A stretch of DNA of 64,000 nt. It comes from Phycisphaeraceae bacterium. Lineage in GTDB: Bacteria > Planctomycetota > Phycisphaerae > Phycisphaerales > SM1A02. Location of the stretch: assembly GCA_019636755.1 (NCBI GenBank), contig JAHBWZ010000006.1:124001-188000 (forward strand), in the 5' to 3' direction. The notes beneath the pieces are model-generated. The model saw only the letters and a list, made by a program, of their open reading frames with translations, was not told the DNA's origin and did no database searches. Within the stretch, counting starts at the first letter, position 1; the number at the start of each line of letters is the position of its first letter. A program made the translations under genes and the position numbers. Below, piece by piece: positions 1 through 64,000 of this stretch.

Positions 1-692
1 AACGGATTGAGGTGCTTGCGGAGAATCTTGGCGGCCTCCACGACCACCATTTCCGGCGTGCACGTCTCATTCGTCCAGACATCCAGGATCAGCCGGTCGA
101 AGTTCGTTTTCTGGCCGACGCGGGTGTCCTCCACGCGGTACCGCACCCGCTGCACCGGCGAGAACACGGCGTCGATCGGAATCACGCCGATCTCCATCTC
201 CTCGGCGCCTTCAAGCTGGGCGGAGGCAGGCTGGTAGCCACGCCCCTTCGCCACCGTCATCTCGCACTCGAAATCCACCTCGGCAGTGAGGGTCGCGATG
301 ACGTGGTCCGGATTGTGGATCTCGACCCGGGTGTCCGCCTCGATCAGGTCGGCGGTCACGTCGCCGGGACCGGTGGCCGCGAGCCGAAGGGTCCGCTGCT
401 CATCGCCGTCCAGGCTGACGACCAGCCCCTTCATGTTCAGGATGATGTCGGTGACGTCCTCGGCGACGCCGGGAAGCGTGGAGAACTCGTGCTCCACGCC
501 GGTGATCCTGGCGCGGATCACCGCGCTCCCCTCCACGCTGGAGAGCAGGATGCGCCGCAGCGCATTGCCGACAGTCGTGCCGAAGCCGCGTTCGAACGGC
601 TCGACGATGAACCGCGAGAAGGTCCGCGTGCGGGACGCCCGATCGATCTCAACCCGGGCCGGAAGTTCCAGACCGCGCCAACGAACATGCAT
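1..692 (-). CDS. rpoA: RNA polymerase subunit alpha, N-terminal part (runs off window)
   Basis: This encodes the alpha subunit of RNA polymerase, which nucleates core assembly and, through its C-terminal domain, contacts upstream promoter DNA and activators. About 230 codons are visible before the window edge, covering essentially the N-terminal assembly domain; the C-terminal domain lies outside. The diagnostic stretch FERGFGTTVGNALRRILLSS is near residue 35, followed by EGSAVIRARITGVEHEFS. I chose the ATG at 692, giving MHVRWRGLELPARVE. It is the last gene seen of the ribosomal operon. The 183 bases between it and rpsK contain no rpsD, which sits here in many bacteria. Confidence 0.97.
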   Translation of the reverse strand, partial: MHVRWRGLELPARVEIDRASRTRTFSRFIVEPFERGFGTTVGNALRRILLSSVEGSAVIRARITGVEHEFSTLPGVAEDVTDIILNMKGLVVSLDGDEQRTLRLAATGPGDVTADLIEADTRVEIHNPDHVIATLTAEVDFECEMTVAKGRGYQPASAQLEGAEEMEIGVIPIDAVFSPVQRVRYRVEDTRVGQKTNFDRLILDVWTNETCTPEMVVVEAAKILRKHLNP

Positions 693-875
693 GAGAGGTC
701 ATCCTGATCCGGCAGTGGCGAATCCGGCGGGCGCCGGAAAGAGCTTGCCCTGGGAGCACGGTTCGGCGGCGTCCTGCCGGACTGGCACCGCGTTCCTTCT
801 GTCCCTGGGCGATCCTTCGAGTCGAAGTGAATCGCGGGCGCTTCCGACCGCGATCCGGAGAGTCGGTCCGTCCGG

Positions 876-1253
876 TCAGACCCGCCGCTTCTTGCGGGGG
901 CGGCAACCGTTGTGCGGAATCGGCGTGTGGTCCTCCAGGGCCGTCACATGGAGCCCGGACTGCTCCAGCGCCGTGACCGCGGACTCGCGTCCCTGTCCAG
1001 GTCCCTTGATATGGACCTCGACCTCCCGCATCCCGGTCCGGCGCGCCTTTGTGGCGCACTTCTCCGCCGCGCGGGTCGCGGCGAAGGGCGTGGACTTGCG
1101 CGATCCCTTGAATCCCACGGTGCCCGCGGAGTCCCAGCAGATCGTCTCGCCGTTCAGATCGGTGATCGTGATGATGGTGTTGTTGAACGTCGACTTCACG
1201 TGGGCGATGCCCTTGACGACGTTCTTCCGCACCTTGGCTTTCTTCGTGGCCAT
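876..1253 (-). CDS. rpsK: 30S ribosomal protein S11
   Basis: S11 is a platform protein of the small subunit that binds 16S rRNA and helps shape the mRNA exit region. The 125-residue product has the usual length. It shows the family core [20 protein letters not shown], the [13 protein letters not shown] block and the closing [13 protein letters not shown]. It lies between rpsM (58 bases upstream) and rpoA, the usual alpha-operon order except that rpsD is not next to it. Confidence 0.98.
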
Positions 1254-1310
1254 GCTTCCAGCTTCTCTTCGCGTTCAAGCCGCCCGACGCCGCAGCATCG
1301 AGGCGGGAAA

Positions 1311-1688
1311 TCAGCCCTTCACGCCCTTCTTGCCCGCAACCGTCTTCTTCCGGCCCTTGCGCGTCCGGGCGTTGCACCGGGTCCGCTGCCCCCGGACGGG
1401 GAGGCCGCGGCGGTGTCGATCGCCCCGGTACGCGCGGATGTCGCGCAGCCGCTGGATGTTCTGGGAGACCTGCCGTCGGAGCGCGCCCTCGACCAGATGC
1501 TCCTGGTCGATGATGCCCGCGATCTGCGCGATCTCCTGGTCATTCAGGTCGCTGGCGCGGCGATCGGGATCGATGCCCGCCGCCGAGAGGATGTCGTCCG
1601 CGATCTTCGGGCCGATGCCGTAGATGTACCGCAGCGCGTAGCGGATCTTCTTGCGTTCCGGAATGTCGATGCCGGCGATTCGGGGCAT
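1311..1688 (-). CDS. rpsM: 30S ribosomal protein S13
   Basis: S13 sits in the head of the small subunit and contacts P-site tRNA and the B1 bridges to the large subunit. The 125-residue protein begins [15 protein letters not shown] and carries the helix-two-turn-helix core with [12 protein letters not shown]. It ends in the basic tail containing [19 protein letters not shown], the family signature. The gene starts 25 bases downstream of the rpmJ stop and is clearly part of the same transcript. Confidence 0.98.
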
Positions 1689-1713
1689 GTCCAGTACCTT
1701 GCTGAGTCGCGTC

Positions 1714-1830
1714 TCACCCCTGCCGCTGCTTCAGGCGGGGATTCTTCTTGTTGATGACGAACCGCTTGCCGCGCCGGATCACGATCTGGCAGTCCTTCGT
1801 ACGGCGCTTCACACTGCTTCGAACCTTCAT
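1714..1830 (-). CDS. rpmJ: 50S ribosomal protein L36, cysteine-poor (zinc-free) form
   Basis: L36 is the smallest large-subunit protein and binds 23S rRNA. I chose the ATG at 1830, which gives the standard 38-residue protein starting [10 protein letters not shown] and ending NPRLKQRQG; longer readings in this frame add a non-family leader. The usual zinc-binding set (three Cys and one His) is reduced to a single Cys in [10 protein letters not shown], so this is the C-minus type that needs no zinc. It lies between infA and rpsM, behind a 17-base tandem repeat. Confidence 0.93.
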
Positions 1831-1900
1831 CGCGTTCCCTGCCTTGCCTGCCGGTCGCTGCCGGTGCCTCGTTCTCCGGTCGTTCCCCCGTCCCCCGGTT

Positions 1901-1985
1901 CCCGTCCTCACTGCCGGCCCGTCTTCACTGCCGGCCCGTCCTCACTGCCGGCCCGTCTTCACTGCCGGCCCGTCTTCACTGCCGG
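1901..1985. repeat. 17-bp tandem repeat, five copies
   Basis: Five adjoining copies of a 17-base unit (plus strand cccgtcctcactgccgg, with one C/T variable position) occupy 1901-1985. Copies start at 1901, 1918, 1935, 1952 and 1969. The last copy contains the infA stop codon (TGA, read at 1978-1976 on the minus strand), so the array forms the infA-rpmJ spacer of the transcript. I see no open frame of family type in it. Confidence 0.95.
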
Positions 1986-2191
1986 TAGGTAATCCGCCCC
2001 TTCGTCATGTCGTACGGGCTGACCTCGACCTTCACCTTGTCACCCGGAAGGATGCGGATGAAGAACTTCCGCATCCGGCCGCTGACGTAGGCGAGGATCT
2101 CCTGACCGTTCTGGAGCCGGACCTTGAATCGAGCGTCCGGCAGTGCCTCGGTGACCTCGGCTTCCAGTTCGATCTTCTCCTCCTTGGCCAT
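1976..2191 (-). CDS. infA: Translation initiation factor IF-1
   Basis: IF-1 is a small OB-fold protein that occupies the ribosomal A site during initiation and supports IF-2 and IF-3. The 71-residue product has the typical length and the motifs [37 protein letters not shown] and a C-terminal RITYRQ. It lies between secY and rpmJ. The adk and map genes that often separate secY from infA are absent from the 164-base spacer. Its stop codon falls in a 17-base tandem repeat. Confidence 0.97.
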
Positions 2192-2355
2192 CGTGCGTCA
2201 GCGTCCAATGCCTCGCCGTGTCGGGCGGAAGCGAACCGGGAAGGATACCAGATCGGTCGATACCGTCAATCGACGGGCGGACGCGCCAGCAGCGCCCGGG
2301 CCGACCCGGACGGGCCGCGCGGCCAGCGCCGACCCGGTGTCCGGCACCCGCGGCA

Positions 2356-3771
2356 TCATCGGCGGCCGCTCCGGATCCGGGGTGCCCGGCCCCCACCCTC
2401 GCCGCCCGAGAGGAACCCGGCGTAGTTCCGCATCAGGAGGTTGGCCTCGATGCGCTGCACGAGGTCCAGGCCCACGCTCACGACGATCAGCAGACCGGTT
2501 CCGCCCAGGAAGCTGGAGACGTTGAGCGGGATCTGCATCTGCCGGGAGAGCATGACGGGAATCACCGCGATGACCGCGAGGAAGCCGGCCCCGACGTAGG
2601 TGATCCGCTCCACCACCGTCTCCAGGTACGCCGCGGTCCGGGGTCCCGGGCGGAGTCCCGGGATGAAACTGCCGTTGTCGCGGAGCTGCCGCGCCATGTC
2701 ATCCGGGCTGAAGACGACCGTGGTCCAGAAGTACGAGAAGAAGTAGATCAGGACGATCTCGAGGAGGATGTACGGATACGTCCCCATCGTGAAGTTCTGG
2801 CTCAGGAAGATGGTGACCGAAGCCCACCATCCCTCCGACCCCGACGCGGTGGCCGACGACGACAGGTATCCGAAGAACGCCGACGGGAAGATCATCAGCG
2901 AACTGGCGAAGATGATCGGCATGACGCCGGCGTGGTTGATCCGCAGCGGGAGGTAGTGCCGACCGCCGCCATAGACCTTCCGGCCCCGGGTGTGCCTCGC
3001 CTGCTGGATCGGGATCCGGCGCTGGGCGACGGTGATCAGGATTGCGCCGGCGACCACGAAGACGAACGCGAGCATCAGGAACAGCAGGCCCGCCGGCCCG
3101 AGCACGGCATCGTCCTGGGTGGACATGCTGAAGTTCTGCGTGATCCACTGCACCGCGAACGGCATCCCGGAGATGATCCCCGCGGTCAGGATGATCGAGA
3201 CGCCGTTGCCGATGCCGTACTTGTCGATCTGCTCGCCGAGCCACATGAGGAACACGCTGCCCGCGGTCAGGCTGGTGATCCCGGCCATGTAGTAGAGGAA
3301 GAACGAGACCGGGTTCGCACGGATCGCCGGTTCGATCAGGCCGTTGGAGGAGAGGAAGCTCAGCCACATCGTCCCCTGGATCAGGCACATGAAGACGGTG
3401 GCGTAGCGCGTCCACTCCGTGATCTTCGCCTGTCCCTGGGCGCCCTCCTTGCGCAGCTCCTGCAGGCGGGGCACGGCGGTCTGGAGCAGCTGGAAGATGA
3501 TCGATGCCGTGATGTACGGCATGATGCCCAGGCCGAAGATCGTCGACTGGCTGAACGAACCGCCGGAGAAGATGGCGGCGTACGTCAGGAACTTGCCGAA
3601 CCCCGTCTCCGCGGTCGCGGCATCCTGGGCGAACTCGATGAGGCTCGCCTGGTCCACGCCGGGAATCGGGACCCAGAACCCGATCCGGTAGACGATCAGC
3701 ACACCCAGCGTGAAGAGCACGCGGTTGCGCAGTTCGGGAATCCGGAAGATGTTGACGAAGGCTTGCAGCAT
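2356..3771 (-). CDS. secY: Protein translocase subunit SecY
   Basis: SecY is the channel of the general protein export machinery in the inner membrane. The 471-residue product is slightly longer than usual. It shows the expected ten hydrophobic segments, with GLGIMPYITASIIFQLL in the second and a conserved RKEGAQGQ cytoplasmic loop. The cytoplasmic loop QQARHTRGRKVYGG and the segment INHAGVMPIIFASSL follow, and the C-terminal part has DLVQRIEANLLMRNY. The extra C-terminal tail is Gly/Arg-rich. It follows rplO by 24 bases, its standard position in the spc operon. Confidence 0.98.
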   Translation of the reverse strand: MLQAFVNIFRIPELRNRVLFTLGVLIVYRIGFWVPIPGVDQASLIEFAQDAATAETGFGKFLTYAAIFSGGSFSQSTIFGLGIMPYITASIIFQLLQTAVPRLQELRKEGAQGQAKITEWTRYATVFMCLIQGTMWLSFLSSNGLIEPAIRANPVSFFLYYMAGITSLTAGSVFLMWLGEQIDKYGIGNGVSIILTAGIISGMPFAVQWITQNFSMSTQDDAVLGPAGLLFLMLAFVFVVAGAILITVAQRRIPIQQARHTRGRKVYGGGRHYLPLRINHAGVMPIIFASSLMIFPSAFFGYLSSSATASGSEGWWASVTIFLSQNFTMGTYPYILLEIVLIYFFSYFWTTVVFSPDDMARQLRDNGSFIPGLRPGPRTAAYLETVVERITYVGAGFLAVIAVIPVMLSRQMQIPLNVSSFLGGTGLLIVVSVGLDLVQRIEANLLMRNYAGFLSGGEGGGRAPRIRSGRR

Positions 3772-3795
3772 GCCGTGATCCGGACAGGGGTCGGT

Positions 3796-4287
3796 TCAGC
3801 CCTTCGTCTTTGCCGGGCGCTCGCGGCGCCACTTCGGCTTGACGATTTCCGTCACCGAGCCGCCGGCCGCCTCGATCTTCGATCGCGCGCTCGCCGAGAA
3901 CTTCTCTGCGGTGACGTGGAACTTCTTGGAAACCTCGCCCTCTCCGAGAATCTTGACCGGCCGCTTCGTGTCGCGGATCAGCCCGTGGCTGTGCAGGGTC
4001 TCCGCGGTCACCGTCGCGCCGTCGTCGAACCGTCCCTCCAGCAGCTGGAGGTTGACGATGGAATACTCGGTGCGGAAGTCCGCATTCGAGAATCCGCGCT
4101 TCGGCAGGCGGCGCTGCAGCGGCATCTGCCCGCCCTCGAAATACACCTTGTCGGAGGCGCCCGAGCGCGACCCGGCGCCCTTGTGGCCTCGACCGCTCGT
4201 CTTGCCGCTGCCGCTGCCCCGACCGCGCCCCACGCGCTTGCGGCGCCGGTTCGCATCGGTCAGGCAGGTGATCTCATGGATCATCAT
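3796..4287 (-). CDS. rplO: 50S ribosomal protein L15
   Basis: L15 is an assembly protein of the large subunit that binds 23S rRNA. I chose the ATG at 4287 because an AAGGA ribosome-binding site lies 8 bases upstream and the protein then starts MMIHEITCLTDANRRRKRVG, as in the family; a start at 4308 would add seven unmatched residues. The product of 163 residues has the Gly-rich, basic N-terminal segment (GRGRGSGSGKTSGRGHKG) and the GGQMPLQRRLPKRGFSN core. It directly follows rpsE; rpmD (L30), normally between them, is missing. Confidence 0.96.
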   Translation of the reverse strand: MMIHEITCLTDANRRRKRVGRGRGSGSGKTSGRGHKGAGSRSGASDKVYFEGGQMPLQRRLPKRGFSNADFRTEYSIVNLQLLEGRFDDGATVTAETLHSHGLIRDTKRPVKILGEGEVSKKFHVTAEKFSASARSKIEAAGGSVTEIVKPKWRRERPAKTKG

Positions 4288-4400
4288 GGGAAAGTTCCTT
4301 CCATCCATCGGGCCGGGTGTCGCCGGCCGTCGTCCCCCGAGTCAGTATCCAGATTCCTTCGGTCAGGACCCTCGCGGCCTCGTGCCGCGCCGGGTCCGCA

Positions 4401-4991
4401 TCATGACTGTCCGGCCGACGCGGGCTCGGCCGCGTGCTCTCCGCCGGCCGACTGCCGGCGGAGGAAGGCGGCGCCGCGCTCGACCGCGACCTCGGTGTCC
4501 GTCGGCTCCAGCGTCACGCCGCGAAGCTGCTCGACGGCCTCGCGCGTCTGGAGCTGCTCCATCGCGTCGATCACGGCCTTGACCAGGTTCTTGGAGTTCG
4601 TCGAGCCGTAGCACTTGGTCAGGCAGTCGGCGACCCCGGCCAGTTCAAGCGGGGCGCGGACCGACGCGCCGGCGATGACGCCGGTTCCGGGTGACGCCGG
4701 GATCAGCCGCACGCGGCACGCCCCGAACCGTCCGGTGACTTCGTGCGGAATCGTGGTGCCGACGAGCGGGAAGCGGCGCATCCGGCGCTTCGCCTCCTTC
4801 TGCGCCTTCTCGATCGCCTGCGGGACCTGGTTCGCCTTGCCGTACCCGATTCCGACGCTGCCCTGCCGATCACCGACGACGACCAGCGCCGAGAAACTGA
4901 AGCGCCGGCCACCCTTGACCGTGGCCGCGGTGCGGAAGACGCCGACCGTGGTCGACCCGATACCGGGAGAATCGTCGAAGAAGTCTGCCAT
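4401..4991 (-). CDS. rpsE: 30S ribosomal protein S5
   Basis: S5 lies at the mRNA entry side of the small subunit and affects decoding fidelity. The 196-residue protein contains the double-stranded-RNA-like domain near residues 20-75 (RTAATVKGGRRFSFSALVVV, VGIGYGKANQVPQAIEKA). Then comes the second domain with LIPASPGTGVIAG and a typical TNSKNLVKA segment. An Ala/Gly/Glu-rich tail of about 25 residues extends beyond the family core. It is between rplR and rplO; L30 is not encoded downstream of it. Confidence 0.97.
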   Translation of the reverse strand: MADFFDDSPGIGSTTVGVFRTAATVKGGRRFSFSALVVVGDRQGSVGIGYGKANQVPQAIEKAQKEAKRRMRRFPLVGTTIPHEVTGRFGACRVRLIPASPGTGVIAGASVRAPLELAGVADCLTKCYGSTNSKNLVKAVIDAMEQLQTREAVEQLRGVTLEPTDTEVAVERGAAFLRRQSAGGEHAAEPASAGQS

Positions 4992-5062
4992 CGCGTGACC
5001 TGACCTGTCCTGTCCTCTGCGCCGGCGCGGGTCCGTTGCCCGCGATCCGGACGCGTGTCAAC

Positions 5063-5425
5063 TCAGAAACTCAATCCGCCCTTTCGCGCACCGTCGGCCA
5101 GGGCCTTCACGCGGCCGTGGTACCGGAACCCGTTCCGATCGAAGACGACTGCCTCGATCCCGGCCTGACGAGCCCGGGTCGCGAGCGCCTCTCCGACCTG
5201 CGTCGCCGCGCCGCAGTTGCCTCCGCGGTCGGTCTTCGACGCCTTCTCGTTGGTCGATGCCGACACCAGCGTCTGGCCGGTGAGGTCGTCGATGATCTGC
5301 GCGTACATGTGCTTCGCGCTGCGGAAGACGGTCAGGCGGGGCCGGGCCGGCACACCGAAGATCGTTCGGCGGATGCCTCGCCGGCGGCGCCCGCGCCGCG
5401 TCTGCTTCAACTGGATCGTCTTCAT
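5063..5425 (-). CDS. rplR: 50S ribosomal protein L18
   Basis: L18 helps bind 5S rRNA to the large subunit. The 120-residue protein has the usual length, a strongly basic N-terminus ([15 protein letters not shown]) and the core motifs [20 protein letters not shown] and [20 protein letters not shown]. It ends in ARKGGLSF, as is standard. It lies between rplF and rpsE in the conserved spc order. Confidence 0.98.
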
Positions 5426-5489
5426 ATCGCTGCCTGCTGCCTTTCGAGGTCGGAGGGCCGGAACGGAATCCGGCGGGAACGGATCCGGA

Positions 5490-6047
5490 TCACGATCCGA
5501 ACGCCTTGCCTTCCTTGCGGATGATCTGCTCGTTGCTGTACTTGATGCCCTTGCCGTTGTAGGGCTCCGGCGGGCGCTTCGACCGGACGACCGCGGCGAA
5601 CTGCCCGACCGCCTGCCGGTCCGGGCCGGTGATGGTGATCACCTGTCCGGCGATCTGGAACTTCACGCCGTCCGGCGGCGTCATCTCGATCGGGTGGCAG
5701 TAGCCGATGTTCAGCTTCAGTTTCGATCCGGCCGCCTGCGCGTTCCAGCCCACGCCGACGACCTCCAGGTCCTTGCGGAATCCCTTCGACACGCCGTCGA
5801 TCATGTTGTTGATCCGGGCGCGGACCGTGCCCCAGTACGCGCGCGCCTGGCGGCTGTTCTGGTGCGCTTCGGGCAGCGTGCAGTGCACGCGCCTGCCGCC
5901 GTCCTCCAGCGCCACGGTCACTTCCGGGCGCCATTCGTAGGCCAGCCGCCCCTGCGGCCCCTCGGCGCGGATCGTCCGCGACGCGGGCTCCAGGGAGACC
6001 TTCACGCCGGACGGAACGGTGATGGGCTTCTTTCCGATTCGCGACAT
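5490..6047 (-). CDS. rplF: 50S ribosomal protein L6
   Basis: L6 lies near the GTPase-associated centre of the large subunit. The 185-residue product has the two repeated L6 domains. It starts [17 protein letters not shown] and has the C-terminal signature [20 protein letters not shown]. The order rpsH-rplF-rplR is canonical, with a 19-base gap to rpsH. Confidence 0.98.
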
Positions 6048-6066
6048 CGTCCTACCTCGCTCCGCC

Positions 6067-6465
6067 TTACATCACGACGGCGATGACTTCGCCGCCGACC
6101 TTCTCGGTGCGCGCCCGGCGATCGCTCATCACACCACGGCTGGTGGACACGATCGCCACGCCGAGCCCCTGCTGCGGCCGCGGCAGATCACGGTTGCCGC
6201 GATAGACGCGACAGCCCGGCTTGGAAACGCGGTCGATCCGGTGGATCAGGTTCTCGCCGCGCGCGCCGTACTTCAGCCGCACGTTGAGTACCCCCTGACG
6301 CCCGTCGTCGATCACGTCGAATCCCTCGATGTAGCCCTCGTCCACGAGGACCTGGGCGACACCACGGTTCAGCTTGTTGTTCATGCACCGGACGCTCGTG
6401 GCCTGGTTCCGCACAGCATTGCGGATCCGGGTGAGCATATCGGCGGTGAGATCCTGTAGAGACAT
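6067..6465 (-). CDS. rpsH: 30S ribosomal protein S8
   Basis: S8 binds the central domain of 16S rRNA and, in enteric bacteria, is the translational repressor of its operon. The 132-residue protein starts MSLQDLTADMLTRIRNA and ends with the family block QGLGVAIVSTSRGVMSDRRA. A 30-base gap separates it from rpsN upstream. Confidence 0.98.
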   Translation of the reverse strand: MSLQDLTADMLTRIRNAVRNQATSVRCMNNKLNRGVAQVLVDEGYIEGFDVIDDGRQGVLNVRLKYGARGENLIHRIDRVSKPGCRVYRGNRDLPRPQQGLGVAIVSTSRGVMSDRRARTEKVGGEVIAVVM

Positions 6466-6495
6466 CCTGGGCTCCGGTCCAACTGGCCTTCGGGC

Positions 6496-6681
6496 TCACC
6501 AGCTCGCCTTGCGCATGCCGGGGACGAGCCCGCGCAGCGCCAGTTCACGCAGAACGATGCGGCTGACACCGAACTTCCTGTACACGCCGCGGGCACGTCC
6601 GGTGATCTGGCACCGGCTCTGCTTCCGCGTCGAGAACTTCGGTTCACGCTTCATCTTGGCAAAGACACGCTTGCTCGCCAT
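6496..6681 (-). CDS. rpsN: 30S ribosomal protein S14, short form without zinc ligands
   Basis: S14 is a head protein of the small subunit. At 61 residues it has the length of the short (type Z) form and its C-terminal signature [13 protein letters not shown]. The two CxxC pairs expected in that form are gone: the segment around residues 22-42 reads [18 protein letters not shown], with one Cys only. It is therefore probably zinc-independent, like L36 in this operon. It follows rplE by 51 bases. Confidence 0.95.
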
Positions 6682-6732
6682 GTACGATCCTCTCCGCCGA
6701 CACCGGCTTCACTGCCGTGCGGCCTGGCATAC

Positions 6733-7329
6733 CTACTTCGATTCCTGCTCCCCGCGACGGACGAACGGCATGCCGATCTCCCGCAGGACAAAGAGACTCT
6801 TCTTCGGATCCGAGTTCCGGAAGACGATGTTGATGTGCATTCCGTGGCTGAACGTCACGTTCGCCATGTTGATCTCCGGCCAGACCGCCTGCTCGGTCAG
6901 GCCGAGGGAATACGTGCCGCCCTTGTCGAACGCCGTGTCCTTCACGCCGCGGAAGTCCTTGATCCGGGGCGTGGCCAGGTTGATCAGGCGATCGAGGAAG
7001 TGCCACATCCGGTCGCGGCGGAGCGTGACCATGAACGCGGACGGCGATCCCTCGCGGACCTTGAAGTTCGCAACCGACCGCTTCGCACGGATCAGGATCG
7101 GCTTCTGACCGCTGATCGTCGTGAGCGTGCTCTGGACGGTCTCGGCGATCTCGGGCTTGAGCTTCTGGTTCTCGAGGAACCGGCCCACGCCGCAGTTCAC
7201 GACGACCTTGAGAAGCCGCGGGGCGGCCATCCGGTTGTCGAGTCCGAACTCCTTCATCGCTGCGGGGAGCACGTTCTCCTCGTAGATCGACTGAAGGCGG
7301 GGCTTCTCGCGTGTTCGTTGCGAAACCAT
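6733..7329 (-). CDS. rplE: 50S ribosomal protein L5
   Basis: L5 binds 5S rRNA in the central protuberance and contacts P-site tRNA and S13. I prefer the ATG at 7329 (MVSQRTREKPRLQ), giving 198 residues; an in-frame ATG at 7353 would add eight residues with no family match. Family motifs are RLLKVVVNCGVGRFLENQK, KPILIRAKRSVANFKVREG and the block DRMWHFLDRLINLATPRIKD. It lies between rplX and rpsN in canonical order. Confidence 0.96.
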   Translation of the reverse strand: MVSQRTREKPRLQSIYEENVLPAAMKEFGLDNRMAAPRLLKVVVNCGVGRFLENQKLKPEIAETVQSTLTTISGQKPILIRAKRSVANFKVREGSPSAFMVTLRRDRMWHFLDRLINLATPRIKDFRGVKDTAFDKGGTYSLGLTEQAVWPEINMANVTFSHGMHINIVFRNSDPKKSLFVLREIGMPFVRRGEQESK

Positions 7330-7427
7330 CGTTCCTGCATCCTCCCGCCGCATCCGGCGGGCTCATGAGTCCTGTTCATCCGGGGAGGCGTCGGCGCCTC
7401 GCCGTCACTGCCTTCGACCGCTCCCGT

Positions 7428-7766
7428 TCACCGATCGGCCGTCGCCTTCTTCAGTACGTGGAGCTTCGATCCGCCCCGCGCGGCGACGCGGACCTTCGAA
7501 CCGTCCGGCTTTGTCTCGAACCGCACGCGGGTCGGACGGCCGTCCACCACCGGACTGACGTTGCTGATGTGGATCGGCATCTCGCGACGCACCATCCGAC
7601 CCTGCGGATTCTGCTGGGTCGGCTTCATGTGCCTGACGCGGACGTTCACGCCCTGCACGACCACCCGGTCCCGGTCCGGCAGCACGCGAAGCACGGTGCC
7701 CGTGGTCCCGCGATCATTGCCCGCGGTCACGATGACGCTGTCGCCCTTGACGATATGACGAGCCAT
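7428..7766 (-). CDS. rplX: 50S ribosomal protein L24
   Basis: L24 is one of the two assembly-initiator proteins of the large subunit. The 112-residue product has an N-terminal KOW motif (KGDSVIVTAGNDRGTTGTVL). It is followed by the block VNVRVRHMKPTQQNPQGRMV and the segment PIHISNVSPV, all typical. Its start codon is one base beyond the rplN stop, so the two are probably translationally coupled. Confidence 0.97.
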   Translation of the reverse strand: MARHIVKGDSVIVTAGNDRGTTGTVLRVLPDRDRVVVQGVNVRVRHMKPTQQNPQGRMVRREMPIHISNVSPVVDGRPTRVRFETKPDGSKVRVAARGGSKLHVLKKATADR

Positions 7767-7767
7767 C

Positions 7768-8154
7768 TCAGATCACCTCCGACGCGAGCGACACGATCTT
7801 CATGTAGTTCTTCTCGCGCAGCTCGCGGGCAACGGCACCGAAGATCCGGGTGCCCTTGGGATTGCCGTCCTCGTTCACGAGCACGCATGCATTCGAGTCG
7901 AAGCGGACGTAGGAGCCGTCGGACCGCCGCGTCGGGTACTTCGTCCGCACGATCACGGCCTTGACCTTGTCGCCCGCCTTGACGTCGCCGTTCGGCAGCG
8001 CCTTCTTGACGGAGCAGACGACACGGTCACCGACGCCGACCGCCCGTCGCGTGAACCGGCCCCGGGCGGTCGAGCCGCCGAGGATGCCGATCACCGCGAC
8101 GACCTTCGCGCCGCTGTTGTCTGCCACTTCGAGCCTGGATTCTCTCTGGATCAT
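7768..8154 (-). CDS. rplN: 50S ribosomal protein L14
   Basis: L14 lies at the subunit interface and forms bridges with 16S rRNA. The 128-residue protein starts [19 protein letters not shown] and has the conserved [20 protein letters not shown] block. It ends with [15 protein letters not shown], a typical close. It is placed between rpsQ and rplX as usual. Confidence 0.98.
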
Positions 8155-8199
8155 TCACTGACACTCCGCGGACCAGTCCGCCGTTCGAGCCGTCCGCGT

Positions 8200-8520
8200 T
8201 CAGGACTTCCGCGAGGCCGTCCCCTCGCCCACGACCCGGATCACGACCCAGCTCTTCGTGCGGGAGATCGGCCGGCACTCGGCGATCTCGACGCTGTCGC
8301 CCACCTTCGACACGTTGCCCTCGTCGTGGACGGCGAGCACGGTCTTGCGGCGGATGAACTTGCCGTACTTCGGATGACGGACCTGGTAGCGGATGGCCAC
8401 CTTCCGCGTCTTGTCGCACGCGCTGGACTCGACCACGCCGATCCGGCGCGGCGAGTTCTCGGGAATCTGGATCTCTTTCAGATGAGCCACGGCCTTCTGA
8501 CCTTTCTTCGCGGCGGGCAA
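8200..8520 (-). CDS. rpsQ: 30S ribosomal protein S17
   Basis: S17 is an OB-fold, primary 16S rRNA-binding protein. The 106-residue product is a little longer than typical (80-90) because of an N-terminal basic leader of about 20 residues. The core is clear: [39 protein letters not shown] and [19 protein letters not shown]. It starts ten bases after the rpmC stop. Confidence 0.97.
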
Positions 8521-8530
8521 GCCCGTCCGA

Positions 8531-8734
8531 TCACGCCTTCACCTTCGCGCCCGACTTCACGCGCCGCTCGGTCAGCAGCCGCGCGATGTCGCGGCGGAGC
8601 ACACCGAACTGCGAGGTGTCCTGAATCTTCTCCGTCACGGCCTGCGTGCGGAGTTCGAACTGCCGCTTCCGCAGGCGACCGACCTCGATGTCGATCTCCT
8701 CGATACTGAGCTTCCTGGCGTCCCTGGCCTTCAT
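8531..8734 (-). CDS. rpmC: 50S ribosomal protein L29
   Basis: L29 surrounds the polypeptide exit tunnel and is part of the docking site for trigger factor and SRP. I chose the ATG at 8734 ([14 protein letters not shown]) because a GGGAGG sequence lies nine bases upstream. The in-frame ATG at 8755 overlaps the rplP stop but adds seven unmatched residues. The resulting 67-residue protein is two helices with the usual [11 protein letters not shown] and [10 protein letters not shown] motifs. Confidence 0.95.
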
Positions 8735-8751
8735 CGCGCATCGCCTCCCGA

Positions 8752-9171
8752 TCACACCGACAGCCGGCGGCCGACGAATCGGCAGCGGACCGGCATCTTC
8801 TGAGCCACGCGGGCGAGCGCCTGCTTGGCCACGGTTTCGTCAACACCTGCGATCTCGAAGAGCATGGTGCCGGGCTTGATCCGTGCGGCCCAGTACTCGG
8901 TATCCGCCTTGCCCTTGCCCATGCGCGTCTCGAGCGGCTTCTTCGACACCGGCTTGTCCGGGAACACCCGGATGTACACCTTTCCCTGCCTTCGAAGGAA
9001 GTGCTGTGCCGCGATCCGGCCTGCCTCGATCTGGCGCGCGGTGAGCCAGTGCGGCTCCAGCGCCTGGAGGCCGTAATCTCCGAAGGACACGTAGTTGCCG
9101 CGCGTCGCATTTCCGCGCAGCGTTCCGCGCATCTGCTTGCGGAACTTGATTCTCTTTGGCATCCGGGGCAT
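8752..9171 (-). CDS. rplP: 50S ribosomal protein L16
   Basis: L16 binds near the A site and the peptidyl-transferase centre. The 139-residue protein has the length and motifs of the family: MPKRIKFRKQMRGTLRGNAT, GLQALEPHWLTARQIEAGRI and RVFPDKPVSKKPLETRMGKG. The start could be this ATG or the one three codons later. It lies between rpsC and rpmC. Confidence 0.98.
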   Translation of the reverse strand: MPRMPKRIKFRKQMRGTLRGNATRGNYVSFGDYGLQALEPHWLTARQIEAGRIAAQHFLRRQGKVYIRVFPDKPVSKKPLETRMGKGKADTEYWAARIKPGTMLFEIAGVDETVAKQALARVAQKMPVRCRFVGRRLSV

Positions 9172-9212
9172 GGGGGTGACTCCTCAGACTCGCGTTCAGT
9201 CCGGCATCCTGC

Positions 9213-9914
9213 TCAGCGACGACCGCGGGCACGGCCCCGCGCTCCGGCGGCACGCGTCTCGATCTCTTCCTCGGCGTCGGAGTACATGCCCTTGTACACC
9301 CAGACCTTCACACCGATCACGCCATACGTCGTCCCGGCGTGCACCTGTGCGTAATCCACGTTGGCCTGCAGCGTCGAGAGCGGGATCGATCCCAGCCGCT
9401 GCTGGAAGACCCGCGACATCTCAGCGCCGCCGAGCCGGCCGGACACCTGGATGCGCACGCCCTTCGCGCCGTTGTTGATGGCGGCCTCGCAGCGCTGCTT
9501 GAGCAGGCGCCGGAAGTTGGCCCGCTTCTTCATCTGCTCGGCGACCGCTTCCGCGATCACCCAGGCGCTCGTGTCCGGGTTCCGGATCTCGATGATCTTG
9601 ACGGCGACCTTGCGGTTCGTCATCGCGATCAGTTCAGCGCTGAGCTTCTCGATCTCCGCGCCCTTCGGTCCGATCACGATGCCGGGCCGGGCCGTCTTGA
9701 CGTAGACCGTCAGTTCCTCGCGGGTCCGTTCGATCACGACGTCGGACACCGCCGCGAACGGGGGCGTCCGGTTGAGCCGCTTGTCGATGAACTTCCGGAT
9801 GCGGTAGTCCTCGACGAGAAGTTCGGCGTACAGCGCCTTCGGGGCGTACCAGCGGGACTTGTGTCCCTCCGTCACGCCGACACGGAATCCGAATGGATGG
9901 GTCTTCTGTCCCAC
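9213..9914 (-). CDS. rpsC: 30S ribosomal protein S3
   Basis: S3 forms part of the mRNA entry tunnel and the ribosomal helicase. The 233-residue protein starts MGQKTHPFGFRVGVTEGHKS, has the KH domain with VYVKTARPGIVIGPKGAEIE and the C-terminal domain with GVRIQVSGRLGGAEMSR. An Arg/Gly/Ala-rich tail follows. It begins three bases after the rplV stop, which suggests coupling. Confidence 0.98.
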   Translation of the reverse strand: MGQKTHPFGFRVGVTEGHKSRWYAPKALYAELLVEDYRIRKFIDKRLNRTPPFAAVSDVVIERTREELTVYVKTARPGIVIGPKGAEIEKLSAELIAMTNRKVAVKIIEIRNPDTSAWVIAEAVAEQMKKRANFRRLLKQRCEAAINNGAKGVRIQVSGRLGGAEMSRVFQQRLGSIPLSTLQANVDYAQVHAGTTYGVIGVKVWVYKGMYSDAEEEIETRAAGARGRARGRR

Positions 9915-9917
9915 GGC

Positions 9918-10250
9918 TCAGTTCCTCTCGTCCAGGACCAGGTGCAGGTGGCTGGTCCGCTTCATGATCGGATGCGCGCGACCGCGATCCTTGGGCTGGA
10001 ACCGCTTGATGGTCGGTCCCTCGTCCACGCGCGACTCGCGCACGAACAGCCGGGAAAGATCCGCGTCCCCCTCCTCGGCGTTGGCGATGGCGCTCTTCAG
10101 CACGGCCCGGTAGTACCACGCGGCACGCTTCGGCGAGAACGTCAGCGCGTTCATCGCCTCGTCGATGCGCATGCCGCGGATCATGTCCGCGACCAGCCGT
10201 GCCTTGCGGGGCGCGATTCTGGCAAATCGATGGATCGCCTGGTAGGCCAT
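9918..10250 (-). CDS. rplV: 50S ribosomal protein L22
   Basis: L22 lines the exit tunnel, and its loop is involved in nascent-chain stalling and macrolide resistance. The 110-residue product has IAPRKARLVADMIRGM near the N-terminus and the loop and C-terminal block IKRFQPKDRGRAHPIMKRTS, ending in HLHLVLDERN. It lies between rpsS and rpsC. Confidence 0.98.
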   Translation of the reverse strand: MAYQAIHRFARIAPRKARLVADMIRGMRIDEAMNALTFSPKRAAWYYRAVLKSAIANAEEGDADLSRLFVRESRVDEGPTIKRFQPKDRGRAHPIMKRTSHLHLVLDERN

Positions 10251-10295
10251 GGTCTTAACCTCGTGTGACGCGGCTGTGCGTGACGCGACCGCGCG

Positions 10296-10583
10296 TCACT
10301 TCGCGCCCCTCTTGATGCCTTCCTTCTTGTTCGTGTGCCCGCGGAAGAACCGCGTCGGCGCGAACTCGCCCAGCCGATGGCCGACCATGTCCTCGGTCAC
10401 GAACACGTCCACGAACTGCCGGCCGTTGTGGACCTGGAACGTCTGGTTGACGAACTCCGGAACGATCATGCACGCCCGCGCCCAGGTCCGGATCGGTGCC
10501 TTGCGGTTCTCGTTCACCAGCGCCTCCACCTTGCGGTAGAGCCGCTCGTTGACGGCGGGACCCTTCTTGAGTGATCTGCCCAT
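10296..10583 (-). CDS. rpsS: 30S ribosomal protein S19
   Basis: S19 is a head protein that forms a complex with S13. The 95-residue product starts [20 protein letters not shown] and has [19 protein letters not shown], then [20 protein letters not shown] and [18 protein letters not shown]. All are family signatures and the length is standard. It sits between rplB and rplV. Confidence 0.98.
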
Positions 10584-10655
10584 GGCTGTCTTCCGATCCT
10601 TTTCCGTCCGGCCCGGCGTTCAGCCGGCCCGTCCTTCGAGATCTCTCCTCGTCCC

Positions 10656-11510
10656 TCAGAGCTTGAGCTGTCCATAACGGCGGCTGCGCCGCCGGCGGAG
10701 AATGAGTGCACTCGTCCACTTCCGGCGGGCGCGCGTCCGGCCGCCCTTCGACTTGACGCCGGTCCGGCTGACCGGCTCCCGGCCGCTCTTCGAGCGGCCT
10801 TCGCCGCCGCCGAGCGGATGGCACATGTGGTCCTTCGCGACGCCGCGCGTCTTCGGACGCCGGCCGAGCCAGCGGTTCCGGCCCGCCTTGCCCAGCGTCA
10901 CGTTGATGTGGTCCGGGTTGCCGACCTGGCCGATGGTCGCGCGGCAGTCGATGAGGACGCGCCGGATCTCGCCGCTCGGAAGCACCAGCGTCGCATAGCG
11001 GCCCTCGCGGTTGGTCAGCCGTGCACCCGATCCCGCCGCCCGGCAGAGCTTGCCGCCCTTGCCCGGCTCGAACTCGATGTTGTGCACCGTGAGACCGGTC
11101 GGAATGAACCGCAGCGGCATGCAGTTGCCCGTCTTCGGCTCGATCGCGCCCGCGCCGCTCTCGACTTCCTCGCCGACCTCGATCCCCTGCGGCGCGACGA
11201 TGTACCGGAGTTCGCCGTCGGTGTACTCGATCAGCGCGATGTGGCACGAGCGGTTGGGGTCGTACTCGATCCCGATCACGCGACCGGTGACGCCGTCCTT
11301 CGTCCGGCGGAAGTCGATGCGGCGGTAGCGCCGCTTGTGGCCTCCGCCGCGGCCTTCCACGGTGATGACGCCGTGATTGTTGCGCCCGCCGGTCCGCTTG
11401 AGCGGCGCGAGCAGCGACTTCTCCGGCTTCTTCTTCGTGACCTCCGAGTGGAGGTTCACGGACGCGTTCCGGCGGGCGTTGGTGACTGGCTTGTACTTGC
11501 GGATCGGCAT
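10656..11510 (-). CDS. rplB: 50S ribosomal protein L2
   Basis: L2 is one of the most conserved large-subunit proteins, needed for subunit joining and peptidyl-transferase structure. The 284-residue product starts MPIRKYKPVTNARRNASVN. It contains GRNNHGVITVEGRGGGHKRR and the signature region CHPLGGGEGRSKSGREPVSR with the functionally important His. It lies between rplW and rpsS. Confidence 0.98.
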   Translation of the reverse strand: MPIRKYKPVTNARRNASVNLHSEVTKKKPEKSLLAPLKRTGGRNNHGVITVEGRGGGHKRRYRRIDFRRTKDGVTGRVIGIEYDPNRSCHIALIEYTDGELRYIVAPQGIEVGEEVESGAGAIEPKTGNCMPLRFIPTGLTVHNIEFEPGKGGKLCRAAGSGARLTNREGRYATLVLPSGEIRRVLIDCRATIGQVGNPDHINVTLGKAGRNRWLGRRPKTRGVAKDHMCHPLGGGEGRSKSGREPVSRTGVKSKGGRTRARRKWTSALILRRRRSRRYGQLKL

Positions 11511-11541
11511 GACTGGTCCCTGCGGGCGGCGATCGCCCGGC

Positions 11542-11820
11542 TCAGAAGAGCTCGATGCGGTCGTCCGGATGGATCTTGACGATCGCCCGCTTCATCACCT
11601 TGCTCTGGTAGAACCCGAAACGATTGCGCCGAAGCTGTCCCCGGCGGTTCTGCGTCGCGACGGAGAGCACGCGCACGCTGTAGAGCGACTCGACGGCGCG
11701 ACGGATCTGGTCCTTCGACGCCGCACGGTCCACCTCGAAGGTGACGCGGTTGTGCTCGGTGGACTCCATCGTCGCCTTCTCGGTCACGATCGGGCGACGG
11801 ATGATCGTGGTCGGTTCCAT
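11542..11820 (-). CDS. rplW: 50S ribosomal protein L23
   Basis: L23 lies at the tunnel exit and docks trigger factor and SRP. I chose the ATG at 11820, which overlaps the rplD stop by one base (TGATG) and gives 92 residues, the normal size; the frame is open further upstream but that part has no family match. Motifs are IIRRPIVTEKATMESTEHNR, VTFEVDRAASKDQIRRAVES and RVLSVATQNRRGQLRRNRFG. The overlap indicates translational coupling to L4. Confidence 0.96.
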   Translation of the reverse strand: MEPTTIIRRPIVTEKATMESTEHNRVTFEVDRAASKDQIRRAVESLYSVRVLSVATQNRRGQLRRNRFGFYQSKVMKRAIVKIHPDDRIELF

Positions 11821-12467
11821 CAGACGGCCTCCTTCCCATGGATCGAGCCGTCGACGAACGCCTTCAGCGTCGCCCGGTCGATCACGAGGAAACGGTGGTT
11901 GAGCAGTTCGAACGCATTGAGCTGCTCCGCCCGGATCGTGTGGCAGCCGTCGATGTTCCGCGCGGAGAGCGCGGCGTTCCGATTTGCCCGGTCCAGGGCG
12001 ACCAGGCAGGTGCGGTTGACGCCGACCGCCTCCAGGGAACGGCGGAAGTCGCTGGTCTTCGGCGCATCGAAGGCCAGCGAGTCGAAGCACTTCACCTCGC
12101 CGTCGACCAGCTTCGCCAGCAGGGCATTGCGGTTCGCCAGGCGCCGCATCTTCTTCGGCATGTCCAGCCGGTAGTCCTCGCGCGTCTTCGTCTTCGCGAA
12201 CGCGACACCGCCGCCCTTGCGGGTGGGCGTGCGGCGGGGACCCACGCGGGCGTTGCCGGTCCCCTTCTGGCGGTACAGCTTCTTGGTGGAGCCTTCGACG
12301 CGGCCGCGATTCTTCGTCCTCGCGGATCCCTGCCGCCGGTTGGCGTGGAACATGACGTACGCCTGCTTCAGCAGCGCGGGTCGGACCTCCGCGCCCAGCA
12401 GCGACTCGTCGATGGCAAGCGTGTCCACCTGCTTGCCGGCTCTGTCGTAGATAGGCAGATCAATCAT
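11820..12467 (-). CDS. rplD: 50S ribosomal protein L4
   Basis: L4 lines the exit tunnel, and in enteric bacteria it autoregulates the S10 operon. I chose the ATG at 12467 (MIDLPIYDRAGKQVDTLAID), with AGGTG six bases upstream. The 215-residue product has the tunnel loop region RRQGSARTKNRGRVEGSTKK and LYRQKGTGNARVGPRRTPTR, as expected. It is preceded by an unusually long spacer (222 bases) that contains a hairpin at the rplC stop. Confidence 0.96.
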   Translation of the reverse strand: MIDLPIYDRAGKQVDTLAIDESLLGAEVRPALLKQAYVMFHANRRQGSARTKNRGRVEGSTKKLYRQKGTGNARVGPRRTPTRKGGGVAFAKTKTREDYRLDMPKKMRRLANRNALLAKLVDGEVKCFDSLAFDAPKTSDFRRSLEAVGVNRTCLVALDRANRNAALSARNIDGCHTIRAEQLNAFELLNHRFLVIDRATLKAFVDGSIHGKEAV

Positions 12468-12673
12468 CGTGTTCACCTGGCGGCCCGCGGCCGCCGTTCG
12501 CCTCACCCTCCACCGTCCGTCGACCCCGGATTTCGACCGGGTGGACTCGACGTACCGACGGGGCAGGGATCTTGACTCGGTTCCTCTGCTCGTACTGTCG
12601 CCACCGTCCGGTTCCCTTCGCGCCGCGGCCGCTCCGCGTGGAGCCGCCGGTCCGGCATTCGGGCCTTGACAGT

Positions 12674-12702
12674 CGCTGGCGCGCGTGTCTTACGCGCCAG
12701 CG
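12674..12702. promoter_or_regulatory. Perfect 10-bp hairpin enclosing the rplC stop codon
   Basis: The arms CGCTGGCGCG (12674-12683) and CGCGCCAGCG (12693-12702) pair perfectly around a 9-base loop. The loop holds the TAA stop of rplC (minus strand, 12692-12690). No T-run follows on the minus strand, so it does not look like an intrinsic terminator. It could set the rplC mRNA 3' boundary, pause transcription, or be chance in GC-rich DNA. Confidence 0.5.
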
Positions 12703-13376
12703 GCAGCCAGTCGGGCTTTCCTCCGCCAGAGCCGCTTCGACGGCTCAAGCCACAGAATTCCATCGTTGGCACCCGGCACCGGACCCTTCACGAGTATGAG
12801 GTTCCGGTCGGGGATCACCTTGATCACGTCCAGGCTGCGGACGGTGATGCGCTCATCACCCATGTGGCCCGCCATCCGCTTGCCCTTCTTCACCTTCGGC
12901 CCCGAACCCCGGTTCGTGGCGTGGCTGGCGATCGAACCGGCGGAGCGGTGCTTCCGCTCGACGCCGTGCGATGCCTCCAGGCCCGCGAAGTTGTGCCGCT
13001 TCATCGGACCGGCGAAGCCCTTGCCCTTGCTCGTGCCCGTCACGTCGACGAACCGGACACCCTCCATGTCCGCCGCGCCCAGCGCCTGGCCGAGGCTGAA
13101 CGCCTGGGCCGCGGCGTCATCGGCCACGCGGAACTCCCGGTGGTGACGCTTCGGCCCGATGCCCGCCTTGCCGTCGTGCCCGATGATCGGCATCGAGGAC
13201 CGCCGCGGCCTGGCGTCGCCGAAGGCGATCTGCACGGCGGCATACCCGTCGCGCTCGCTTGTCTTCACCTGGGTGACGACGCACGGACCGCACTCGATCA
13301 CGGTGACGGGCAGGTTGGTGCCGTCCTCCATGAAGTAGCGCGTCATTCCGATCTTCCGGCCGAGGAGAGCAGTCAT
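12690..13376 (-). CDS. rplC: 50S ribosomal protein L3
   Basis: L3 is an assembly-initiator protein whose extensions reach the peptidyl-transferase centre. The 228-residue protein starts MTALLGRKIGMTRYFMEDG. It has the signature TGTSKGKGFAGPMKRHNFAG and the block SHGVERKHRSAGSIASHATN. The C-terminus has a short basic Ala-rich extension (KARLAAAGA) encoded partly by a hairpin at the stop codon. It is second in the operon after rpsJ, behind a 225-base spacer. Confidence 0.97.
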   Translation of the reverse strand: MTALLGRKIGMTRYFMEDGTNLPVTVIECGPCVVTQVKTSERDGYAAVQIAFGDARPRRSSMPIIGHDGKAGIGPKRHHREFRVADDAAAQAFSLGQALGAADMEGVRFVDVTGTSKGKGFAGPMKRHNFAGLEASHGVERKHRSAGSIASHATNRGSGPKVKKGKRMAGHMGDERITVRSLDVIKVIPDRNLILVKGPVPGANDGILWLEPSKRLWRRKARLAAAGA

Positions 13377-13601
13377 CGTTCGTCCTGTGTCGCGGGCGGG
13401 TCGGCCGCCGGCGGGCGAGGGGGATCTCGGGACTCCCGTCCGCGCGGGGACGCGGGCGAGGGAGCGCGGGGGACGGGCCAGAGGTCACGGCCTCGGCTGC
13501 GAGGCTCGCGGACATGACCGGAGAGGTTCCGTCGGGCGTCGCGCTGCGAAGGGCGGGCCGCTCGACACGGGCCGGGCACGCGCCCGGCATGAACGCGCAG
13601 G

Positions 13602-13910
13602 TTACGCCTTGATCTTGACGAAAACGCCCGCCGGGACCACGAGGCGGTTCAGGGCCTCGATCGTGCGGGCGGTGGCGTCGTAGATGTCGACGATGCGCTT
13701 GTGGGTGCGGATCTCGAACTGCTCTCGCGATTTCTTGTCGATGAACGCCGAGCGGTTCACCGTGTAGATCTCGCGGCGCGTCGGCAGCGGAATCGGCCCG
13801 GCCACGCGGGCGCCGGTCCTCTTCGCATGGTCGACGATCTCGCGTGAGGAGGCATCGAGCGCCTGGTGGTCGTACGCTTCCAGTCGGATTCTGATCTTTC
13901 CGCCAGTCAT
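13602..13910 (-). CDS. rpsJ: 30S ribosomal protein S10
   Basis: S10 is a head protein of the small subunit and, as NusE, a component of transcription antitermination complexes. The 102-residue product has the usual length with [40 protein letters not shown] and [16 protein letters not shown]. It is the first gene of the ribosomal operon here. No fusA, tuf, rpsL or rpsG lies upstream, only a divergent exported-protein gene, and a strong promoter is found about 90 bases before the start. Confidence 0.98.
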
Positions 13911-13999
13911 CGGTCGCCAGTCGCTCGGTGCAGGTCAGCGGGTCGCAGGAAGAGCATGGCAGGCGCGATACGCGGCGCCCGCCGAAACGGGAATCGCGG

Positions 14000-14027
14000 A
14001 TGATACCTTTCTCTCACACGCTGTCAA
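14000..14027 (-). promoter_or_regulatory. Near-consensus housekeeping promoter of the ribosomal operon
   Basis: Read on the minus strand, TTGACA (14027-14022) is followed after 16 bases by TATCAT (14005-14000). This is a perfect -35 and a 5/6 -10. Transcription would begin near 13993, leaving a leader of about 80 bases before the rpsJ start at 13910. The AT-rich discriminator and spacer stand out in this GC-rich DNA. It is the best vegetative promoter in the window and fits the expected high expression. Confidence 0.85.
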
Positions 14028-14095
14028 CGCACCCCGGCGGCGCCCGCGGCTGTCCCGGCACGCCGGCACCCCGGGTGCTGCACGCCTCCCCAGGG

Positions 14096-15706
14096 ATGAC
14101 GCCCGTGACCACCCACCGCTCCGATCGACCGCGCCGCCCCGCCTCCCTGCCGATCCTCTCGCTCGCGGCGGCGCTCGCCGTCGCCTGGCCGAGCCCGCGT
14201 CCGGCAGTCGCGCGACCGATCGCCGCGCCGTCACCGCAGGATGCCCCGGCCCGGGTCGCACCACCGCCGGATCCGGCTCGGATCGACGCGATGCTGTCCG
14301 CCGAACCCACCGTCCTGGAGGGCCTGGGCGTCGCCATCCGCGTTCCGGTCGAGGCAGTCGTCGAGCACCAGGGCAGCGGGCAGGCGTCGATGCTGGTCGC
14401 GATCGAGCGCGACGTGATCCCGCTCTGGAGCATGCGGCTGCAGGCGATGGCCTCTACGCTCGACGAGCCCACCCCCCGGGCGCAGATCGAGCATCTGATC
14501 GCGTCCCGGCGCCAGCAGGGCTCGGCGATCGAGGTGGTCGCCAGCGAACCCTTCGCTGCGGGCGAGCGGGACGGCTGGTTCTGCTGGATCGTCCAGTCGG
14601 TCGAACTCGTCGACCGGATGGTGTTCGGATGGTTCTGCCTGCCGATCGGCGCCCGGGACTACCTGGTGCTGTCCGCGCAGGTGGCCTTCGACGGGTTCCC
14701 GGCCGCGCGACCGATGATCGAAGCCGCGGCACGGACGATCCGCGCGACGGATGCCGCGGACCTGGTGGCCGAGCGTCGCGCGGGCCTGGAGCGCGGGCGG
14801 CTCGTGCTCCAGACGATCACCCCCGAGCGACTGCGGGCCCTGGTGGGATTCGACCAGTGGTATCGCGTCTACTTCCCGGCGGGCGCGGCCGCGCCAGCCG
14901 GACAGGCCGGCGGCCCGACGATCCGCGCCGATGACCAGGAGCTGGGGGCGCTTCGTCTCCGCGTCGAGGAGGGTCCGCTCGGAGCGGTCAATCCGCAGCG
15001 CGCGCCGTCGCAGTACGCCCCCGACGAACGGCAGAACGGCTTCATCGTCCGCGTGCAGACGCGCTTCGGCGACGCCGAAACCGGCGCGGTCCTCGACACG
15101 GAGGCGATCTACTGGATGGCATTCGACCAGGGCGAAGAGTCCTGGTCGCTCCGCGCGACCGAGCGCCTGGGTGCCCGGACGCGCAGCGAGGCGGTCACCG
15201 GCGTCCGCTCCCGCAGTTCCGCATCCGATCCCGCGGGCACGCTCATCATCGTGTCGACCGGCCGGGGAACCCGGCCTCGCCAGGTGCTGGAGCGCGCCGT
15301 CCCCGAGGTCTATCTCTCGCAGGCGCTCCGCTGGGTGCTCGGCATGCTGCTCCCGCGCGGCGACCAGTCGATCGACCTCCTGACCTACTGCGCCGAGGCG
15401 TCGGCGGAAGAGATCATCATCGCGCTCCGCGAGGACCGATGGTCGCCCCTGCGCGGCATGACGCCACGCTGGGAGCACCGGACGACGCCGCGGCGCGGCG
15501 GTCAGAGCACCCGTTCGCTGCACGCGGCCGACGGGTCGCTCCAGCGCCGGGAACACGCCGACGGATCCGTCATGGAGCCCATCGACCTGGACCGGCTGCG
15601 CGACCTCTGGCGCCGCGCCGGGCTCTTCCAGTCCGGGCGGCCGTCCGATCGACAGCCCGAAGGATCGCGGGACCGGCCACCGGACCGCCGATCCTCCGAC
15701 CGCTGA
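14096..15706 (+). CDS. Exported protein of unknown function
   Basis: I do not recognise the family. With the ATG at 14096 the product has 536 residues and a clear signal peptide: Arg-rich start, hydrophobic stretch SLPILSLAAALAVAW and a cleavage-like AVARP site. The mature part is soluble, mixed alpha/beta. The segment TVLEGLGVAIRVPVEAVV near residue 65 recalls proteins whose ORF starts with a plain beta-sandwich. Later parts hold FDQWYRVYFPAG, an oxidised-lipoprotein-like IYWMAFDQGEESWSL stretch and an Arg/Asp/Pro-rich tail. It is transcribed away from the ribosomal operon and may share regulation with the beta-barrel gene downstream. Its length and domain order suggest a periplasmic or surface protein, without further clue. 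Confidence 0.75.
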   Translation: MTPVTTHRSDRPRRPASLPILSLAAALAVAWPSPRPAVARPIAAPSPQDAPARVAPPPDPARIDAMLSAEPTVLEGLGVAIRVPVEAVVEHQGSGQASMLVAIERDVIPLWSMRLQAMASTLDEPTPRAQIEHLIASRRQQGSAIEVVASEPFAAGERDGWFCWIVQSVELVDRMVFGWFCLPIGARDYLVLSAQVAFDGFPAARPMIEAAARTIRATDAADLVAERRAGLERGRLVLQTITPERLRALVGFDQWYRVYFPAGAAAPAGQAGGPTIRADDQELGALRLRVEEGPLGAVNPQRAPSQYAPDERQNGFIVRVQTRFGDAETGAVLDTEAIYWMAFDQGEESWSLRATERLGARTRSEAVTGVRSRSSASDPAGTLIIVSTGRGTRPRQVLERAVPEVYLSQALRWVLGMLLPRGDQSIDLLTYCAEASAEEIIIALREDRWSPLRGMTPRWEHRTTPRRGGQSTRSLHAADGSLQRREHADGSVMEPIDLDRLRDLWRRAGLFQSGRPSDRQPEGSRDRPPDRRSSDR

Positions 15707-15921
15707 CGCCGCGCGCCCGGCGACGATCCACGCCGGCGCCGCGGACGGGGCGCCCGCGCGCCATGCGCATCGATCGGGGCGGGATTCCCCCGCCGGGCGC
15801 GCAGACGCTCACCCGGTTCCGCGGGACGCTCTCCACACGGATTCCCGATCTGCTGCGCAGTCGCCGCGCCCGGGATCCGGATGCCCCCACGGCCTCACGG
15901 GCCCCTGTGGAGACTGCACCG

Positions 15922-16821
15922 ATGACCCTCCGTTCCATTGCATCCGTCACCGTGACTCTCTCGGCGCTCGCGCTCGCCGGTGCTGCGTCGGCGCAGCACG
16001 CGGGGTTCGTCCTCTTCGGAGATCCTGCGCCGGGCGGGGCGACCGCGCCGGCAGAGCACCGCTTCGTGCATCCGGTGACCTCGCCGTACTACCACGAGGA
16101 TGCGTTCATCACCTCGGACGTGCGCGGCTGGTTCGTGCGGCATGACTTCCCCCGCGCCAGCCTGATCGGCGGCGGCTCGGCTTCCGTCGCCGCCGTCCAG
16201 CTTCGGCTCGCGCTGACCGAGCGGCTGGGGTTCGTCGCCTACAAGGACGGGTACACCTGGTTCCGCAGCGGACTCGTCCGGGACGACGGCTGGAACGACC
16301 TCGCTGCGGGCCTCAAGTACGCCGTCGTACAGGACTGGGAGAACCAGTTCCACCTTGCGCTCGGCGCCGGCTATGAACTGAGCGTCGGCGACACGAAGGT
16401 CCTCCAGGACGACTCGGAGTTCCGCCTCTTCGCGGCGGTGAACAAGGGATTCGGCCCGTGGCACCTGGGCGGCACGGTCAACTGGCTCATCGCCTCCGGC
16501 AGCGAGGATGCACTGGGCGACGCCGACCGCCTCTTCTGGCACCTGCACCTGGACTACCGGTTCAACGACTGGTTCAGTCCCGTCGTGGAACTGAACGGCT
16601 ATCACGTCATCGGCAAGGGCACCGAGGTGCTCCCGTTCCAGGGCGTGGATGTCGCCAACTTCGGCGGCGGTGACGATGTCATCACCGTCGGACTCGGCGC
16701 CGAGTTCCGTCCGTTCCAGACCGACACGCTCGGTCTGCGCGCCGCCTTCGAGACGCCGATCACGCACGGCGACGACCTCTGGGGCTGGCGGATGACGTTC
16801 TCCCTGGTCTGGTCCTTCTGA
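15922..16821 (+). CDS. Probable outer-membrane beta-barrel protein
   Basis: The 299-residue product starts at the ATG at 15922 with a signal peptide (SIASVTVTLSALALAGAASA, cleavage before QHAG). The mature chain is rich in alternating hydrophobic/aromatic strands, such as WENQFHLALGAGYELSVGD, LFWHLHLDYRFNDWFSPVVE and GLGAEFRPFQTDTLGLRAAF. It ends in ...MTFSLVWSF with a terminal Phe, the signal used by the BAM machinery. This fits a small barrel, perhaps 12-14 strands. No substrate can be deduced. The frame is open much further upstream but the extra sequence is not protein-like. Confidence 0.75.
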   Translation: MTLRSIASVTVTLSALALAGAASAQHAGFVLFGDPAPGGATAPAEHRFVHPVTSPYYHEDAFITSDVRGWFVRHDFPRASLIGGGSASVAAVQLRLALTERLGFVAYKDGYTWFRSGLVRDDGWNDLAAGLKYAVVQDWENQFHLALGAGYELSVGDTKVLQDDSEFRLFAAVNKGFGPWHLGGTVNWLIASGSEDALGDADRLFWHLHLDYRFNDWFSPVVELNGYHVIGKGTEVLPFQGVDVANFGGGDDVITVGLGAEFRPFQTDTLGLRAAFETPITHGDDLWGWRMTFSLVWSF

Positions 16822-16882
16822 TCAGGCCGACGTCACATGCGGACGCACGTCCGGCCGGCGGGGCCCGCCCTGGGGCGGTTCC

Positions 16883-16902
16883 CGCCGGTCTGCGGACCGG
16901 CG
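16883..16902. terminator. Hairpin between convergent genes
   Basis: CGCCGGTC (16883-16890) pairs with GACCGGCG (16895-16902) around a TGCG tetraloop. It lies in the 111-base gap between the convergent beta-barrel gene and the gene ending at 16933, so it may end transcription from both sides. There is no T-run; in this GC-rich genome such hairpins are common. Confidence 0.4.
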
Positions 16903-16932
16903 CCGCGCCGTTCTGCCGCAGCCGCGGCTGCC

Positions 16933-18411
16933 TCATGACCTGGCATCGACGTCGACCGCCGCTGCGCGCACAGCATCCGCCAGCGCCGCGAGCGACGCCG
17001 GCTCATACAGCGGGAACGCCCAGTCGCGCCGCGCCGCGATCACCGCGTCCGCCCGCGCTTCCTGCGCGGCGCGCGCCCGGCGCTGCGCCGCCTCCACGCG
17101 TCCGATGTGCCTGCTGCGCAGCATGGCCAGCTGTTCGTGCATCGCGCGATACGCCGCGCGGCGCCGCCGGCTGCCGCGCGGCGCCGCTTCGATGGCCGAG
17201 AGCAGCAGTCGCTTGACCTCGCCGGGTCCCGGTGCGTCCCGCGCAGGTGCAGGCTCCGGATCATGCCAGGTGCGGTGCGCCGCCGCCGCCATCTCCTGCG
17301 CGATGCTCGCACGGTGGTGCGCCGCCGGATCCTGCAGCGGCAGCCGCAGCGTCGCCGTCGCCACCGCGAACGGCGCGGGTCGAACGCCCAGCCAGCCGGT
17401 CACCCACGACTCCATCGCCCGGTCATAGACCGCGCCGCCGGTGCCGTGCACGAAGAGGTCCACCGCGGCCAGCCGGACGAGCGCCGTCAGCAGGAGCGCG
17501 CGCGGCAGCAGCCGCGACGACGGTGCCGCGGATGCATCCGCGGCCAGCCACTGGCCGGCGTCCGCGTCGAACGCACGCTGCCGTACCCCGTCGGCACCCA
17601 CCCGCCAGAGCGGCAATTCCACGAGATCATCGCGGATGAGCAGCGGCGGCAGTCCGGCCTCGGGCACCGCGCGGACCGCGTCGTTGTATCGCTGCGCGCA
17701 GGTCCACGGATCGTCCACCATCGCGCGGATGAATCGCCGCCCGAACGCCGATGCCACCAGGTCGCTCGCCCGGAACGCCGGCATCCGCGCACACCAGGGA
17801 CTGCGCAGGTCGGCGAGGGCGCCGGCCATCTGCGCCGCCGCATCCGGCGCCGCGCGATGCGCCGACAGGGACGCGACGATCTGCCGGACTCCCGCGCCGA
17901 CCGAGCGGAGCGCGGCATCGGATCCGACCTGCCCGGGCAGCACGTCCGCCGCGGGATGCAGCGCCATGGGAACCCCCGGTCGCGCCCTGAGCAGCGTGAG
18001 CCGGCGCACCGAGAGCAGGCCGCCGCCGGCCTCGCGCACCGGCACATCCAGTTCCGCGAATCCGCCCTCATGCTGATCGACGATCAGGTCGGCCCCCGCG
18101 CACGCCCCGCGGGCCAGCGAGAGCGCCGCATCCACCGCGAAGTACTTGACCAGGATCCCCGGATGCCAGAGCAGCGGCTGGTGCCCGGTGGCGATGATCG
18201 GTCGGAGCGGATCCAGTGCCAGTTCGCGCCGGGTCTCCGTGCGCCACGCCGGGAGCGGCCGGTCGAAGAGGTGATCCGCCCGGGCCCGCTCCGCTGCGGC
18301 CAGAGCGGGCCAGCGCGCGATCGGGGGTTCCAGGCGCAGGTCCGGTGAGGCGTTCCGGATGCCGTCGTCCGGCGACGGTTCCGTCGGATGCCCGGCACGC
18401 GGCGCGCTCAT
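16933..18411 (-). CDS. Conserved-looking protein with a GHQ motif, function unknown
   Basis: The 492-residue soluble product starts at the ATG at 18411, which overlaps the TGA of the glycosyltransferase gene (ATGA), so the two are probably co-translated. Near residue 75 it has IIATGHQPLLWHPGILVKYF followed by a VDQHEGG acidic motif about 40 residues on. This recalls the GHQ/GQQ nucleotide-binding start of BshC-type bacillithiol ligases, but the rest does not match well enough for that call. The C-terminal 150 residues are Ala/Arg-rich helices, probably coiled coil. Similar GHQPELFHPGVW proteins are, from memory, widespread and uncharacterised in planctomycetes. Confidence 0.6.
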   Translation of the reverse strand: MSAPRAGHPTEPSPDDGIRNASPDLRLEPPIARWPALAAAERARADHLFDRPLPAWRTETRRELALDPLRPIIATGHQPLLWHPGILVKYFAVDAALSLARGACAGADLIVDQHEGGFAELDVPVREAGGGLLSVRRLTLLRARPGVPMALHPAADVLPGQVGSDAALRSVGAGVRQIVASLSAHRAAPDAAAQMAGALADLRSPWCARMPAFRASDLVASAFGRRFIRAMVDDPWTCAQRYNDAVRAVPEAGLPPLLIRDDLVELPLWRVGADGVRQRAFDADAGQWLAADASAAPSSRLLPRALLLTALVRLAAVDLFVHGTGGAVYDRAMESWVTGWLGVRPAPFAVATATLRLPLQDPAAHHRASIAQEMAAAAHRTWHDPEPAPARDAPGPGEVKRLLLSAIEAAPRGSRRRRAAYRAMHEQLAMLRSRHIGRVEAAQRRARAAQEARADAVIAARRDWAFPLYEPASLAALADAVRAAAVDVDARS

Positions 18412-19220
18412 ACGCCCGCGCAGACGCTGCCCGCGCCGTCGCCGCACGCGCCCGGGCGCGCCGCGATTCCTGCCGACGCACGCGGCGGCAGGTCGCGCAT
18501 GCGCCGTGTGATCGCCGCGTGCATCGTCCGCCGGTAGTGATCCAGCCGGATGGCCGCATCATTCAGCGGACCGCCGAAGGCGCGGGACGGGTCGTTGTAG
18601 ATGAGACGGACGGGGATCTCGACGATGCGCAGACGCGCTGCGACCGCCTCCACCCAGAACTGCATCGGGAAGTCGTACCCGTCCACGTCCAGGCGCAGCC
18701 GCTCGCACGCCGACACGCGGTACGCCTTGAAGCCGCAGAAGGCATCGGTGATTCCGAGACCCAGCCGGCAGTTCAGTTCGTCGGTGATCGTCCGGTTGAT
18801 GAGCCGCCGGTCGCCCGGCGGCAGATCGTCGGCGGGATCCGGCGCTGCGTACCGGCTTCCAGAGATCACGTCGACCCCCGGCTGCGTCATCGCCGCCCGG
18901 AAGCGCGGAATCGCCGCCGGTTCGTGCTGCTCATCGCAGTCCATCGTGATGAGCCACTCGAATCCCTCGCATCGCGCCCAGCGGAGCATGTCCTGCATCG
19001 CCCGGCCGTAGCCCCGGTTGCGGGCGTGCCGGATCACCTCGACCGGATGGCGGGCGAGCAGTTGCGGCGTGCCGTCGGTGGAGCCGTCGTCGATCACCAG
19101 GATGTCCGAGGCGTACCGGCGCACCTCCGTGAGCACGCGGTCGACGTATCTCTCCTCGTTGAAGACGGGGATGCCGACCAGGACATCGTGTGCGGCGGCG
19201 GGTCGCTTCATGGTCGTCAT
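18408..19220 (-). CDS. Family 2 glycosyltransferase
   Basis: This 270-residue protein is a GT-A fold glycosyltransferase of the dolichyl-phosphate mannose/polyprenyl-phosphate type. It starts with VLVGIPVFNEERYVDRVL, the nucleotide-sugar site. It has LVIDDGSTDGTPQLLARHPV (first Asp motif), ITMDCDEQHEPAAIPRF (DxD-like metal site), and a GSRY ... LGLGITDAFCGFKAYRV segment typical of DPM1-like enzymes. I chose the ATG at 19220. No membrane segment is present, so it is a cytoplasmic or peripheral enzyme. It is the first gene of a two-gene unit with the GHQ protein. The acceptor is unknown. Confidence 0.85.
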   Translation of the reverse strand: MTTMKRPAAAHDVLVGIPVFNEERYVDRVLTEVRRYASDILVIDDGSTDGTPQLLARHPVEVIRHARNRGYGRAMQDMLRWARCEGFEWLITMDCDEQHEPAAIPRFRAAMTQPGVDVISGSRYAAPDPADDLPPGDRRLINRTITDELNCRLGLGITDAFCGFKAYRVSACERLRLDVDGYDFPMQFWVEAVAARLRIVEIPVRLIYNDPSRAFGGPLNDAAIRLDHYRRTMHAAITRRMRDLPPRASAGIAARPGACGDGAGSVCAGV

Positions 19221-19446
19221 GGGCGCTGGACTCTCCTCATCCCCCGCTCCGGTCGGCGATGCAGCCCGCTCGCCCCCTCCGCGCCGCGCCCGCCGCGGTC
19301 GCCCGGCGCCGCGCGGTCCGACCGCGGCCGCGCCGGCACGCCGCCGTCCCCCCGACGCGACGGGCGGCAACTGTAGCCGCGGCACCCGCCGTCCCGCGAC
19401 CGGTCGATGGCCTCCCGCCACCCGGGGGCCGATCCAGCGCCCCCGG

Positions 19447-20466
19447 TCATCCCGACGCGTCTTCGCCCTCCAGCGGATCCGGCCGGAAGAGCCGCGTGTC
19501 CAGCGCCCAGACGCGGTCGGTGAACGTGCCCTGCCGGATCCCCGATCCGCCGCGGTCGACCTGCGTGACGGCGATGGCCGTCTTCGCATCCAGCGCATCC
19601 AGGTGCGCGACGAAGATCGCCTCGGGCGTCGACGGCACCTTCGCCGCGCCGTACTCCGGCAGCGCGTGGTGACTCAGGATGATGTGCTGGAGCACGCGGA
19701 CGAATTCCGCCGGAAGCCGCTCCACCCCCGCCCGTTTCGCCGCGTGCGCCGCCTTGATCTGGAGCCAGATGGCGCCGCGGACGATGTGCCCCACCAGTTG
19801 TCCGTCGGTCGTGTACGAGAACCCCTGTTCCCAGGTCAGTTCCGCGGTCTTGCCCAGGTCGTGCAGGAAGAGCCCCAGCAGCACGACGTCGCGATTGAGT
19901 TCCGGATAGAGCGGGAGCATGCGATCGGCCAGCGTCAGCAGCTGGCGCGTGTGCTCCAGCAGCCCGCCGATCCACGCGTGATGCACGCTCACCGCCGCGG
20001 GCGCGACCCGGAAGCGCGTCATCATCACCTCGTCCTCCAGGTACGCGTCAGCCAGCGCCCGCGCGGCGGGGTGGACCAGCGTGCCCATGATCGCGCGGAC
20101 GTCCGCCATCATCTCGTCCAGGTCGAACCGCGACGACGGCAGCAGCGCCGTGATCTCCTGCGGGTCGATCTCCACGCCCACGATGTCGTCCAGGATGAGC
20201 TGCACCTGGTTCTGGTAGGTCTCGCAGCGCCCGCGGATCTCCACGAACGACGCCGTCTCGATCAGCGCGAACCGCGCCTCGTCGCAGGACCACATCCGGG
20301 CAGGCACCTCGCCGGTCGCATCGCGCAGCAGGCACTTCAGGAACGGCTTGCCCTGCCGGGTGGTCCCGAGCTGCGGATTGCCGAGGCCATACACGCCATG
20401 CACGACGGTCCCGTCGGTCATCGCGCGGATATCCAGGTGCGGTCGGGTGGCGGCGGTCATGGTCAT
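19447..20466 (-). CDS. YhaM-like 3'-5' exoribonuclease (OB fold plus HD domain)
   Basis: The 339-residue product matches the YhaM/CbfA family, which degrades single-stranded RNA or DNA 3' to 5' in a metal-dependent way. An OB-fold domain covers roughly residues 15-110 (PFLKCLLRDATGEVPARMW, QLILDDIVGVE). An HD domain follows with HHAWIGGLLEHTRQL, the metal-binding LGLFLHDLGKTAEL, SYTTDGQLVGHIVRG and LQHIILSHHALPEYGAAK. The closing LDALDAKTAIA is also typical. I chose the ATG at 20466, though 20460 is equally possible. The gene starts 200 bases or more away from neighbours and appears to be separately expressed. Confidence 0.88.
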   Translation of the reverse strand: MTMTAATRPHLDIRAMTDGTVVHGVYGLGNPQLGTTRQGKPFLKCLLRDATGEVPARMWSCDEARFALIETASFVEIRGRCETYQNQVQLILDDIVGVEIDPQEITALLPSSRFDLDEMMADVRAIMGTLVHPAARALADAYLEDEVMMTRFRVAPAAVSVHHAWIGGLLEHTRQLLTLADRMLPLYPELNRDVVLLGLFLHDLGKTAELTWEQGFSYTTDGQLVGHIVRGAIWLQIKAAHAAKRAGVERLPAEFVRVLQHIILSHHALPEYGAAKVPSTPEAIFVAHLDALDAKTAIAVTQVDRGGSGIRQGTFTDRVWALDTRLFRPDPLEGEDASG

Positions 20467-21200
20467 CGCTTTCGGCGCCGGTGGCCGGCACGGCACGGTG
20501 GCGTGCACGGTGCCGGCCGTTTCAGTCGGGGGCGGAGGTGGTGAGAGCGGTCGTCCGTGTCGTCCTCGTCGCGGTCGGCGTGTCGTCGAGTGGCGGAGCG
20601 TACACGGTGATGCCGCGTCGATGGCGTCGAGGTCGGCGCGGCGAGCGTGCACCGCCGGCCCGGGTGCGTCACGATCGACCGGCCTGCGTCATGATCGGCC
20701 CGCTGGCGCCGCTGCGGAGGCCCTCGGGCTGCACGCCACCCGCCTTCCGGCCGGACCCGCCTCATGCCGTGCGCCTGCCGAGGGACCGGATGCCGTCCGT
20801 GCCGGTGCGGCGCCGACCCGGCCGCGCCCCGCCCCGGCCGCCTCATGGGCGGGCGAGCGGTCACCCACGCACGCCCACCGGGCGATCCGGGCCGCGAGCG
20901 ACCCGTCCCCCGGTCCGTGATCGCCCCGACTCGGCGCATGGCCACCGGCAAGCGCACACACGCCCGGCCGGCCGGGCACGCTGAGAAGCACCCCGCTCTG
21001 CCTTCTTCATTCGTTCAAGCGTGCGTGCGCTGCGGCAACTCTGCTCGTCGACGTGCATGTGGGTCCGCTGCCAATGGCGCGTCATCATGCGGGTCAGTGC
21101 GTGCTTGCGCAAGCCCCGGAACGGCGGTGGTCGCGCGTGCACCACCCGGCACCCCATTCCACAAGCCGCCAAACGGCGCTCGGACCAGCCTGAAGCCGCA
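20467..21200. other. Gene-free stretch
   Basis: I see no credible gene in these 734 bases. The open frames here are short and read mostly as Arg/Pro/Ala-rich shadow sequence. Near 21000 the composition shifts to lower GC, continuing into the phospholipase gene. A perfect 12-base palindrome (GCTTGCGCAAGC, 21103-21114) is present, but nothing ties it to a function. Confidence 0.6.
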
Positions 21201-23474
21201 TCACTTGTCGATCTCCCAGACAGGATCCTGAGTCAGATCCCACTGCCACTCCAGTCGGTAGACCCGATCCGGCTCAGGGTCGTCGATCCACCACAGAAGC
21301 CACTCACCGTCTACCGGCGCAACCAGAGTTCCAACATCAGTTGCATCGTGGAACCTCTGCTGCGGCTGCTCGCGCTCGACATCTGCCCTGATCTCTACGC
21401 GCCTGCGAATCTCCGCGTATCGCCTGCCCGGCCCGAGATTGAACCGCGCAAGGTCCTCCTCCTTCGGGAAGACAAGTCCCAAAGTCAGGCGTGAGCGCGT
21501 GCGATCAGTAATCCTCGCTCCCACCCAGTGCTGCCGCGGCTCCTCGAATGCCCCGACATATGATGCGACAACATGTGCATCCAATGGATCCCCGCCACCC
21601 GGCAGATCGAACACGACCCACCGCACCAACGCCGTTGTCGTGCCCTCGCCCTGACGTCCGGGGAGCGCGTGGTATCGCACGCCTTCACGGCTTCGGCCGC
21701 GTAGCCATAGATTCTCCCCTGATGTCTCAAACCTCATGACAAGTGTCTCGCCTGGAGCACGCTTGCGCACGCTCATGCTGCGATATGCACTCACCACGCT
21801 CGGCGTGAATCTCGCCCATGCCCGCAAGTCGAACAGACGGTCGTCGGCGAGAATCTCAACATGCTCATACTTGGTGTCGATGCTGTGCTCGACAACCGGC
21901 GCTTCCTGCGCAACAAGGAGAATCGGCTCGTGGGCAAGATGTGCGGCCATGATCCGTCTGCTCGCATCAGCGTGCATCGAGACGTCCGGGGTCCTGATCC
22001 ATGCGCTCGCTACCACGCCGATCGCGACAGCCGTTGCAAGGAGCACGCACGCCAGAGCAATCGCACCCGGATCACTGAGCGAGAACAGCCGCAGCCGGCG
22101 CTGACTTCCCCCATCCAGCACAGCGACCTCGCGCCCTTCCCACCTGCTACGCTCATACCCGGCCACCGGCCAATCACTTGCGTTCACCGGATCATCAAAC
22201 GCAAATCCGGTCGCTCGGAGCTGCTCAGCCATGACGCAGTAGCCGTGCTCAACAAGTCGGACGATTTCGCAAGGCGAGAATCGATCGAGGTCCGTGCGCA
22301 GATGGCCGAGCAGCGCCTGCATGTTCTGCGGACACGGCGATCTGCTGACCTTGTGCCCTATCGCGGCGATGACCCAAGCCGGCCTCTCGCGATCGACCGC
22401 GTCCTGCCGACTCAACTGGCTCCGCATGACCTCGTGCTGAAGGCTCCTCTGCTGCTGCACAAGCAGGTCAATCGTGCGCAGAGTTGCCGGCAATGCCCAT
22501 CCAAGCACTCGCCGCTTCGAGATGCTCATCGAGGACGATGCGTCAGAAAGCAGAACGAGCCGCTCTGCGCTGCCCAGCCCATCTTCGTCGCCCGGCGCAG
22601 CGGCATCGTGCCACCATCGCTCAAGGTGCCACCGACCGAGGTTGTCCATTGCGCCACCGTCGGTTGCAAACTGCACATCAATCGCCCTATCCCAGTGCGC
22701 GACCCTTCGTCGGTCGAATTCGACCGGCGGGAACATCGCCGGGAAAGCCGACGAAGCCGCGACGGCAGTGGACACATGCAGGTCACGTGCACATCGCTCC
22801 GTCGGTCGGTCCGCCCGCAATGCCAATCCGTCAGCTGAGAACGTGCACAGACATCCGTATGTGAGGTTCGTCGCGATGATGTCGACATTCGGACATGGCG
22901 GAAGCTCCGGAGATCCTGGATCTGCGCATGCACTGAGATCGCTCAAGACAGGGCCTCGCTGCATCCATTTCCGCCTGGCCGCCTTGCGAAAGAACCGCGC
23001 ATACTCCGATTCCAGCCATCGGGTCGTAGTCGGTCGATCCGGAAGGAGATGGGCATGATCCGGGAAGAGCCGTCGGAGTGCCTTGAGTGGTGCCCACGCC
23101 ATGCCGTAAAGTATCTGACAGACTGCGATCGCAGCGAGCCGTCGCACGAGTCTGCCGCGCACATCTCGCTGCGCCAGTGCAATCAACTCCCCGCATGCGT
23201 CCTTGAACTGTTTCTCGTCCTCACTGCAGTAATCACTCCACCGCAGTGCAAGATGTGCCGCCAGGATGCTTCCGCCCGACACGGACGCAACATAGTCAAG
23301 TCTGTTCGGGGCTCGTAACAGGCCCGCGGCACGGACGGCGCGTAGAGCACCTATGTGAAAGAGCATCGCGCGGAATCCGCCGCCTGAGAGACCAAGAGCA
23401 AGCAGGCGCCGGTTCCTCGCACGGCCATCGTCGGTCGCGCCGTTCAACGGCGTCGCCTCGCGAATGTCACTCAT
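21201..23474 (-). CDS. Patatin-like phospholipase with membrane anchor and C-terminal domain
   Basis: The 757-residue product begins with a patatin domain: oxyanion loop GLSGGGFRAMLFHIGAL at residues 28-44, the nucleophile in SVSGGS (Ser66), and the catalytic Asp in ATDGGAMDN near residue 272. All three elements of the Ser-Asp dyad enzyme are present. A single hydrophobic segment, ALACVLLATAVAIGVVASAW near residue 485, follows. A C-terminal domain of about 240 residues of unknown fold then ends in WQWDLTQDPVWEIDK. It should therefore be a membrane-anchored lipid acyl hydrolase with its domains on opposite sides. The start at 23474 has an AAGGAAG ribosome-binding site. GC content (near 60 % on sampled lines) is lower than that of neighbours. 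The substrate is unknown. Confidence 0.85.
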   Translation of the reverse strand: MSDIREATPLNGATDDGRARNRRLLALGLSGGGFRAMLFHIGALRAVRAAGLLRAPNRLDYVASVSGGSILAAHLALRWSDYCSEDEKQFKDACGELIALAQRDVRGRLVRRLAAIAVCQILYGMAWAPLKALRRLFPDHAHLLPDRPTTTRWLESEYARFFRKAARRKWMQRGPVLSDLSACADPGSPELPPCPNVDIIATNLTYGCLCTFSADGLALRADRPTERCARDLHVSTAVAASSAFPAMFPPVEFDRRRVAHWDRAIDVQFATDGGAMDNLGRWHLERWWHDAAAPGDEDGLGSAERLVLLSDASSSMSISKRRVLGWALPATLRTIDLLVQQQRSLQHEVMRSQLSRQDAVDRERPAWVIAAIGHKVSRSPCPQNMQALLGHLRTDLDRFSPCEIVRLVEHGYCVMAEQLRATGFAFDDPVNASDWPVAGYERSRWEGREVAVLDGGSQRRLRLFSLSDPGAIALACVLLATAVAIGVVASAWIRTPDVSMHADASRRIMAAHLAHEPILLVAQEAPVVEHSIDTKYEHVEILADDRLFDLRAWARFTPSVVSAYRSMSVRKRAPGETLVMRFETSGENLWLRGRSREGVRYHALPGRQGEGTTTALVRWVVFDLPGGGDPLDAHVVASYVGAFEEPRQHWVGARITDRTRSRLTLGLVFPKEEDLARFNLGPGRRYAEIRRRVEIRADVEREQPQQRFHDATDVGTLVAPVDGEWLLWWIDDPEPDRVYRLEWQWDLTQDPVWEIDK

Positions 23475-23775
23475 TGATCACTTCCTTCCCCGCAACGCGC
23501 GCCAGCAGCGGCGGCGCCCATACTCTGAGACCGCTGGATTCCACTTCGTGCAGACTCTCATCGAATCGTTTCTCTGCCCTGCGTCTCGTGGACAGCCTCA
23601 CCCGTGGATGTCAGATCGCTCATCGTCAGACAGCGCGACGCACCCGGCATGCACTCCCGGCGCATCCGCGAGCCGCTATCGTCGATGCAGCCAGGCTTCC
23701 ATCGGCCCGTGATGCTCGCGCACCACGATGGACCGCGACGACCGATATCCGCGATCAGCACGCAAAGACCTGGAC
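23475..23775. other. Spacer between the two hydrolase genes
   Basis: These 301 bases separate the phospholipase start from the upstream hydrolase stop. I see no convincing gene; all frames give short, compositionally biased products. A ribosome-binding site for the phospholipase is at its 3' end. A promoter for the phospholipase could be here but no clear pair of boxes is visible. Confidence 0.5.
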
Positions 23776-24909
23776 TCAACCTGACCTGCCTCCCACCACG
23801 TACATCCCCGTCACCGCGTCCCGCTTCAGGCCTTCTTCGGCGTGCTCGCCGTTGAGGGCCGCCTTGAAGAAGCGACGGACGGCGGCGTTCTTCGTGACGG
23901 GCGAGCCCTCGAAGTAGGCGTGCGAGGATCCCACCGCCTCGGCGCGGGTGAAGTCGATGTAGCACGCGCGCGTGGAGTCCAGGTTGTATCTCCAGTGACC
24001 CAGCCTGGCCTTCTGCGCTTCGCCCGCCTTCATGCGGGAGGCGCGCAGCGCGGAGTCGTTCTCGTTGATCGTGATGAACACGCGCCGGCGGCACTGGAGA
24101 CGGTCCACCCAGGCGGCGTGGCCCTCGCTGTTCGTGTCCGCGGCGGCCAGGATGATGTTGTCGAAGGTCAGCAGGCTGCCGCGGTAGACCGACGACATCA
24201 GCACGTGCTTGAGGACGTAGTTCCCCATGCTGTGCAGGACCAGGTTGACCGTGAACGGGCACCACTTCTCCGAGTGCTCGGTGAAGAAGCGATCCCACTG
24301 CTCCGCGTCGTCCGGGTGGCGTGCGTCTGCGAGCGCCTCCGTGCGCGCGACGTGTTCCGCGTGGATCTCGTGCAGGTACTCGTGGAACCGGGCCAGGCAG
24401 CGATCGAGGGCACCGGTGGAGGCCTGCGCGTCACGCTTGTCGCTCCGGTAACTGATGACGCCGTGCGCGCCGCCGCCGTTCGCGGGCCAGGTGAAGGCGA
24501 TGACCTCCACGCCGTAGAGCGACTCGAATCGCTCGGCGCGATCGAGGACCGCCTTGACGTCGTTGTTGTAGCCGTGGACGAAGAACACCAGGTTCCGGCC
24601 CTTGCGTCCGCGGAGCCCCGCGCCCGCCGGGTTCACCCGCGCGGCCAGCTTCTTCATGACGTACCGGCTGGCGAACGGCGCCTTGCCGGTGGCGGGGTCG
24701 ATGCGCGGCAGGCCCACCTCGTCCGCGCGTGCCGCGTCCAGGTGGTCCGGCAGGATGCTGATCTTCCACGCCCCCTTGCCGGGCACGCCGCCCGCGCGGG
24801 TGGCCTCGGCCATGCGGAGTTCGTTGGGACCCCTGGCATTCGGCCGCGAGCCGAACGCCTGGAGGTCATGTCGGCGCTCGTCCACGTCCCGGTTCGTCAC
24901 GATGAACAT
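23776..24909 (-). CDS. DUF900-type alpha/beta hydrolase
   Basis: The 377-residue soluble protein is an alpha/beta hydrolase of the DUF900/COG4782 type (esterase/lipase-like). The oxyanion strand is NLVFFVHGYNNDVKAVLDRA. The nucleophile elbow is LVLHSMGNYVLKHVL (Ser near residue 225), then the acidic residue region IILAAADTNSEGHAAW and the candidate His in GSSHAYFEGSP. No signal peptide is evident. It is upstream of the phospholipase in the same direction, with a 301-base gap, so co-transcription is possible but not shown. Base composition is like the chromosome average, unlike the phospholipase. The native substrate is unknown. Confidence 0.85.
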   Translation of the reverse strand: MFIVTNRDVDERRHDLQAFGSRPNARGPNELRMAEATRAGGVPGKGAWKISILPDHLDAARADEVGLPRIDPATGKAPFASRYVMKKLAARVNPAGAGLRGRKGRNLVFFVHGYNNDVKAVLDRAERFESLYGVEVIAFTWPANGGGAHGVISYRSDKRDAQASTGALDRCLARFHEYLHEIHAEHVARTEALADARHPDDAEQWDRFFTEHSEKWCPFTVNLVLHSMGNYVLKHVLMSSVYRGSLLTFDNIILAAADTNSEGHAAWVDRLQCRRRVFITINENDSALRASRMKAGEAQKARLGHWRYNLDSTRACYIDFTRAEAVGSSHAYFEGSPVTKNAAVRRFFKAALNGEHAEEGLKRDAVTGMYVVGGRSG

Positions 24910-25529
24910 GGCAGGGAGGCCTTTCCGGGCACGGGGCCACTGCAGGTCAGGTCAGGCACCGGTCATCACCATCCGCGGCGCCGCCGCCGGCGCACGTCGC
25001 CGCGTCACGTTCCCCCGCCCTGCGTCACCGGCCGGGCTCTCGCACCGGCCGGTGTCACCTCCCGACTCCGTCCCCCCCCACACACGAGACTCCTGGAACC
25101 GTGCCCCGCAGGCCGATCAGCCGGTCCGGAGGTCCCCCGGACGTCCCCCGGATGTGCCCCGGATGTCACCGGATGTCACCGCGGCGGTGCCGCGTGGACA
25201 GGCGCGCCGCGCCTCATCCGGCCCACCGCGGGCGCGCGCCACCTCCTGCAGACGCAGCGTCTGATACGGACGTTGTTCAACACGAGGGAGGCGATCCCGG
25301 GCGGGCTCGGCGATCCATGCCGCTGACCGGACTGGGCGAGCGCGTCGTCGCCGATATCCGGATCCGGCAGTCCCCACACACCAGATACAGCCGCAGACCG
25401 CCGCATCCCGTGCGCGCTTCTCTCGCCTTTTTTTTCGGGACACGCGTGGCGCGGCGGCGAACGCCGTCCGGCGCCCTGTATTCTGGAGACGGGAACCCGG
25501 GGGCGCCGCCCCGCGGGGACGGGCGCTCG
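24910..25529. other. Gene-free stretch between divergent units
   Basis: This 620-base region separates the minus-strand hydrolase gene from the plus-strand sigma factor gene. I see no protein-coding signal. It holds an imperfect 11-base tandem repeat (25131-25179) and a run of eight T (25428-25435) without a preceding hairpin. A weak TATTCT box lies at 25479-25484, about 45 bases before the sigma factor start, without a matching -35. Confidence 0.55.
25131..25179. repeat. Imperfect short tandem repeat
   Basis: The stretch is made of four to five diverged copies of a 10-11 base unit, ggtcccccgga, cgtcccccgga, tgtgccccgga, tgtcaccgga, tgtcaccg. It lies in a gene-free region upstream of the ECF sigma factor gene. 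Confidence 0.7.
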
Positions 25530-26201
25530 ATGACCACCACACCGGAACAGGACGATCGCGGGGACGGGCTGGCGGGCACGATCACGGGTCTGCTCAACGA
25601 CGTCCGGCACGGCCGGGCGGGCGCCGAAGACGAACTCTTCGCCACGGTCTATGGACAGCTCAGGCGGCTTGCCGGGTGCAACGGGCTCCAGCGCAATCGC
25701 TGCGGCGACCTGGAGGGGACGGCGCTGGTCAACGCCGCGTGCGAGCGGCTGCTCGGACGGTCGCTGATGGAGATCGAGAACCGGCGGCACTTCTACTTCG
25801 TCTTCACGCGCGCCATGCGCGACGTGCTGGTCGAGCACGAGCGCCGCCGTGCCGCGCAGAAGCGCGGCGGCGACCGCGGATTCGTCCCGCTGACCGAGTT
25901 CATCACCGACGACGGCCGGATGCGGGTCGACCTGCTGGACCTCGATGCCGCCCTCGAGCGGCTGGAAGCCGCCGACCACGAGAGCGCGTTCGTCGTGATG
26001 CTGCGGTTCTTCGCCGGCCAGTCCCTGGAATCGATCGCCTCGCTGACGGGGGCGTCGCTGCACGAAGTGCGCAGCCACTGGAGATACGCACGAGCGTTCC
26101 TGCACGACCTGCTCTCCGAGGGACGCCGGGATTCGACGGCGCCGCCGGCGCCCGGCTCCCCGGCCCCCGGACAGGCGGACGGGAGCGACGTGCCCCGCTG
26201 A
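25530..26201 (+). CDS. ECF sigma factor of the SigZ-like type (TIGR02999-like)
   Basis: The 223-residue protein looks like the ECF-type sigma factors common in planctomycetes and acidobacteria. Region 2 is seen in ELFATVYGQLRRLAG, AACERLLGRSLM and NRRHFYFVFTRAMRDVLVEH. A basic linker RRRAAQKRGGDRGF follows. Region 4 is FAGQSLESIASLTGASLHEV with the recognition helix RSHWRYARAFLHDLL. I chose the ATG at 25530; the frame is open upstream without family match. No anti-sigma gene follows. Instead a Ser/Thr kinase gene starts 185 bases downstream, a pairing known for kinase-linked ECF groups, so phosphorylation may control it. A 12-base G run directly follows the stop. Confidence 0.85.
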   Translation: MTTTPEQDDRGDGLAGTITGLLNDVRHGRAGAEDELFATVYGQLRRLAGCNGLQRNRCGDLEGTALVNAACERLLGRSLMEIENRRHFYFVFTRAMRDVLVEHERRRAAQKRGGDRGFVPLTEFITDDGRMRVDLLDLDAALERLEAADHESAFVVMLRFFAGQSLESIASLTGASLHEVRSHWRYARAFLHDLLSEGRRDSTAPPAPGSPAPGQADGSDVPR

Positions 26202-26204
26202 CCC

Positions 26205-26216
26205 GGGGGGGGGGGG
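26205..26216 (+). repeat. G12 homopolymer tract
   Basis: Twelve consecutive G begin three bases after the sigma factor stop, followed by AATT and five more G (26221-26225). Such a tract can slip during replication, and the plus strand might form a G-quadruplex in the transcript between the sigma factor and the kinase. It is outside any gene, so length changes would not shift a reading frame. Confidence 0.9.
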
Positions 26217-26386
26217 AATTGGGGGTGACTTTTTGCGCAGCAATCGCACCGGTTGACGGCTGTACAGGAAGAGGCCCGGGACCGGGCCGCGCGCGCGGCG
26301 TGCGACGGGTGCGGAGGCGTGCAGAGGAACGTGACGCTGCACCGGAGGGTACGTCAGACATGGACTGGAGCTGATCACAGAAACCC

Positions 26387-28624
26387 GTGTCACCCGAGCG
26401 TACTCCAGGCGATCGCGGCTTCGATGAGAAGGCCGTCTTCCTTGCCGCGCTGCGTCTCAGCGGCGCCGAGCGGGAGGCGTACCTGTCGCATGCATGCCCG
26501 GACGCCGCCGCGCGCGCGCGGATCGAGACCCTCCTCCGTCACCACGCCGAGGCCTCGGAGACGTTCATGGTGGGTGAGGCACCCTCGCCACCCGCCACCG
26601 CGACCGCGCTGCCGGCGATGATCAGCCACTTCAGGATCATCCGCCGGATCGGCGCAGGCGGCATGGGTACGGTGTACCTGGCCGAGGACACGGTGCTTGC
26701 CCGACGCGTCGCCCTCAAGGTCCTCGCACCGCACCTGACGCAGTCACCGATGGCGGTGGCGCGATTCGAGGAGGAGGCACGACACGCCGCCCGGCTCCGC
26801 CATCCGGCAATCGTGCCTGTATTCGAGGTGGGCGTCGACGGCGCCAACCACTACATCGTGAGCGAGTTCGTCGACGGGCCGACGCTGGCGGAGGTCATCG
26901 CTGAGGAAGCACGACGCCGGGAGTCGACGGCGTCCACCCAGGATCTCCGTGCGTGGCACCGCCGCGCCGCGGAGATCGCGGCGACGATCGCCGATGCGCT
27001 GGAGGCATCACACCGCGACCGGACGATCCACCGCGATGTCAAGCCATCGAACATCCTCATGGACCCGGAGCGCGGACCGCGGCTCACGGACTTCGGCATC
27101 GCCCGGCAGCTCGCCGAGGGCGGCACCGCCGCGGCGCAGACCGCGCTTGTCGGAAGCTGCCACTACATGAGCCCGGAGCAGGCGTCGGTGGCAGACGCCA
27201 CGATCGACTGGCGGAGCGACATCTTCTCGCTGGGCGTCGTGCTCTACGAGATGCTCGCGCTGCGCCGGCCGTTCGACGGCAGGAATCCCCACCAGGTTCT
27301 CCAGGCGGTGATCGCGACCGATCCACCCCGCCTGCGTTCGATCGACCGCACCATCCACGTGGACCTGGAAACGATCTGCCACGTGGCGCTGGAGAAGAAC
27401 CCGGAGCGACGATACCAGTCCGCGGCGCACGTCGCCGCGGACCTGCGCTGCGCGCTGGAGCGCCGACCGATCCTGGCGCGCCCGCCGGGCCGGATCCGGC
27501 GGATCCGGGAGTGGATCCGACACCGGCCGCGCACGGCGGCGACGGCGGTTGTCGTGCCGCTCGTCCTGACGATCGCCCTGCTGGCGTCGCTGCTGGTCGC
27601 CCATCGCCACGCGACCATGGCATGGTTCGCCGTCGAATCGGAGGTGGCGGGTGCCAGCGTGCGCGTCCGCACCATGCACGAGGGCGGCCCTGGTGCGCCC
27701 GGCCGCGTCCTGCGATCGATGGTCGCGCCGATCCGGCGTCACGCGCTGCCGCCGGGGCAGTACCGCATCACGGTCAGCAGCCCGGACGGCGCCGGCTTCG
27801 CCGAGTTCAACGCCGTTCTCCTGACACCCGGCCGGGAGCACATGACGACGATCGTCGTGCTGGATGGCGGGCCGGGCGACCGTGCGGCGCGCAACCAGCC
27901 GGTCGGGCGCGCCGGCATCGGCGCCCCGCAGGCGTCGTCGGGCGCCGCGCCGACCAGGCTGGTCGGCCGTCTTCTTCCGACGGCCCGCGTGGTGCAGGCG
28001 CCGATGGTGCTGGTGACGCCCCCGCCGGGCACGCCGGCCATCGCACCCTTTCACCTGGACCCGCACGAGGTCAGCAACGCGGCGTACCTGGCGTTCATGA
28101 ACGCTTCCGGGCACCGGGCCCCTCGGCACTGGACGGAAGGCCGCATCGCGGAGGATCTCCTCGAGCGACCGGTGGTCGGCATCACGATGCAGGATGCGGA
28201 GGCATTCGCGCGCTGGCACGGCAAGCGGCTTCCGACGCGGCGCGAATGGCAGGCAGCCCTTGCATGGGGCGACACCTTCGACGCGCGGCCGGACGGCACC
28301 AGGTCAGCGCCGACCGCGCCCGGTCCGGTCGACCTCGACGGTCTTCCGGCCGCCTACGCGCGCTGGACACTGGACGTGCGGTCTCCAGATCCACGCGCGC
28401 GGCATCCGGAACTCCGTCACATGCGCGGCAATGTCCGCGAGCTGACGGGAAGCGTGGATGAACAGCTGCACGCCAGCGCCGTGTGCGGCCCGGGGTGGAC
28501 GGATCCGCCGGACATGGCCCCGGACCGGGCTGTCTGGATGCAGCCGCTGGGGACGTACTCACTCCGCCACGGCTTCCGCTGCGCGAAGAGCGTCCACCCC
28601 GATCCTGCAGACACCGCCGAATGA
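26387..28624 (+). CDS. Membrane Ser/Thr protein kinase with PEGA-like and SUMF1-like domains
   Basis: The 745-residue protein starts at a GTG (26387). An N-terminal helical part (residues 1-80) resembles the leader found on planctomycete kinases paired with ECF factors. The PknB-type kinase domain (about 80-365) is intact: GAGGMGTVYLAE, VALKVL, IHRDVKPSNILMD, LTDFGIARQ, SPEQ. A transmembrane helix lies near 385-405 (VVVPLVLTIALLASLLV). Then come a PEGA-like beta domain (LPPGQYRITVSSPDG) and a C-terminal formylglycine-enzyme-like domain (HEVSNAAYLAFMNASGHRAP, AEAFARWHGKRLPTRREWQA, MRGNVRELTGS, HGFRCAK). The latter lacks an obvious catalytic Cys pair and is probably a sensor. The kinase is cytoplasmic and the sensor periplasmic. 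Confidence 0.9.
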   Translation: MSPERTPGDRGFDEKAVFLAALRLSGAEREAYLSHACPDAAARARIETLLRHHAEASETFMVGEAPSPPATATALPAMISHFRIIRRIGAGGMGTVYLAEDTVLARRVALKVLAPHLTQSPMAVARFEEEARHAARLRHPAIVPVFEVGVDGANHYIVSEFVDGPTLAEVIAEEARRRESTASTQDLRAWHRRAAEIAATIADALEASHRDRTIHRDVKPSNILMDPERGPRLTDFGIARQLAEGGTAAAQTALVGSCHYMSPEQASVADATIDWRSDIFSLGVVLYEMLALRRPFDGRNPHQVLQAVIATDPPRLRSIDRTIHVDLETICHVALEKNPERRYQSAAHVAADLRCALERRPILARPPGRIRRIREWIRHRPRTAATAVVVPLVLTIALLASLLVAHRHATMAWFAVESEVAGASVRVRTMHEGGPGAPGRVLRSMVAPIRRHALPPGQYRITVSSPDGAGFAEFNAVLLTPGREHMTTIVVLDGGPGDRAARNQPVGRAGIGAPQASSGAAPTRLVGRLLPTARVVQAPMVLVTPPPGTPAIAPFHLDPHEVSNAAYLAFMNASGHRAPRHWTEGRIAEDLLERPVVGITMQDAEAFARWHGKRLPTRREWQAALAWGDTFDARPDGTRSAPTAPGPVDLDGLPAAYARWTLDVRSPDPRARHPELRHMRGNVRELTGSVDEQLHASAVCGPGWTDPPDMAPDRAVWMQPLGTYSLRHGFRCAKSVHPDPADTAE

Positions 28625-28636
28625 GGAGACCCGCCG

Positions 28637-29128
28637 ATGGCATTCTATGAGCTCGTGACCGCCCGACTGATCGTGTCCTGTACATGCACGTCGGAGACGC
28701 AGCCGCCGGATCGCGCCCCCGACAGCGTCGTCGAGAAGGCGGCGATCGATGACCTCGGGGAGCAGCTCATCACCGATCCCGGCAGCCCGGCGGACATCTT
28801 CGCGGAGTTCCGGGGAACCCATCTGATCCAGGCAGGCAACCTGAACGTCGCCATCCGCGACGCGATGCAGATTCTCCAGACCGCGATCAACGATCGGCGC
28901 GTGGTTCCGCCGGGCGACACCGCCACGATCCTGGTGGACTCGCCGGGGTCATCGGTCTGGCAGACGATCACCGGCAGCCAGCACGAGGTGGAGGGCTGGC
29001 TGCTGCGCGAGGAGAACAGCACCGTCACGCCGTGGACGCTGGATGTCGACCTGGGTACCGGAGGTGAGTTCATCGCGTACGCCGGGTTCCTGTTCGAACT
29101 GCGCGCGCTCGTCGAACTCTCGACGTGA
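28637..29128 (+). CDS. Unrecognised protein in the kinase operon
   Basis: The 163-residue product matches no family I know. It starts 12 bases after the kinase stop and its end overlaps the next gene (GTGA), so all three are one operon. It has no signal peptide or membrane segment. The N-terminal half is partly helical (ADIFAEFRGTHLIQAGNLNV, IRDAMQILQTAIND); the C-terminal half is beta-rich and acidic (TATILVDSPGSSVWQTITG, EVEGWLLREENSTVTPW). It carries a CTC cysteine pair near residue 15. A partner or substrate of the kinase is possible, but this is inferred from position only. Confidence 0.65.
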   Translation: MAFYELVTARLIVSCTCTSETQPPDRAPDSVVEKAAIDDLGEQLITDPGSPADIFAEFRGTHLIQAGNLNVAIRDAMQILQTAINDRRVVPPGDTATILVDSPGSSVWQTITGSQHEVEGWLLREENSTVTPWTLDVDLGTGGEFIAYAGFLFELRALVELST

Positions 29129-30291
29129 CCGGCATGCAGCCACTGCAGGTGGTCAACCGGACGCGCGGCGACGCGGCCGCATTCGTGCTGCACTGGGACG
29201 GCGCGGTGCCCGCCGCGCTGCGCGTCGGGGCGGGGCCGGATGCGCAGGCACCCGGCATCCGGTTGATCCTGTCGCGATTCGGCCGCTGGTCAGGCGTCAT
29301 CGTGGATCCGCCGGTGTCCACGGGCCAGGCGATCCTGGTCGAGGCGCACGATGCCGGCGGGCAGGGCCTGGCCCCTCGGCGCGCGGGGTTCCTCGCCGAC
29401 GGCGCCCTGCGCACGACCGACCGCGAGCAGCGCTTCCTGGTGGCGCTCGAGGCGGACTCGCTCCGGCGGATCGATGACGGGATCGACCGCGAGCGCCACG
29501 CGGCCGGGTTCTTCCGCGATCTGGACTGCCAGACCAGTCCGACGCTGCTTCTGGCCAGGCACACGTGCCTGGCCGCCACCATGGGTCTCACCCGTCCGCA
29601 TCTGCACTACCGGATCGAGGCCGTCTCATCCGTGCTCGACACGCTCAGCGCTCGCCTGCGCGAGCGCCATCGCACGACCGCGCCGCACGCAGTGCGCGCG
29701 CCGCGGGACGGCGGCACCGACCCGCTGGCGAGGACACGCGCGGCGGTGCAGCGCATCCCGTTCGATCGGACCGCGGTGGCCTACTGCGCAGCGCTGCAGC
29801 GCGCGATTCTGTCCAGGTGGTTCCCGGGCTGCGAGCGCTCCGGCGGCCCGCGCGACGCGCTCGCCACGGCCTTCGCGTGGTTCTCGACAGGCCGGCTGGC
29901 CCTCGCGCCCGCGCACACCGGCCGTGGCTTCCGCCACGTGCCGTTCAACACCGGCGCCCCCGACAGCACGGCCATCCACTGCTTCGCCGAGTTCGCATTC
30001 CTGGCCATGGAAGCGGACATCGACCGCTCCTTCTGGCACGCCCTGCTGCCGATCCTGGTCTCGGCGCCGCGCCTGCATCACGCCGCGTACGGCAGCCCCG
30101 GTGCCGCGCGATCGCACGCGTACTATCGCGCCGTCGGCCCGGCGCCGCGCCACCCGCTCGATGACGCGGCGCTTGGAGCGCTCGTCCGCACCCTGCCCGG
30201 CTACGGCGCCCGGGGGCTCGACCGGGACGTGGATGCCCTGGAGCGCTTCGCCGGACGATCCCTTGCCGAGACCGTGACCGGGATGGGGTAG
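29125..30291 (+). CDS. Unrecognised 388-residue protein in the kinase operon
   Basis: The gene begins at a GTG overlapping the previous stop (GTGA), giving 388 residues. It has no signal peptide and no membrane segment. The first 80 residues are beta-rich (AAFVLHWDGAVPAALRVG, WSGVIVDPPVSTGQAILVEA). The rest is alpha-helical with several conserved-looking His/Arg stretches (GLTRPHLHYRIEAVSSVLD, STAIHCFAEFAFLAMEADID, SAPRLHHAAYGSPG). No enzyme motif is recognisable. With the sigma factor, kinase and 163-residue protein it forms a four-gene unit. It is the last gene before a convergent neighbour. Confidence 0.65.
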   Translation: MTGMQPLQVVNRTRGDAAAFVLHWDGAVPAALRVGAGPDAQAPGIRLILSRFGRWSGVIVDPPVSTGQAILVEAHDAGGQGLAPRRAGFLADGALRTTDREQRFLVALEADSLRRIDDGIDRERHAAGFFRDLDCQTSPTLLLARHTCLAATMGLTRPHLHYRIEAVSSVLDTLSARLRERHRTTAPHAVRAPRDGGTDPLARTRAAVQRIPFDRTAVAYCAALQRAILSRWFPGCERSGGPRDALATAFAWFSTGRLALAPAHTGRGFRHVPFNTGAPDSTAIHCFAEFAFLAMEADIDRSFWHALLPILVSAPRLHHAAYGSPGAARSHAYYRAVGPAPRHPLDDAALGALVRTLPGYGARGLDRDVDALERFAGRSLAETVTGMG

Positions 30292-30324
30292 CGCAACGCC
30301 ACGCGATCGGTCCGCACTGCATCG

Positions 30325-30343
30325 GCGCCGACCATACCGGCGC
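30325..30343. terminator. Small hairpin between convergent genes
   Basis: GCGCCG (30325-30330) can pair with CGGCGC (30338-30343) around a seven-base loop in the 62-base gap between the kinase operon and the convergent gene. The stem is only six pairs and no T-run follows, so this is a weak candidate. Confidence 0.25.
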
Positions 30344-30353
30344 TCCCTCGGCC

Positions 30354-32756
30354 TCACTCCGCGCAGGCGCGGTCGATGCTCGCGACACGCTCCCAGGAGA
30401 CGGCGTATCGCAGCGTGAGGCGCCGCAGGCCGACCAGGTTTTCCAGCACGATCAGCTCGTTGTCCAGGGTCACCTGCTGGAGATCGGGGCGGCCCTCGAA
30501 CTCGTGGAAGCAGATGAGCCGTGTGTGTGCGCCGCCGAAATCCTTCAGTGGCTCGCGTTTCCCGCTGTCCCATGCGGCGAACTCGAGGTAGAGAAACGGC
30601 ACCACGGGCGGGCAGTCACCGGGCGCACCCGCACCCGCGTAATGCAGATCCAGGACGACGCGCTCATCCGATGGCGCGAACTCGTGCCAGACCCCCGGGT
30701 CGAGCCCCTCCACCGGAGGCGTGATGACGAAGGGGTAGCGCCCCGTCCGGAGTTCGTTGCCTTCGAACCCGATCGCGGCTCGAGCCTGCACATACGGGAC
30801 GGCGCGATCGGTCCGGAGCATGGTCCGCAGAGGCGCGTCGAGATGGTCGTCCTGCCGCTCCCACATCATGCCCAGGAGTTCGACTCTCACGGAACGCAGG
30901 CGCGGCGCCGGCACGATCCGGGAGACGGTGTGCACATGCGCGTACACCGCCCCTGTCGGTCCATCGACATGAACCGGAACGAACGAGCCGGGCGCACCGT
31001 CCCGATAGGCCGGTTCCTCCTCCGCCAGGTACGGTGTCGCGAAGACCCCGATGGGATCGTCGTCCCAGTCGATTGCCTTGTGGAGCGCCGTCGCCGCAGC
31101 CGCGAGCGCGGTCGCCACCTGGCCCGCAATCGGCACCGACTTCAGCACGGCGGCGCCGGCGCTCAGCGCCTCCGCCACGCCCGCGAGATACGATCCCGTA
31201 TTGCCATCCATCTCGATCGCCGAGCCCATCACCAGCAGGTCATCACCGGCGATGCGGTCGACCCTGGCGGCAAAGACGGGGATGCGGCGGAAGTACTCCG
31301 CGCCGATCGGACCGACATTCACACTGTCGTCCCAGGGGACGGACACATCGCCATGCGTCACGCCCGGGAAACGCACGACAGTCTCGTTGTTCCCGGCAAC
31401 GCCTTTGAACGCCCAGATCATCTCGGGAAGACTGTTCGGCGGGCCCTCCCGGTCATCGCGGATCGCGAATCCCTCCGTGTTCACGACGAGCATCGCCTGC
31501 GAAGGCCACCTCGACCTGAGATGAACGGAGGCACGGTTGCTCCACCAGGGCTCGCCCTCCCGCGCCACCCAGAGTGGGATCGTCCCCTCGACGGCAGGAC
31601 TCACTCCCTGCGGGACGACCTCGCGGAGATCGACCGTGATTTCCGATCCGCGCCAGCCTTCGCGCCGCACCGGCCGCGGCTCGACCGGAATCGCGAACGC
31701 GCGCCGCTCATTGTCGACCCGGGTCGGGTCACCGATGCAGACCGTGAACCGGCCGCGCGGGGCCTCGTCTCGAAGCCTGATCACGAACACGCCGTCCGTT
31801 GGATCGTTCAGGAAGTTGAGCTCCCATGGCTCGACGCTCTCGATGACCGGATTCTGCGGGAGTGCAGGCACCGGGCGCTGGATGGTCCGGCCGGTACCGT
31901 CACCGGCCTGGAAGGCCTCGTGACCCGTCCAGTTCAGCGTTCGGATCACGTCGGCAGGCATGTGGGACTGATCCCCGGACTCCGCCGCGACCATGCGACC
32001 GACCCAGGTCAACGGGCGTGAAATCGCCTGATACTCCAGCAGAACCGGCGAGCGCCCGAGCGTACGGTACAGGATCGCTCGCTGGTCCTGGTTCGTCGAC
32101 TCATATCGGTTCCCCTCCGCAGAGACTCGTCCCGGGAGCTGCACGTCGCTGTGCGCGCGTGCGAGCCGGTCGAGCGCATCCGCGAGGACATCGATGAGCA
32201 CATCGGATCCGGCGAACGACTCGAACCGCACGCCATCGTCGTCCAGCAGCACGTCCAGGCAGCGCATTCCGATCAGGCGTCCGTCCACGCGGACACTGAG
32301 GCACGTCGGCGCCTCCTTCTTGCACAGCGGCGGCACGAAGGAGATCTCGAGGTCATACCAGCGGTCTGCCTCGAATCCGTCGATCGTCTGTTCCGGAAGA
32401 AACGCAGCCGGCGGCCCGCCGCCCGCTTCATACGTCCCTCTGATCGTGCCATTCGAACGAATCGAGACGCGCACCCGCCCGGACACACCTTCACGAAGGA
32501 CGATGTCAAGCCGCCCGGCGAGCAGTCGGACGCCGAGGCGCGTGGTCTGCGCCGTCGGCTGAATCTCCTGCAGGTCCTCCGGGTTCCCGGGGCTGAGGCT
32601 GCCGGGCCCGGTGGCGCGCAGCACGGCGTGTCCATCGATGGTGAACGGCATCCACTGACCCGAACGCTGCCAGTCCGCTCGGCTGGGAGCGGACAGGAAC
32701 AGCGGCATCAGCACCACCAGGACTCCGAACCATGCATGCTTCAGGAACGCGGCCAT
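30354..32756 (-). CDS. Large exported protein of unknown function
   Basis: The 800-residue product starts at the ATG at 32756, with GGAGG seven bases upstream; the longer open frame before it is not protein-like. A signal peptide is clear (KHAWFGVLVVLMPLFLSA, cleavage near SRADW). The first 200 residues look like a lectin/LamG-type beta sandwich (WYDLEISFVPPLC, SVRVDGRLIGMRCLDVLLDD). A central part contains more beta domains. Near residue 560-610 comes an Ala-rich helical patch (SAGAAVLKSVPIAGQVATAL) that does not look like a true membrane helix. The rest is again beta-rich. No catalytic motif is seen. It lies 281 bases downstream of a TlpA-type gene on the same strand. Confidence 0.7.
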   Translation of the reverse strand: MAAFLKHAWFGVLVVLMPLFLSAPSRADWQRSGQWMPFTIDGHAVLRATGPGSLSPGNPEDLQEIQPTAQTTRLGVRLLAGRLDIVLREGVSGRVRVSIRSNGTIRGTYEAGGGPPAAFLPEQTIDGFEADRWYDLEISFVPPLCKKEAPTCLSVRVDGRLIGMRCLDVLLDDDGVRFESFAGSDVLIDVLADALDRLARAHSDVQLPGRVSAEGNRYESTNQDQRAILYRTLGRSPVLLEYQAISRPLTWVGRMVAAESGDQSHMPADVIRTLNWTGHEAFQAGDGTGRTIQRPVPALPQNPVIESVEPWELNFLNDPTDGVFVIRLRDEAPRGRFTVCIGDPTRVDNERRAFAIPVEPRPVRREGWRGSEITVDLREVVPQGVSPAVEGTIPLWVAREGEPWWSNRASVHLRSRWPSQAMLVVNTEGFAIRDDREGPPNSLPEMIWAFKGVAGNNETVVRFPGVTHGDVSVPWDDSVNVGPIGAEYFRRIPVFAARVDRIAGDDLLVMGSAIEMDGNTGSYLAGVAEALSAGAAVLKSVPIAGQVATALAAAATALHKAIDWDDDPIGVFATPYLAEEEPAYRDGAPGSFVPVHVDGPTGAVYAHVHTVSRIVPAPRLRSVRVELLGMMWERQDDHLDAPLRTMLRTDRAVPYVQARAAIGFEGNELRTGRYPFVITPPVEGLDPGVWHEFAPSDERVVLDLHYAGAGAPGDCPPVVPFLYLEFAAWDSGKREPLKDFGGAHTRLICFHEFEGRPDLQQVTLDNELIVLENLVGLRRLTLRYAVSWERVASIDRACAE

Positions 32757-33037
32757 GACCAGACCTCCGGCAGGCGTCCACGCACCCGGCAGACGGCACC
32801 TCCGACGCGGAACACGACGCACCGGTGGGCACTGGCGGTGACAGCGCAGGCCGAACACCTCGGCCTGATGCATCCCGGGTGAATCAGCGGACGCCACGAA
32901 TGAGTCCGCCAGTCGTCGGTACTGATCAAGCCGAAGGACGACCGGTCCGGCGCGCCGCGGGTCACGGCAATACCGTGCGCACGGCGCCTGCCGCGCGCAC
33001 TGACACACCTCCGGAGGCACCGGCGATGGCTGTCGTG

Positions 33038-34900
33038 TCAGTCCACGAGGAGTTCGTCGACCCTCGACTCGAGGTCGATCGACGATGGATGCCCTGACCA
33101 CGCGATCCGCCCCGCGCGGTCGATGAGGAAGCATGTGGGGACGCCGCGAACGGCATAGCGCCGGACGGCATCGCAGCGCCACCCGCGCTCACCCTCGCTG
33201 CAGAAGGCCTGAAGGACGTTCGTCCATCCACGGCTCCGCACGTGGTTCCGGATCGTCGCGATCTCGTCGTCGATGCTGGCACCGATGACGACTGCTCGAC
33301 CGGCCCAGTCCGTGCGCCGGGCGACCAGCGCGTCACTCTTCGCCATCGGCGCCTGGCACGGACCGCACCAGGACGCCCAGAAGTCGAGGTAGACCACCTG
33401 GCCGCGCAGGTCGGACAGGCGCAGGGTCGTCCCGTCGTCCAGTCGGGTCAGTTCGATATCCGGCGCCATGGCGCCGACGGTCGGCGCCAGGCTGACCGCG
33501 ACACGCGTGTGCTTCTCCGCCGCATCGAGAAAGACCGTCTCGACACTCTCGTCGTCGATCAGCACCTCGAGGAACACGTCGCCGCCTGGCGGGAGACCCT
33601 CGACCGTCACTTCGCCGGACTCGGGCAGCACGTGTTCAGCAACCGGCAGTGATCGACGGAAGGCCTGGAGGACGAAGGCGACCGTACAGCGTCTGCCGAC
33701 CGCGGGCGATCCGTCGGCGTTCGTGACTGCAACCGTGAGCCGATGATCTCCGCGCAGGCGTGCGCGGAGCGCCGCTTCATCGAAGGTCTGAAGACCCACC
33801 TCGATCCGATCCGAGCCACCGGGCTGAAGGTGCGAACTCCGCTGGGTGGAGAACGCGTCCGCACGATCGGCGATGCGCTGCGCCGCCCGGTCGCCGGTCA
33901 TGGCGTAGACCGCGTACCGGCCCGGCGCCAGGTCCGTCACGCGCAGTTCGAGCGTCTTTCCGAGCGACTCCTGCTCCATGACGTGGAAGAGCCAGCCCCC
34001 GTCCGGAATGTCCGGACTCGTGCTCACGCGTGTCATGCACGCGTCGTAGGCATGGGCACCCTGCGCATCGGGCGCCAGCGAAACCTCGAGCGTCGCGGGC
34101 ACCGGGAGCGCGATCTCGATGGGGCCTTCGTACCCGGCCGGACTGAACGGCCCCGCCTGGAACGCGCGCAGGAATCCGGGATGGTGCACGAGCACCCAGA
34201 GGCGATCGCAGTCGGTCGGCATGCGCCCCCGGAATCGCCCCCGACCCAGCGTCTCCGGAACGGACGCGCTGAAGATCGCTCGCGCGTCGCCCGCGGATGC
34301 GGCCCACTGCACCACGGTCAGCCATGCCGCGACCGAATGGCCCTCCGCGAAGACGACCGGCGCGAGGTCCGCCGGCAGTTCCATTCCATCCGGTGGACGC
34401 AGCGAGAACTCCACTGTGCGCCCGGCGTCGAGCGTGACCGTCATGCGCGGGGCATCGCCGGCGGTCGACGCCGGCAATGCCCCGGCGAGACTGACCTCGC
34501 GCGTGGACCAGGCATGGCCCGGCGCCCGGACGCAGAGCAGGGCGCGCTGCGGATCGCCGTCGCCGGACGGCGCGGACCGGAGCCCGTCCGCGTGGATCTC
34601 GATCGTCCCGTCGGCGCCGGCGCCGATCCACGCGTGTGAGAGGGGCATGCGATTCGTCGCCTCGATGAGGAATGCTTCCGCCCCGACGAGCGCGGCACCG
34701 GCGGCGTCGCGGACGTCGACCAGGAGCAGCGCAACCGGCGCATGTCCGAGCATGTCCGTGCCCGGTACCGCGCCGCCGGTCGATGGGGCCCGCGGCGCCG
34801 GATCCGGCTCGGCGCCGTGCGCATCATGTGCGGACATGCCGGCGGCGGAAGCGAGAAGGAGCGCGAACGCGACGGCGGAGCGGATGGTCGGCGATGGCAT
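33038..34900 (-). CDS. Exported TlpA-like thioredoxin-domain protein
   Basis: The 620-residue product is a periplasmic protein with a C-terminal thioredoxin-like domain of the TlpA/ResA type. The start at 34900 has AGGAGG six bases upstream, and the signal peptide is SAVAFALLLASAAGMSA. Residues about 60-470 form several beta-sandwich (carboxypeptidase-regulatory-like) modules of unknown role. The thioredoxin domain begins at VGAMAPDIELTRLDDG, has the redox motif WCGPC near residue 510 and ends with GVPTCFLIDRAGRIAWSGHP, the cis-Pro region. Thiol-disulfide exchange in the periplasm is the likely activity. The combination of long sandwich repeats and a TlpA domain is common in planctomycetes and Bacteroidota. 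Confidence 0.85.
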   Translation of the reverse strand: MPSPTIRSAVAFALLLASAAGMSAHDAHGAEPDPAPRAPSTGGAVPGTDMLGHAPVALLLVDVRDAAGAALVGAEAFLIEATNRMPLSHAWIGAGADGTIEIHADGLRSAPSGDGDPQRALLCVRAPGHAWSTREVSLAGALPASTAGDAPRMTVTLDAGRTVEFSLRPPDGMELPADLAPVVFAEGHSVAAWLTVVQWAASAGDARAIFSASVPETLGRGRFRGRMPTDCDRLWVLVHHPGFLRAFQAGPFSPAGYEGPIEIALPVPATLEVSLAPDAQGAHAYDACMTRVSTSPDIPDGGWLFHVMEQESLGKTLELRVTDLAPGRYAVYAMTGDRAAQRIADRADAFSTQRSSHLQPGGSDRIEVGLQTFDEAALRARLRGDHRLTVAVTNADGSPAVGRRCTVAFVLQAFRRSLPVAEHVLPESGEVTVEGLPPGGDVFLEVLIDDESVETVFLDAAEKHTRVAVSLAPTVGAMAPDIELTRLDDGTTLRLSDLRGQVVYLDFWASWCGPCQAPMAKSDALVARRTDWAGRAVVIGASIDDEIATIRNHVRSRGWTNVLQAFCSEGERGWRCDAVRRYAVRGVPTCFLIDRAGRIAWSGHPSSIDLESRVDELLVD

Positions 34901-35083
34901 GATGATCCTCCTGTGAAAACGTCCCGTCACGGGAATCGGCCCGGTCCGGCCGTCGAAGACCCCGCCGTCCGCACGGAAGTTCTTCAACGGCGTGCTATCC
35001 GGTGCGGACTGCCTCCCGGTTGCGGCCGATCCGCCCGTGGGAACGCACCGGGACGGAATCCCCCGCGCCAGCGCGCTCCATGT

Positions 35084-36100
35084 TCACGCATCGGCCCGGC
35101 GGCGCACCGTCGCGATCGCGTCGGGAATGTGCGCCGCCAGTTCGTCCGGCAGCATGCCGGCATCGCGCCGGCCGTGCGCCCCTGCGGCAGACCACCGGTC
35201 GGCGGCGAGGCCGTGCACATGCGCGCCGATCGCGGCGCAGTGCAGCAGCGGGAGCGACGGCCCGGCGGTCCGTCCGGTCTGCGCCTGCCCCGCGAACTGC
35301 GCCACGAGTCCGCCGATCACGCCCGCCAGCACATCGCCGGTCCCGCCGGTTGCCAGCGCCGGTCCGCCGGTGGGCGTGAGGAAGGTCTCGTGCCCGTCGG
35401 TCACGATCGTGTCCGGACCCTTGAGTACGGCTACGCAGCCCAGGCGCCGCGCGAGCAGTACGGCGGCATCCGCCCGATCCTCCGCGGTGACCGGGTCCGT
35501 GAGATGCAGCGAGAGCGCCTCCGCCAGCCGGCGGAACTCTCCGGGGTGCGGTGTCAGGATGAGCCGCGCCCTGAGATCGCGGGCGAAGTCCCGCTGCGCC
35601 GCCAGGATCGTGATTGCATCGGCGTCGACGACGATCGTACGGTCTTCCTGCGCAACGAGTCGGAGGATGATCTGTGCCAGCGCGTGTGCGTGCCGGCGGC
35701 CGGCGCCGAGACCGGGACCGAGGACGACTGCGTCGACCGGCGGCAGCGCGTCGTCGAGGACCGCCGCGCAGGCGCTGGCGTCCAGGACATCGTGGTGGTC
35801 GACGGGCAACGCGATCGCGGTCGCGAACGGAACGCAGGTCAGGATGGCCGGGATCAGCGGCGCCGGCGCGGCGATCTGCACCAGACCCGCACCCGCGCGC
35901 ACCGCGCCGAGTGCGGCGAACGCCGGTGCCCCGAGCATCGGGCGCGGCCCTCCGGCGCAGCCGCCGACGACGAGCACGGTGCCGAACGTGCCCTTGTGTC
36001 CGGCCGGATCACGACCCGGCATCCGGAGCCGGGCATCCATCGCCGCGGTCGAGCCGCGCTCCGGTCGACCGGATGTCTCTTCAGCGCCGTGGTCCGGCAT
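35084..36100 (-). CDS. nnrD: ADP- or ATP-dependent NAD(P)H-hydrate dehydratase
   Basis: NnrD repairs hydrated, damaged NAD(P)H in the cytoplasm. The 338-residue protein has the ribokinase-like fold motifs GTFGTVLVVGGCAGG, ILTPHPGEFRRLAE (substrate loop) and GGTGDVLAGVIGGLVAQ (anion hole and catalytic Asp). It is the dehydratase alone; the epimerase domain (NnrE), often fused in front, is absent. I chose the ATG at 36100, with GAGG six bases upstream, overlapping the transglutaminase 3' end by 20 bases. An internal ATG at 36040 is the alternative. It is third in the lysS unit. Confidence 0.9.
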   Translation of the reverse strand: MPDHGAEETSGRPERGSTAAMDARLRMPGRDPAGHKGTFGTVLVVGGCAGGPRPMLGAPAFAALGAVRAGAGLVQIAAPAPLIPAILTCVPFATAIALPVDHHDVLDASACAAVLDDALPPVDAVVLGPGLGAGRRHAHALAQIILRLVAQEDRTIVVDADAITILAAQRDFARDLRARLILTPHPGEFRRLAEALSLHLTDPVTAEDRADAAVLLARRLGCVAVLKGPDTIVTDGHETFLTPTGGPALATGGTGDVLAGVIGGLVAQFAGQAQTGRTAGPSLPLLHCAAIGAHVHGLAADRWSAAGAHGRRDAGMLPDELAAHIPDAIATVRRRADA

Positions 36101-37605
36101 GCTCGACCTCGATGACATCGATCTCGAGATTGCCCATCAGCATGATCAGTGACGCGATGCCCGCGATCGGCGAGGCGTCGTCGAGAGCCGTGAGTCCGAG
36201 CGCGACGTGCGTCGCATCCATGGGATCGCGGAGCGTCGCGTCCAGGTCCACCCAGACGCCGTCGATCAGCGCCTGCGTCCACATATGCCAGCCGAAGATC
36301 TGCCGGCTTCCTGCGAAGGCATCGGCGTAGACAAGCCCGGTCGCGGTCCGACTCGGGATACCCTGGGCACGAAGCAGCGCGGCGAGGAGGACCGCGTGCT
36401 CCGAACAGTCGCCCGATCCCGTGCGCACGGTCTCCGATGCCGTCGCGAACGCGGTGTCGAGGTCCTTGGCGGAGACGTGGCCGTAGACGAATCGCCGCAT
36501 CGCCTCCGCCCGCGCCGCCGCCGGGGCGGCAGGATCCGGCGCCGCCGTGCGCGCGGCCTCGACGATCGCGGGGTCGCTGCTGTCCACCATCGAGGACGGA
36601 TCAAGGTACGCGCGGTTCTCCAGGTCCGTCGCGGGCGCAGCAGCGCGAGTCGAGAGGTCGATGGTCACGTGCAGGGCATCGTCGACGCGCTCGACGCGCT
36701 GGATCGCCGTCTCCACGATCTCCGCGAGGACGCCGTCCTTCGCGCGGAGCCGGTAGACGGCGCGCGTGGTCCGGCGGGGGTGCTCGATCGGCCGGTCCGG
36801 TCGGATGAACGTGCTCACCATGAGGTCGGGCGGCACGCCCTCCGCCGCCGCGCGCGCCTCCAGTTCCGTGGCGAGACGCGTGGTCACCCGGCCGAACGGC
36901 ACGTCCACCGCGGTCTCGATCATGTGGCCGTCGGTCGAGACGGCGGACATCGTGACGAGGCCCGGCAGCCCGGACATCGAGGACTCCCAGAGCGTGACGG
37001 GAATGGCGCGGCCCCGGACCGTCCGCTCGCCCTCGCCGGTGCGCCGCAGGCGCACGACCTGCGGTTCGAAACCGGTCTCCGGCGCGATCGTCCGGTACTC
37101 GGCGCGCGTCGCACCTTCCGCGATCCGTGCCTCCATGAATCGCACGGACGCCATGGGCGGGAGCCATCCCGGCTCGGGCGCCGGGACGGTCCGCGTCAGT
37201 TCACGCCCCCCCTGGTTCGATCGGATCTCCACGGACTCCGGACCGAACCGGTAGACCTGGTCCACGCGGTCCCGGCCCATCGTCTGCTCGAACCGCACCT
37301 CGACCGGCGTGCCGTCGTGCTGCTCGATGAAGACGGTCCGCTGCACGATGCCGATGCTCGTCGCCCCGCGTCCGATCCGCATCCGGCTCTCCGTCGATGA
37401 TCGGTATGCGCTCCCGCTGGTCTCGACGCGGGCATGGACGTAGCCCGCCGGCGCCCCTGCGATCTCCAGGATGTACCAGTGCTCGTGGAGCTCGCGCCAC
37501 GCCTCGCCCTCCGCGACGGCCCGGGTCGGGAGTCCGCACAGGAGGAGCAGGACGAGCGTTCGAAGCACACGCAGGTCAGCGCGCCGGGCGCGTCGGTCGG
37601 CTGGG

Positions 37606-37613
<8 letters not shown>
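36081..37613 (-). CDS. Exported transglutaminase-like cysteine protein
   Basis: The 510-residue product has an N-terminal signal peptide (RVLRTLVLLLLCGLPTRAVA). A long beta-rich part precedes a transglutaminase-like domain near residues 380-480 with the catalytic triad visible: Cys in GSGDCSEHAVLLAALL, His in GWHMWTQALIDG and Asp in WVDLDAT. Family members are usually proteases or peptide-bond modifying enzymes rather than true cross-linkers. The start at 37613 overlaps the lysS stop by eight bases, so it is coupled to lysS, and its own end overlaps nnrD. Its substrate cannot be read from the sequence. Confidence 0.88.
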
Positions 37614-39354
<1,741 letters not shown>

Positions 39355-39398
39355 GCGTGTCGGTTCCGTCAGGGCGTTGCGGCGATGCGGGAACGCGG

Positions 39399-39404
39399 AC
39401 TATA
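39399..39404 (-). promoter_or_regulatory. Possible -10 box of the lysS unit
   Basis: On the minus strand TATAGT (39404-39399) lies 45 bases before the lysS start, one of few AT-rich hexamers here. No convincing -35 sits 16-18 bases upstream. Divergent pfk has its start at 39619, so this 264-base region serves both. Confidence 0.3.
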
Positions 39405-39618
39405 CGAACCGCACGCGAGGCGCGCAGCCGATGCGGGCCCGGTCCGGCCGCGCCTCCCCGGAGTCCGGGCGGCACCGGCACCTTTATGCAGAGCGACCGG
39501 GGGATGCGGCCGATGGTTGAGGGCGCGACGGACCACCCGATCGCCGTGGCCGGCCGGCGGCGTCGTCGGGCGACCCACCGGCCGGAGGCGCGTCCGCCCA
39601 TCACCCGCCTCCACATCG

Positions 39619-40785
39619 ATGACTGACGCTTTCTCGCTCGACGACGACCCATCGACACCGCCGGACACCGGGAACGGCTTCGCACGCGCCGGCCGCATCC
39701 GGCGCATCGGCGTCCTGACGGGCGGCGGTGACTGCCCCGGTCTCAACGCGGTCATCCGCGCGGTCACGAAGTCCGCGATCTACCGCCATCGGATCCGCGT
39801 CTTCGGCATCGAGGACGGGTTCGTCGGGCTCATCGAGGGCCGCGTCAACGAACTGATGGCCCTGCATGTCTCCGGCATCCTGACGCGCGGCGGCACGATC
39901 CTGGGCACGAACAACCGCGCGAACCCGGTCCGGTACTTCGTCGGGAAGGACGCGGCGGGAGCGCCGATCTTCGAGAACCGCGTCGATGACTGCATCGAGA
40001 CGATCCAGCGCTTCGAGCTGGACGCGGTCATCGTGATCGGCGGCGACGGGACGATGTCCTGCGCGGCGCCGCTGGTCGAACGCGGCGTCCCGTGTCTCGG
40101 CGTCCCGAAGACGATCGACAACGACATCGTCGGCACCGACATCACCTTCGGCTTCACGACCGCCTACACGACCGCCACGATGTCGCTCGACCGTCTGCAT
40201 TCGACCGCGGCGAGCCATCATCGCGTGATGGTCTGCGAACTCATGGGGCGGAACGCGGGTTGGCTGACGCTGCACGCGGGGCTGGCGTCCGGCTCGGACG
40301 TGATCCTCATCCCGGAGATCCCCTACGACATGAACGCGATCTGCCGCTTCGTCGAGAGCCGGATGGATCGCGGACGCGGGTTCTCGATCGTCGCCTGCGC
40401 CGAGGGCGCCCGACCGCGCGGCGGTGAACAGGTGGTCGCGCGCCGCGATCCCCGGAGCGCCGATCCCGTCCGCCTCGGCGGCGTCGGCCATCGCGTCGCC
40501 GAGGAGATCGAGGAGCGCACCGGGATCGAGACCCGGACGACGGTCCTGGGACATGTGCAGCGCGGCGGGCCCCCCGTCGCGGCCGACCGCGTGCTCGCGA
40601 CGCAGTTCGGATACCACGCGCTGGAACTGGCCATGGCGGGCGCGTCGAACCGGATGGTGGTCATGCAGCAGGGCCGGATCACGGACGTCGACCTGCTCCA
40701 CGCCGCGAACCGGCAGCGCCTCGTCCCGACCGACGATCCGCTCATCGATGTCGCCCGATCGGTCCGGACCTGCTTCGGCGACTGA
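39619..40785 (+). CDS. 6-phosphofructokinase
   Basis: The enzyme phosphorylates fructose-6-phosphate in glycolysis. The 388-residue protein starts at the ATG at 39619. It has IGVLTGGGDCPGLNAVIRA (phosphoryl donor loop), VIVIGGDGTMSC near residue 141, the catalytic PKTIDNDIVGTD near 162 and MGRNAGWLTLHAGLA. The donor-site residues are Gly in GGDGT and Lys in PKTIDND. In the family, GGDD plus Lys marks PPi enzymes and GGDG plus Gly marks classical ATP enzymes. Gly plus Lys is the mixed signature known from actinobacterial and trypanosomal ATP-dependent forms, so ATP use is more likely. I therefore give no specific symbol. Confidence 0.92.
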   Translation: MTDAFSLDDDPSTPPDTGNGFARAGRIRRIGVLTGGGDCPGLNAVIRAVTKSAIYRHRIRVFGIEDGFVGLIEGRVNELMALHVSGILTRGGTILGTNNRANPVRYFVGKDAAGAPIFENRVDDCIETIQRFELDAVIVIGGDGTMSCAAPLVERGVPCLGVPKTIDNDIVGTDITFGFTTAYTTATMSLDRLHSTAASHHRVMVCELMGRNAGWLTLHAGLASGSDVILIPEIPYDMNAICRFVESRMDRGRGFSIVACAEGARPRGGEQVVARRDPRSADPVRLGGVGHRVAEEIEERTGIETRTTVLGHVQRGGPPVAADRVLATQFGYHALELAMAGASNRMVVMQQGRITDVDLLHAANRQRLVPTDDPLIDVARSVRTCFGD

Positions 40786-40833
40786 CCGCGCGCCGGCGGC
40801 GCGCGCCCGTCCGCCGTCGGTCGCGCGAACGGC

Positions 40834-40839
40834 TATCCT
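40834..40839 (+). promoter_or_regulatory. -10-like box six bases before a GTG start
   Basis: TATCCT is separated from the GTG at 40846 by six bases, so transcription would begin at or next to the start codon. No ribosome-binding site is present. No good -35 is seen 16-18 bases upstream. It follows the pfk stop by about 50 bases. Confidence 0.35.
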
Positions 40840-40845
40840 CCCGGC

Positions 40846-41940
40846 GTGGAACCGGCCGTCTTTCTCGACCGCGACAACACGCTCATCGTCAACGACGAGG
40901 ATCTGGGCGATCCGGCGGCGGTGCAGCTCATCCCGGGTGTCGCCGAGGGGCTCCTCCGCCTGCACCGGGCCGGTTACCGGCTGGTCGTGGTGACGAACCA
41001 GGGTGGCGTGGCGCGCGGCCGGTACACGGAGGATGCGGTCGATGCGGTGCACCAGCGCATCGTTCGACTCCTCGCCGAGGTGACCGGCGGGCGCGACCTC
41101 ATCGATCGCTTCTACTACTGCCCGTACCACCCCGAGGCCGAACTCGATGCGTACCGGCGTGAGCACTTCTGGCGGAAGCCGAATCCGGGCATGCTCATGC
41201 AGGCGGCGCGCGACATGAAACTCTCGCTCGCCGGATCGTGGATGATCGGCGACCAGGCCCGCGATATCGCCGCCGGTCGCGCCGCCGGCTGTCGCACGAT
41301 TCTCGTCCAGAGCCCGGATCGCGCCGCCGGCATTGAGCCCGCACCCGATGCGATCGCCGCAACGTTCGCGGAAGCCGTCGGCATCATCCTGGCACAGCGC
41401 ACTCCCGGCGTGCCCGTCGAGGACCCGGGTCGCGCGCGCGACGCGGACAGCCGTGGATCCGCCGCGGGACCGCCGCCCGGCGCCCAGGGCCCGGCACGGA
41501 CACCGGGGTTCCGGTCCGACCGATCGGCCATCGCCGTGCCGGCCGCCTCGGGCAGCGCCGTGCACGCGCGCGACCTCGGAATCGATCCCGCAGGCGCGGA
41601 CGACGGCCACGCGGGGAGCGGCACCGGCATCGACACGCGACCCGCGGCGCGGAACGGCACCAGCGCCGTCCCTTCGATCGAGCGATCGCGCAGCGGCGAT
41701 GCTGAACTGATCCGCGCCGTCCGGGAGCTGACCGAGGAACTCCGCGCGCGGCGTGTGCATCGCTTCGAGTTCACTGCCCCGCGCCTCGGCGCGGGGCTGC
41801 TGCTGCTGCTGGCAATCCTTCTTGCGGTGCTCGGCGTGCTGCAGCAGGGCGCGGTGGACGCCATGCTGCCGTGGATGCTGGGCGCGCTCTTCGTGCAGGG
41901 AACGGCCGGCCTGCTCCTGCTGCTGGACGGGCGGGGATGA
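40846..41940 (+). CDS. GmhB-like HAD phosphatase with C-terminal membrane segments
   Basis: The first 190 residues are an HAD-IIIA phosphatase of the heptose-1,7-bisphosphate/histidinol-phosphatase family: FLDRDNTLIVNDEDL (nucleophile Asp), VVVTNQGGVARG, RKPNPGMLMQAA and MIGDQARDIAAGRAAG. The structural zinc site is incomplete: CPYHP keeps the first Cys and His, but the CDC element before RKP reads HFW. A Pro/Gly/Ala/Arg-rich linker of about 100 residues and two hydrophobic segments follow (LGAGLLLLLAILLAVLGVL and LPWMLGALFVQGTAGLLLLL). The fusion suggests a membrane-anchored phosphatase. The start is a GTG. It precedes a GT9 glycosyltransferase, consistent with LPS-type heptose metabolism. 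Confidence 0.85.
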   Translation: MEPAVFLDRDNTLIVNDEDLGDPAAVQLIPGVAEGLLRLHRAGYRLVVVTNQGGVARGRYTEDAVDAVHQRIVRLLAEVTGGRDLIDRFYYCPYHPEAELDAYRREHFWRKPNPGMLMQAARDMKLSLAGSWMIGDQARDIAAGRAAGCRTILVQSPDRAAGIEPAPDAIAATFAEAVGIILAQRTPGVPVEDPGRARDADSRGSAAGPPPGAQGPARTPGFRSDRSAIAVPAASGSAVHARDLGIDPAGADDGHAGSGTGIDTRPAARNGTSAVPSIERSRSGDAELIRAVRELTEELRARRVHRFEFTAPRLGAGLLLLLAILLAVLGVLQQGAVDAMLPWMLGALFVQGTAGLLLLLDGRG

Positions 41941-42224
41941 CCACCGCCGGAGTCATCCGGCTCCTGGCACGCGATGCCGGCGCGCTGTCGGACCCGCGGC
42001 TGCGCGACCTCATCATCGCCACCGCCCACGGCATCTCGGAGCGCACTGGCGTGACCATCGTGAGCGCGGTCGTCGACGGGGACGCCGTCGAACTCTCCGC
42101 GCAGGCGCCGCCGATCGTTCTCATGGGCCTTGCCGCGGAGCTGCGCCGGGTCTCCAACGCGTGGTACGCCGGCCGGACCGGGCGCACGCTCTGGGCCGGA
42201 GACGACGGAGCGATGTCGCCGTGA
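41937..42224 (+). CDS. Small unrecognised protein
   Basis: The 95-residue product overlaps both neighbours: its ATG overlaps the preceding TGA (ATGA) and its end overlaps the GTG of the GT9 gene (GTGA). This gives strong evidence that it is translated in this operon. It has no signal peptide or membrane segment and reads as a small alpha/beta domain (LRDLIIATAHGISERTGVTI, VSAVVDGDAVELSAQAPP). No known family comes to mind. Context points to an accessory role in envelope-sugar metabolism. Confidence 0.7.
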   Translation: MTTAGVIRLLARDAGALSDPRLRDLIIATAHGISERTGVTIVSAVVDGDAVELSAQAPPIVLMGLAAELRRVSNAWYAGRTGRTLWAGDDGAMSP

Positions 42225-43288
42225 CCGACCTGCCGGCCTGGCGGCGTTCGCCGTGCGCGCGGCTCCTCGTCGTGCTGCCGACCTGGCTGGGGGACACGGT
42301 CATGAGCACCGTCGTCCTGGACGCAGCCCGGCGCGCGCTGCCCGGCACCCGGATCATCGTCGCCGGGGCACCGGCGCTGGCCGATGTGCTGCACGGCCAT
42401 CCCGCCGTCGATCGGTTCCTTCCCGCGGGATTCAAGGGATGCCTCGGGCCGATCCGCGCGGCCCGCGTGTACCGCACCGCGCACGCGGAGGGCGCCATCC
42501 TTCTCCCGGGCTCCATGCGATCGGCCCTCGCGGTCGCGCTGGCGCGCATCCCGCGCCGTGCGGGGGTCGCCCGCGATGGTCGGCGCATGCTGCTGACGGA
42601 TGTCATCCGGTGGCGGCCCGCGACGCGGCCGGCGCCGACGATCGAACTCTATCGCGCCATCGCGGCGTCGCTCTTCGGCCCCGAGACGGTGCCGATGCGT
42701 CCTTCACTGATGATCACCGACCAGGAAGATGCCTCGGCGGCGTCCTTCCTGGCGGGCGCCGGCGGACGTCCGCTGGCCCTGCTCATCCCGGGCGCCAGCA
42801 GACCTGCCAAGCGCTGGCCCGCCGAACGATTCGCGCAGGTGGCCGACGCGCTGGGACGCGACGGGTGGTCGGTGGCCCTCGCCGGCGCCCCGTCCGAGCG
42901 CGCGGTGCTCCGCGCCGTCTCCGACCACGCGCGGCGTGCGGTGCTGGACCTCGGCGCGCCGGCGGGCACCGCGGGAGGCCGCTCCGAGGACCGGGCGCGA
43001 TTCGACCTCGGTGTGCTCAAGGCCGTCATCCGGCGCGCCACGGTCGTCGTCACGAATGACACCGGCCCGCGCCACATCGCGCTCGCGCTCGGCACGCCGA
43101 CCGTCGCACTCTTCGGCCCGACGGATCCCCGCTGGACGACGATCGACGGCGCCCGGGAGTACATCCTGCGCGCCGAACCGTTCCTGCCCGGGGACCATGT
43201 CGCGGACGACCATCCGGCGGGGTGCCGGATGGATCGGATCGAGGTCGCCGATGTCCTGTGGGCCGTCCGCCGGGTGACCGACGGATGA
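42221..43288 (+). CDS. Family 9 glycosyltransferase (heptosyltransferase-like)
   Basis: The 355-residue protein resembles WaaF/RfaF ADP-heptose:LPS heptosyltransferases, cytoplasmic GT-B enzymes. Motifs are RLLVVLPTWLGDTVMSTVVL at the N-terminus and IPGASRPAKRWPAERFAQV in the donor domain. VTNDTGPRHIALALGTPTVA plus LFGPTDPRW form the signature ADP-heptose site. I chose the GTG at 42221, which overlaps the previous stop; an ATG within the motif at codon 28 would cut the first strand. With the HAD phosphatase upstream it suggests a heptose-containing lipopolysaccharide or similar glycolipid. Confidence 0.88.
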   Translation: MTDLPAWRRSPCARLLVVLPTWLGDTVMSTVVLDAARRALPGTRIIVAGAPALADVLHGHPAVDRFLPAGFKGCLGPIRAARVYRTAHAEGAILLPGSMRSALAVALARIPRRAGVARDGRRMLLTDVIRWRPATRPAPTIELYRAIAASLFGPETVPMRPSLMITDQEDASAASFLAGAGGRPLALLIPGASRPAKRWPAERFAQVADALGRDGWSVALAGAPSERAVLRAVSDHARRAVLDLGAPAGTAGGRSEDRARFDLGVLKAVIRRATVVVTNDTGPRHIALALGTPTVALFGPTDPRWTTIDGAREYILRAEPFLPGDHVADDHPAGCRMDRIEVADVLWAVRRVTDG

Positions 43289-43422
43289 CCCCTTCCGGGA
43301 ACCCGGCCATTCGAGGGTTCCGCCCGCGTCGGCGCGGCATGGCATGACGGGGCGTGTCGACGACGGGGGCTGCGGCGCCGGCTGGCGGCGCCGGTTTGCG
43401 GCGCCGTGCCACCGCGGGCATC

Positions 43423-44145
43423 ATGCGGCGCGTGCCCGGACTGATCCACGTTCTGCCCTGGATCGTTGCGGCGTGGCTCGCGGGCGCCGTGCCATTCGGC
43501 GTGCTGCTGGCCCATGCCCGCGGTGTCGACATCCACCGCGCGGGATCGGGCAACATCGGCGCCACGAACGTCGGTCGCGTCCTTGGGCGTCGCTGGGGCC
43601 TGCTCTGCTTCGCACTCGACTTCCTCAAGGGATTCGTACCGGTGCTGCTTGCCGGACGGGCCCTCGGCGCACTCGGAGGCATGGGCAACCCCGGCGCTGC
43701 CTCCGCGGGCGTGCTCGGCGGGTGGCTCCTCGTCGCCGCTGCGACGGTCGCGGGACACATGGCGTCGCCATTCCTGCGATTCCGCGGAGGCAAGGGCGTG
43801 GCGACGAGCTGCGGCGCCTGTCTCGCGCTGTGGCCGGTCCTCGGGGTGCCCGTGATCGCCGCCGTCCTCGTGTGGGGATTCGCTATCGTGCGCTGGCGCA
43901 TGGTGTCGCTCGCCAGCGTGATCGCGGCGGCGGTGCTTCCGATCGTCGCGGTGGTGTGGGCGATGATCGGGTCACGGACCGGTTGGTCGCCCGGCCCGGA
44001 GACCGCCTGGCCGGCCATCGGCGTGGCGGTTCTCCTCGGCACGGTGGTCATCTGGCGACACCGCACCAACCTCGACCGCATCCGGCTGGGACTCGAACCA
44101 CGCATCGGCGCCCGCCGGACAGCGGACACGACCCGTTCGACCTGA
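43423..44145 (+). CDS. plsY: Acyl-phosphate:glycerol-3-phosphate acyltransferase PlsY
   Basis: PlsY makes lysophosphatidic acid from acyl-phosphate and glycerol-3-phosphate in the inner membrane. The 240-residue protein has the three cytoplasmic motifs: GSGNIGATNVGRVLG, GHMASPFLRFRGGKGVAT and the closing WRHRTNLDRI. Its hydrophobic segments fit the seven-helix topology. I chose the ATG at 43423 because it gives the usual short N-terminus before the first helix; a GTG at 43354 would add 23 residues. The gene follows the GT9 gene and converges with the anti-sigma gene. Confidence 0.93.
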   Translation: MRRVPGLIHVLPWIVAAWLAGAVPFGVLLAHARGVDIHRAGSGNIGATNVGRVLGRRWGLLCFALDFLKGFVPVLLAGRALGALGGMGNPGAASAGVLGGWLLVAAATVAGHMASPFLRFRGGKGVATSCGACLALWPVLGVPVIAAVLVWGFAIVRWRMVSLASVIAAAVLPIVAVVWAMIGSRTGWSPGPETAWPAIGVAVLLGTVVIWRHRTNLDRIRLGLEPRIGARRTADTTRST

Positions 44146-44166
44146 CGCACCCGCATCCGACGAACG

Positions 44167-45624
44167 TCACGGTCGCCGCAGACGATCGGTTGCGGCGGGC
44201 GCCGCGACGCGGACCGGGATCTGGATGAAGATCTCACGGTCGGACCGTCCCTGGGCACGTTCACGGACCCGAATCAGCGCCTCGCGGACCTCCGCGATCT
44301 CGGAGATCCAGACCGAGAGGTCGGCCGGTCCTCGATCGGCGCCGAGTGGCCGGAGCCGGAGAACGCCGGAGCCGTCGCGCTCCAGCGAACCGGTCACGGT
44401 CGACTCGCCACTGCGCTCCGCCGCGATCGCAAGAAACTCCGGCAGTTCGTCCACCCGGATGGTCAGGGTGTGCATGGCGCCGTGATCGGCACTGCGCATC
44501 TGCGTCTCGATATCGGGATGCAGCGTCTCCGGCCCATGCAGCGGACGCGCCCAGAGCAGATCCGCGAGCTCGCCGTGCACGGAGGCGCCGGCGGGCAGGG
44601 GAATCGGCATTCGGCCGCGCTCCGGCCCGCCGCCCGGCGGCGCGAGGGCCTGGCCGGCCGATCGCGCCGGCGACCCCGGCACGGCGCCGCCGGCATCGGA
44701 GGCACCGAGCGCTCCCGCGGCACGTCGATGATCGGCCCAGCGATCGGCACCCGCGTCCGTCGCCCGCCGGAAGTCCGGATGGCTGATGACGCGCATCACC
44801 TCCGCGCGCGAAAGGTTCCGGACCAGCGCGGCGGGCGGATGGTCGATCGCGGCCGTCGCGCTGTCGGATCCGCCGCGCGCCGCCGCGGGATCGGCGGGCA
44901 CAGCCGCATCAACGCGGGCCCGCCACGCAGTGTCCGCGTCGAGCAGCGTGAGCGCCCGAAGAAGAACGCGCTCGACCCCGTCGACATCGCCCGCACTGCA
45001 CTCGAGCACCAGGTCCGCGGCCACGATCAGCGGCGGCCGGACATCCGCCGGGCCGTCGACGGCCCGATCGCCCGCGTCTCCCCGGTCCGCGGATGGCGAC
45101 GGGAGCCCGTGGACCAGGAGGGCCGGCTGGGTGATGTCGCCCGCCGCGGGATCGGCGTCCGCCGCCGACGCATCCGCGTCCCCGGGGCGCCGGGACTCGG
45201 TTGTCGCGCGGCCGTCCGCCTGGCGGTCCCTGGCGCCGCCCAGAAGAAGCGACCGCCATTGCGGCCAGAGCCCGATCCCGAACGCGAGCAGGATCGCCGC
45301 GGCGACTCCCCCCGCCGACCACGCCACGAGCCGGCGGACCTGCCGTCCACGCCGATGGGCGCGGCGCCAGGCGCCAGGCGGCCCGGCGATCAGCATCGGG
45401 CGGGCAAGCCTCGTCTCGAGTTCGGCAAGCAGCCCTTCCGGGACGACCGGCTCCGGGAGTGATTGCAGGCGGACACGGTCGGCACGCATCCGCCGCAATT
45501 CCTCCAGGACCTCCGGCTGGGACGAGAGTGCACGCTCGAGTTCGAGGGCGCGCGCTGCCGGAAGTTCGCCCTCGATCCAGGCGAGCATTTCCATGCGGTC
45601 GATGCGTGACGATCGGTCAGTCAT
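44167..45624 (-). CDS. Membrane anti-sigma-like protein
   Basis: The 485-residue protein follows an ECF sigma gene with an eight-base overlap, the classic sigma/anti-sigma arrangement. The N-terminal 70 residues are helical and acidic (MLAWIEGELPAARALELERA), typical of anti-sigma domains, but the zinc motif HxxxCxxC is absent. One transmembrane helix lies near residue 100 (LVAWSAGGVAAAILLAFGIG). The long exported part is Ala/Asp-rich and low complexity, then a more structured C-terminal domain with MHTLTIRVDELPEFLAIAAE and RPLGADRGPADLSVWISEI. It probably senses an envelope condition and holds the sigma factor at the membrane. Confidence 0.8.
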   Translation of the reverse strand: MTDRSSRIDRMEMLAWIEGELPAARALELERALSSQPEVLEELRRMRADRVRLQSLPEPVVPEGLLAELETRLARPMLIAGPPGAWRRAHRRGRQVRRLVAWSAGGVAAAILLAFGIGLWPQWRSLLLGGARDRQADGRATTESRRPGDADASAADADPAAGDITQPALLVHGLPSPSADRGDAGDRAVDGPADVRPPLIVAADLVLECSAGDVDGVERVLLRALTLLDADTAWRARVDAAVPADPAAARGGSDSATAAIDHPPAALVRNLSRAEVMRVISHPDFRRATDAGADRWADHRRAAGALGASDAGGAVPGSPARSAGQALAPPGGGPERGRMPIPLPAGASVHGELADLLWARPLHGPETLHPDIETQMRSADHGAMHTLTIRVDELPEFLAIAAERSGESTVTGSLERDGSGVLRLRPLGADRGPADLSVWISEIAEVREALIRVRERAQGRSDREIFIQIPVRVAAPAATDRLRRP

Positions 45625-46282
45625 GGCGTTTCAGGTCCCCCGCGCCGTCCGTCCTCAATTCCGGTGCCCGCGTCGACGGGCGTTCGTCCTCCTCCCGGCG
45701 GAGCAGGGCCCGGAGGGCCGACCGCGCGCGGAAGAGTCTCGATTTCACCGTCCCGATCGGAATCCCGAGAACCTGCGAGATCTGCTCATACTCCAGCCCC
45801 TGCAGGTCGCGCAGCACGAGCATCGCCCGCGCATCCGACTCCAGGGCGGCAAGGGCGGACATCGCGAGGTCCGCCTGCTCCGCCAGTTCGACGCGCTCCG
45901 CCGCCGCCGGTTCCCGGCGAAGGGCCTCCGAGGGCAGGGGAACATCCAGCGGCGCGTGCCGCCGGAGCTTCTCCCGGCGAAGGTGGCTGATGCAGCAGTT
46001 CATCGTCACCCGGATGATCCATGTGCTGAGGGCGGACCGGCCGTCGAAGGAATCGATCCCCTCGATCACCCGGATCAGCGCGTCCTGCGTCACGTCGGCG
46101 GCCTCTGGACCGTCGCCCAGCATCCGTGCACAGACCGCGTAGACGCGAGGATGGAAGCGGCGGATGAGATCCGCGAGCGCCGAGGCATCTCCCTGCCGGT
46201 ACCGGCGGACGATCATCGCCTCCTCCGCGGCGCTCTCCTCCGGCGGCATGGACGGGCGTGGTGATGGCGGTCCGTTCGGCAC
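45617..46282 (-). CDS. ECF sigma factor (RpoE-like)
   Basis: The 221-residue protein has sigma region 2 (LADLIRRFHPRVYAVCARML, DVTQDALIRVIEGIDSFDG, ALSTWIIRVTMNCCISHLRR) and region 4 (LVLRDLQGLEYEQISQVLGI, PIGTVKSRLFRARSALRALL). It is co-expressed with the downstream membrane anti-sigma through an eight-base overlap. The start could also be the internal ATG at 46249. It is divergent from purB, with a 79-base shared upstream region in which no clear promoter is visible. Family knowledge suggests autoregulation upon envelope stress. Confidence 0.92.
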   Translation of the reverse strand: MPNGPPSPRPSMPPEESAAEEAMIVRRYRQGDASALADLIRRFHPRVYAVCARMLGDGPEAADVTQDALIRVIEGIDSFDGRSALSTWIIRVTMNCCISHLRREKLRRHAPLDVPLPSEALRREPAAAERVELAEQADLAMSALAALESDARAMLVLRDLQGLEYEQISQVLGIPIGTVKSRLFRARSALRALLRREEDERPSTRAPELRTDGAGDLKRHD

Positions 46283-46361
46283 GGTGAAGTATGCGGGTAT
46301 CCTCCGCGATCCGACCGGGAAGCCTCCGCGCCCTGCATCCTAACTGCGACGCGCCAGATCG

Positions 46362-47807
46362 ATGAACTCCGACGCCCGCTACCGTTCACCGCTCGAGTCT
46401 CGATACGCCTCGCCGCAGATGCAGGCCATCTGGTCGCCGAGGCGGAAGTTCACGCTCTGGCGCCGGCTCTGGCTTGCCCTGGCGGAATCGGAACAGGAAC
46501 TCGGGCTGGACATCACGGATGCGCAGATCGCCGAACTCCGGGCGTGCGTCGACACCGTGGACCTGGAGGCGGCGGCCGCCTACGAACATCGCTTCCGGCA
46601 TGACGTCATGGCCCACATCCATGCGCTCGGCGACCAGGCACCCGCCGCGCGGCCGATCATTCACCTGGGCGCCACGAGCCAGTTCGTCGGCTGCAACGCG
46701 GAACTCATCCTGCTGCGCGACGCGCTCGAATTGACCGCCGGACGGGCGGCCGCCGTCGTCCTGGCCCTCGCCGGGCAATCGATCCGTCACCGGGACCTGG
46801 CGACGCTCTCGTTCACGCACTTCCAGCCCGCGCAGCCCACGACCGTCGGTCGCCGCGCCGCGCTGTGGGCACACGACATCGTCCTGGCGCTCGAGGACAT
46901 CGAGCATCGACTCCGGACGCTGCCGTTCCGCGGCGTAAAGGGCACCACGGGCACCCAGGCGTCCTTCCTTGCGCTCTTCGGCGGCGACCACGCGAAGGTG
47001 GAGGCGCTGGATCGCCGTGTCGCCGAACGCATGGGGTGGCCCCCGGAGCGCGTGCTCCTTCTCACGAGCCAGACCTATCCGCGCCTGATCGATGCACAGA
47101 TCCTCGCCTCGCTCGGCGTGCTCGCCGCCACCGTCCAGAAGTGCGCGACCGACCTGCGCCTCCTCGCGCACCGCCGCGAGGTCGAGGAGCCCTTCGGTCG
47201 GGAGCAGATCGGGTCCAGCGCCATGGCCTACAAGCGGAACCCGATGCGCTGCGAGCGGATCTGCGGCATGTGCCGGTTCGTGATCACGCTGGGTCACAGC
47301 GCCTTCGAGACCGCCGCGACACAGTGGCTCGAGCGGACGCTTGACGATTCCTCCAACCGACGGCTGATCCTTCCCGAGGCGTTCCTGGCCCTCGATGGCG
47401 CCCTCGAACTGATGCGCGAGGTCGCGACGGGAATGGTGGTGAACGAAGGGGTCGTCCGCCGCGGGCTCATGGACGAACTCCCGTTCATGGCGACGGAGAA
47501 CCTCCTGATGGCCGCCGTCGCAGCCGGTGCGGATCGGCAGGCAGCGCACGAGATCATCCGGCGTCACAGCCTGGCCGCCGCGGAGGCCGTCAAGACCGGC
47601 GGAAGGAATGACCTGCTCGACCGCCTGCGGACGGAGCCGGCATTCGCCGGCGTCGACCCGCGCCAATGGTCCGAAGCAGGGCTCGATCCGGTGGGATTCG
47701 TGGGCCGGGCACGGGAGCAGGTCGACCGATTCCAGGCAACCATCGTCCGCGCGGTCGCGGATCGATGGGCTCACCGTCTGCCCCCGACTGGTGCACCGAC
47801 GGTCTGA
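46362..47807 (+). CDS. purB: Adenylosuccinate lyase
   Basis: PurB acts twice in purine synthesis, cleaving SAICAR and adenylosuccinate with release of fumarate. The 481-residue protein shows the fumarase/aspartase fold. The signature GSSAMAYKRNPMRCERICG is near residue 290; HLGATSQFVGCNAELILLRD and SFTHFQPAQPTTVGRRAALW contain the catalytic base/acid residues. It is the long type found in eukaryotes and many bacteria. It starts at the ATG at 46362 and stands alone, divergent from an ECF sigma gene. Confidence 0.95.
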   Translation: MNSDARYRSPLESRYASPQMQAIWSPRRKFTLWRRLWLALAESEQELGLDITDAQIAELRACVDTVDLEAAAAYEHRFRHDVMAHIHALGDQAPAARPIIHLGATSQFVGCNAELILLRDALELTAGRAAAVVLALAGQSIRHRDLATLSFTHFQPAQPTTVGRRAALWAHDIVLALEDIEHRLRTLPFRGVKGTTGTQASFLALFGGDHAKVEALDRRVAERMGWPPERVLLLTSQTYPRLIDAQILASLGVLAATVQKCATDLRLLAHRREVEEPFGREQIGSSAMAYKRNPMRCERICGMCRFVITLGHSAFETAATQWLERTLDDSSNRRLILPEAFLALDGALELMREVATGMVVNEGVVRRGLMDELPFMATENLLMAAVAAGADRQAAHEIIRRHSLAAAEAVKTGGRNDLLDRLRTEPAFAGVDPRQWSEAGLDPVGFVGRAREQVDRFQATIVRAVADRWAHRLPPTGAPTV

Positions 47808-47821
47808 CGGCCCCGGGGGCA

Positions 47822-47835
47822 GCCGCCGTGGCGGC
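47822..47835 (+). terminator. Short GC hairpin after purB
   Basis: GCCGC (47822-47826) pairs with GCGGC (47831-47835), a five-base stem, 14 bases after the purB stop. No T-run follows. It is a weak terminator candidate. Confidence 0.25.
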
Positions 47836-47948
47836 GCCGATCCGCCGGGACGCCCCACGCCCGCCCCGCCCTCAAGTATCGTGGTGCAGGGGACTCTCGC
47901 GGAGGGTCCTGCCATGGAAGGCACCACGTTCAGGCCAGGAGTCACATC

Positions 47949-48134
47949 ATGCCCCTCGAAATGTACGACCGCCTCGTCAAGCTGGTTGAGTCCGCCGCCG
48001 AAGACGTCAAGAAGGCCGCGGGCGGCAACAAGGCCGCCGGCACCCGTGTCCGGAAGATCATGCAGGAAGTCAAGCAGGCCGCCCAGGAACTGCGGATGGG
48101 CGTGCTCGACACCCGCGAGAAGGAGGGCGCCTGA
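47949..48134 (+). CDS. Histone H1-like protein (Hc1 family)
   Basis: The 61-residue basic protein matches the Hc1 family of bacterial histone H1-like DNA-binding proteins. It has MYDRLVKLVESAAEDVKKAA followed by the signature NKAAGTRVRKIMQEVKQAAQ and ELRMGVLDTRE. The family was first seen in Chlamydia, where it condenses the nucleoid, and also occurs in Bacteroidota and Planctomycetota. This protein lacks the long Lys-rich tail of chlamydial Hc1. An AGGAGT ribosome-binding site lies five to six bases before the start. It stands alone between purB and the FabZ-like gene. Confidence 0.85.
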   Translation: MPLEMYDRLVKLVESAAEDVKKAAGGNKAAGTRVRKIMQEVKQAAQELRMGVLDTREKEGA

Positions 48135-48256
48135 TCCGCCGCTCGCGGATCGGTGCCGAGGCATGCCCTCATGACATCACGTGGCACGTCCCGTGCAAGG
48201 TCCGAGCGGCCGGCGCGGTGACGTGCCCGAGCGTCTGAACCCCGCCGAGAATCGCC

Positions 48257-48730
48257 GTGGCGCACCCTCTCCTGCTCGACCCGGCCACGATCCGCGCCGA
48301 CCACATCGTGGTCGACGCCGACGCGGTCGGACGGATGAACCCGCAGTGTGGTGGCATGCGGCAGCTTGACCACGTGGTGCATCTGGACCACGACACCGGC
48401 CTGATCGCCGGCATCAAACATGTCCGTCACGACGAGTTCTGGGTCCCGCTGCACATTCCCGGACGGCCGCTCATGCCCGGCGTGCTCATGATCGAAGCCG
48501 CGGCACAGCTCTCCAGCATCTACTTCCTCACGAAGAGCGACCCGGGCCGGTTCCTCGGGTTCGCGCGCTGCACGGATGTCGCGTTCCGGGGGCAGGTCGT
48601 GCCCGGCGACACCCTGGTCCTCGTCGCCAGGGAGATCTCCTGGTCCCCGCGCCGATTCGTCTGTGACACGCAGGCCATGGTGGATGGCCGGCTCGTCTAC
48701 GAGGGTCGGATCACGGGAATGCCGATCTGA
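48257..48730 (+). CDS. FabZ-like 3-hydroxyacyl-ACP dehydratase
   Basis: The 157-residue protein has the hot-dog fold active site of FabZ/FabA dehydratases: WVPLHIPGRPLMPGVLMIEA contains the catalytic His and the MIEAAAQL helix the acidic partner. FLGFARCTDVAFRGQVVPGD follows. It is the PQCGGM-type N-terminal variant (DAVGRMNPQCGGMRQLDHVV) common as an extra dehydratase paralogue in planctomycetes. So it may not be the housekeeping fatty-acid enzyme. The start is a GTG. It abuts manA (TGAGTG junction). Confidence 0.85.
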   Translation: MAHPLLLDPATIRADHIVVDADAVGRMNPQCGGMRQLDHVVHLDHDTGLIAGIKHVRHDEFWVPLHIPGRPLMPGVLMIEAAAQLSSIYFLTKSDPGRFLGFARCTDVAFRGQVVPGDTLVLVAREISWSPRRFVCDTQAMVDGRLVYEGRITGMPI

Positions 48731-49780
48731 GTGGATGACCGGACCGCCCAGCCGCCGGGCCGGTCCGCCGCGCCCATGTCGCCACTGCGATTCCACCCCA
48801 TCCTCGTTCCCCGCGTCTGGGGTGGGACCCGGCTCAGCCGGTGGGGCCGACCCCAGCCTCCGGGGACTGTGATCGGTGAATCCTGGGAGATCGCGGACCT
48901 GCCGGACGAGGTCGCCGGCGGCCGGAGCGTGGTCGCGGAGGGCCCGCTGGCCGGGCGAACGCTCCGCGCCCTGGTCGACGGAGACCCGTCGGGTCTGCTC
49001 GGCGCCGCCGCCCGGTGGCCTGGCGGCGGTTTCCCCCTGCTCGTCAAGCTGCTCGACGCCACGGAGAACCTCTCGGTCCAGGTGCACCCGTCGCCGGCGT
49101 GGGCCGCCGCCCATCCCGACGCACACCTCAAGTCCGAAGCATGGGTCGTTCTCGACGCGGTGCCCGGGTCGGTCCTGTATGCGGGGCTCAAGCCGGGGAT
49201 CTCGCGCCGCCGGTTCGCGGAGGCGGTCGTCGAGCAGGCGGTGCCGGACATCCTGGAGCGCTTCGACGCACGGCCCGGTCTCTGCGTCTACCTGCCCAGC
49301 GGGATCTGTCATGCGCTCGGGGGCGGGATCCTGGTGGCCGAGGTGCAGACGCCGAGCGATACGACCTACCGGATCTTCGACTGGCACCGTGCCGGGCGGG
49401 CGCTGCATGTTGCCGAGGCACTCGCGTGCATCGACCTGGCCGCCCGTCCGGTCATCGGGCCGATCGGCAGTGCGTTCGAAGTCGGCGCGCTGCGCACGGA
49501 GGTCCTTGCCCGCTGCGACTACTTCGTCATTCACCGGATCGAGTCCAGGCAGGCCGCCGTCTACGAGATCGAGACGGAGAACCGCCCCGTGATACTCCTG
49601 CTCGTCGCGGGTGAGGGGACGCTGACGACGGAGTCCTGCGGCGACAGCACACTCAGGCTGACGCGCGGTACGGTGGTTCTCCTTCCCGCGTCGGTCCGTG
49701 ACGGCACGCTGCATCTGTCCGCGGGAACGGCGCTGCTGGAGATCCGCGTTCCTGTCCCGACCGGGAACCTGCTCGCATGA
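48731..49780 (+). CDS. manA: Mannose-6-phosphate isomerase, class I
   Basis: ManA interconverts fructose-6-phosphate and mannose-6-phosphate for sugar-nucleotide supply. The 349-residue cupin protein has VPRVWGGTRLSRWG, the zinc ligands in ENLSVQVHPSP and HLKSEAWVVLDAVPG, and the third in LPSGICHALGGGILVAEVQT. The short length fits the bacterial type I form. I used the GTG directly after the fabZ-like stop; the ATG at 48776 is a good alternative and gives a more typical N-terminus. It overlaps the following beta-helix gene by ATGA. Confidence 0.9.
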   Translation: MDDRTAQPPGRSAAPMSPLRFHPILVPRVWGGTRLSRWGRPQPPGTVIGESWEIADLPDEVAGGRSVVAEGPLAGRTLRALVDGDPSGLLGAAARWPGGGFPLLVKLLDATENLSVQVHPSPAWAAAHPDAHLKSEAWVVLDAVPGSVLYAGLKPGISRRRFAEAVVEQAVPDILERFDARPGLCVYLPSGICHALGGGILVAEVQTPSDTTYRIFDWHRAGRALHVAEALACIDLAARPVIGPIGSAFEVGALRTEVLARCDYFVIHRIESRQAAVYEIETENRPVILLLVAGEGTLTTESCGDSTLRLTRGTVVLLPASVRDGTLHLSAGTALLEIRVPVPTGNLLA

Positions 49781-51042
49781 CCGGTCCGCGGCTCGAACCC
49801 CTCCCCGCCCGGCCATGGACCCGTGACGCCGTCCACCGGGCGATCGCGACGGTCGCGCTGATGCTCGCCCTGGCCTCCGCGGTCCCGGCCGCTGCCACGC
49901 CGACACAGCACCTCGTGCGTCCGGGACAGGACTGGCTCCGGATCGCGCACCGCGCCTCGCCCGGGGACGAGATCCTCCTCATGCCGGGACGCCATCTCGG
50001 CGGAACACTCGAGCATGTCCGTGGAACGGAGCAGCGCCCGATCTCCATCCGGAGCGCCGATCCGCGGAGGCCGGTCGAGATCGAGACCTCGCTGCACGGC
50101 CTGCGACTGCGCCACTGCGCGCACCTGCGACTCGAACGGCTTCAGATCGCCGGGGCGCGCATCGCAGGCATCGTCCTGGAGGGAGATCCCTCGGACGATC
50201 CCGACCGCGTCATGCGCGACATCACGCTCCGTGACGTGACGATCCAGCGCACGGGCCCGTCAGGACAGCGACACGGCGTGATCGTGCGTCACGGTTCGCA
50301 GATCAGGCTCGAGCACATCACGATCGAAGGCTGGGCCGGCAGCGCGATCGAGGCAATCGGCGTGAACGCACTCGTGGTCGAACGCGCGCTCCTGCGCGGA
50401 CTCGACGGATTCTCCCAGCAGAACGGCATCCGACTGAGGGGCGGTACGTCCAACGTGATCCTCCGCCACATCACGCTCGTGGATTGCGGGGAACAGGGGC
50501 TGGTCTTCGGCGGTGCCAGCCGCCCGGATGAGCAGCGGCTGACTCCCGACGACACCGACGCACTCGAGGCCCACGATGTCGAGGTCGAGAACATCCTGAT
50601 CGAGCGCGTCCAGGCCGCATTCGCATTCATTCATGCCGGACGTGTCACGATCCGGAACTCGACCGTCGTCCATCCGACGCGATTCGTCGCCTCGATACGC
50701 CGGGAGCGGGAAGAGCCTGAATTCGGTGATCCCCGTGACTGCCTCATCGCACGCTGCATCGTGGTATGGAAAGCCGGCGAGATCACCTCGCTCACCCATC
50801 TCGGGCGCCGTGCGACGGTGGACGGCATCGCGCTGGAAGAGAACCTCTGGTGGGAGGTGCCGGATGGACCAGGTCCGATGCCCGGCGAGGTCGCGTCAGC
50901 ACGACGTCGGCCCACCGACTGGCCCGGGCGGGAAGTCCTGCCACAGCTCACGACGGTCGATCCGGACCTCGGGCCGGATCGACGGCCCAGGGCGACGGCC
51001 GCCGAGGGATTCGGCGCCCGGGACGTCCCCGCATGGGAATAA
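49777..51042 (+). CDS. Exported right-handed beta-helix protein
   Basis: The 421-residue protein starts at an ATG overlapping the manA stop. It carries a signal peptide (ATVALMLALASAVPAAATP). The mature chain has the short repeated strands of a parallel beta-helix, for example ILLMPGRHLGGTLEHVRG, MRDITLRDVTIQRTG, ILRHITLVDCGEQGLVFG and RVTIRNSTVVHPT. Such proteins are often polysaccharide lyases or pectin-type glycan binders, but no catalytic set is recognisable. Coupling with manA hints at an envelope or extracellular polysaccharide role, by inference only. Confidence 0.82.
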   Translation: MTGPRLEPLPARPWTRDAVHRAIATVALMLALASAVPAAATPTQHLVRPGQDWLRIAHRASPGDEILLMPGRHLGGTLEHVRGTEQRPISIRSADPRRPVEIETSLHGLRLRHCAHLRLERLQIAGARIAGIVLEGDPSDDPDRVMRDITLRDVTIQRTGPSGQRHGVIVRHGSQIRLEHITIEGWAGSAIEAIGVNALVVERALLRGLDGFSQQNGIRLRGGTSNVILRHITLVDCGEQGLVFGGASRPDEQRLTPDDTDALEAHDVEVENILIERVQAAFAFIHAGRVTIRNSTVVHPTRFVASIRREREEPEFGDPRDCLIARCIVVWKAGEITSLTHLGRRATVDGIALEENLWWEVPDGPGPMPGEVASARRRPTDWPGREVLPQLTTVDPDLGPDRRPRATAAEGFGARDVPAWE

Positions 51043-51158
51043 CGGCACCCGCTCCCGCGTCTCTGCAGCCGAGTCCGGTCGCCGCCGGGCGGATGGCGAT
51101 CGACGACTGAACGCGAACGGCGCCGAACACCTCGGCCCGACTGCCCGGAGCATCGACC

Positions 51159-51758
51159 GTGAGCCGACTGACCGAGTCAGCGCTTCGACGCTGGATGGAG
51201 GACCTCGGGCCATCGCTGGTCATCCTGAGCGCCGGGATCTGCCGGGATCGGCATCGGGCCGAGGAGATCGTGCAGGAAGCGTTCGTCAAGCTGTGGCGCT
51301 CACCGCCCGACGCGGGCGAGATCGCGTACCGCTCCTGGCTGAAGCGGGTGGTCACCAACCTGTCGATCAACGCGCTGACACGGACACGGCGGACGGCACC
51401 GCTTCCGGAATCCGGGCAGGAACCCGCCTCGCCCGGTCAGCGGGCCCCCTATGCCGCCCTGGACGACCGGGAAGACATGGAGCGACTGCGGACGGCGCTC
51501 GATCGACTGGATCCGCAGAAGCGCAGCATCCTCGTGCTGCGCGCCCTGGAAGGCCTCTCCTACGACGAGATCGCGACGCATCTCGGTGTGCCGATCGGCA
51601 CCGTGATGAGCCGGTTGAACCGCGCCCGCACCAGTCTCATGGCGATCATGGACGCGATGGCGACCGGCGCGCCACCGGCCGATACCTCCGATGCCTCCGG
51701 CACCTCCGACGCCGCGGATGCGCGGCCGTACCCGTTCCCCCGTTCACACATCGCGTGA
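51159..51758 (+). CDS. ECF sigma factor
   Basis: The 199-residue protein is the third sigma factor of the window. Region 2 contains ICRDRHRAEEIVQEAFVKLW and SWLKRVVTNLSINAL. Region 4 contains LVLRALEGLSYDEIATHLGV and PIGTVMSRLNRARTSL. The C-terminus has a Ser/Thr/Asp/Ala-rich tail of about 40 residues beyond the family end. The start is a GTG at 51159. A zf-HC2 anti-sigma gene lies 63 bases downstream. Confidence 0.9.
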   Translation: MSRLTESALRRWMEDLGPSLVILSAGICRDRHRAEEIVQEAFVKLWRSPPDAGEIAYRSWLKRVVTNLSINALTRTRRTAPLPESGQEPASPGQRAPYAALDDREDMERLRTALDRLDPQKRSILVLRALEGLSYDEIATHLGVPIGTVMSRLNRARTSLMAIMDAMATGAPPADTSDASGTSDAADARPYPFPRSHIA

Positions 51759-51821
51759 CCGCTGCAGGACACCCGTCATCGGTTCCTTCACCTGCACACC
51801 CCGTCACCCTGGACCTGGCCA

Positions 51822-52721
51822 ATGAACGCGTTCGACTGCACCGACATCCTCGCCCTGCTCTCCGGTATCGTCGATGGTGAACTCAAGGAACCGGAACGAC
51901 ACGGGGTGGAGCGCCATCTCGCGGGCTGCGCCGCATGCCGCGATCTGGTGGACCGGGCGGAGTCTCTGGATGCCCTTGTCGTGAGCGACGCGGTCCTGAC
52001 GGCCGGTTCAGAACCGTTCGGAGCAGCATCGCGATCCACGGTGCTGGCGCAGACATCGCGCGCCCGCGGCGTGCATCGCGCCGGCCTGGTCGGCTGGTCC
52101 GGCTGGCTCGTCGCCGCCGCGGTGCTCGGGGCGGCGGTGATCCTGCCGACGCTTCGCCCCTCCGGGACAACGTCGCAGGACGGCGTGATCGCGCCGAGCG
52201 CCGATCGCGGCACGTTCGCCGGCGGCACCGGGACGTCGAGGATCACGGGATCCGGCGTTTCCGGTGCACCCGGCCCGACCGGTGCCTCCAGTGCATCCTG
52301 GAAGCGGAGCTGGACATGGGATGGTGACTCCAGCGCTGCGACCGAGCGGGAGGCGGAAGCGTTCCGGCACTCATCGCTCCGGACCGACCTCGAGTCGCTT
52401 CATGCCGCGGCAGCCCTGATCGAACTCCTGTTCGACGGCGACCCGGAGGGGCGCGAGTTCCAGGACTTCGCGATGATCCAGCGGGCGCGGGAGATTTCGC
52501 TCTACGACGATCTCGCCGCTCGACTGGCACGCGTCCGCCTGCTGCTCGAGCCGACGGACGCGAGCATGGTGATCGCGATGGAGGGCCTGCTGTTCCGGCT
52601 CGTCGGTGGTCCGCTCGAACGGGAAGACCTCGACGAGATCGCGCAGATCGTGCAGTCGCTGGATCTTGCTGCACGACTGCGGCGCATCGCCGACGCGCAG
52701 CTCGCTCGTCGGACGATCTGA
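51822..52721 (+). CDS. Zinc-binding anti-sigma factor with membrane helix
   Basis: The 299-residue protein starts with a zf-HC2 anti-sigma domain: SGIVDGELKEPERHGVERHL then AGCAACRDLV, giving the HxxxCxxC zinc motif near residues 32-39. One transmembrane helix lies near residue 98 (GWLVAAAVLGAAVILPTLRP). A low-complexity Ser/Gly/Thr stretch and a helical exported domain follow (LRTDLESLHAAAALIELLFD, EDLDEIAQIVQSLDLAARLR). It follows the ECF sigma gene and should bind it. Confidence 0.88.
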   Translation: MNAFDCTDILALLSGIVDGELKEPERHGVERHLAGCAACRDLVDRAESLDALVVSDAVLTAGSEPFGAASRSTVLAQTSRARGVHRAGLVGWSGWLVAAAVLGAAVILPTLRPSGTTSQDGVIAPSADRGTFAGGTGTSRITGSGVSGAPGPTGASSASWKRSWTWDGDSSAATEREAEAFRHSSLRTDLESLHAAAALIELLFDGDPEGREFQDFAMIQRAREISLYDDLAARLARVRLLLEPTDASMVIAMEGLLFRLVGGPLEREDLDEIAQIVQSLDLAARLRRIADAQLARRTI

Positions 52722-52730
52722 GACGACCGT

Positions 52731-52751
52731 GCCGCGCAGCAACTGCGCGGC
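52731..52751 (+). terminator. Hairpin after the third sigma/anti-sigma pair
   Basis: GCCGCGCAG (52731-52739) pairs perfectly with CTGCGCGGC (52743-52751) around a CAA loop, nine bases after the anti-sigma stop. There is no T-run. Stem perfection and position make it a likely transcription end. Confidence 0.5.
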
Positions 52752-52821
52752 GTCGGGACTCGGGCCCGGCGACTCGCGGAACGGCCCTTTCGCATCACGG
52801 CCACGGCCTGACGTGCACACC

Positions 52822-52850
52822 TTGCGGGATACCGCCCGCTTCCGTAGACT
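52822..52850 (+). promoter_or_regulatory. Promoter-like pair directly before a start codon
   Basis: TTGCGG (52822-52827) is followed after 17 bases by TAGACT (52845-52850). Only six bases separate the latter from the ATG at 52857, and no ribosome-binding site is present. This would give a leaderless transcript. Confidence 0.4.
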
Positions 52851-52856
52851 CGCGGC

Positions 52857-53171
52857 ATGCGGATCGACGGCTCACTCTCGCTGCACGCCGCTCGCGCCTA
52901 TGGAGTCTCTCCGGGTCACGCGGCCGGCACATCGCGCCTCCCGGCGCCGGACGGCACCGGCGCGATCGCTCCCACCCAGGCTGCGTCCCGCACTGGTACG
53001 CGTGATGTCCACGCGATCGTGGGCGGCCGTGTGCCCGGCGGTGTCGAGTTCGAGCGACCGTCCATTCCCGCCGCAGCACTGCAGGGGCTGTCGCTCTACA
53101 CGCGCGCTGCCGATCGCGTCGAGGCAGCCACCGGCATCTCGCTCGGCCGTTCGCTCGACGTTCGCGGCTGA
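52857..53171 (+). CDS. Small unrecognised protein upstream of eda
   Basis: The 104-residue protein has no signal peptide or membrane segment. The C-terminal third looks most ordered: VGGRVPGGVEFERP and LSLYTRAADRVEAATG, then SLGRSLDVRG. I remember similar short proteins with an LYT..AD..AAATG..GR..D pattern from planctomycetes, but no function is attached. It ends nine bases before the eda start, so both are probably one transcript. Confidence 0.6.
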   Translation: MRIDGSLSLHAARAYGVSPGHAAGTSRLPAPDGTGAIAPTQAASRTGTRDVHAIVGGRVPGGVEFERPSIPAAALQGLSLYTRAADRVEAATGISLGRSLDVRG

Positions 53172-53180
53172 TTCCTCCCG

Positions 53181-53834
53181 ATGAGAACCGACGACTTCCT
53201 TCGCCACCTGCGCCACGAGCGTGCAAGCGCCATCATCCGCGCGCAGGACGCCCGGGTGGCGAAGGCAGCGATGGATACGGCGGTCGAAGCGGGGTTCCGG
53301 ATCATCGAGTTCACGCTGACAACTCCCGACGCATTCGGACTCATCCGCGACTTCGCGGCCCGTCCCGGCCTCATCGTCGGTGCCGGGACCGTACTGACGG
53401 AGAAGGACGCGGAAGGTGCCGTCACGGCCGGCGCGTCGTTCCTTGTGTCACCGGTGGTCGATCCTGCGGTCATCCGGAAGGCCGGGCAACTCGATGTCCC
53501 GATGATCCCAGGGACCTTCACGCCGACGGAGATGCTCCTGGCCCACCGCAGCGGCGCGCCGCTCGTCAAACTCTTCCCCGGTCCGGAGGGCGGGCCACGG
53601 TACGTCCGCTCGATCCTCGCGCCGTTGCCGTTCCTCCGGATCTTCCCGACGAACGGTGTGCATCTGAACAACGCGGCCGCGTACCTCCGCCACGGATCCT
53701 TCGCCGTGGGATTCACGAATGCCCTCTTCGATCCGGCGGAACTCGCGGCCGGGGACGTCAGCCGCGTGGGGGAGCGCGGCGCGAAGCTGCTGCATGAGAT
53801 CCGGGCCTTCCGCCACCAGTCCGGGGATCAGTAG
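53181..53834 (+). CDS. eda: KHG/KDPG aldolase
   Basis: Eda splits 2-keto-3-deoxy-6-phosphogluconate into pyruvate and glyceraldehyde-3-phosphate, or 4-hydroxy-2-oxoglutarate. The 217-residue TIM barrel has RIIEFTLTTP (Glu43, proton transfer), IVGAGTVLTEKDAEGAV and the Schiff-base Lys in VKLFPGPEGGP near residue 130. The phosphate-binding loop reads PTNGV instead of the usual PTGGV. The 3' end overlaps the convergent proS end by seven bases. Confidence 0.92.
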   Translation: MRTDDFLRHLRHERASAIIRAQDARVAKAAMDTAVEAGFRIIEFTLTTPDAFGLIRDFAARPGLIVGAGTVLTEKDAEGAVTAGASFLVSPVVDPAVIRKAGQLDVPMIPGTFTPTEMLLAHRSGAPLVKLFPGPEGGPRYVRSILAPLPFLRIFPTNGVHLNNAAAYLRHGSFAVGFTNALFDPAELAAGDVSRVGERGAKLLHEIRAFRHQSGDQ

Positions 53835-55366
53835 GACTTCGCCCAGACGACCCGCTTCGGACTCGGGCGACCCGAGAAGGGACACGTTCCCGGCTCATCG
53901 TCCCCGCCGCCGGGCGGAATGCAGCGGATCGTGACGCCGAGATCCTCGTTGAGGCGCCGCTCCACCTCGGCGTCACCGGACCAGTGCGCCAGCGCGAAGC
54001 CTCCATGGATCGGCGTCGGAGCACCATCGGGCGCTTCCGGCGGTGTGAAGAATGCCCGGAAATCCTCGGCCGAATCGATACGGACCGTGTGCTCTTCCCG
54101 GAACGCCAGTGCCCGCTGCGCGATGGCGGACTGAATCTCCTCGAGAATCCCGGCCACGCGATCGATGAACTCGGCGCGCGGGACCGCGACCTTCTCGGAC
54201 GCGGGCCGATCACGGCGACCCATGAATACCGCGTCCTGGGCAATGTCACGCGGGCCGATCTCCAGCCGGATCGGACAGCCGCGCCGGACCCATGACCACG
54301 ACTTCTCCCCTCCTCGAATGTCCCGTTCATCGACCTCGACCTCGACGGGACGACCGCCGTACTGAACGCGCCTGAGATCAGCGGCAAGGGCGTGACACCA
54401 GTCGTACACGTGCTGCGGATTCTCCGCCTTGAACGCGACGGGGAGAATGACGACGTGTGCGGGCGCGAGTCTCGGCGGGAGCACGAGTCCATCGTCATCC
54501 GCGTGCGCCATGATCAGTCCGCCGATGAGGCGCGTCGACACCCCCCAGGATGTCGTCCATGCATGGACACGCTGTCCGTGCTCATCCAGGAACTGGATGT
54601 CCGAGGCCCTGGCGAAGTTCTGCCCGAGGAAGTGGCTTGTCCCTGCCTGCAGTGCCTTCCGATCCTGCATCATCGCTTCGATGCAGAAGGTCTCGACCGC
54701 GCCCGGGAAACGCTCTCCCGGCGACTTCCGCCCGGTCAGCACCGGGAGCGCCATCTCGGTCCGGGCGAAGTCGGCGTAGACATCCAGCATCTGCATCGTC
54801 TCTGCCATGGCCTCGTCAGCCGTGGCATGGGCGGTGTGACCCTCCTGCCACAGGAATTCGGCGGTCCGCAGGAATATCCGCGTACGCATCTCCCACCGGA
54901 CGACGTTCGCCCACTGATTGATCAGCAGCGGCAGATCTCGATAGGACTGGACCCACTTCGCGAACATCGCGCCGATGATCGTCTCACTGGTCGGACGGAC
55001 GATCAGCGGTTCGTCAAGGCGCGCATCCGGATCCGGGACGAGCCCCCCATGTTCACCGGGGATGAGCCGATGGTGGGTCACGACGGCGCACTCCTTGGCG
55101 AAGCCCTCGACATGTTCCGCCTCCTTCTCGAGGAAGGAGAGCGGGATGAAGAGCGGGAAGTACGCGTTGCGGTGGCCCGTCGCCTTGAAGCGCGCGTCGA
55201 GGGACCGCTGGATGTTCTCCCAGATCGCGTAGCCCCATGGCTTGATGACCATGCACCCGCGGACCGGGCTGTTCTCCGCGAGATCAGCGGCGCGGATCAC
55301 CTGCTGATACCACTCCGGGTAGTTCTCTTCGCGGGTCGGGGAGATCGCCGTGCGGGGCGTAGCCAT
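53828..55366 (-). CDS. proS: Prolyl-tRNA synthetase (archaeal/eukaryotic type)
   Basis: ProS charges tRNA-Pro. The 512-residue protein is the short ProRS form without the editing insertion, as in archaea and eukaryotes. Class II motifs are motif 1 in NIQRSLDARFKATGHRNAYF, motif 2 in NVVRWEMRTRIFLRTAEFLW and motif 3 region SWGVSTRLIGGLIMAHADDD. The C-terminal extension ends in RVVWAKSY, with a Cys-containing region (CPFSGRPSP). I chose the ATG at 55366 (MATPRTAISPTREENYPEWY); the frame is open upstream without family match. The end overlaps the eda end. Confidence 0.95.
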   Translation of the reverse strand: MATPRTAISPTREENYPEWYQQVIRAADLAENSPVRGCMVIKPWGYAIWENIQRSLDARFKATGHRNAYFPLFIPLSFLEKEAEHVEGFAKECAVVTHHRLIPGEHGGLVPDPDARLDEPLIVRPTSETIIGAMFAKWVQSYRDLPLLINQWANVVRWEMRTRIFLRTAEFLWQEGHTAHATADEAMAETMQMLDVYADFARTEMALPVLTGRKSPGERFPGAVETFCIEAMMQDRKALQAGTSHFLGQNFARASDIQFLDEHGQRVHAWTTSWGVSTRLIGGLIMAHADDDGLVLPPRLAPAHVVILPVAFKAENPQHVYDWCHALAADLRRVQYGGRPVEVEVDERDIRGGEKSWSWVRRGCPIRLEIGPRDIAQDAVFMGRRDRPASEKVAVPRAEFIDRVAGILEEIQSAIAQRALAFREEHTVRIDSAEDFRAFFTPPEAPDGAPTPIHGGFALAHWSGDAEVERRLNEDLGVTIRCIPPGGGDDEPGTCPFSGRPSPKRVVWAKSY

Positions 55367-55518
55367 GGGGGAATCCGGAGTCTCGGTGGGTGGACGGTCC
55401 GGCAGCACGGCACTGCCGGGAGCCCCGCAGTCTCGCCGCCCGGTTGTCCCGCCGCAAGCGGCGGCGGTGCGCCCGGGGGCCTGGACAGGCATAATCCCCA
55501 GCGGAGCACGCCGCCGGA

Positions 55519-56460
55519 ATGCCGACCCCGACTTTGATCCTTCCGCCCCGGACCACGCAAACCTGGCGGGCGCTCGCAACGGACATCAAGCTGGCCCACA
55601 GCGTCTTCGCGCTTCCTTTCGCCCTTCTCGGCGCCTTCATGGCCGCGCCGCGCACGGGCGCATTCATCGACTGGAGCCGATTCGGTCGCGGCCTTCCGCT
55701 GATCCTCGGCGCGATGTTCTTCGCCCGGACCGCGGCGATGATCGCGAATCGGGTCGTCGATCGGGAGATCGACGCCCGCAACCCGCGGACACGGCATCGC
55801 GCCCTTCCGGGCGGACGTGTGACACTCCGGCAGGCACGGGCCGCGTGGCTCGCGGCGGCAGCGCTCTTCATGGCCACGTGCGCGCTCTTCGGTCCGCTGC
55901 TTGACAACTGGTGGCCGCTGGTCCTGGGACTCCCGGTTCTCGTCTGGCTCTCGGCCTATGGGCTGCTCAAGCGATCGACGGCGGCGTGCCATCTCTACCT
56001 CGGCGCGTCGCTCGCGCTGAGTGTTCCCGCCGCGGCGCTGGCCATCGACCCGGAGGCCATCGGCGCACCACCGCTCTGGCTGCTCGCCGGCATGGTTCTG
56101 ACCTGGGTTGCCGGCTTCGACATTCTCTATGCGCTGCAGGACCTGGAGGTCGACCGGCGTGACGGGCTGCACAGCATTCCGGCATGGCTCGGGGAGACCG
56201 GCGCGATCGGCATCAGCCGAATGTGCCATGCGCTCGCGGCATGTCTGCTGGTGGCGTCGTGGCGACTCGACTCCCGCCTCGGCATGCTCTTCGGCATCGG
56301 CGTCGGCGCCAGTATCCTGCTGCTCGTACTCGAACACTGGATCATCGCGCGGCGGGGACGCGCCGGGATCCCGATGGCGTTCTTCACGCTCAACGGCATC
56401 GTCTCCTGCCTGCTGGGCCTGCTGGGCATCGCGGACCTGATACGCGGGCACGGCGGATGA
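55519..56460 (+). CDS. UbiA-type prenyltransferase (MqnP/UbiA-like)
   Basis: The 313-residue integral membrane protein attaches a polyprenyl chain to an aromatic acceptor in quinone synthesis. It has the two Asp-rich motifs: NRVVDREIDARNPRTRHRAL near residue 80 and DILYALQDLEVDRRDGLHSI near residue 200. The start KLAHSVFALPFALLGAFMAA is typical of the UbiA-like group that includes MqnP of the futalosine menaquinone pathway. Bacteria of this phylum commonly make menaquinone, so MqnP is more likely than true UbiA, but no mqn genes are nearby. It is divergent from proS. Confidence 0.88.
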   Translation: MPTPTLILPPRTTQTWRALATDIKLAHSVFALPFALLGAFMAAPRTGAFIDWSRFGRGLPLILGAMFFARTAAMIANRVVDREIDARNPRTRHRALPGGRVTLRQARAAWLAAAALFMATCALFGPLLDNWWPLVLGLPVLVWLSAYGLLKRSTAACHLYLGASLALSVPAAALAIDPEAIGAPPLWLLAGMVLTWVAGFDILYALQDLEVDRRDGLHSIPAWLGETGAIGISRMCHALAACLLVASWRLDSRLGMLFGIGVGASILLLVLEHWIIARRGRAGIPMAFFTLNGIVSCLLGLLGIADLIRGHGG

Positions 56461-56498
56461 CGCCGGGCTCCACGCGTGCGAAGGTCGCTACCGTCGCA

Positions 56499-57959
56499 TC
56501 AGTTCCGGATACGGGCCCCGAACGGATCGCACCACGTCCGCTCAGGCCGGGACTCGTGCGAGGTCGCCGGGCCGGCAGCCAGGTGTACCCGACGTACGAC
56601 GACCTGGTAGACGTGTTCCTGGAACCATGCATCCGGAACCGGGAGGCGTATGTCACCCGGCGCGCGGCCGTGGCGCCACGCGACGGCCGCGCTGCCGCCA
56701 TGCACCTGAACGTGCCAGCGGCTCGGCGCCTCATCGGTCACGTCGACCGCCGTGACCAGCGCGGCGGCGGTCGGTCCTGCCTGCCGCGCCGACAGTCGCT
56801 CGGCCTTCGTCAGCAGGAGCGCGCTGACGCCGTACTCCGTCACAGGCGCCCCATGGTCCGCGGACTGATCAGGCGGCACGGGATCCGGCAGTGATCCCGC
56901 CGGCACCCCGATCCAGACCGCCTCGCCCGCCCGAAGCGAACGCAGTGCGACGCTCCGCAGGCTCTCGATCGACTGCACCTCGTGGACGGCGCGAGCGCCG
57001 CCGACGACACCGCAGAGATCCGGGCAGGTGAACACGGTCCCTTGCGCAGCGTCGGCCCGCGGATCATGCACCAGGGAGACGTACGCCTCACGATCGAACG
57101 GCACGAAGCGCCGCAGGAAGTCGACTGGTGAGAGCCCCGCAGCGCGATGAAGATCGCCGCCCCTGTCCCGCCACTGCCAGTCGAACCGGTCCGGCAGGGC
57201 GCCGAGCCCGCCCGCCAGAAGCCGGGCGACGGACTGCAGAATCCGGGATCGCGCTGCGCGGGCCGCTTCCACGGGCGCGCCCGCCGCACGAAGCCCCCGA
57301 AGATCAAGGGCGCCGCGTCGCAGGTACATCTCAAGTGTCCGGTGAAGACGATCCACGCATGATCCGGATGGCGCGGGCGACATCATGCATGCAGGAACAC
57401 ATCCGTGCCGGCCGACGATCTCTGCGGCAATGTGCCACTGACCGGTTCGCGGCACCGGCGTTTCGAACTGTGCCACGATGCGCGGGTCATCCATCGGATC
57501 CAGTGCCGTCCTGAGCATGCTGGTCAGGAAGCAGTTCGCCCGCTCCATCCATTCCCAGAAGAGAAAGTGGGACCGGCTCGGGTCGATGTCGAAGCCGCCG
57601 CCATCCGCCCACGCGATCCGTCGGAGCATCTCCAGCATCGGATCGGCCCAGCAGCCTGGGCGCCGATGCCCGCGCGACGCCGACGGCTCCGCGCCCGCAT
57701 CCCACGGCGGCACCGGCACCTCGATCTGCCACACCGGTGGGCCGGCAGCGCTGCCGACCGGGCGTCCGAGCGCACCGGAGTCACCGCCGCAGGCAGCGAG
57801 ACCGGGCGCGCTCACGGGAGTGACTGCCTGAACCTCGCTCCCCGGACCGCCGAACAGGACTTCGACAATGGCCGGGGCCAATTCGTCCGCACGAGCGGCC
57901 GTCCGCGTGGAGGATCCCGGAGTTTCGCGATGCGGTGTTGCAGAGCTGATCGGAGTCAT
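56499..57959 (-). CDS. Bleomycin hydrolase/aminopeptidase C homologue, catalytically degenerate
   Basis: From residue about 115 on, the 486-residue product follows PepC/bleomycin hydrolase along its length: FLFWEWMERANCFLTSML, DPRIVAQFETPVPRTGQWHI, FVPFDREAYVSLVHDPRADA, LCGVVGGARAVHEVQSIESL and DAWFQEHVYQVVV. The active-site Cys is still suggested by RRPGCWADPMLEMLRRIA (normally QxSGRCW). The catalytic His (normally THAM before the VDV strand) is replaced in GPTAAALVTAVDV. The Asn of ENSWG is replaced in RWHVQVHGG. So it is probably an inactive relative of a C1B peptidase. The start has GGAGG six bases upstream, and the first 90 residues are unrelated and low complexity. It is convergent with ubiA. 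Confidence 0.8.
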   Translation of the reverse strand: MTPISSATPHRETPGSSTRTAARADELAPAIVEVLFGGPGSEVQAVTPVSAPGLAACGGDSGALGRPVGSAAGPPVWQIEVPVPPWDAGAEPSASRGHRRPGCWADPMLEMLRRIAWADGGGFDIDPSRSHFLFWEWMERANCFLTSMLRTALDPMDDPRIVAQFETPVPRTGQWHIAAEIVGRHGCVPACMMSPAPSGSCVDRLHRTLEMYLRRGALDLRGLRAAGAPVEAARAARSRILQSVARLLAGGLGALPDRFDWQWRDRGGDLHRAAGLSPVDFLRRFVPFDREAYVSLVHDPRADAAQGTVFTCPDLCGVVGGARAVHEVQSIESLRSVALRSLRAGEAVWIGVPAGSLPDPVPPDQSADHGAPVTEYGVSALLLTKAERLSARQAGPTAAALVTAVDVTDEAPSRWHVQVHGGSAAVAWRHGRAPGDIRLPVPDAWFQEHVYQVVVRRVHLAAGPATSHESRPERTWCDPFGARIRN

Positions 57960-58033
57960 ATCCAGCCTCCGCGCCCGCTCGCTCCTCCGGCGAGGCGGAC
58001 GGTGCCGGCAGTCTACCCGGATCCGGAATGCGG

Positions 58034-58062
58034 ACGACCCGCGCCGTCACGGCGCGGGTCGT
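58034..58062 (-). terminator. Long hairpin downstream of dnaK
   Basis: ACGACCCGCGCC (58034-58045) pairs perfectly with GGCGCGGGTCGT (58051-58062) around GTCAC. It lies 33 bases beyond the dnaK stop and before the upstream region of the next gene. No T-run follows on the minus strand. Twelve perfect pairs make it the strongest hairpin noticed in the window and the likely dnaK transcript end. Confidence 0.65.
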
Positions 58063-58095
58063 CTCGCGTGTCCTGTCGGAAGTCGCGTGCGCCGG

Positions 58096-59985
58096 TTACT
58101 TCTCGTCACGGACCTCGTACTCGGCATCGATGACGTCGCCGCCACCCCCACCATCCGCCGGCTTGCTGCCGGCCGGCGCCTTCGCCGCCTTCTCATATGC
58201 CGCCTTGCCGAGTTCGGCGGCCGCCTCGTTGAGCTGACGAAGGGCACGCTCGATCGCCTGGCGGTCATCGCCCTTGACCTTCTCCTCGAGATTCGAGATC
58301 GCGGACTCGATCGCGGACCTGACATCCGGGCTCACGTCGGCACCGTGCTCCTCAAGCGCGCGTCGCGTGCCGTACATGACCTGCTCCGCCTGGTTCTTCT
58401 GGTCCACGAGTTCCCGGCGGGTCCTGTCCGCCACGGCGTTCTCGTCGGCCTCCCGCTTCATCCGGTCGATCTCCTCCTTGGGAAGACCGCCGGAGTTCGT
58501 GATCCTGATATCGGCGCTCTTGCCCGTGGTCTTCTCGGTCGCAGTCACCTGCAGGATGCCGTTGGCATCGATGGCAAACTCGACCTCGATCTGCGGCATG
58601 CCGCGATGGGCAGGTGGAATCCCGGTCAGGTCGAACCGACCCAGTTCCCGGTTGTCGGCTGCAAACTCGCGCTCACCCTGGAGGACCCGGATCGTCACCG
58701 AGGTCTGGTTGTCGGCTGCGGTGGAGAAGACTTCCTTCCGTGATGTCGGAATCGTCGTGTTCCGCTCGATGAGCCGGGTCATCACGCCGCCCTGTGTCTC
58801 CACGCCGAGCGAGAGCGGCGTCACATCAAGCAGGAGAACGTCCTTCACCTCGCCCTGCAGCACGCCGCCCTGGATCGCCGCGCCGATCGCCACAACCTCA
58901 TCCGGGTTGATGGACTTGTCGAGATTGTCCGTCCTGAAGAGCTCCTTGGCGATCTGCTGGACACGCGGAATCCGGGTCGAGCCGCCGACCATGACGACCT
59001 CTCCGATACGGGAGGGGTCCACCTTGGCGTCAGCAAGCGCCTTGAGACACGGCTCGCGCAGCCGCTCAAGCAGCGGTGCCGCGATCTGCTCGAACCTGGC
59101 GCGGGTGAGTGTGTGCTGGAGGTGCTTGGGACCGGACTGATCCGCCGTGATGAACGGCAGGTTGATCGAGGTCTCCATCTGCTGCGAGAGTTCACACTTG
59201 GCCTTCTCCGCGGCCTCCTTCAGTCGCTGGAGTGCCATTGCATCGTTGCGGATGTCGATGCCTTCCTTGCGACGGAAGTCCTCCGCGACGTGGTCGATGA
59301 TGACCTGGTCGAAGTCATCACCGCCGAGGTGGCCGTCGCCGTTCGTGGCGAGCACTTCAAAGACGCCGTCACCAACGTCAAGGATCGAGATGTCGAACGT
59401 GCCGCCACCGAGATCGAAGACCGCGATTCTTGCGTTGACCTTCTTGTCCAGTCCGTAGGCGAGCGCTGCGGCGGTCGGCTCGTTGATGATCCGCTCGACC
59501 TTCAGTCCCGCGATCTCCCCGGCATCCTTGGTCGCCTGGCGCTGCGAGTCGTTGAAGTACGCCGGAACGGTGATGACCGCGCGGTCGACCTTCTCCCCGA
59601 GGTAGTCCTCGGCAGTCTTCTTCAGTTCCTGGAGGATCATGGCCGAGACCTCCTGCGGCGTGTACTGCTTGCCGCGGACCTCGACCTTGACGAACTCATC
59701 GCCCTCGCCGACGACGGTGTACGGGACGATCTTTTCCTCGCTCAGGACCTCGTCGTGACGGCGGCCCATGAATCGCTTGATGGAATAGACGGTGTTCTTC
59801 GGGTTGGTCACCTGCTGGTGACGTGCCGGCTGCCCGACCAGGCGATCGGCCTTTTCCGTGAACGCGACCACCGATGGTGTCGTCCGGTTCCCGGTCGAGT
59901 TGATCAGCACCTTGGGCTGACCACCCTCCATCACGGCAACGACTGAGTTCGTGGTCCCGAGGTCGATTCCGATGATCTTCGACAT
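58096..59985 (-). CDS. dnaK: Chaperone protein DnaK (Hsp70)
   Basis: DnaK is the ATP-driven Hsp70 chaperone of the cytoplasm. The 629-residue protein has all signatures: [20 protein letters not shown] at the start, [37 protein letters not shown] in the ATPase domain (to about residue 385), and the substrate domain with [20 protein letters not shown]. The C-terminal lid ends in a Gly-rich linker and a EYEVRDEK tail. It stands alone; grpE and dnaJ are not adjacent. A sigma-54 type promoter lies upstream, and no CIRCE element is seen. Confidence 0.98.
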
Positions 59986-60040
59986 CGCAGAGGCTCTCCA
60001 GCGCGCCGACCGGAATGGCCGGGCACGAACCCGCTTCTCC

Positions 60041-60055
60041 GCAATGTGCGTGCCA
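60041..60055 (-). promoter_or_regulatory. Sigma-54 (RpoN) promoter in front of dnaK
   Basis: On the minus strand TGGCACGCACATTGC (60055-60041) matches the -24/-12 consensus TGGCACG-N4-TTGC exactly, with GG and GC ten bases apart. Transcription would start near 60030, leaving a dnaK leader of about 45 bases. The position after TTGC is G rather than A/T. No sigma-70 pair of comparable quality is visible in the 203-base gap. Confidence 0.7.
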
Positions 60056-60188
60056 AATCAGGGCTGCCGGAACCGCACCCGTGATGACGCGCTGATCTCG
60101 AGAGAACGATGCCCGGGACCTGCGTTGCGCGACACCACCAACCGCTTCCCTGCCAGATTGGCGGACGCGGGGGGCATCGCCGGATCGC

Positions 60189-61058
60189 TCACTCCACCCG
60201 CCGCCGCGGATCCGGAGGGCGTGGCGCTTCCCGCTCCGGAGAGCCGCTCAGCACGCGTTCTTCTCCGTCGCCCTCAACGATCAGGACCGCATCCGGGCTT
60301 TCGGCGCTGGTCCGCGGCGTCGAGTCGCGTGGTCCCGACGGCGCGGCGATGGCTGCGCCGACGCGGCGCGTCGTCCGGCCCCACCGATGCCGGTCCCGGG
60401 CCTCAGCACGGTCACCGAACGCCTTCAGGGACGCCGGCAGCCGGCTCAGTGCCTGTTCCCACCGGGCCTCCAGGTCCGTCATACGGATGTCGTCCTCGCT
60501 GCCGGAGACACCGTCCGGTCCCCATGACAGCAGGTCAAAGGGGAGTCGCTCGTTCCCGGCCCTGTGCTCCAGGACGTAGGCGTTGCCCCAGGGATCGAGC
60601 CGGGTCGCGGCGTCGATCGAGAGGCCAGCGAGGTCGGGCAACCCGCCCTCCGTGCCCCGGCGATCGCTCTCACCCACGATCGCGTCGGCAATGTTGTACA
60701 TGTCGGCCGTGATCGTGACGAGGGGTGTTTCTGCGGTCACCAGCGCGAACATCGCGAGAACCGCCAGGCCTGCGAGACTGAACGCCAGGGCAAGAACAGC
60801 CCCGAGCATGAGCGCGCCCCAGACGAGGACGCCGATCAACCCGATGAGAACCCCCAGAATGGCGAAGAGCCGGGGTGGGCGCCCAAGGGCCGCCATCGAA
60901 AGGATCAGGCCGAGGAGCGCGAGAACGCCCGTCGGGACGAAGAGCCCGACGACCGCCAGAAGGAACCCGGCGACCGCAAGGCCGTTGTGCTGAGGCACGG
61001 GCATCATGACGACCGGCATCGATTGGACGGGTTGAACTGGCTGCATGGCGATGCTCAT
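60189..61058 (-). CDS. Membrane protein with GspG-like C-terminal domain
   Basis: The 289-residue product (ATG at 61058; longer readings possible) starts with a Gln/Pro/Met-rich segment. Three or four hydrophobic helices follow (AVAGFLLAVVGLFVPTGVLA, LFAILGVLIGLIGVLVWGAL, LGAVLALAFSLAGLAVLAMF), resembling DUF4190-type proteins. A soluble part carries a motif of type II secretion major pseudopilins: RLDPWGNAYVLEHRAGNE and FDLLSWGPDGVSGSEDDI. There is no pilin-type N-terminal methylation site, so this is a GspG-like fold on a multispanning anchor. The C-terminal 70 residues are Arg/Pro/Ser/Glu-rich. It is upstream of dnaK on the same strand but separated by 203 bases and the sigma-54 promoter. 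Confidence 0.7.
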   Translation of the reverse strand: MSIAMQPVQPVQSMPVVMMPVPQHNGLAVAGFLLAVVGLFVPTGVLALLGLILSMAALGRPPRLFAILGVLIGLIGVLVWGALMLGAVLALAFSLAGLAVLAMFALVTAETPLVTITADMYNIADAIVGESDRRGTEGGLPDLAGLSIDAATRLDPWGNAYVLEHRAGNERLPFDLLSWGPDGVSGSEDDIRMTDLEARWEQALSRLPASLKAFGDRAEARDRHRWGRTTRRVGAAIAAPSGPRDSTPRTSAESPDAVLIVEGDGEERVLSGSPEREAPRPPDPRRRVE

Positions 61059-61282
61059 TCCGAGAGCCGGCGGCGCGCTTTCAAGGGCGGGGGCACGGCC
61101 CCATGAGTTCCTGCGTCTGAGAGTCGGCTGCACGGCCTCACCGGTTCAGTCAGCCGCGCCTTACGCGGGCTGCCTGCGTGTCCGGGAACTCGCAGCGGAC
61201 CGCGGCCGCTGCTCGCGTTCCCGGGCGCCCCACGACGCCCCTCAGCGGGACAGGGCTGCACCGAGGCGCCGTCCTTCCGGCG

Positions 61283-62854
61283 TCACCCGCCGATCGCCGC
61301 CTGCGCCAGTCGAGCTGCGATCGCGGCGCCCGCTTCGGAGTTGATCAGGATGACCACGCCGCGAGCGGGTTGCCACGATACCTCTGCCCGGTCACCGACC
61401 GCTCGAGAGGTCACCGCGTCAACCGGTCCGGGTTCGTTTTCGGTGTCCAGGTAGAACCGCGCCAGCACGGTATGACCGTGGTCGGTCTGCATGAACTGGA
61501 GGCAATGACCGTGCAGCGTCCGGATGAGCCTCGCGCCGGTCGGAAGTTGAGGCGTTCGAATCGCCGCATGCCCCGGACCCGCAGCGGAGAGAAACGCGCA
61601 GAGCATGCGCCCGAAGTCCTCCGCGGTGGTCAGAACCGCCGCTCCGGACACGGCGGAGCAGCGGAGCGGCGTCCCGAGACGCGAATGTCCGATGGCGATG
61701 ACATCCCGTGCCGCATGGGCCGCCTCGACGACCGAGGTCTCGGAGCACTGGATTCGACCGGCAACGTCGCGAATCCAGTCCCCGAACTGAATCCCTGAAT
61801 GCCTGATGAACTCGCGCGCGACGACGTGGGCCACCGCGGCGTCGGGGATCGCTTCGGCCCAGACGTGCAGATCTTCGGGGGACTCGGTATGCGCTCGTCC
61901 CGCGAGATGTCTCCGGCCGGTCAGTCGGACCATGTCGGAATCCAGGGCGTCTGCTCGCTGCAGCGCGGCGCGCAGATGCTGATCGACGAGTCCATCAACC
62001 ATTCGCCCGTGACCACGTTCAGGGCTCATGTGGACGAGCCACAGCGTCGGCATGCTGAGCGGAAATCGACACGCGGGATCCATGGAGATGCGCGCCGCGG
62101 GGTCCGCAAACCCCGCGCTCATCGAGACCAGCAGTCGCTCTCCGGCGAACACGGCCACGGCCACGCCGGGCGCCTCGGGGCTGGGCACCATGTCCGAGAT
62201 GTCCAGCGCGACACGAGAGACCACGGACACCGGGTCCAGCGACTGCAGCGGGCCGGGCACGAGGCGCCGCGCATGCCTCCTGGCTTCCACCGCCTCGACC
62301 AGTGCTGCAAATGAAGCACGCCGACGAAGCGGTGCGAGATCGGGATCGAATCGCAGATGAACGGGGTCGTCCCATCCCATCTGGATGGCTGACACGAGGG
62401 CAGCGTGGGCCTCGTCGAGCCGCCGGAGCCGCGCCAGTGCGCATGCGAGGTTGTAGTACCCGATCGGGTGTCGCGGGATCACGTCCACGAGCGCCGCCGC
62501 GGTCACCGACGCTCGCTCGTATCGCATCGCCGAGTGCTCGGCCGCGAATCTCGCCAGGAGCTGCTCAGGCGCGGTCTCGGGAAGTGCAGCCAGATCCGAT
62601 CTGTCCAGCCATGCCGGATGGTGAATCGCCCACCGGACATCACTCCCCTGGTCCACCGTGCCATCGCGGACCTCCGGATGGATGAGGTCCCCCGGGATGG
62701 ACGTGACCCGGCGTCCGTCGGCCGCCTGACACATGGCTCCCGGGACGTCCGGGGCGGCGGCCAGAAGGGTTCCGGCCGCGAAAACCAGCCGATACCCGCG
62801 CGAACTCCGACGCCCGTTCGAAGTGCCCCGTCCCCTCTGATGTCTCTGCTCCAT
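61283..62854 (-). CDS. Exported TPR/beta-lactamase-like protein with degraded active site
   Basis: The 523-residue product (ATG at 62854; the open frame before it is not protein-like) has a short signal-like segment ([20 protein letters not shown]). A TPR-like part follows ([39 protein letters not shown]). From residue about 225 the chain looks like a class C beta-lactamase/serine hydrolase domain: [20 protein letters not shown] and [19 protein letters not shown]. The end [19 protein letters not shown] is also typical. The SxxK motif should follow RFPL but reads SMPT, so the Lys is missing. It is probably a non-catalytic member. It is divergent from dusB. Confidence 0.65.
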
Positions 62855-62974
62855 GCCTGGAACTCGCCACGGTACGGCTATCGGGTGGGCGCCCTCGCCG
62901 AACCGGGTGCGCCGCCCTCGCGATTCGTGGATCCAGTCCCTGCGGTTCGCGCGAAAACCGGAACTGCCGACGGA

Positions 62975-62980
62975 TACACT
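62975..62980 (+). promoter_or_regulatory. -10-like box seven bases before dusB
   Basis: TACACT precedes the dusB ATG (62988) by seven bases; no ribosome-binding site is present. A -35 is not evident. It would give a nearly leaderless mRNA. Confidence 0.3.
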
Positions 62981-62987
62981 CGGCCGG

Positions 62988-64000
62988 ATGCTCCGTATCG
63001 GCACTCTGACGATCGACCCGCCATTGCTCCTGGCGCCGATTGCCGGGTACACCGACCTTGCCTTCCGACGGATCTGCCGCGAACTGGGGGGCGTTGGTCT
63101 CGCGAGTACCGATCTTCTCAACTGCCACTCCGTCCTCTGTGAATCCCGGGGCGCACTGGCCCTTGCGGAGACCTGCTCGGAGGATCAGCCGCTGTGCATG
63201 CAACTCTACGGCAGCGCGAATGACCCCCTTCCGGAGGCCGCCGCATGGGCGTCGACGCACGGTGCCGTCGTCGTCGACATCAACATGGGATGCCCAGTGG
63301 ACAAGGTGTGCAAGAAGAACGGCGGATCGCTGCTCCTGCGCGACCTCCCGACGACCGTCGATCTGGCCCGGCGGGTCGTCCGGGCGGGCGAGCGCTCGGG
63401 GGTCCCGGTGACGGCCAAGATGCGCCTTGGCTGGTCGGAGCGGGAGATCGTCGCTCCGGAACTCGCGAGGCGACTGGAAGATGTCGGGATCGCGGCCGTC
63501 ACGGTCCACGGACGGACCACGGAGCAGCGGTTCCGAGGCGAGGCATCGCGCACGGGCATCGCCCGGGTCGTGGAAGCGGTCCGACAGATCCCGGTCATCG
63601 CGAACGGGGACGTCCGCACGCCGGACGAGGTCCTCTCCATGTTCCAGGCGACCGGCTGTGCAGGCGTCATGATCGGCCGCGGCGCCCTGCGGGCCCCGTG
63701 GCTGTTCGGCCAGGCCGCCTCCGCGCTGTCGCGCGGCGGACAGATCCAGGAACCGACAGTGGCCGACAAGGTGATGTGCGTCAGGCGGCACTTCGATCTC
63801 CTGATCGAGCACCGGGGGAGAGACGACGCCCTCCGAGTGATGTCCTCTCGAATCTCGTGGTACGGCAAGACGATGGGCCACGTCCACGGGCTGAAGGAAG
63901 CCATCCGGACGGCCTCCTCGACCGATGCCGTCTACGAGGCCCTCGACGGCTGGATAGACCAGGCTCGGGGAATCGAGGGCCCGGAGATGCCCCCGGCCTC
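62988..64000 (+). CDS. dusB: tRNA-dihydrouridine synthase (5' part; runs off window)
   Basis: Dus enzymes reduce uridines in tRNA with FMN and NADPH. About 337 codons are visible before the window edge, nearly the full family length. Motifs are [20 protein letters not shown] at the start, [20 protein letters not shown] (catalytic loop), [39 protein letters not shown] (FMN) and [18 protein letters not shown]. The best match is the DusB subgroup; exact assignment needs a tree. The start is the ATG at 62988. Confidence 0.92.

Follow-up and report, generated by a model that had tools for sequence, protein, structure and literature searches.

The window, the whole stretch of 64,000 nucleotides analysed here, carries a pepC-like gene between a ubiA-like prenyltransferase gene and dnaK. 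In the gene list of the window, which comes from simple ORF calling, this gene is a complete open reading frame of 486 aa (56499-57959, minus strand) with an ATG start and a single stop at its end. A Pfam profile search revealed that PF03051 (Peptidase_C1_2) covers residues 103-472 with an E-value of 2.6e-55, and the score of 188.5 bits against a cut-off of 22 places the protein within the family. The top solved-structure match is 4k7c, "Aminopeptidase C" (E 8.4e-47), followed by bleomycin hydrolases and yeast Gal6. These E-values put the family match far above chance. NCBIfam returned no family for this protein. GGAGG precedes 35 of the 1647 ATGs and one of the 51 called ORFs, which made a Shine-Dalgarno check uninformative. 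The pepC-like gene is the single PF03051 match in its genome (G000), the assembly of which comprises 4.1 Mb in 20 contigs and is 99.4% complete. The features used below are as follows.

53828..55579, minus strand: family I proS; marker for synteny and control for rate (from synteny)
55519..56460, plus strand: convergently oriented ubiA-like prenyltransferase gene next to pepC; marker for synteny and control for rate (from synteny)
56499..57959, minus strand: diverged pepC orthologue (C1B / PF03051), predicted to be catalytically dead, 486 aa (from the ORF, Pfam and gene order)
56517..56534, minus strand: WCDPFG, counterpart of the C-terminal WDPMG in relatives (from alignment)
56694..56711, minus strand: VQVHGG in place of VENSWG, with Val419 for the catalytic Asn (from alignment)
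56760..56774, minus strand: PTAAA (residues 396-400, TAAAL region) in place of MTHAM, with Ala398 for the catalytic His (from alignment)
57648..57701, minus strand: loop DAGAEPSASRGHRRPGCW replacing the oxyanion Gln motif, Cys103 kept and Gln lost (from alignment with relatives)
57651..57653, minus strand: Cys103 codon TGC, retained (from the sequence)
57654..57959, minus strand: residues 1-102, at the place of the N-terminus in relatives; similarity not recognisable, codon signal the weakest of the ORF (from profile and codon score)
58096..59985, minus strand: dnaK, same-strand upstream neighbour; synteny marker (from synteny)

Gene neighbourhood of pepC

The pepC and ubiA genes are convergent and at most 5.3 kb apart in 19 of the 28 relatives; they lie on separate contigs in eight and far apart on one contig in the remaining one. 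The order proS(-) ubiA(+) pepC(-) dnaK(-) in one relative (L136) is identical to that in the window, and in another (L138) the proS-ubiA-pepC-dnaK block is inverted and accompanied by GspG-like stretches. We found dnaK near pepC in three of the six relative regions examined (L136, L137 and L138). This shared gene order therefore identifies the window gene as the positional orthologue of pepC in an ancestral dnaK-pepC-ubiA-proS neighbourhood.

Adjoining dnaK in the window, 60189-61133 (minus strand) encodes a protein in which residues 177-215 form a short T2SSG / GspG-like stretch, and the two GspG-like stretches of L138, located upstream of dnaK, are similar to it. The family I proS gene (53828-55579, minus strand) is patchy among the relatives: 19 of the 28 match at 65-73% identity and nine match weakly, suggesting a different ProS type in those nine genomes.

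Loss of the catalytic residues

Catalysis by C1 peptidases relies on four residues, Gln, Cys, His and Asn. Compared with 19 relatives, NQKKSGRCW (NQxxSGRCW) has become SRGHRRPGCW, MTHAM has become PTAAA and WRVENSWG has become WHVQVHGG. The catalytic Cys is present as Cys103 within PGCW. At the oxyanion-hole position, six residues before this Cys, there is Gly97; residues 87-104 contain no Gln, and about six additional codons separate the conserved Trp from Cys103 in our reading of the alignment. Ala398 and Val419 occupy the positions of the catalytic His and Asn, and the flanking Met, Glu, Ser and Trp are lost along with Gln, His and Asn. The original prediction, made from the letters of this DNA, that the catalytic His and Asn were replaced and the Gln element changed is therefore borne out by the alignment, with Cys103 alone kept.

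No catalytic motif was found in the alternative reading frames at the motif sites, which rules out a compensated or local frameshift there. The gene shows neither the internal stops nor the frameshifts of a pseudogene: its frame is open and the altered motifs are read without a frameshift, in agreement with the earlier statement that the peptidase part is free of frameshifts. If the protein folds as a C1B peptidase, hydrolysis of peptides by the known mechanism is not expected, since the oxyanion Gln and the catalytic partner of the Cys are absent; C1B-type catalysis should therefore be lost.

Catalytic residues in the relatives

A match at E <= 0.001 was present in 60 of the 181 genomes of the family, G000 included, and in 75 of 400 genomes of the order sample and 29 of 392 of the phylum sample. 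Members of the family can do without pepC: 121 of the 181 genomes are without a match. A scan of genome contigs added three relatives, all labelled Planctomycetota bacterium. No relative was found in viral contigs, and plasmids yielded 13 records, at 22.8-28.8% in the ten matches listed and none closer than the chromosomal relatives. Identity of the pepC-like protein to any relative found does not exceed 36%. Two matches considered as decay relics, in G018 and G179, proved to be canonical pepC cut by contig ends (70% to the canonical protein). A third such candidate, a G021 match with four stops, did not match canonical pepC in L131 and was treated as chance.

Gln, Cys, His and Asn are intact in all 68 aligned relative rows (64 distinct genes). 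Among the genomes compared, the losses of Gln, His and Asn are confined to G000, the sole genome of its genus there. The catalytic loss is therefore lineage-specific and not a conserved feature of the family, and losses shared among orthologues, which would support a pseudoenzyme, were found in none of the aligned orthologues. The original prediction had held that orthologues with intact His and Asn would speak against it; the losses are indeed not conserved, His and Asn being intact in 68 of 68, and in part this refutes it.

Accelerated divergence and compositional drift

In trees with the relatives, PepC of G000 has a terminal branch of 2.53 substitutions per site (28 relatives), compared with a median of 0.22 and a maximum of 0.48 for the other members. 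The corresponding branch is 0.68 for UbiA (others: median 0.38, maximum 0.81; 27 of the 28 relatives, without G108, which has a stop inside the match) and 0.28 for ProS (others: median 0.23, maximum 0.35; 18 of the 28, nine giving only weak matches and G004 being left out with a stop inside the match). The normal rates of UbiA and ProS therefore make the acceleration specific to the pepC-like gene. The same pattern is seen in the invariant columns, of which G000 keeps 73/137 for PepC (28 relatives), 66/66 for UbiA and 209/209 for ProS; in leave-one-out comparisons every other member keeps at least 95% of the invariant PepC columns. Mean identity of the pepC-like protein to the family members is 0.315, whereas the members average 0.60-0.72 among themselves (G038 and G211 not included). 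The description of a conserved dead scaffold in the original prediction was thus apt as to "dead" and too strong as to "conserved", because the loss is not common to any orthologue and little more than half of the invariant columns are kept.

Gly, Ala, Arg and Pro together account for 41% of the aligned residues in the pepC-like protein and 25% in the relatives; the shares of Phe, Tyr, Met, Ile, Asn and Lys are 9% and 25%, respectively. The composition has drifted toward GC-rich codons. The peptidase part has a net charge of 0 (65 relatives: median -9, range -20 to 18) and the entire protein contains one Lys, which leaves the proposed DNA/bleomycin-binding cage unsupported.

The N-terminus had been described as an unrelated stretch of 90 residues that favoured a new function. 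Relatives also have about 90-105 residues ahead of the Cys, so this is a normal N-terminal stretch and not an added domain. Scored with a profile built from the N-termini of the relatives, that of the pepC-like protein reaches -2.0 bits, a value equalled or exceeded by 133 of 1000 shuffles, and the region is better described as the usual N-terminal stretch in diverged form.

Neutral decay or retention

The main rival explanation is that the gene is degenerating: pepC would have become dispensable and drifted, with a stop or frameshift yet to arise. The fast terminal branch (2.53), the GC-driven drift in composition, the many genomes of the family that lack pepC and the presence of the Gln, His and Asn losses in no orthologue are all consistent with this explanation, as are the unrecognisable N-terminus and a weak codon signal. 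Per codon, the entire ORF scores 0.026, less than any of the 23 accepted ORFs longer than 300 aa in the window, the lowest of which scores 0.077, and the synonymous codon score of the first 102 codons is -0.035; these codons look unconstrained.

However, neutral simulations argue against degeneration. The runs took the back-translated family consensus as a stand-in for the true ancestor and used a simple mutation model that excluded indels, which, if included, would be expected to lower the odds of an open frame. When halted at 57% of invariant residues left, they had acquired a mean of 4.6-7.2 stops, depending on base composition, and the real gene has none. Only 4 of 900 runs were stop-free at matched invariant loss. 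None of 900 was stop-free at matched identity to the consensus, although this matching also includes ordinary divergence and so overstates the time.

The distribution of changes is also uneven, saturated catalytic codons standing side by side with protected ones. At 115 invariant codons, the minimum number of base changes was 0, 1, 2 and 3 in 64, 25, 19 and 7 codons, respectively; 26 codons thus carry at least two changes, compared with 8.3-8.6 under uniform neutral decay (sd 2.7-2.9). The MTHAM and VENSWG codons together carry at least 14 changes against 6.0-6.4 expected (sd 2.0), a level reached in 0 of 600 runs. A model with protected and free sites fitted better than uniform neutral decay, with 2dlnL of 32-33 for all invariant codons and 16-18 for the 70 well-anchored, gap-free ones. 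In this two-class fit, 46-50% of the invariant sites are protected and the free sites have taken 1.3-1.7 changes per site, long enough for a frame without protection to have acquired an expected 20-43 stops. These counts and the fit used 34 of the 68 relatives (L002-L035).

Synonymous usage in the peptidase part likewise exceeds the neutral expectation: its score of 0.060 compares with simulation means of -0.085 to -0.012 (sd 0.04-0.05) and lies in the low range of the longer ORFs of the window (minimum 0.015, median 0.154, n=23). On the other side, speaking against retention, loss is only weakly enriched around the active site, where 7 of 19 residues are kept compared with 36 of 55 far from it (p 0.035, uncorrected; p 0.03-0.10 at four other window sizes). 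This comparison used 64 of the 68 relatives, L130, L037, L038 and L039 being omitted as duplicates or likely duplicates; the L037 contig and the G100 contig are both 58863 bases long.

Taken together, these results make degeneration possible but rather unlikely. We favour, as the better and on balance probable reading, a fast-diverging pepC orthologue that lost catalysis long ago and has been retained in a non-catalytic form. The loss itself is seen in the sequence; selection on the product we infer, by simulation and the two-class fit, from a single sequence, G000 being the sole genome of its genus compared and its losses recurring in none of the aligned orthologues.

Other explanations

It is improbable that the protein is a still-active enzyme that combines Cys103 with migrated residues, for example another His. 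Cys103 is retained in a GCW context, His416 and His420 adjoin the former Asn position, and some pseudoenzymes may have migrated residues, as noted in PMC10211241; against this, Gln, His and Asn are all gone, and so are Met, Glu, Ser and Trp beside them. An origin as a distinct paralogue or by horizontal acquisition of a C1B protein, in line with a best identity of 36% to any relative, was rejected by gene order and the single PF03051 match and is highly improbable, since the position in the conserved gene block is unchanged, the gene is the sole C1B gene of its genome and its top-scoring matches fall within its own family.

A putative non-catalytic role

For the favoured reading, a retained non-catalytic orthologue, the substitution pattern suggests the following course of events. 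Catalysis would have been lost long ago in the pepC of this Planctomycetota lineage, as the mutational saturation of its catalytic motifs indicates, and the product would then have been kept under weak, site-specific purifying selection as free sites drifted under GC pressure. In C1B enzymes, the C-terminal WDPxG is part of an arm reaching the active site. Since this motif is still readable as WCDPFG although the known mechanism should be lost, the protein may act non-catalytically, most likely as a putative folded assembly of C1B type with peptides or another protein as its binding partner. AlphaFold2 gave a mean pLDDT of 30.9 for the pepC-like protein and 40.9 for a canonical control, with four sequences each, both too low to define a fold. 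As to the new binding or regulatory role of the original prediction, the neutral-decay tests favour retention of the protein, and the putative role would follow from that retention.

More tentatively, it is conceivable, though doubtful, that a C1B cage was converted into a non-catalytic protein without gene duplication, its active-site surfaces being rebuilt, possibly under positive selection, with about half of the invariant framework held, and that a peptide- or partner-binding assembly thereby replaced the peptidase.

The protein resembles PepC and bleomycin hydrolase (C1B, PF03051) in its homology over residues 103-472, in the Cys and many structural residues and in genomic position, and differs from them in lacking the catalytic Gln, His and Asn and in its low mean identity. 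Dead members of papain-like families are already known: according to PMC10318531, TINAG, TINAL, menin and the Rad4 family are non-catalytic papain-like proteins. They are likewise of papain type, read as inactive and used in binding or scaffolding, but they belong to other papain-like families and not to PF03051. We found no description of a dead C1B/PF03051 member in the abstracts of the open-licence literature, a body from which subscription journals are mostly absent, or in the accessible part of PMC10318531.

If retained, the gene would offer a clean natural case of an enzyme turned pseudoenzyme without gene duplication, being syntenic and single-copy and having intact orthologues for comparison. 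If it is only decaying, it illustrates that a protein labelled "C1 family peptidase" on the basis of a profile may be one for which peptidase activity is not expected.

Other genes of the window

A sigma-70-type factor is followed by a putative zinc finger zf-HC2 protein at 51159-52721 (plus strand), likely a sigma/anti-sigma pair, and a relative of the sigma-70-type factor lies near pepC in L134, L135, L139 and L037. At 876-13910 (minus strand), there is a series of short ORFs with a strong codon signal, which are ribosomal-protein-like by their N-terminal residues alone.

Follow-up and report, generated by a model that had tools for sequence, protein, structure and literature searches.

The dnaK locus and its predicted promoter

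The window, i.e., the whole stretch of 64 kb of DNA that was analyzed, carries dnaK on the reverse strand (58096..59985), encoding a protein of 629 aa with an HSP70 domain (Pfam PF00012, E 5e-257). The ATG start codon of dnaK lies at 59985 and is preceded by a 5′ regulatory gap of 203 bp (59986..60188, as delimited by the open reading frames), which would hold the enhancer, the promoter and the 5′ leader. The gene located 5′ of dnaK (60189-61133, reverse strand) encodes a protein of 314 aa that matches T2SSG weakly (PF08334, E 1e-5). A gene for a bleomycin hydrolase-like protein of the Peptidase_C1_2 family (PF03051, E 3e-55) follows 3′ of dnaK on the same strand (56499-57959) and is possibly co-transcribed with it.

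The forward strand reads gcaatgtgcgtgcca at 60041-60055, and the coding strand therefore reads TGGCACGCACATTGC. A sequence-only reading of this locus had described these 15 bases as the -24/-12 elements of a sigma-54 promoter, and both the coordinates and the sequence confirmed it: the spacing from GG to GC is 10 bases, the TGGCAY-N5-TTGC context is present and the motif is placed 56-70 bases 5′ of dnaK. The transcription start is predicted 12 bases downstream of the GC element, near 60029. The dnaK site is the single exact match to TGGCAC-N5-TTGC in the window. The genome encodes the sigma factor itself, as the sequence-only reading had asked to be checked: rpoN is present (Sigma54_DBD, E 4e-54) and, in open reading frames read by eye, apparently adjoins recR, a YbaB-type gene and dnaX.

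In bacteria, induction of chaperone genes usually proceeds either via sigma-32, an alternative factor of the sigma-70 family, or by relief of HrcA repression at the CIRCE element. Control of dnaK by CIRCE, HrcA and RpoH was searched for, and none of the three was found. No CIRCE element occurred anywhere in the genome of the window when up to three mismatches were allowed, and HrcA was detected in 0 of 61 genomes, whereas the same search was positive in 7 of 14 control genomes. The RpoH model TIGR02392 gave only general matches of the sigma-70 family in this genome (best 152 bits against a cut-off of 323 bits); a diverged heat-shock sigma factor is possible, since this model describes the proteobacterial RpoH. 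A simple consensus scan of positions 59950-60250 revealed no sigma-70-like pair, with the reservation that the consensus may not fit the housekeeping promoters of planctomycetes, and an Rfam search of the 64 kb window gave zero matches. Thus, the earlier remark that neither CIRCE nor a good sigma-70 pair accompanies dnaK holds for the scanned gap and, in the case of CIRCE, for the whole genome, and HrcA is missing as well.

In order to assess conservation, DnaK was searched for in 60 relatives, 36 of the same family and 24 of the same order, and was found in all 61 genomes. Regions of 300 bp upstream of dnaK from 59 relatives and from the genome of the window itself (60 regions) were then compared. 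With a score of 9 out of 10.5 as the minimum, 56 of the 60 regions contained a sigma-54 site, and with a minimum of 8 the number was 58, whereas the reverse strand, used as a control at the stricter score, yielded 0 of 60 and shuffling predicted 0.36. Among the exceptions, G002 retains the palindrome described below together with a slightly altered box (TTGGCACggggcTTGTA), and G023 alone shows neither promoter nor palindrome. This conservation decides against a chance match of the 15-base motif, an explanation to which four further one-mismatch versions in the window (5 found versus 2.9 expected in shuffles) might have lent some weight; as 56-58 of 60 genomes keep the site before dnaK and the reverse-strand control is empty at the stricter score, this explanation was rejected as next to impossible. 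A wider sample comprised 80 more dnaK upstream regions, two of them from other families of the class and the remainder from elsewhere in the phylum. Here, 38 of 80 regions contained a sigma-54 site (reverse strand, 1) and 39 of 80 a palindrome with a score of at least 10, i.e., outside the order roughly every second genome sampled has no sigma-54 site before dnaK. Because both elements recur at this frequency, the arrangement is widespread and probably old, having been lost or replaced in some lineages. Within the order it is the rule, judged from these upstream regions, and not a peculiarity of the window locus. The motif is thus kept in close as well as in distant relatives, and the claim that sigma-54 controls dnaK is well supported by this conservation and by the presence of rpoN.

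A conserved palindrome upstream of the promoter

When the upstream sequences were aligned with the promoter as anchor, conservation became apparent in a second element, the palindrome CTGCCA-N3-TGGCAG. In the window it reads CCGCCAATCTGGCAG (consensus CTGCCANNNTGGCAG) and occupies 60150..60164 on the reverse strand, 94 bp above the -24 box and 24 bp past the stop codon (at 60189) of the T2SSG-like gene. The palindrome was found upstream of the dnaK promoter in 55 of 60 genomes with at least 10 of 12 positions matching, and in 98% of cases A or T occupies its central base, a position left out of the scoring. Its distance to the -24 box is variable and clusters at about 65, 75, 85, 96, 107, and 116 bp. 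Phase concentration of these distances peaks at a period of 10.5 bp (R = 0.78, n = 54), a value reached by 0 of 5000 jittered sets; taking distinct distances alone, given that related sequences are not independent, R was 0.68. Such periodicity is expected of an activator that acts by DNA looping, and the palindrome is accordingly interpretable as a candidate enhancer (upstream activator site). The five genomes without a recognizable palindrome at dnaK include G005 and G017, both of which encode a single strong enhancer-binding protein (see below), so the element may be dispensable or diverged there.

Repressors also use palindromes, and some genomes keep the promoter without the palindrome, as might be seen if the element were the operator of a repressor or a site for another factor rather than a sigma-54 enhancer. 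A repressor site would, however, normally overlap the promoter, whereas this palindrome almost always sits 65-116 bp above the -24 box with a 10.5-bp phasing, which is the geometry of sigma-54 enhancers. The operator explanation is therefore regarded as highly improbable.

Another objection to the enhancer-dependent reading concerns the weight of the promoter itself. Since dnaK is normally required for growth, a basal promoter that the scan did not recognize may also exist. The sigma-54 site might also be functional but minor, the main dnaK promoter being of a sigma-70-family or ECF type that a simple consensus scan misses. Chaperones usually have basal expression, planctomycete housekeeping promoters may deviate from the scanned consensus, and in Chlamydia tandem sigma-66 and sigma-54 promoters precede hrcA-grpE-dnaK (PMC8762339). 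Against this, the scan gave no sigma-70-like pair, and in the upstream alignment conservation is most conspicuous at the sigma-54 boxes and at the palindrome. Such a minor role for the sigma-54 site is considered unlikely, although it is the most probable of the competing explanations.

In the interval between palindrome and promoter, some relatives (e.g., G019, G020, G030, and G031) have a hairpin that resembles a terminator, including its T run, immediately 5′ of the -24 box. This hairpin is missing from the window itself. It occurs in 13 of 58 relatives, more often than the 4 expected in shuffles, and was rejected as a core part of the arrangement since it is restricted to this minority.

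Shared chaperone targets and the candidate activator

The 4.11 Mb genome contains 12 copies of the palindrome pattern GCCANNNTGGCAG. In four cases a same-strand sigma-54 site follows 50-94 bp downstream, and behind each of these pairs stand chaperone genes: dnaK in the window, an operon with groES (Cpn10) and groEL (Cpn60) on contig C14, clpB (Clp_N) on contig C16 and hsp20 on contig C18. Two of the four boxes have a first base other than that of TGGCAY (CGGCAC before the groE operon and GGGCAC before clpB). Neither the palindrome nor its sharing by groESL, clpB and hsp20 figured in the sequence-only reading. A blind search of 397 genomes of the class for palindrome plus promoter returned 47 matches, compared with 0 for a reversed control pattern. 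Most of the 30 pair loci that were fetched precede dnaK, and others precede groEL, clpB or hsp20.

Six strong Sigma54_activat proteins (L095-L100) are encoded in the genome. One of them, L099 (G000:C1:464072-465451), combines a receiver domain (PF00072), the sigma-54 interaction domain (Sigma54_activat, PF00158) and a Fis-type helix-turn-helix (HTH_8, PF02954), all above cut-off. It contains the GAFTGA motif, and the receiver Asp, Thr, and Lys residues are conserved in the 16 orthologs aligned. Orthologs of L099 were found in 60 of 61 genomes (one is a fragment at a contig edge) and scored far above the paralogs; the sole genome without an ortholog is 72% complete. Seven relatives (G001, G005, G017, G018, G024, G027, and G035) encode a single strong enhancer-binding protein, which in each case is the L099 ortholog (about 69-76% identity over nearly the full length). 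As five of these seven genomes also have the palindrome before dnaK, the L099 ortholog is the only evident candidate in those five. This co-occurrence suggests that L099 is the likely activator at the palindrome.

With six strong proteins of this type in the genome, the promoter and the palindrome could be real and yet be served by one of the others (L095-L098 or L100). L095, tried first as the palindrome binder, was set aside; it is the other activator that was tested by protein search, and it is patchy among relatives, in contrast to L099 with its orthologs in 60 of 61 genomes. Moreover, in the five palindrome-bearing genomes mentioned above the L099 ortholog is the only strong enhancer-binding protein. 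A different activator is thus held to be quite improbable, and L099 is kept as the preferred candidate. A motif-based scan around the 16 readable ortholog genes revealed no kinase-like open reading frame near the regulator, and L099 was for this reason treated as an orphan response regulator. Autoregulation of the regulator gene found no support, since neither a sigma-54 site nor a convincing palindrome precedes it. A search of genome contigs for the regulator gave one close named match (Phycisphaerales bacterium, 66% identity), the rest being mostly distant NtrC-type proteins; the assignment of the window to Phycisphaerales or its vicinity is based on that one match.

Proposed mechanism and relation to known heat-shock systems

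At all sigma-54 promoters the polymerase requires an AAA+ activator. In the proposed mechanism, sigma-54 RNA polymerase would transcribe dnaK from the -24/-12 site at 60055-60041, and an activator would most likely bind CTGCCA-N3-TGGCAG at 60150-60164 and contact the polymerase via DNA looping. The best candidate for this activator is the orphan NtrC-type response regulator L099, which may in turn be activated through phosphorylation by an unlinked kinase. An external signal, as put forward in the sequence-only reading, would be conjectural: L099 does have a receiver domain, but the scan for a neighbouring kinase gene was negative. Because the same enhancer-promoter pair precedes groESL, clpB and hsp20, the regulator would co-activate the chaperone set, presumably upon heat or protein misfolding, and would thereby fill the role played elsewhere by sigma-32 or HrcA/CIRCE. 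A probability of nearly four in five is assigned to this reading as a whole, namely sigma-54 transcription of dnaK, an activator at the palindrome that is most likely L099, and joint switching of the chaperones. Accepting it, the main chaperone genes, dnaK included, appear in this planctomycete and in the majority of related genomes to be under an ATP-dependent, enhancer-driven sigma-54 switch.

Comparison with known systems shows both similarities and differences. Like other NtrC-type regulators, L099 has a receiver, an AAA+ sigma-54 interaction domain and a Fis-type helix-turn-helix, and the palindrome is phased 65-116 bp above the -24 box; the present targets are, however, chaperone genes, and no kinase gene was found beside L099. 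The sigma-32 (RpoH) and HrcA/CIRCE systems act on the same targets (dnaK, groESL, clpB and small heat-shock proteins), but here HrcA was found in 0 of 61 genomes and, in this genome, neither CIRCE nor an RpoH above cut-off was detected. The chlamydial arrangement also has a sigma-54 promoter feeding dnaK, combined with HrcA control and a sigma-66 promoter, whereas HrcA and CIRCE were not found here.

Enrichment of sigma-54 promoters has already been predicted for chaperone COGs in Planctomycetota (PMC12316311; PLoS One 2025). That analysis was made at COG level with promoter matrices and, in the passages searched, names no enhancer or activator for these genes and does not remark on the absence of HrcA/CIRCE. 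Neither an enhancer nor an activator was named in any paper found by our literature search, which mostly did not reach subscription journals, and the main text of the Desulfovibrio sigma-54 regulome paper contains no similar palindrome. Beyond the chaperone enrichment predicted before, novelty appears to lie in the enhancer, in the regulator and in the lack of the usual control factors. In a microarray study of Rhodopirellula baltica, heat induced ClpB, GroEL, DnaJ, GrpE, Hsp20, and DnaK while the known heat-shock sigma genes were unregulated, and the authors suggested a “significantly different response cascade” (PMC2754498). A sigma-54 switch could explain this chaperone induction without regulation of heat-shock sigma factors.

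Sigma-54 appears to have taken the usual heat-shock role in the whole order and in much of the phylum. A more far-reaching proposal, to which we give even odds, is that in Phycisphaerae, and probably in ancestral Planctomycetota, the cytosolic heat shock response is governed by sigma-54 together with a single orphan NtrC-type regulator acting at CTGCCANNNTGGCAG in place of sigma-32/HrcA, perhaps with a brake in the form of a degenerate receiver that opens the groESL operon, and with some CBASS/Pycsar operons wired in. The sigma-54 switch comes with a named candidate regulator and a named DNA site, and it poses the question how a receiver of the phosphorylation type senses protein misfolding.

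The groESL operon on contig C14 (L090) opens with a gene for a stand-alone receiver-like protein, whose Response_reg match (E 2e-5) falls below the Pfam cut-off. Three of the 30 fetched loci precede a protein that resembles it, so that in three relatives (L250, L251, and L252) a similar receiver-like protein stands directly below the enhancer-promoter pair. This receiver-like protein is a possible feedback partner of the regulator. Three other loci among the 30 precede proteins matching PADLOC models for CBASS or Pycsar. In genomes G377, G037, and G407 the enhancer-promoter pair lies before defence-type genes, which encode a CBASS cyclase (L264, PADLOC E 1e-125), a Pycsar-cyclase-like protein (L267, PycC E 7e-10) and a CBASS/Pycsar membrane effector (L270, E 1e-35), respectively. 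Their position suggests that anti-phage defence operons may be tied to the chaperone switch in these genomes.
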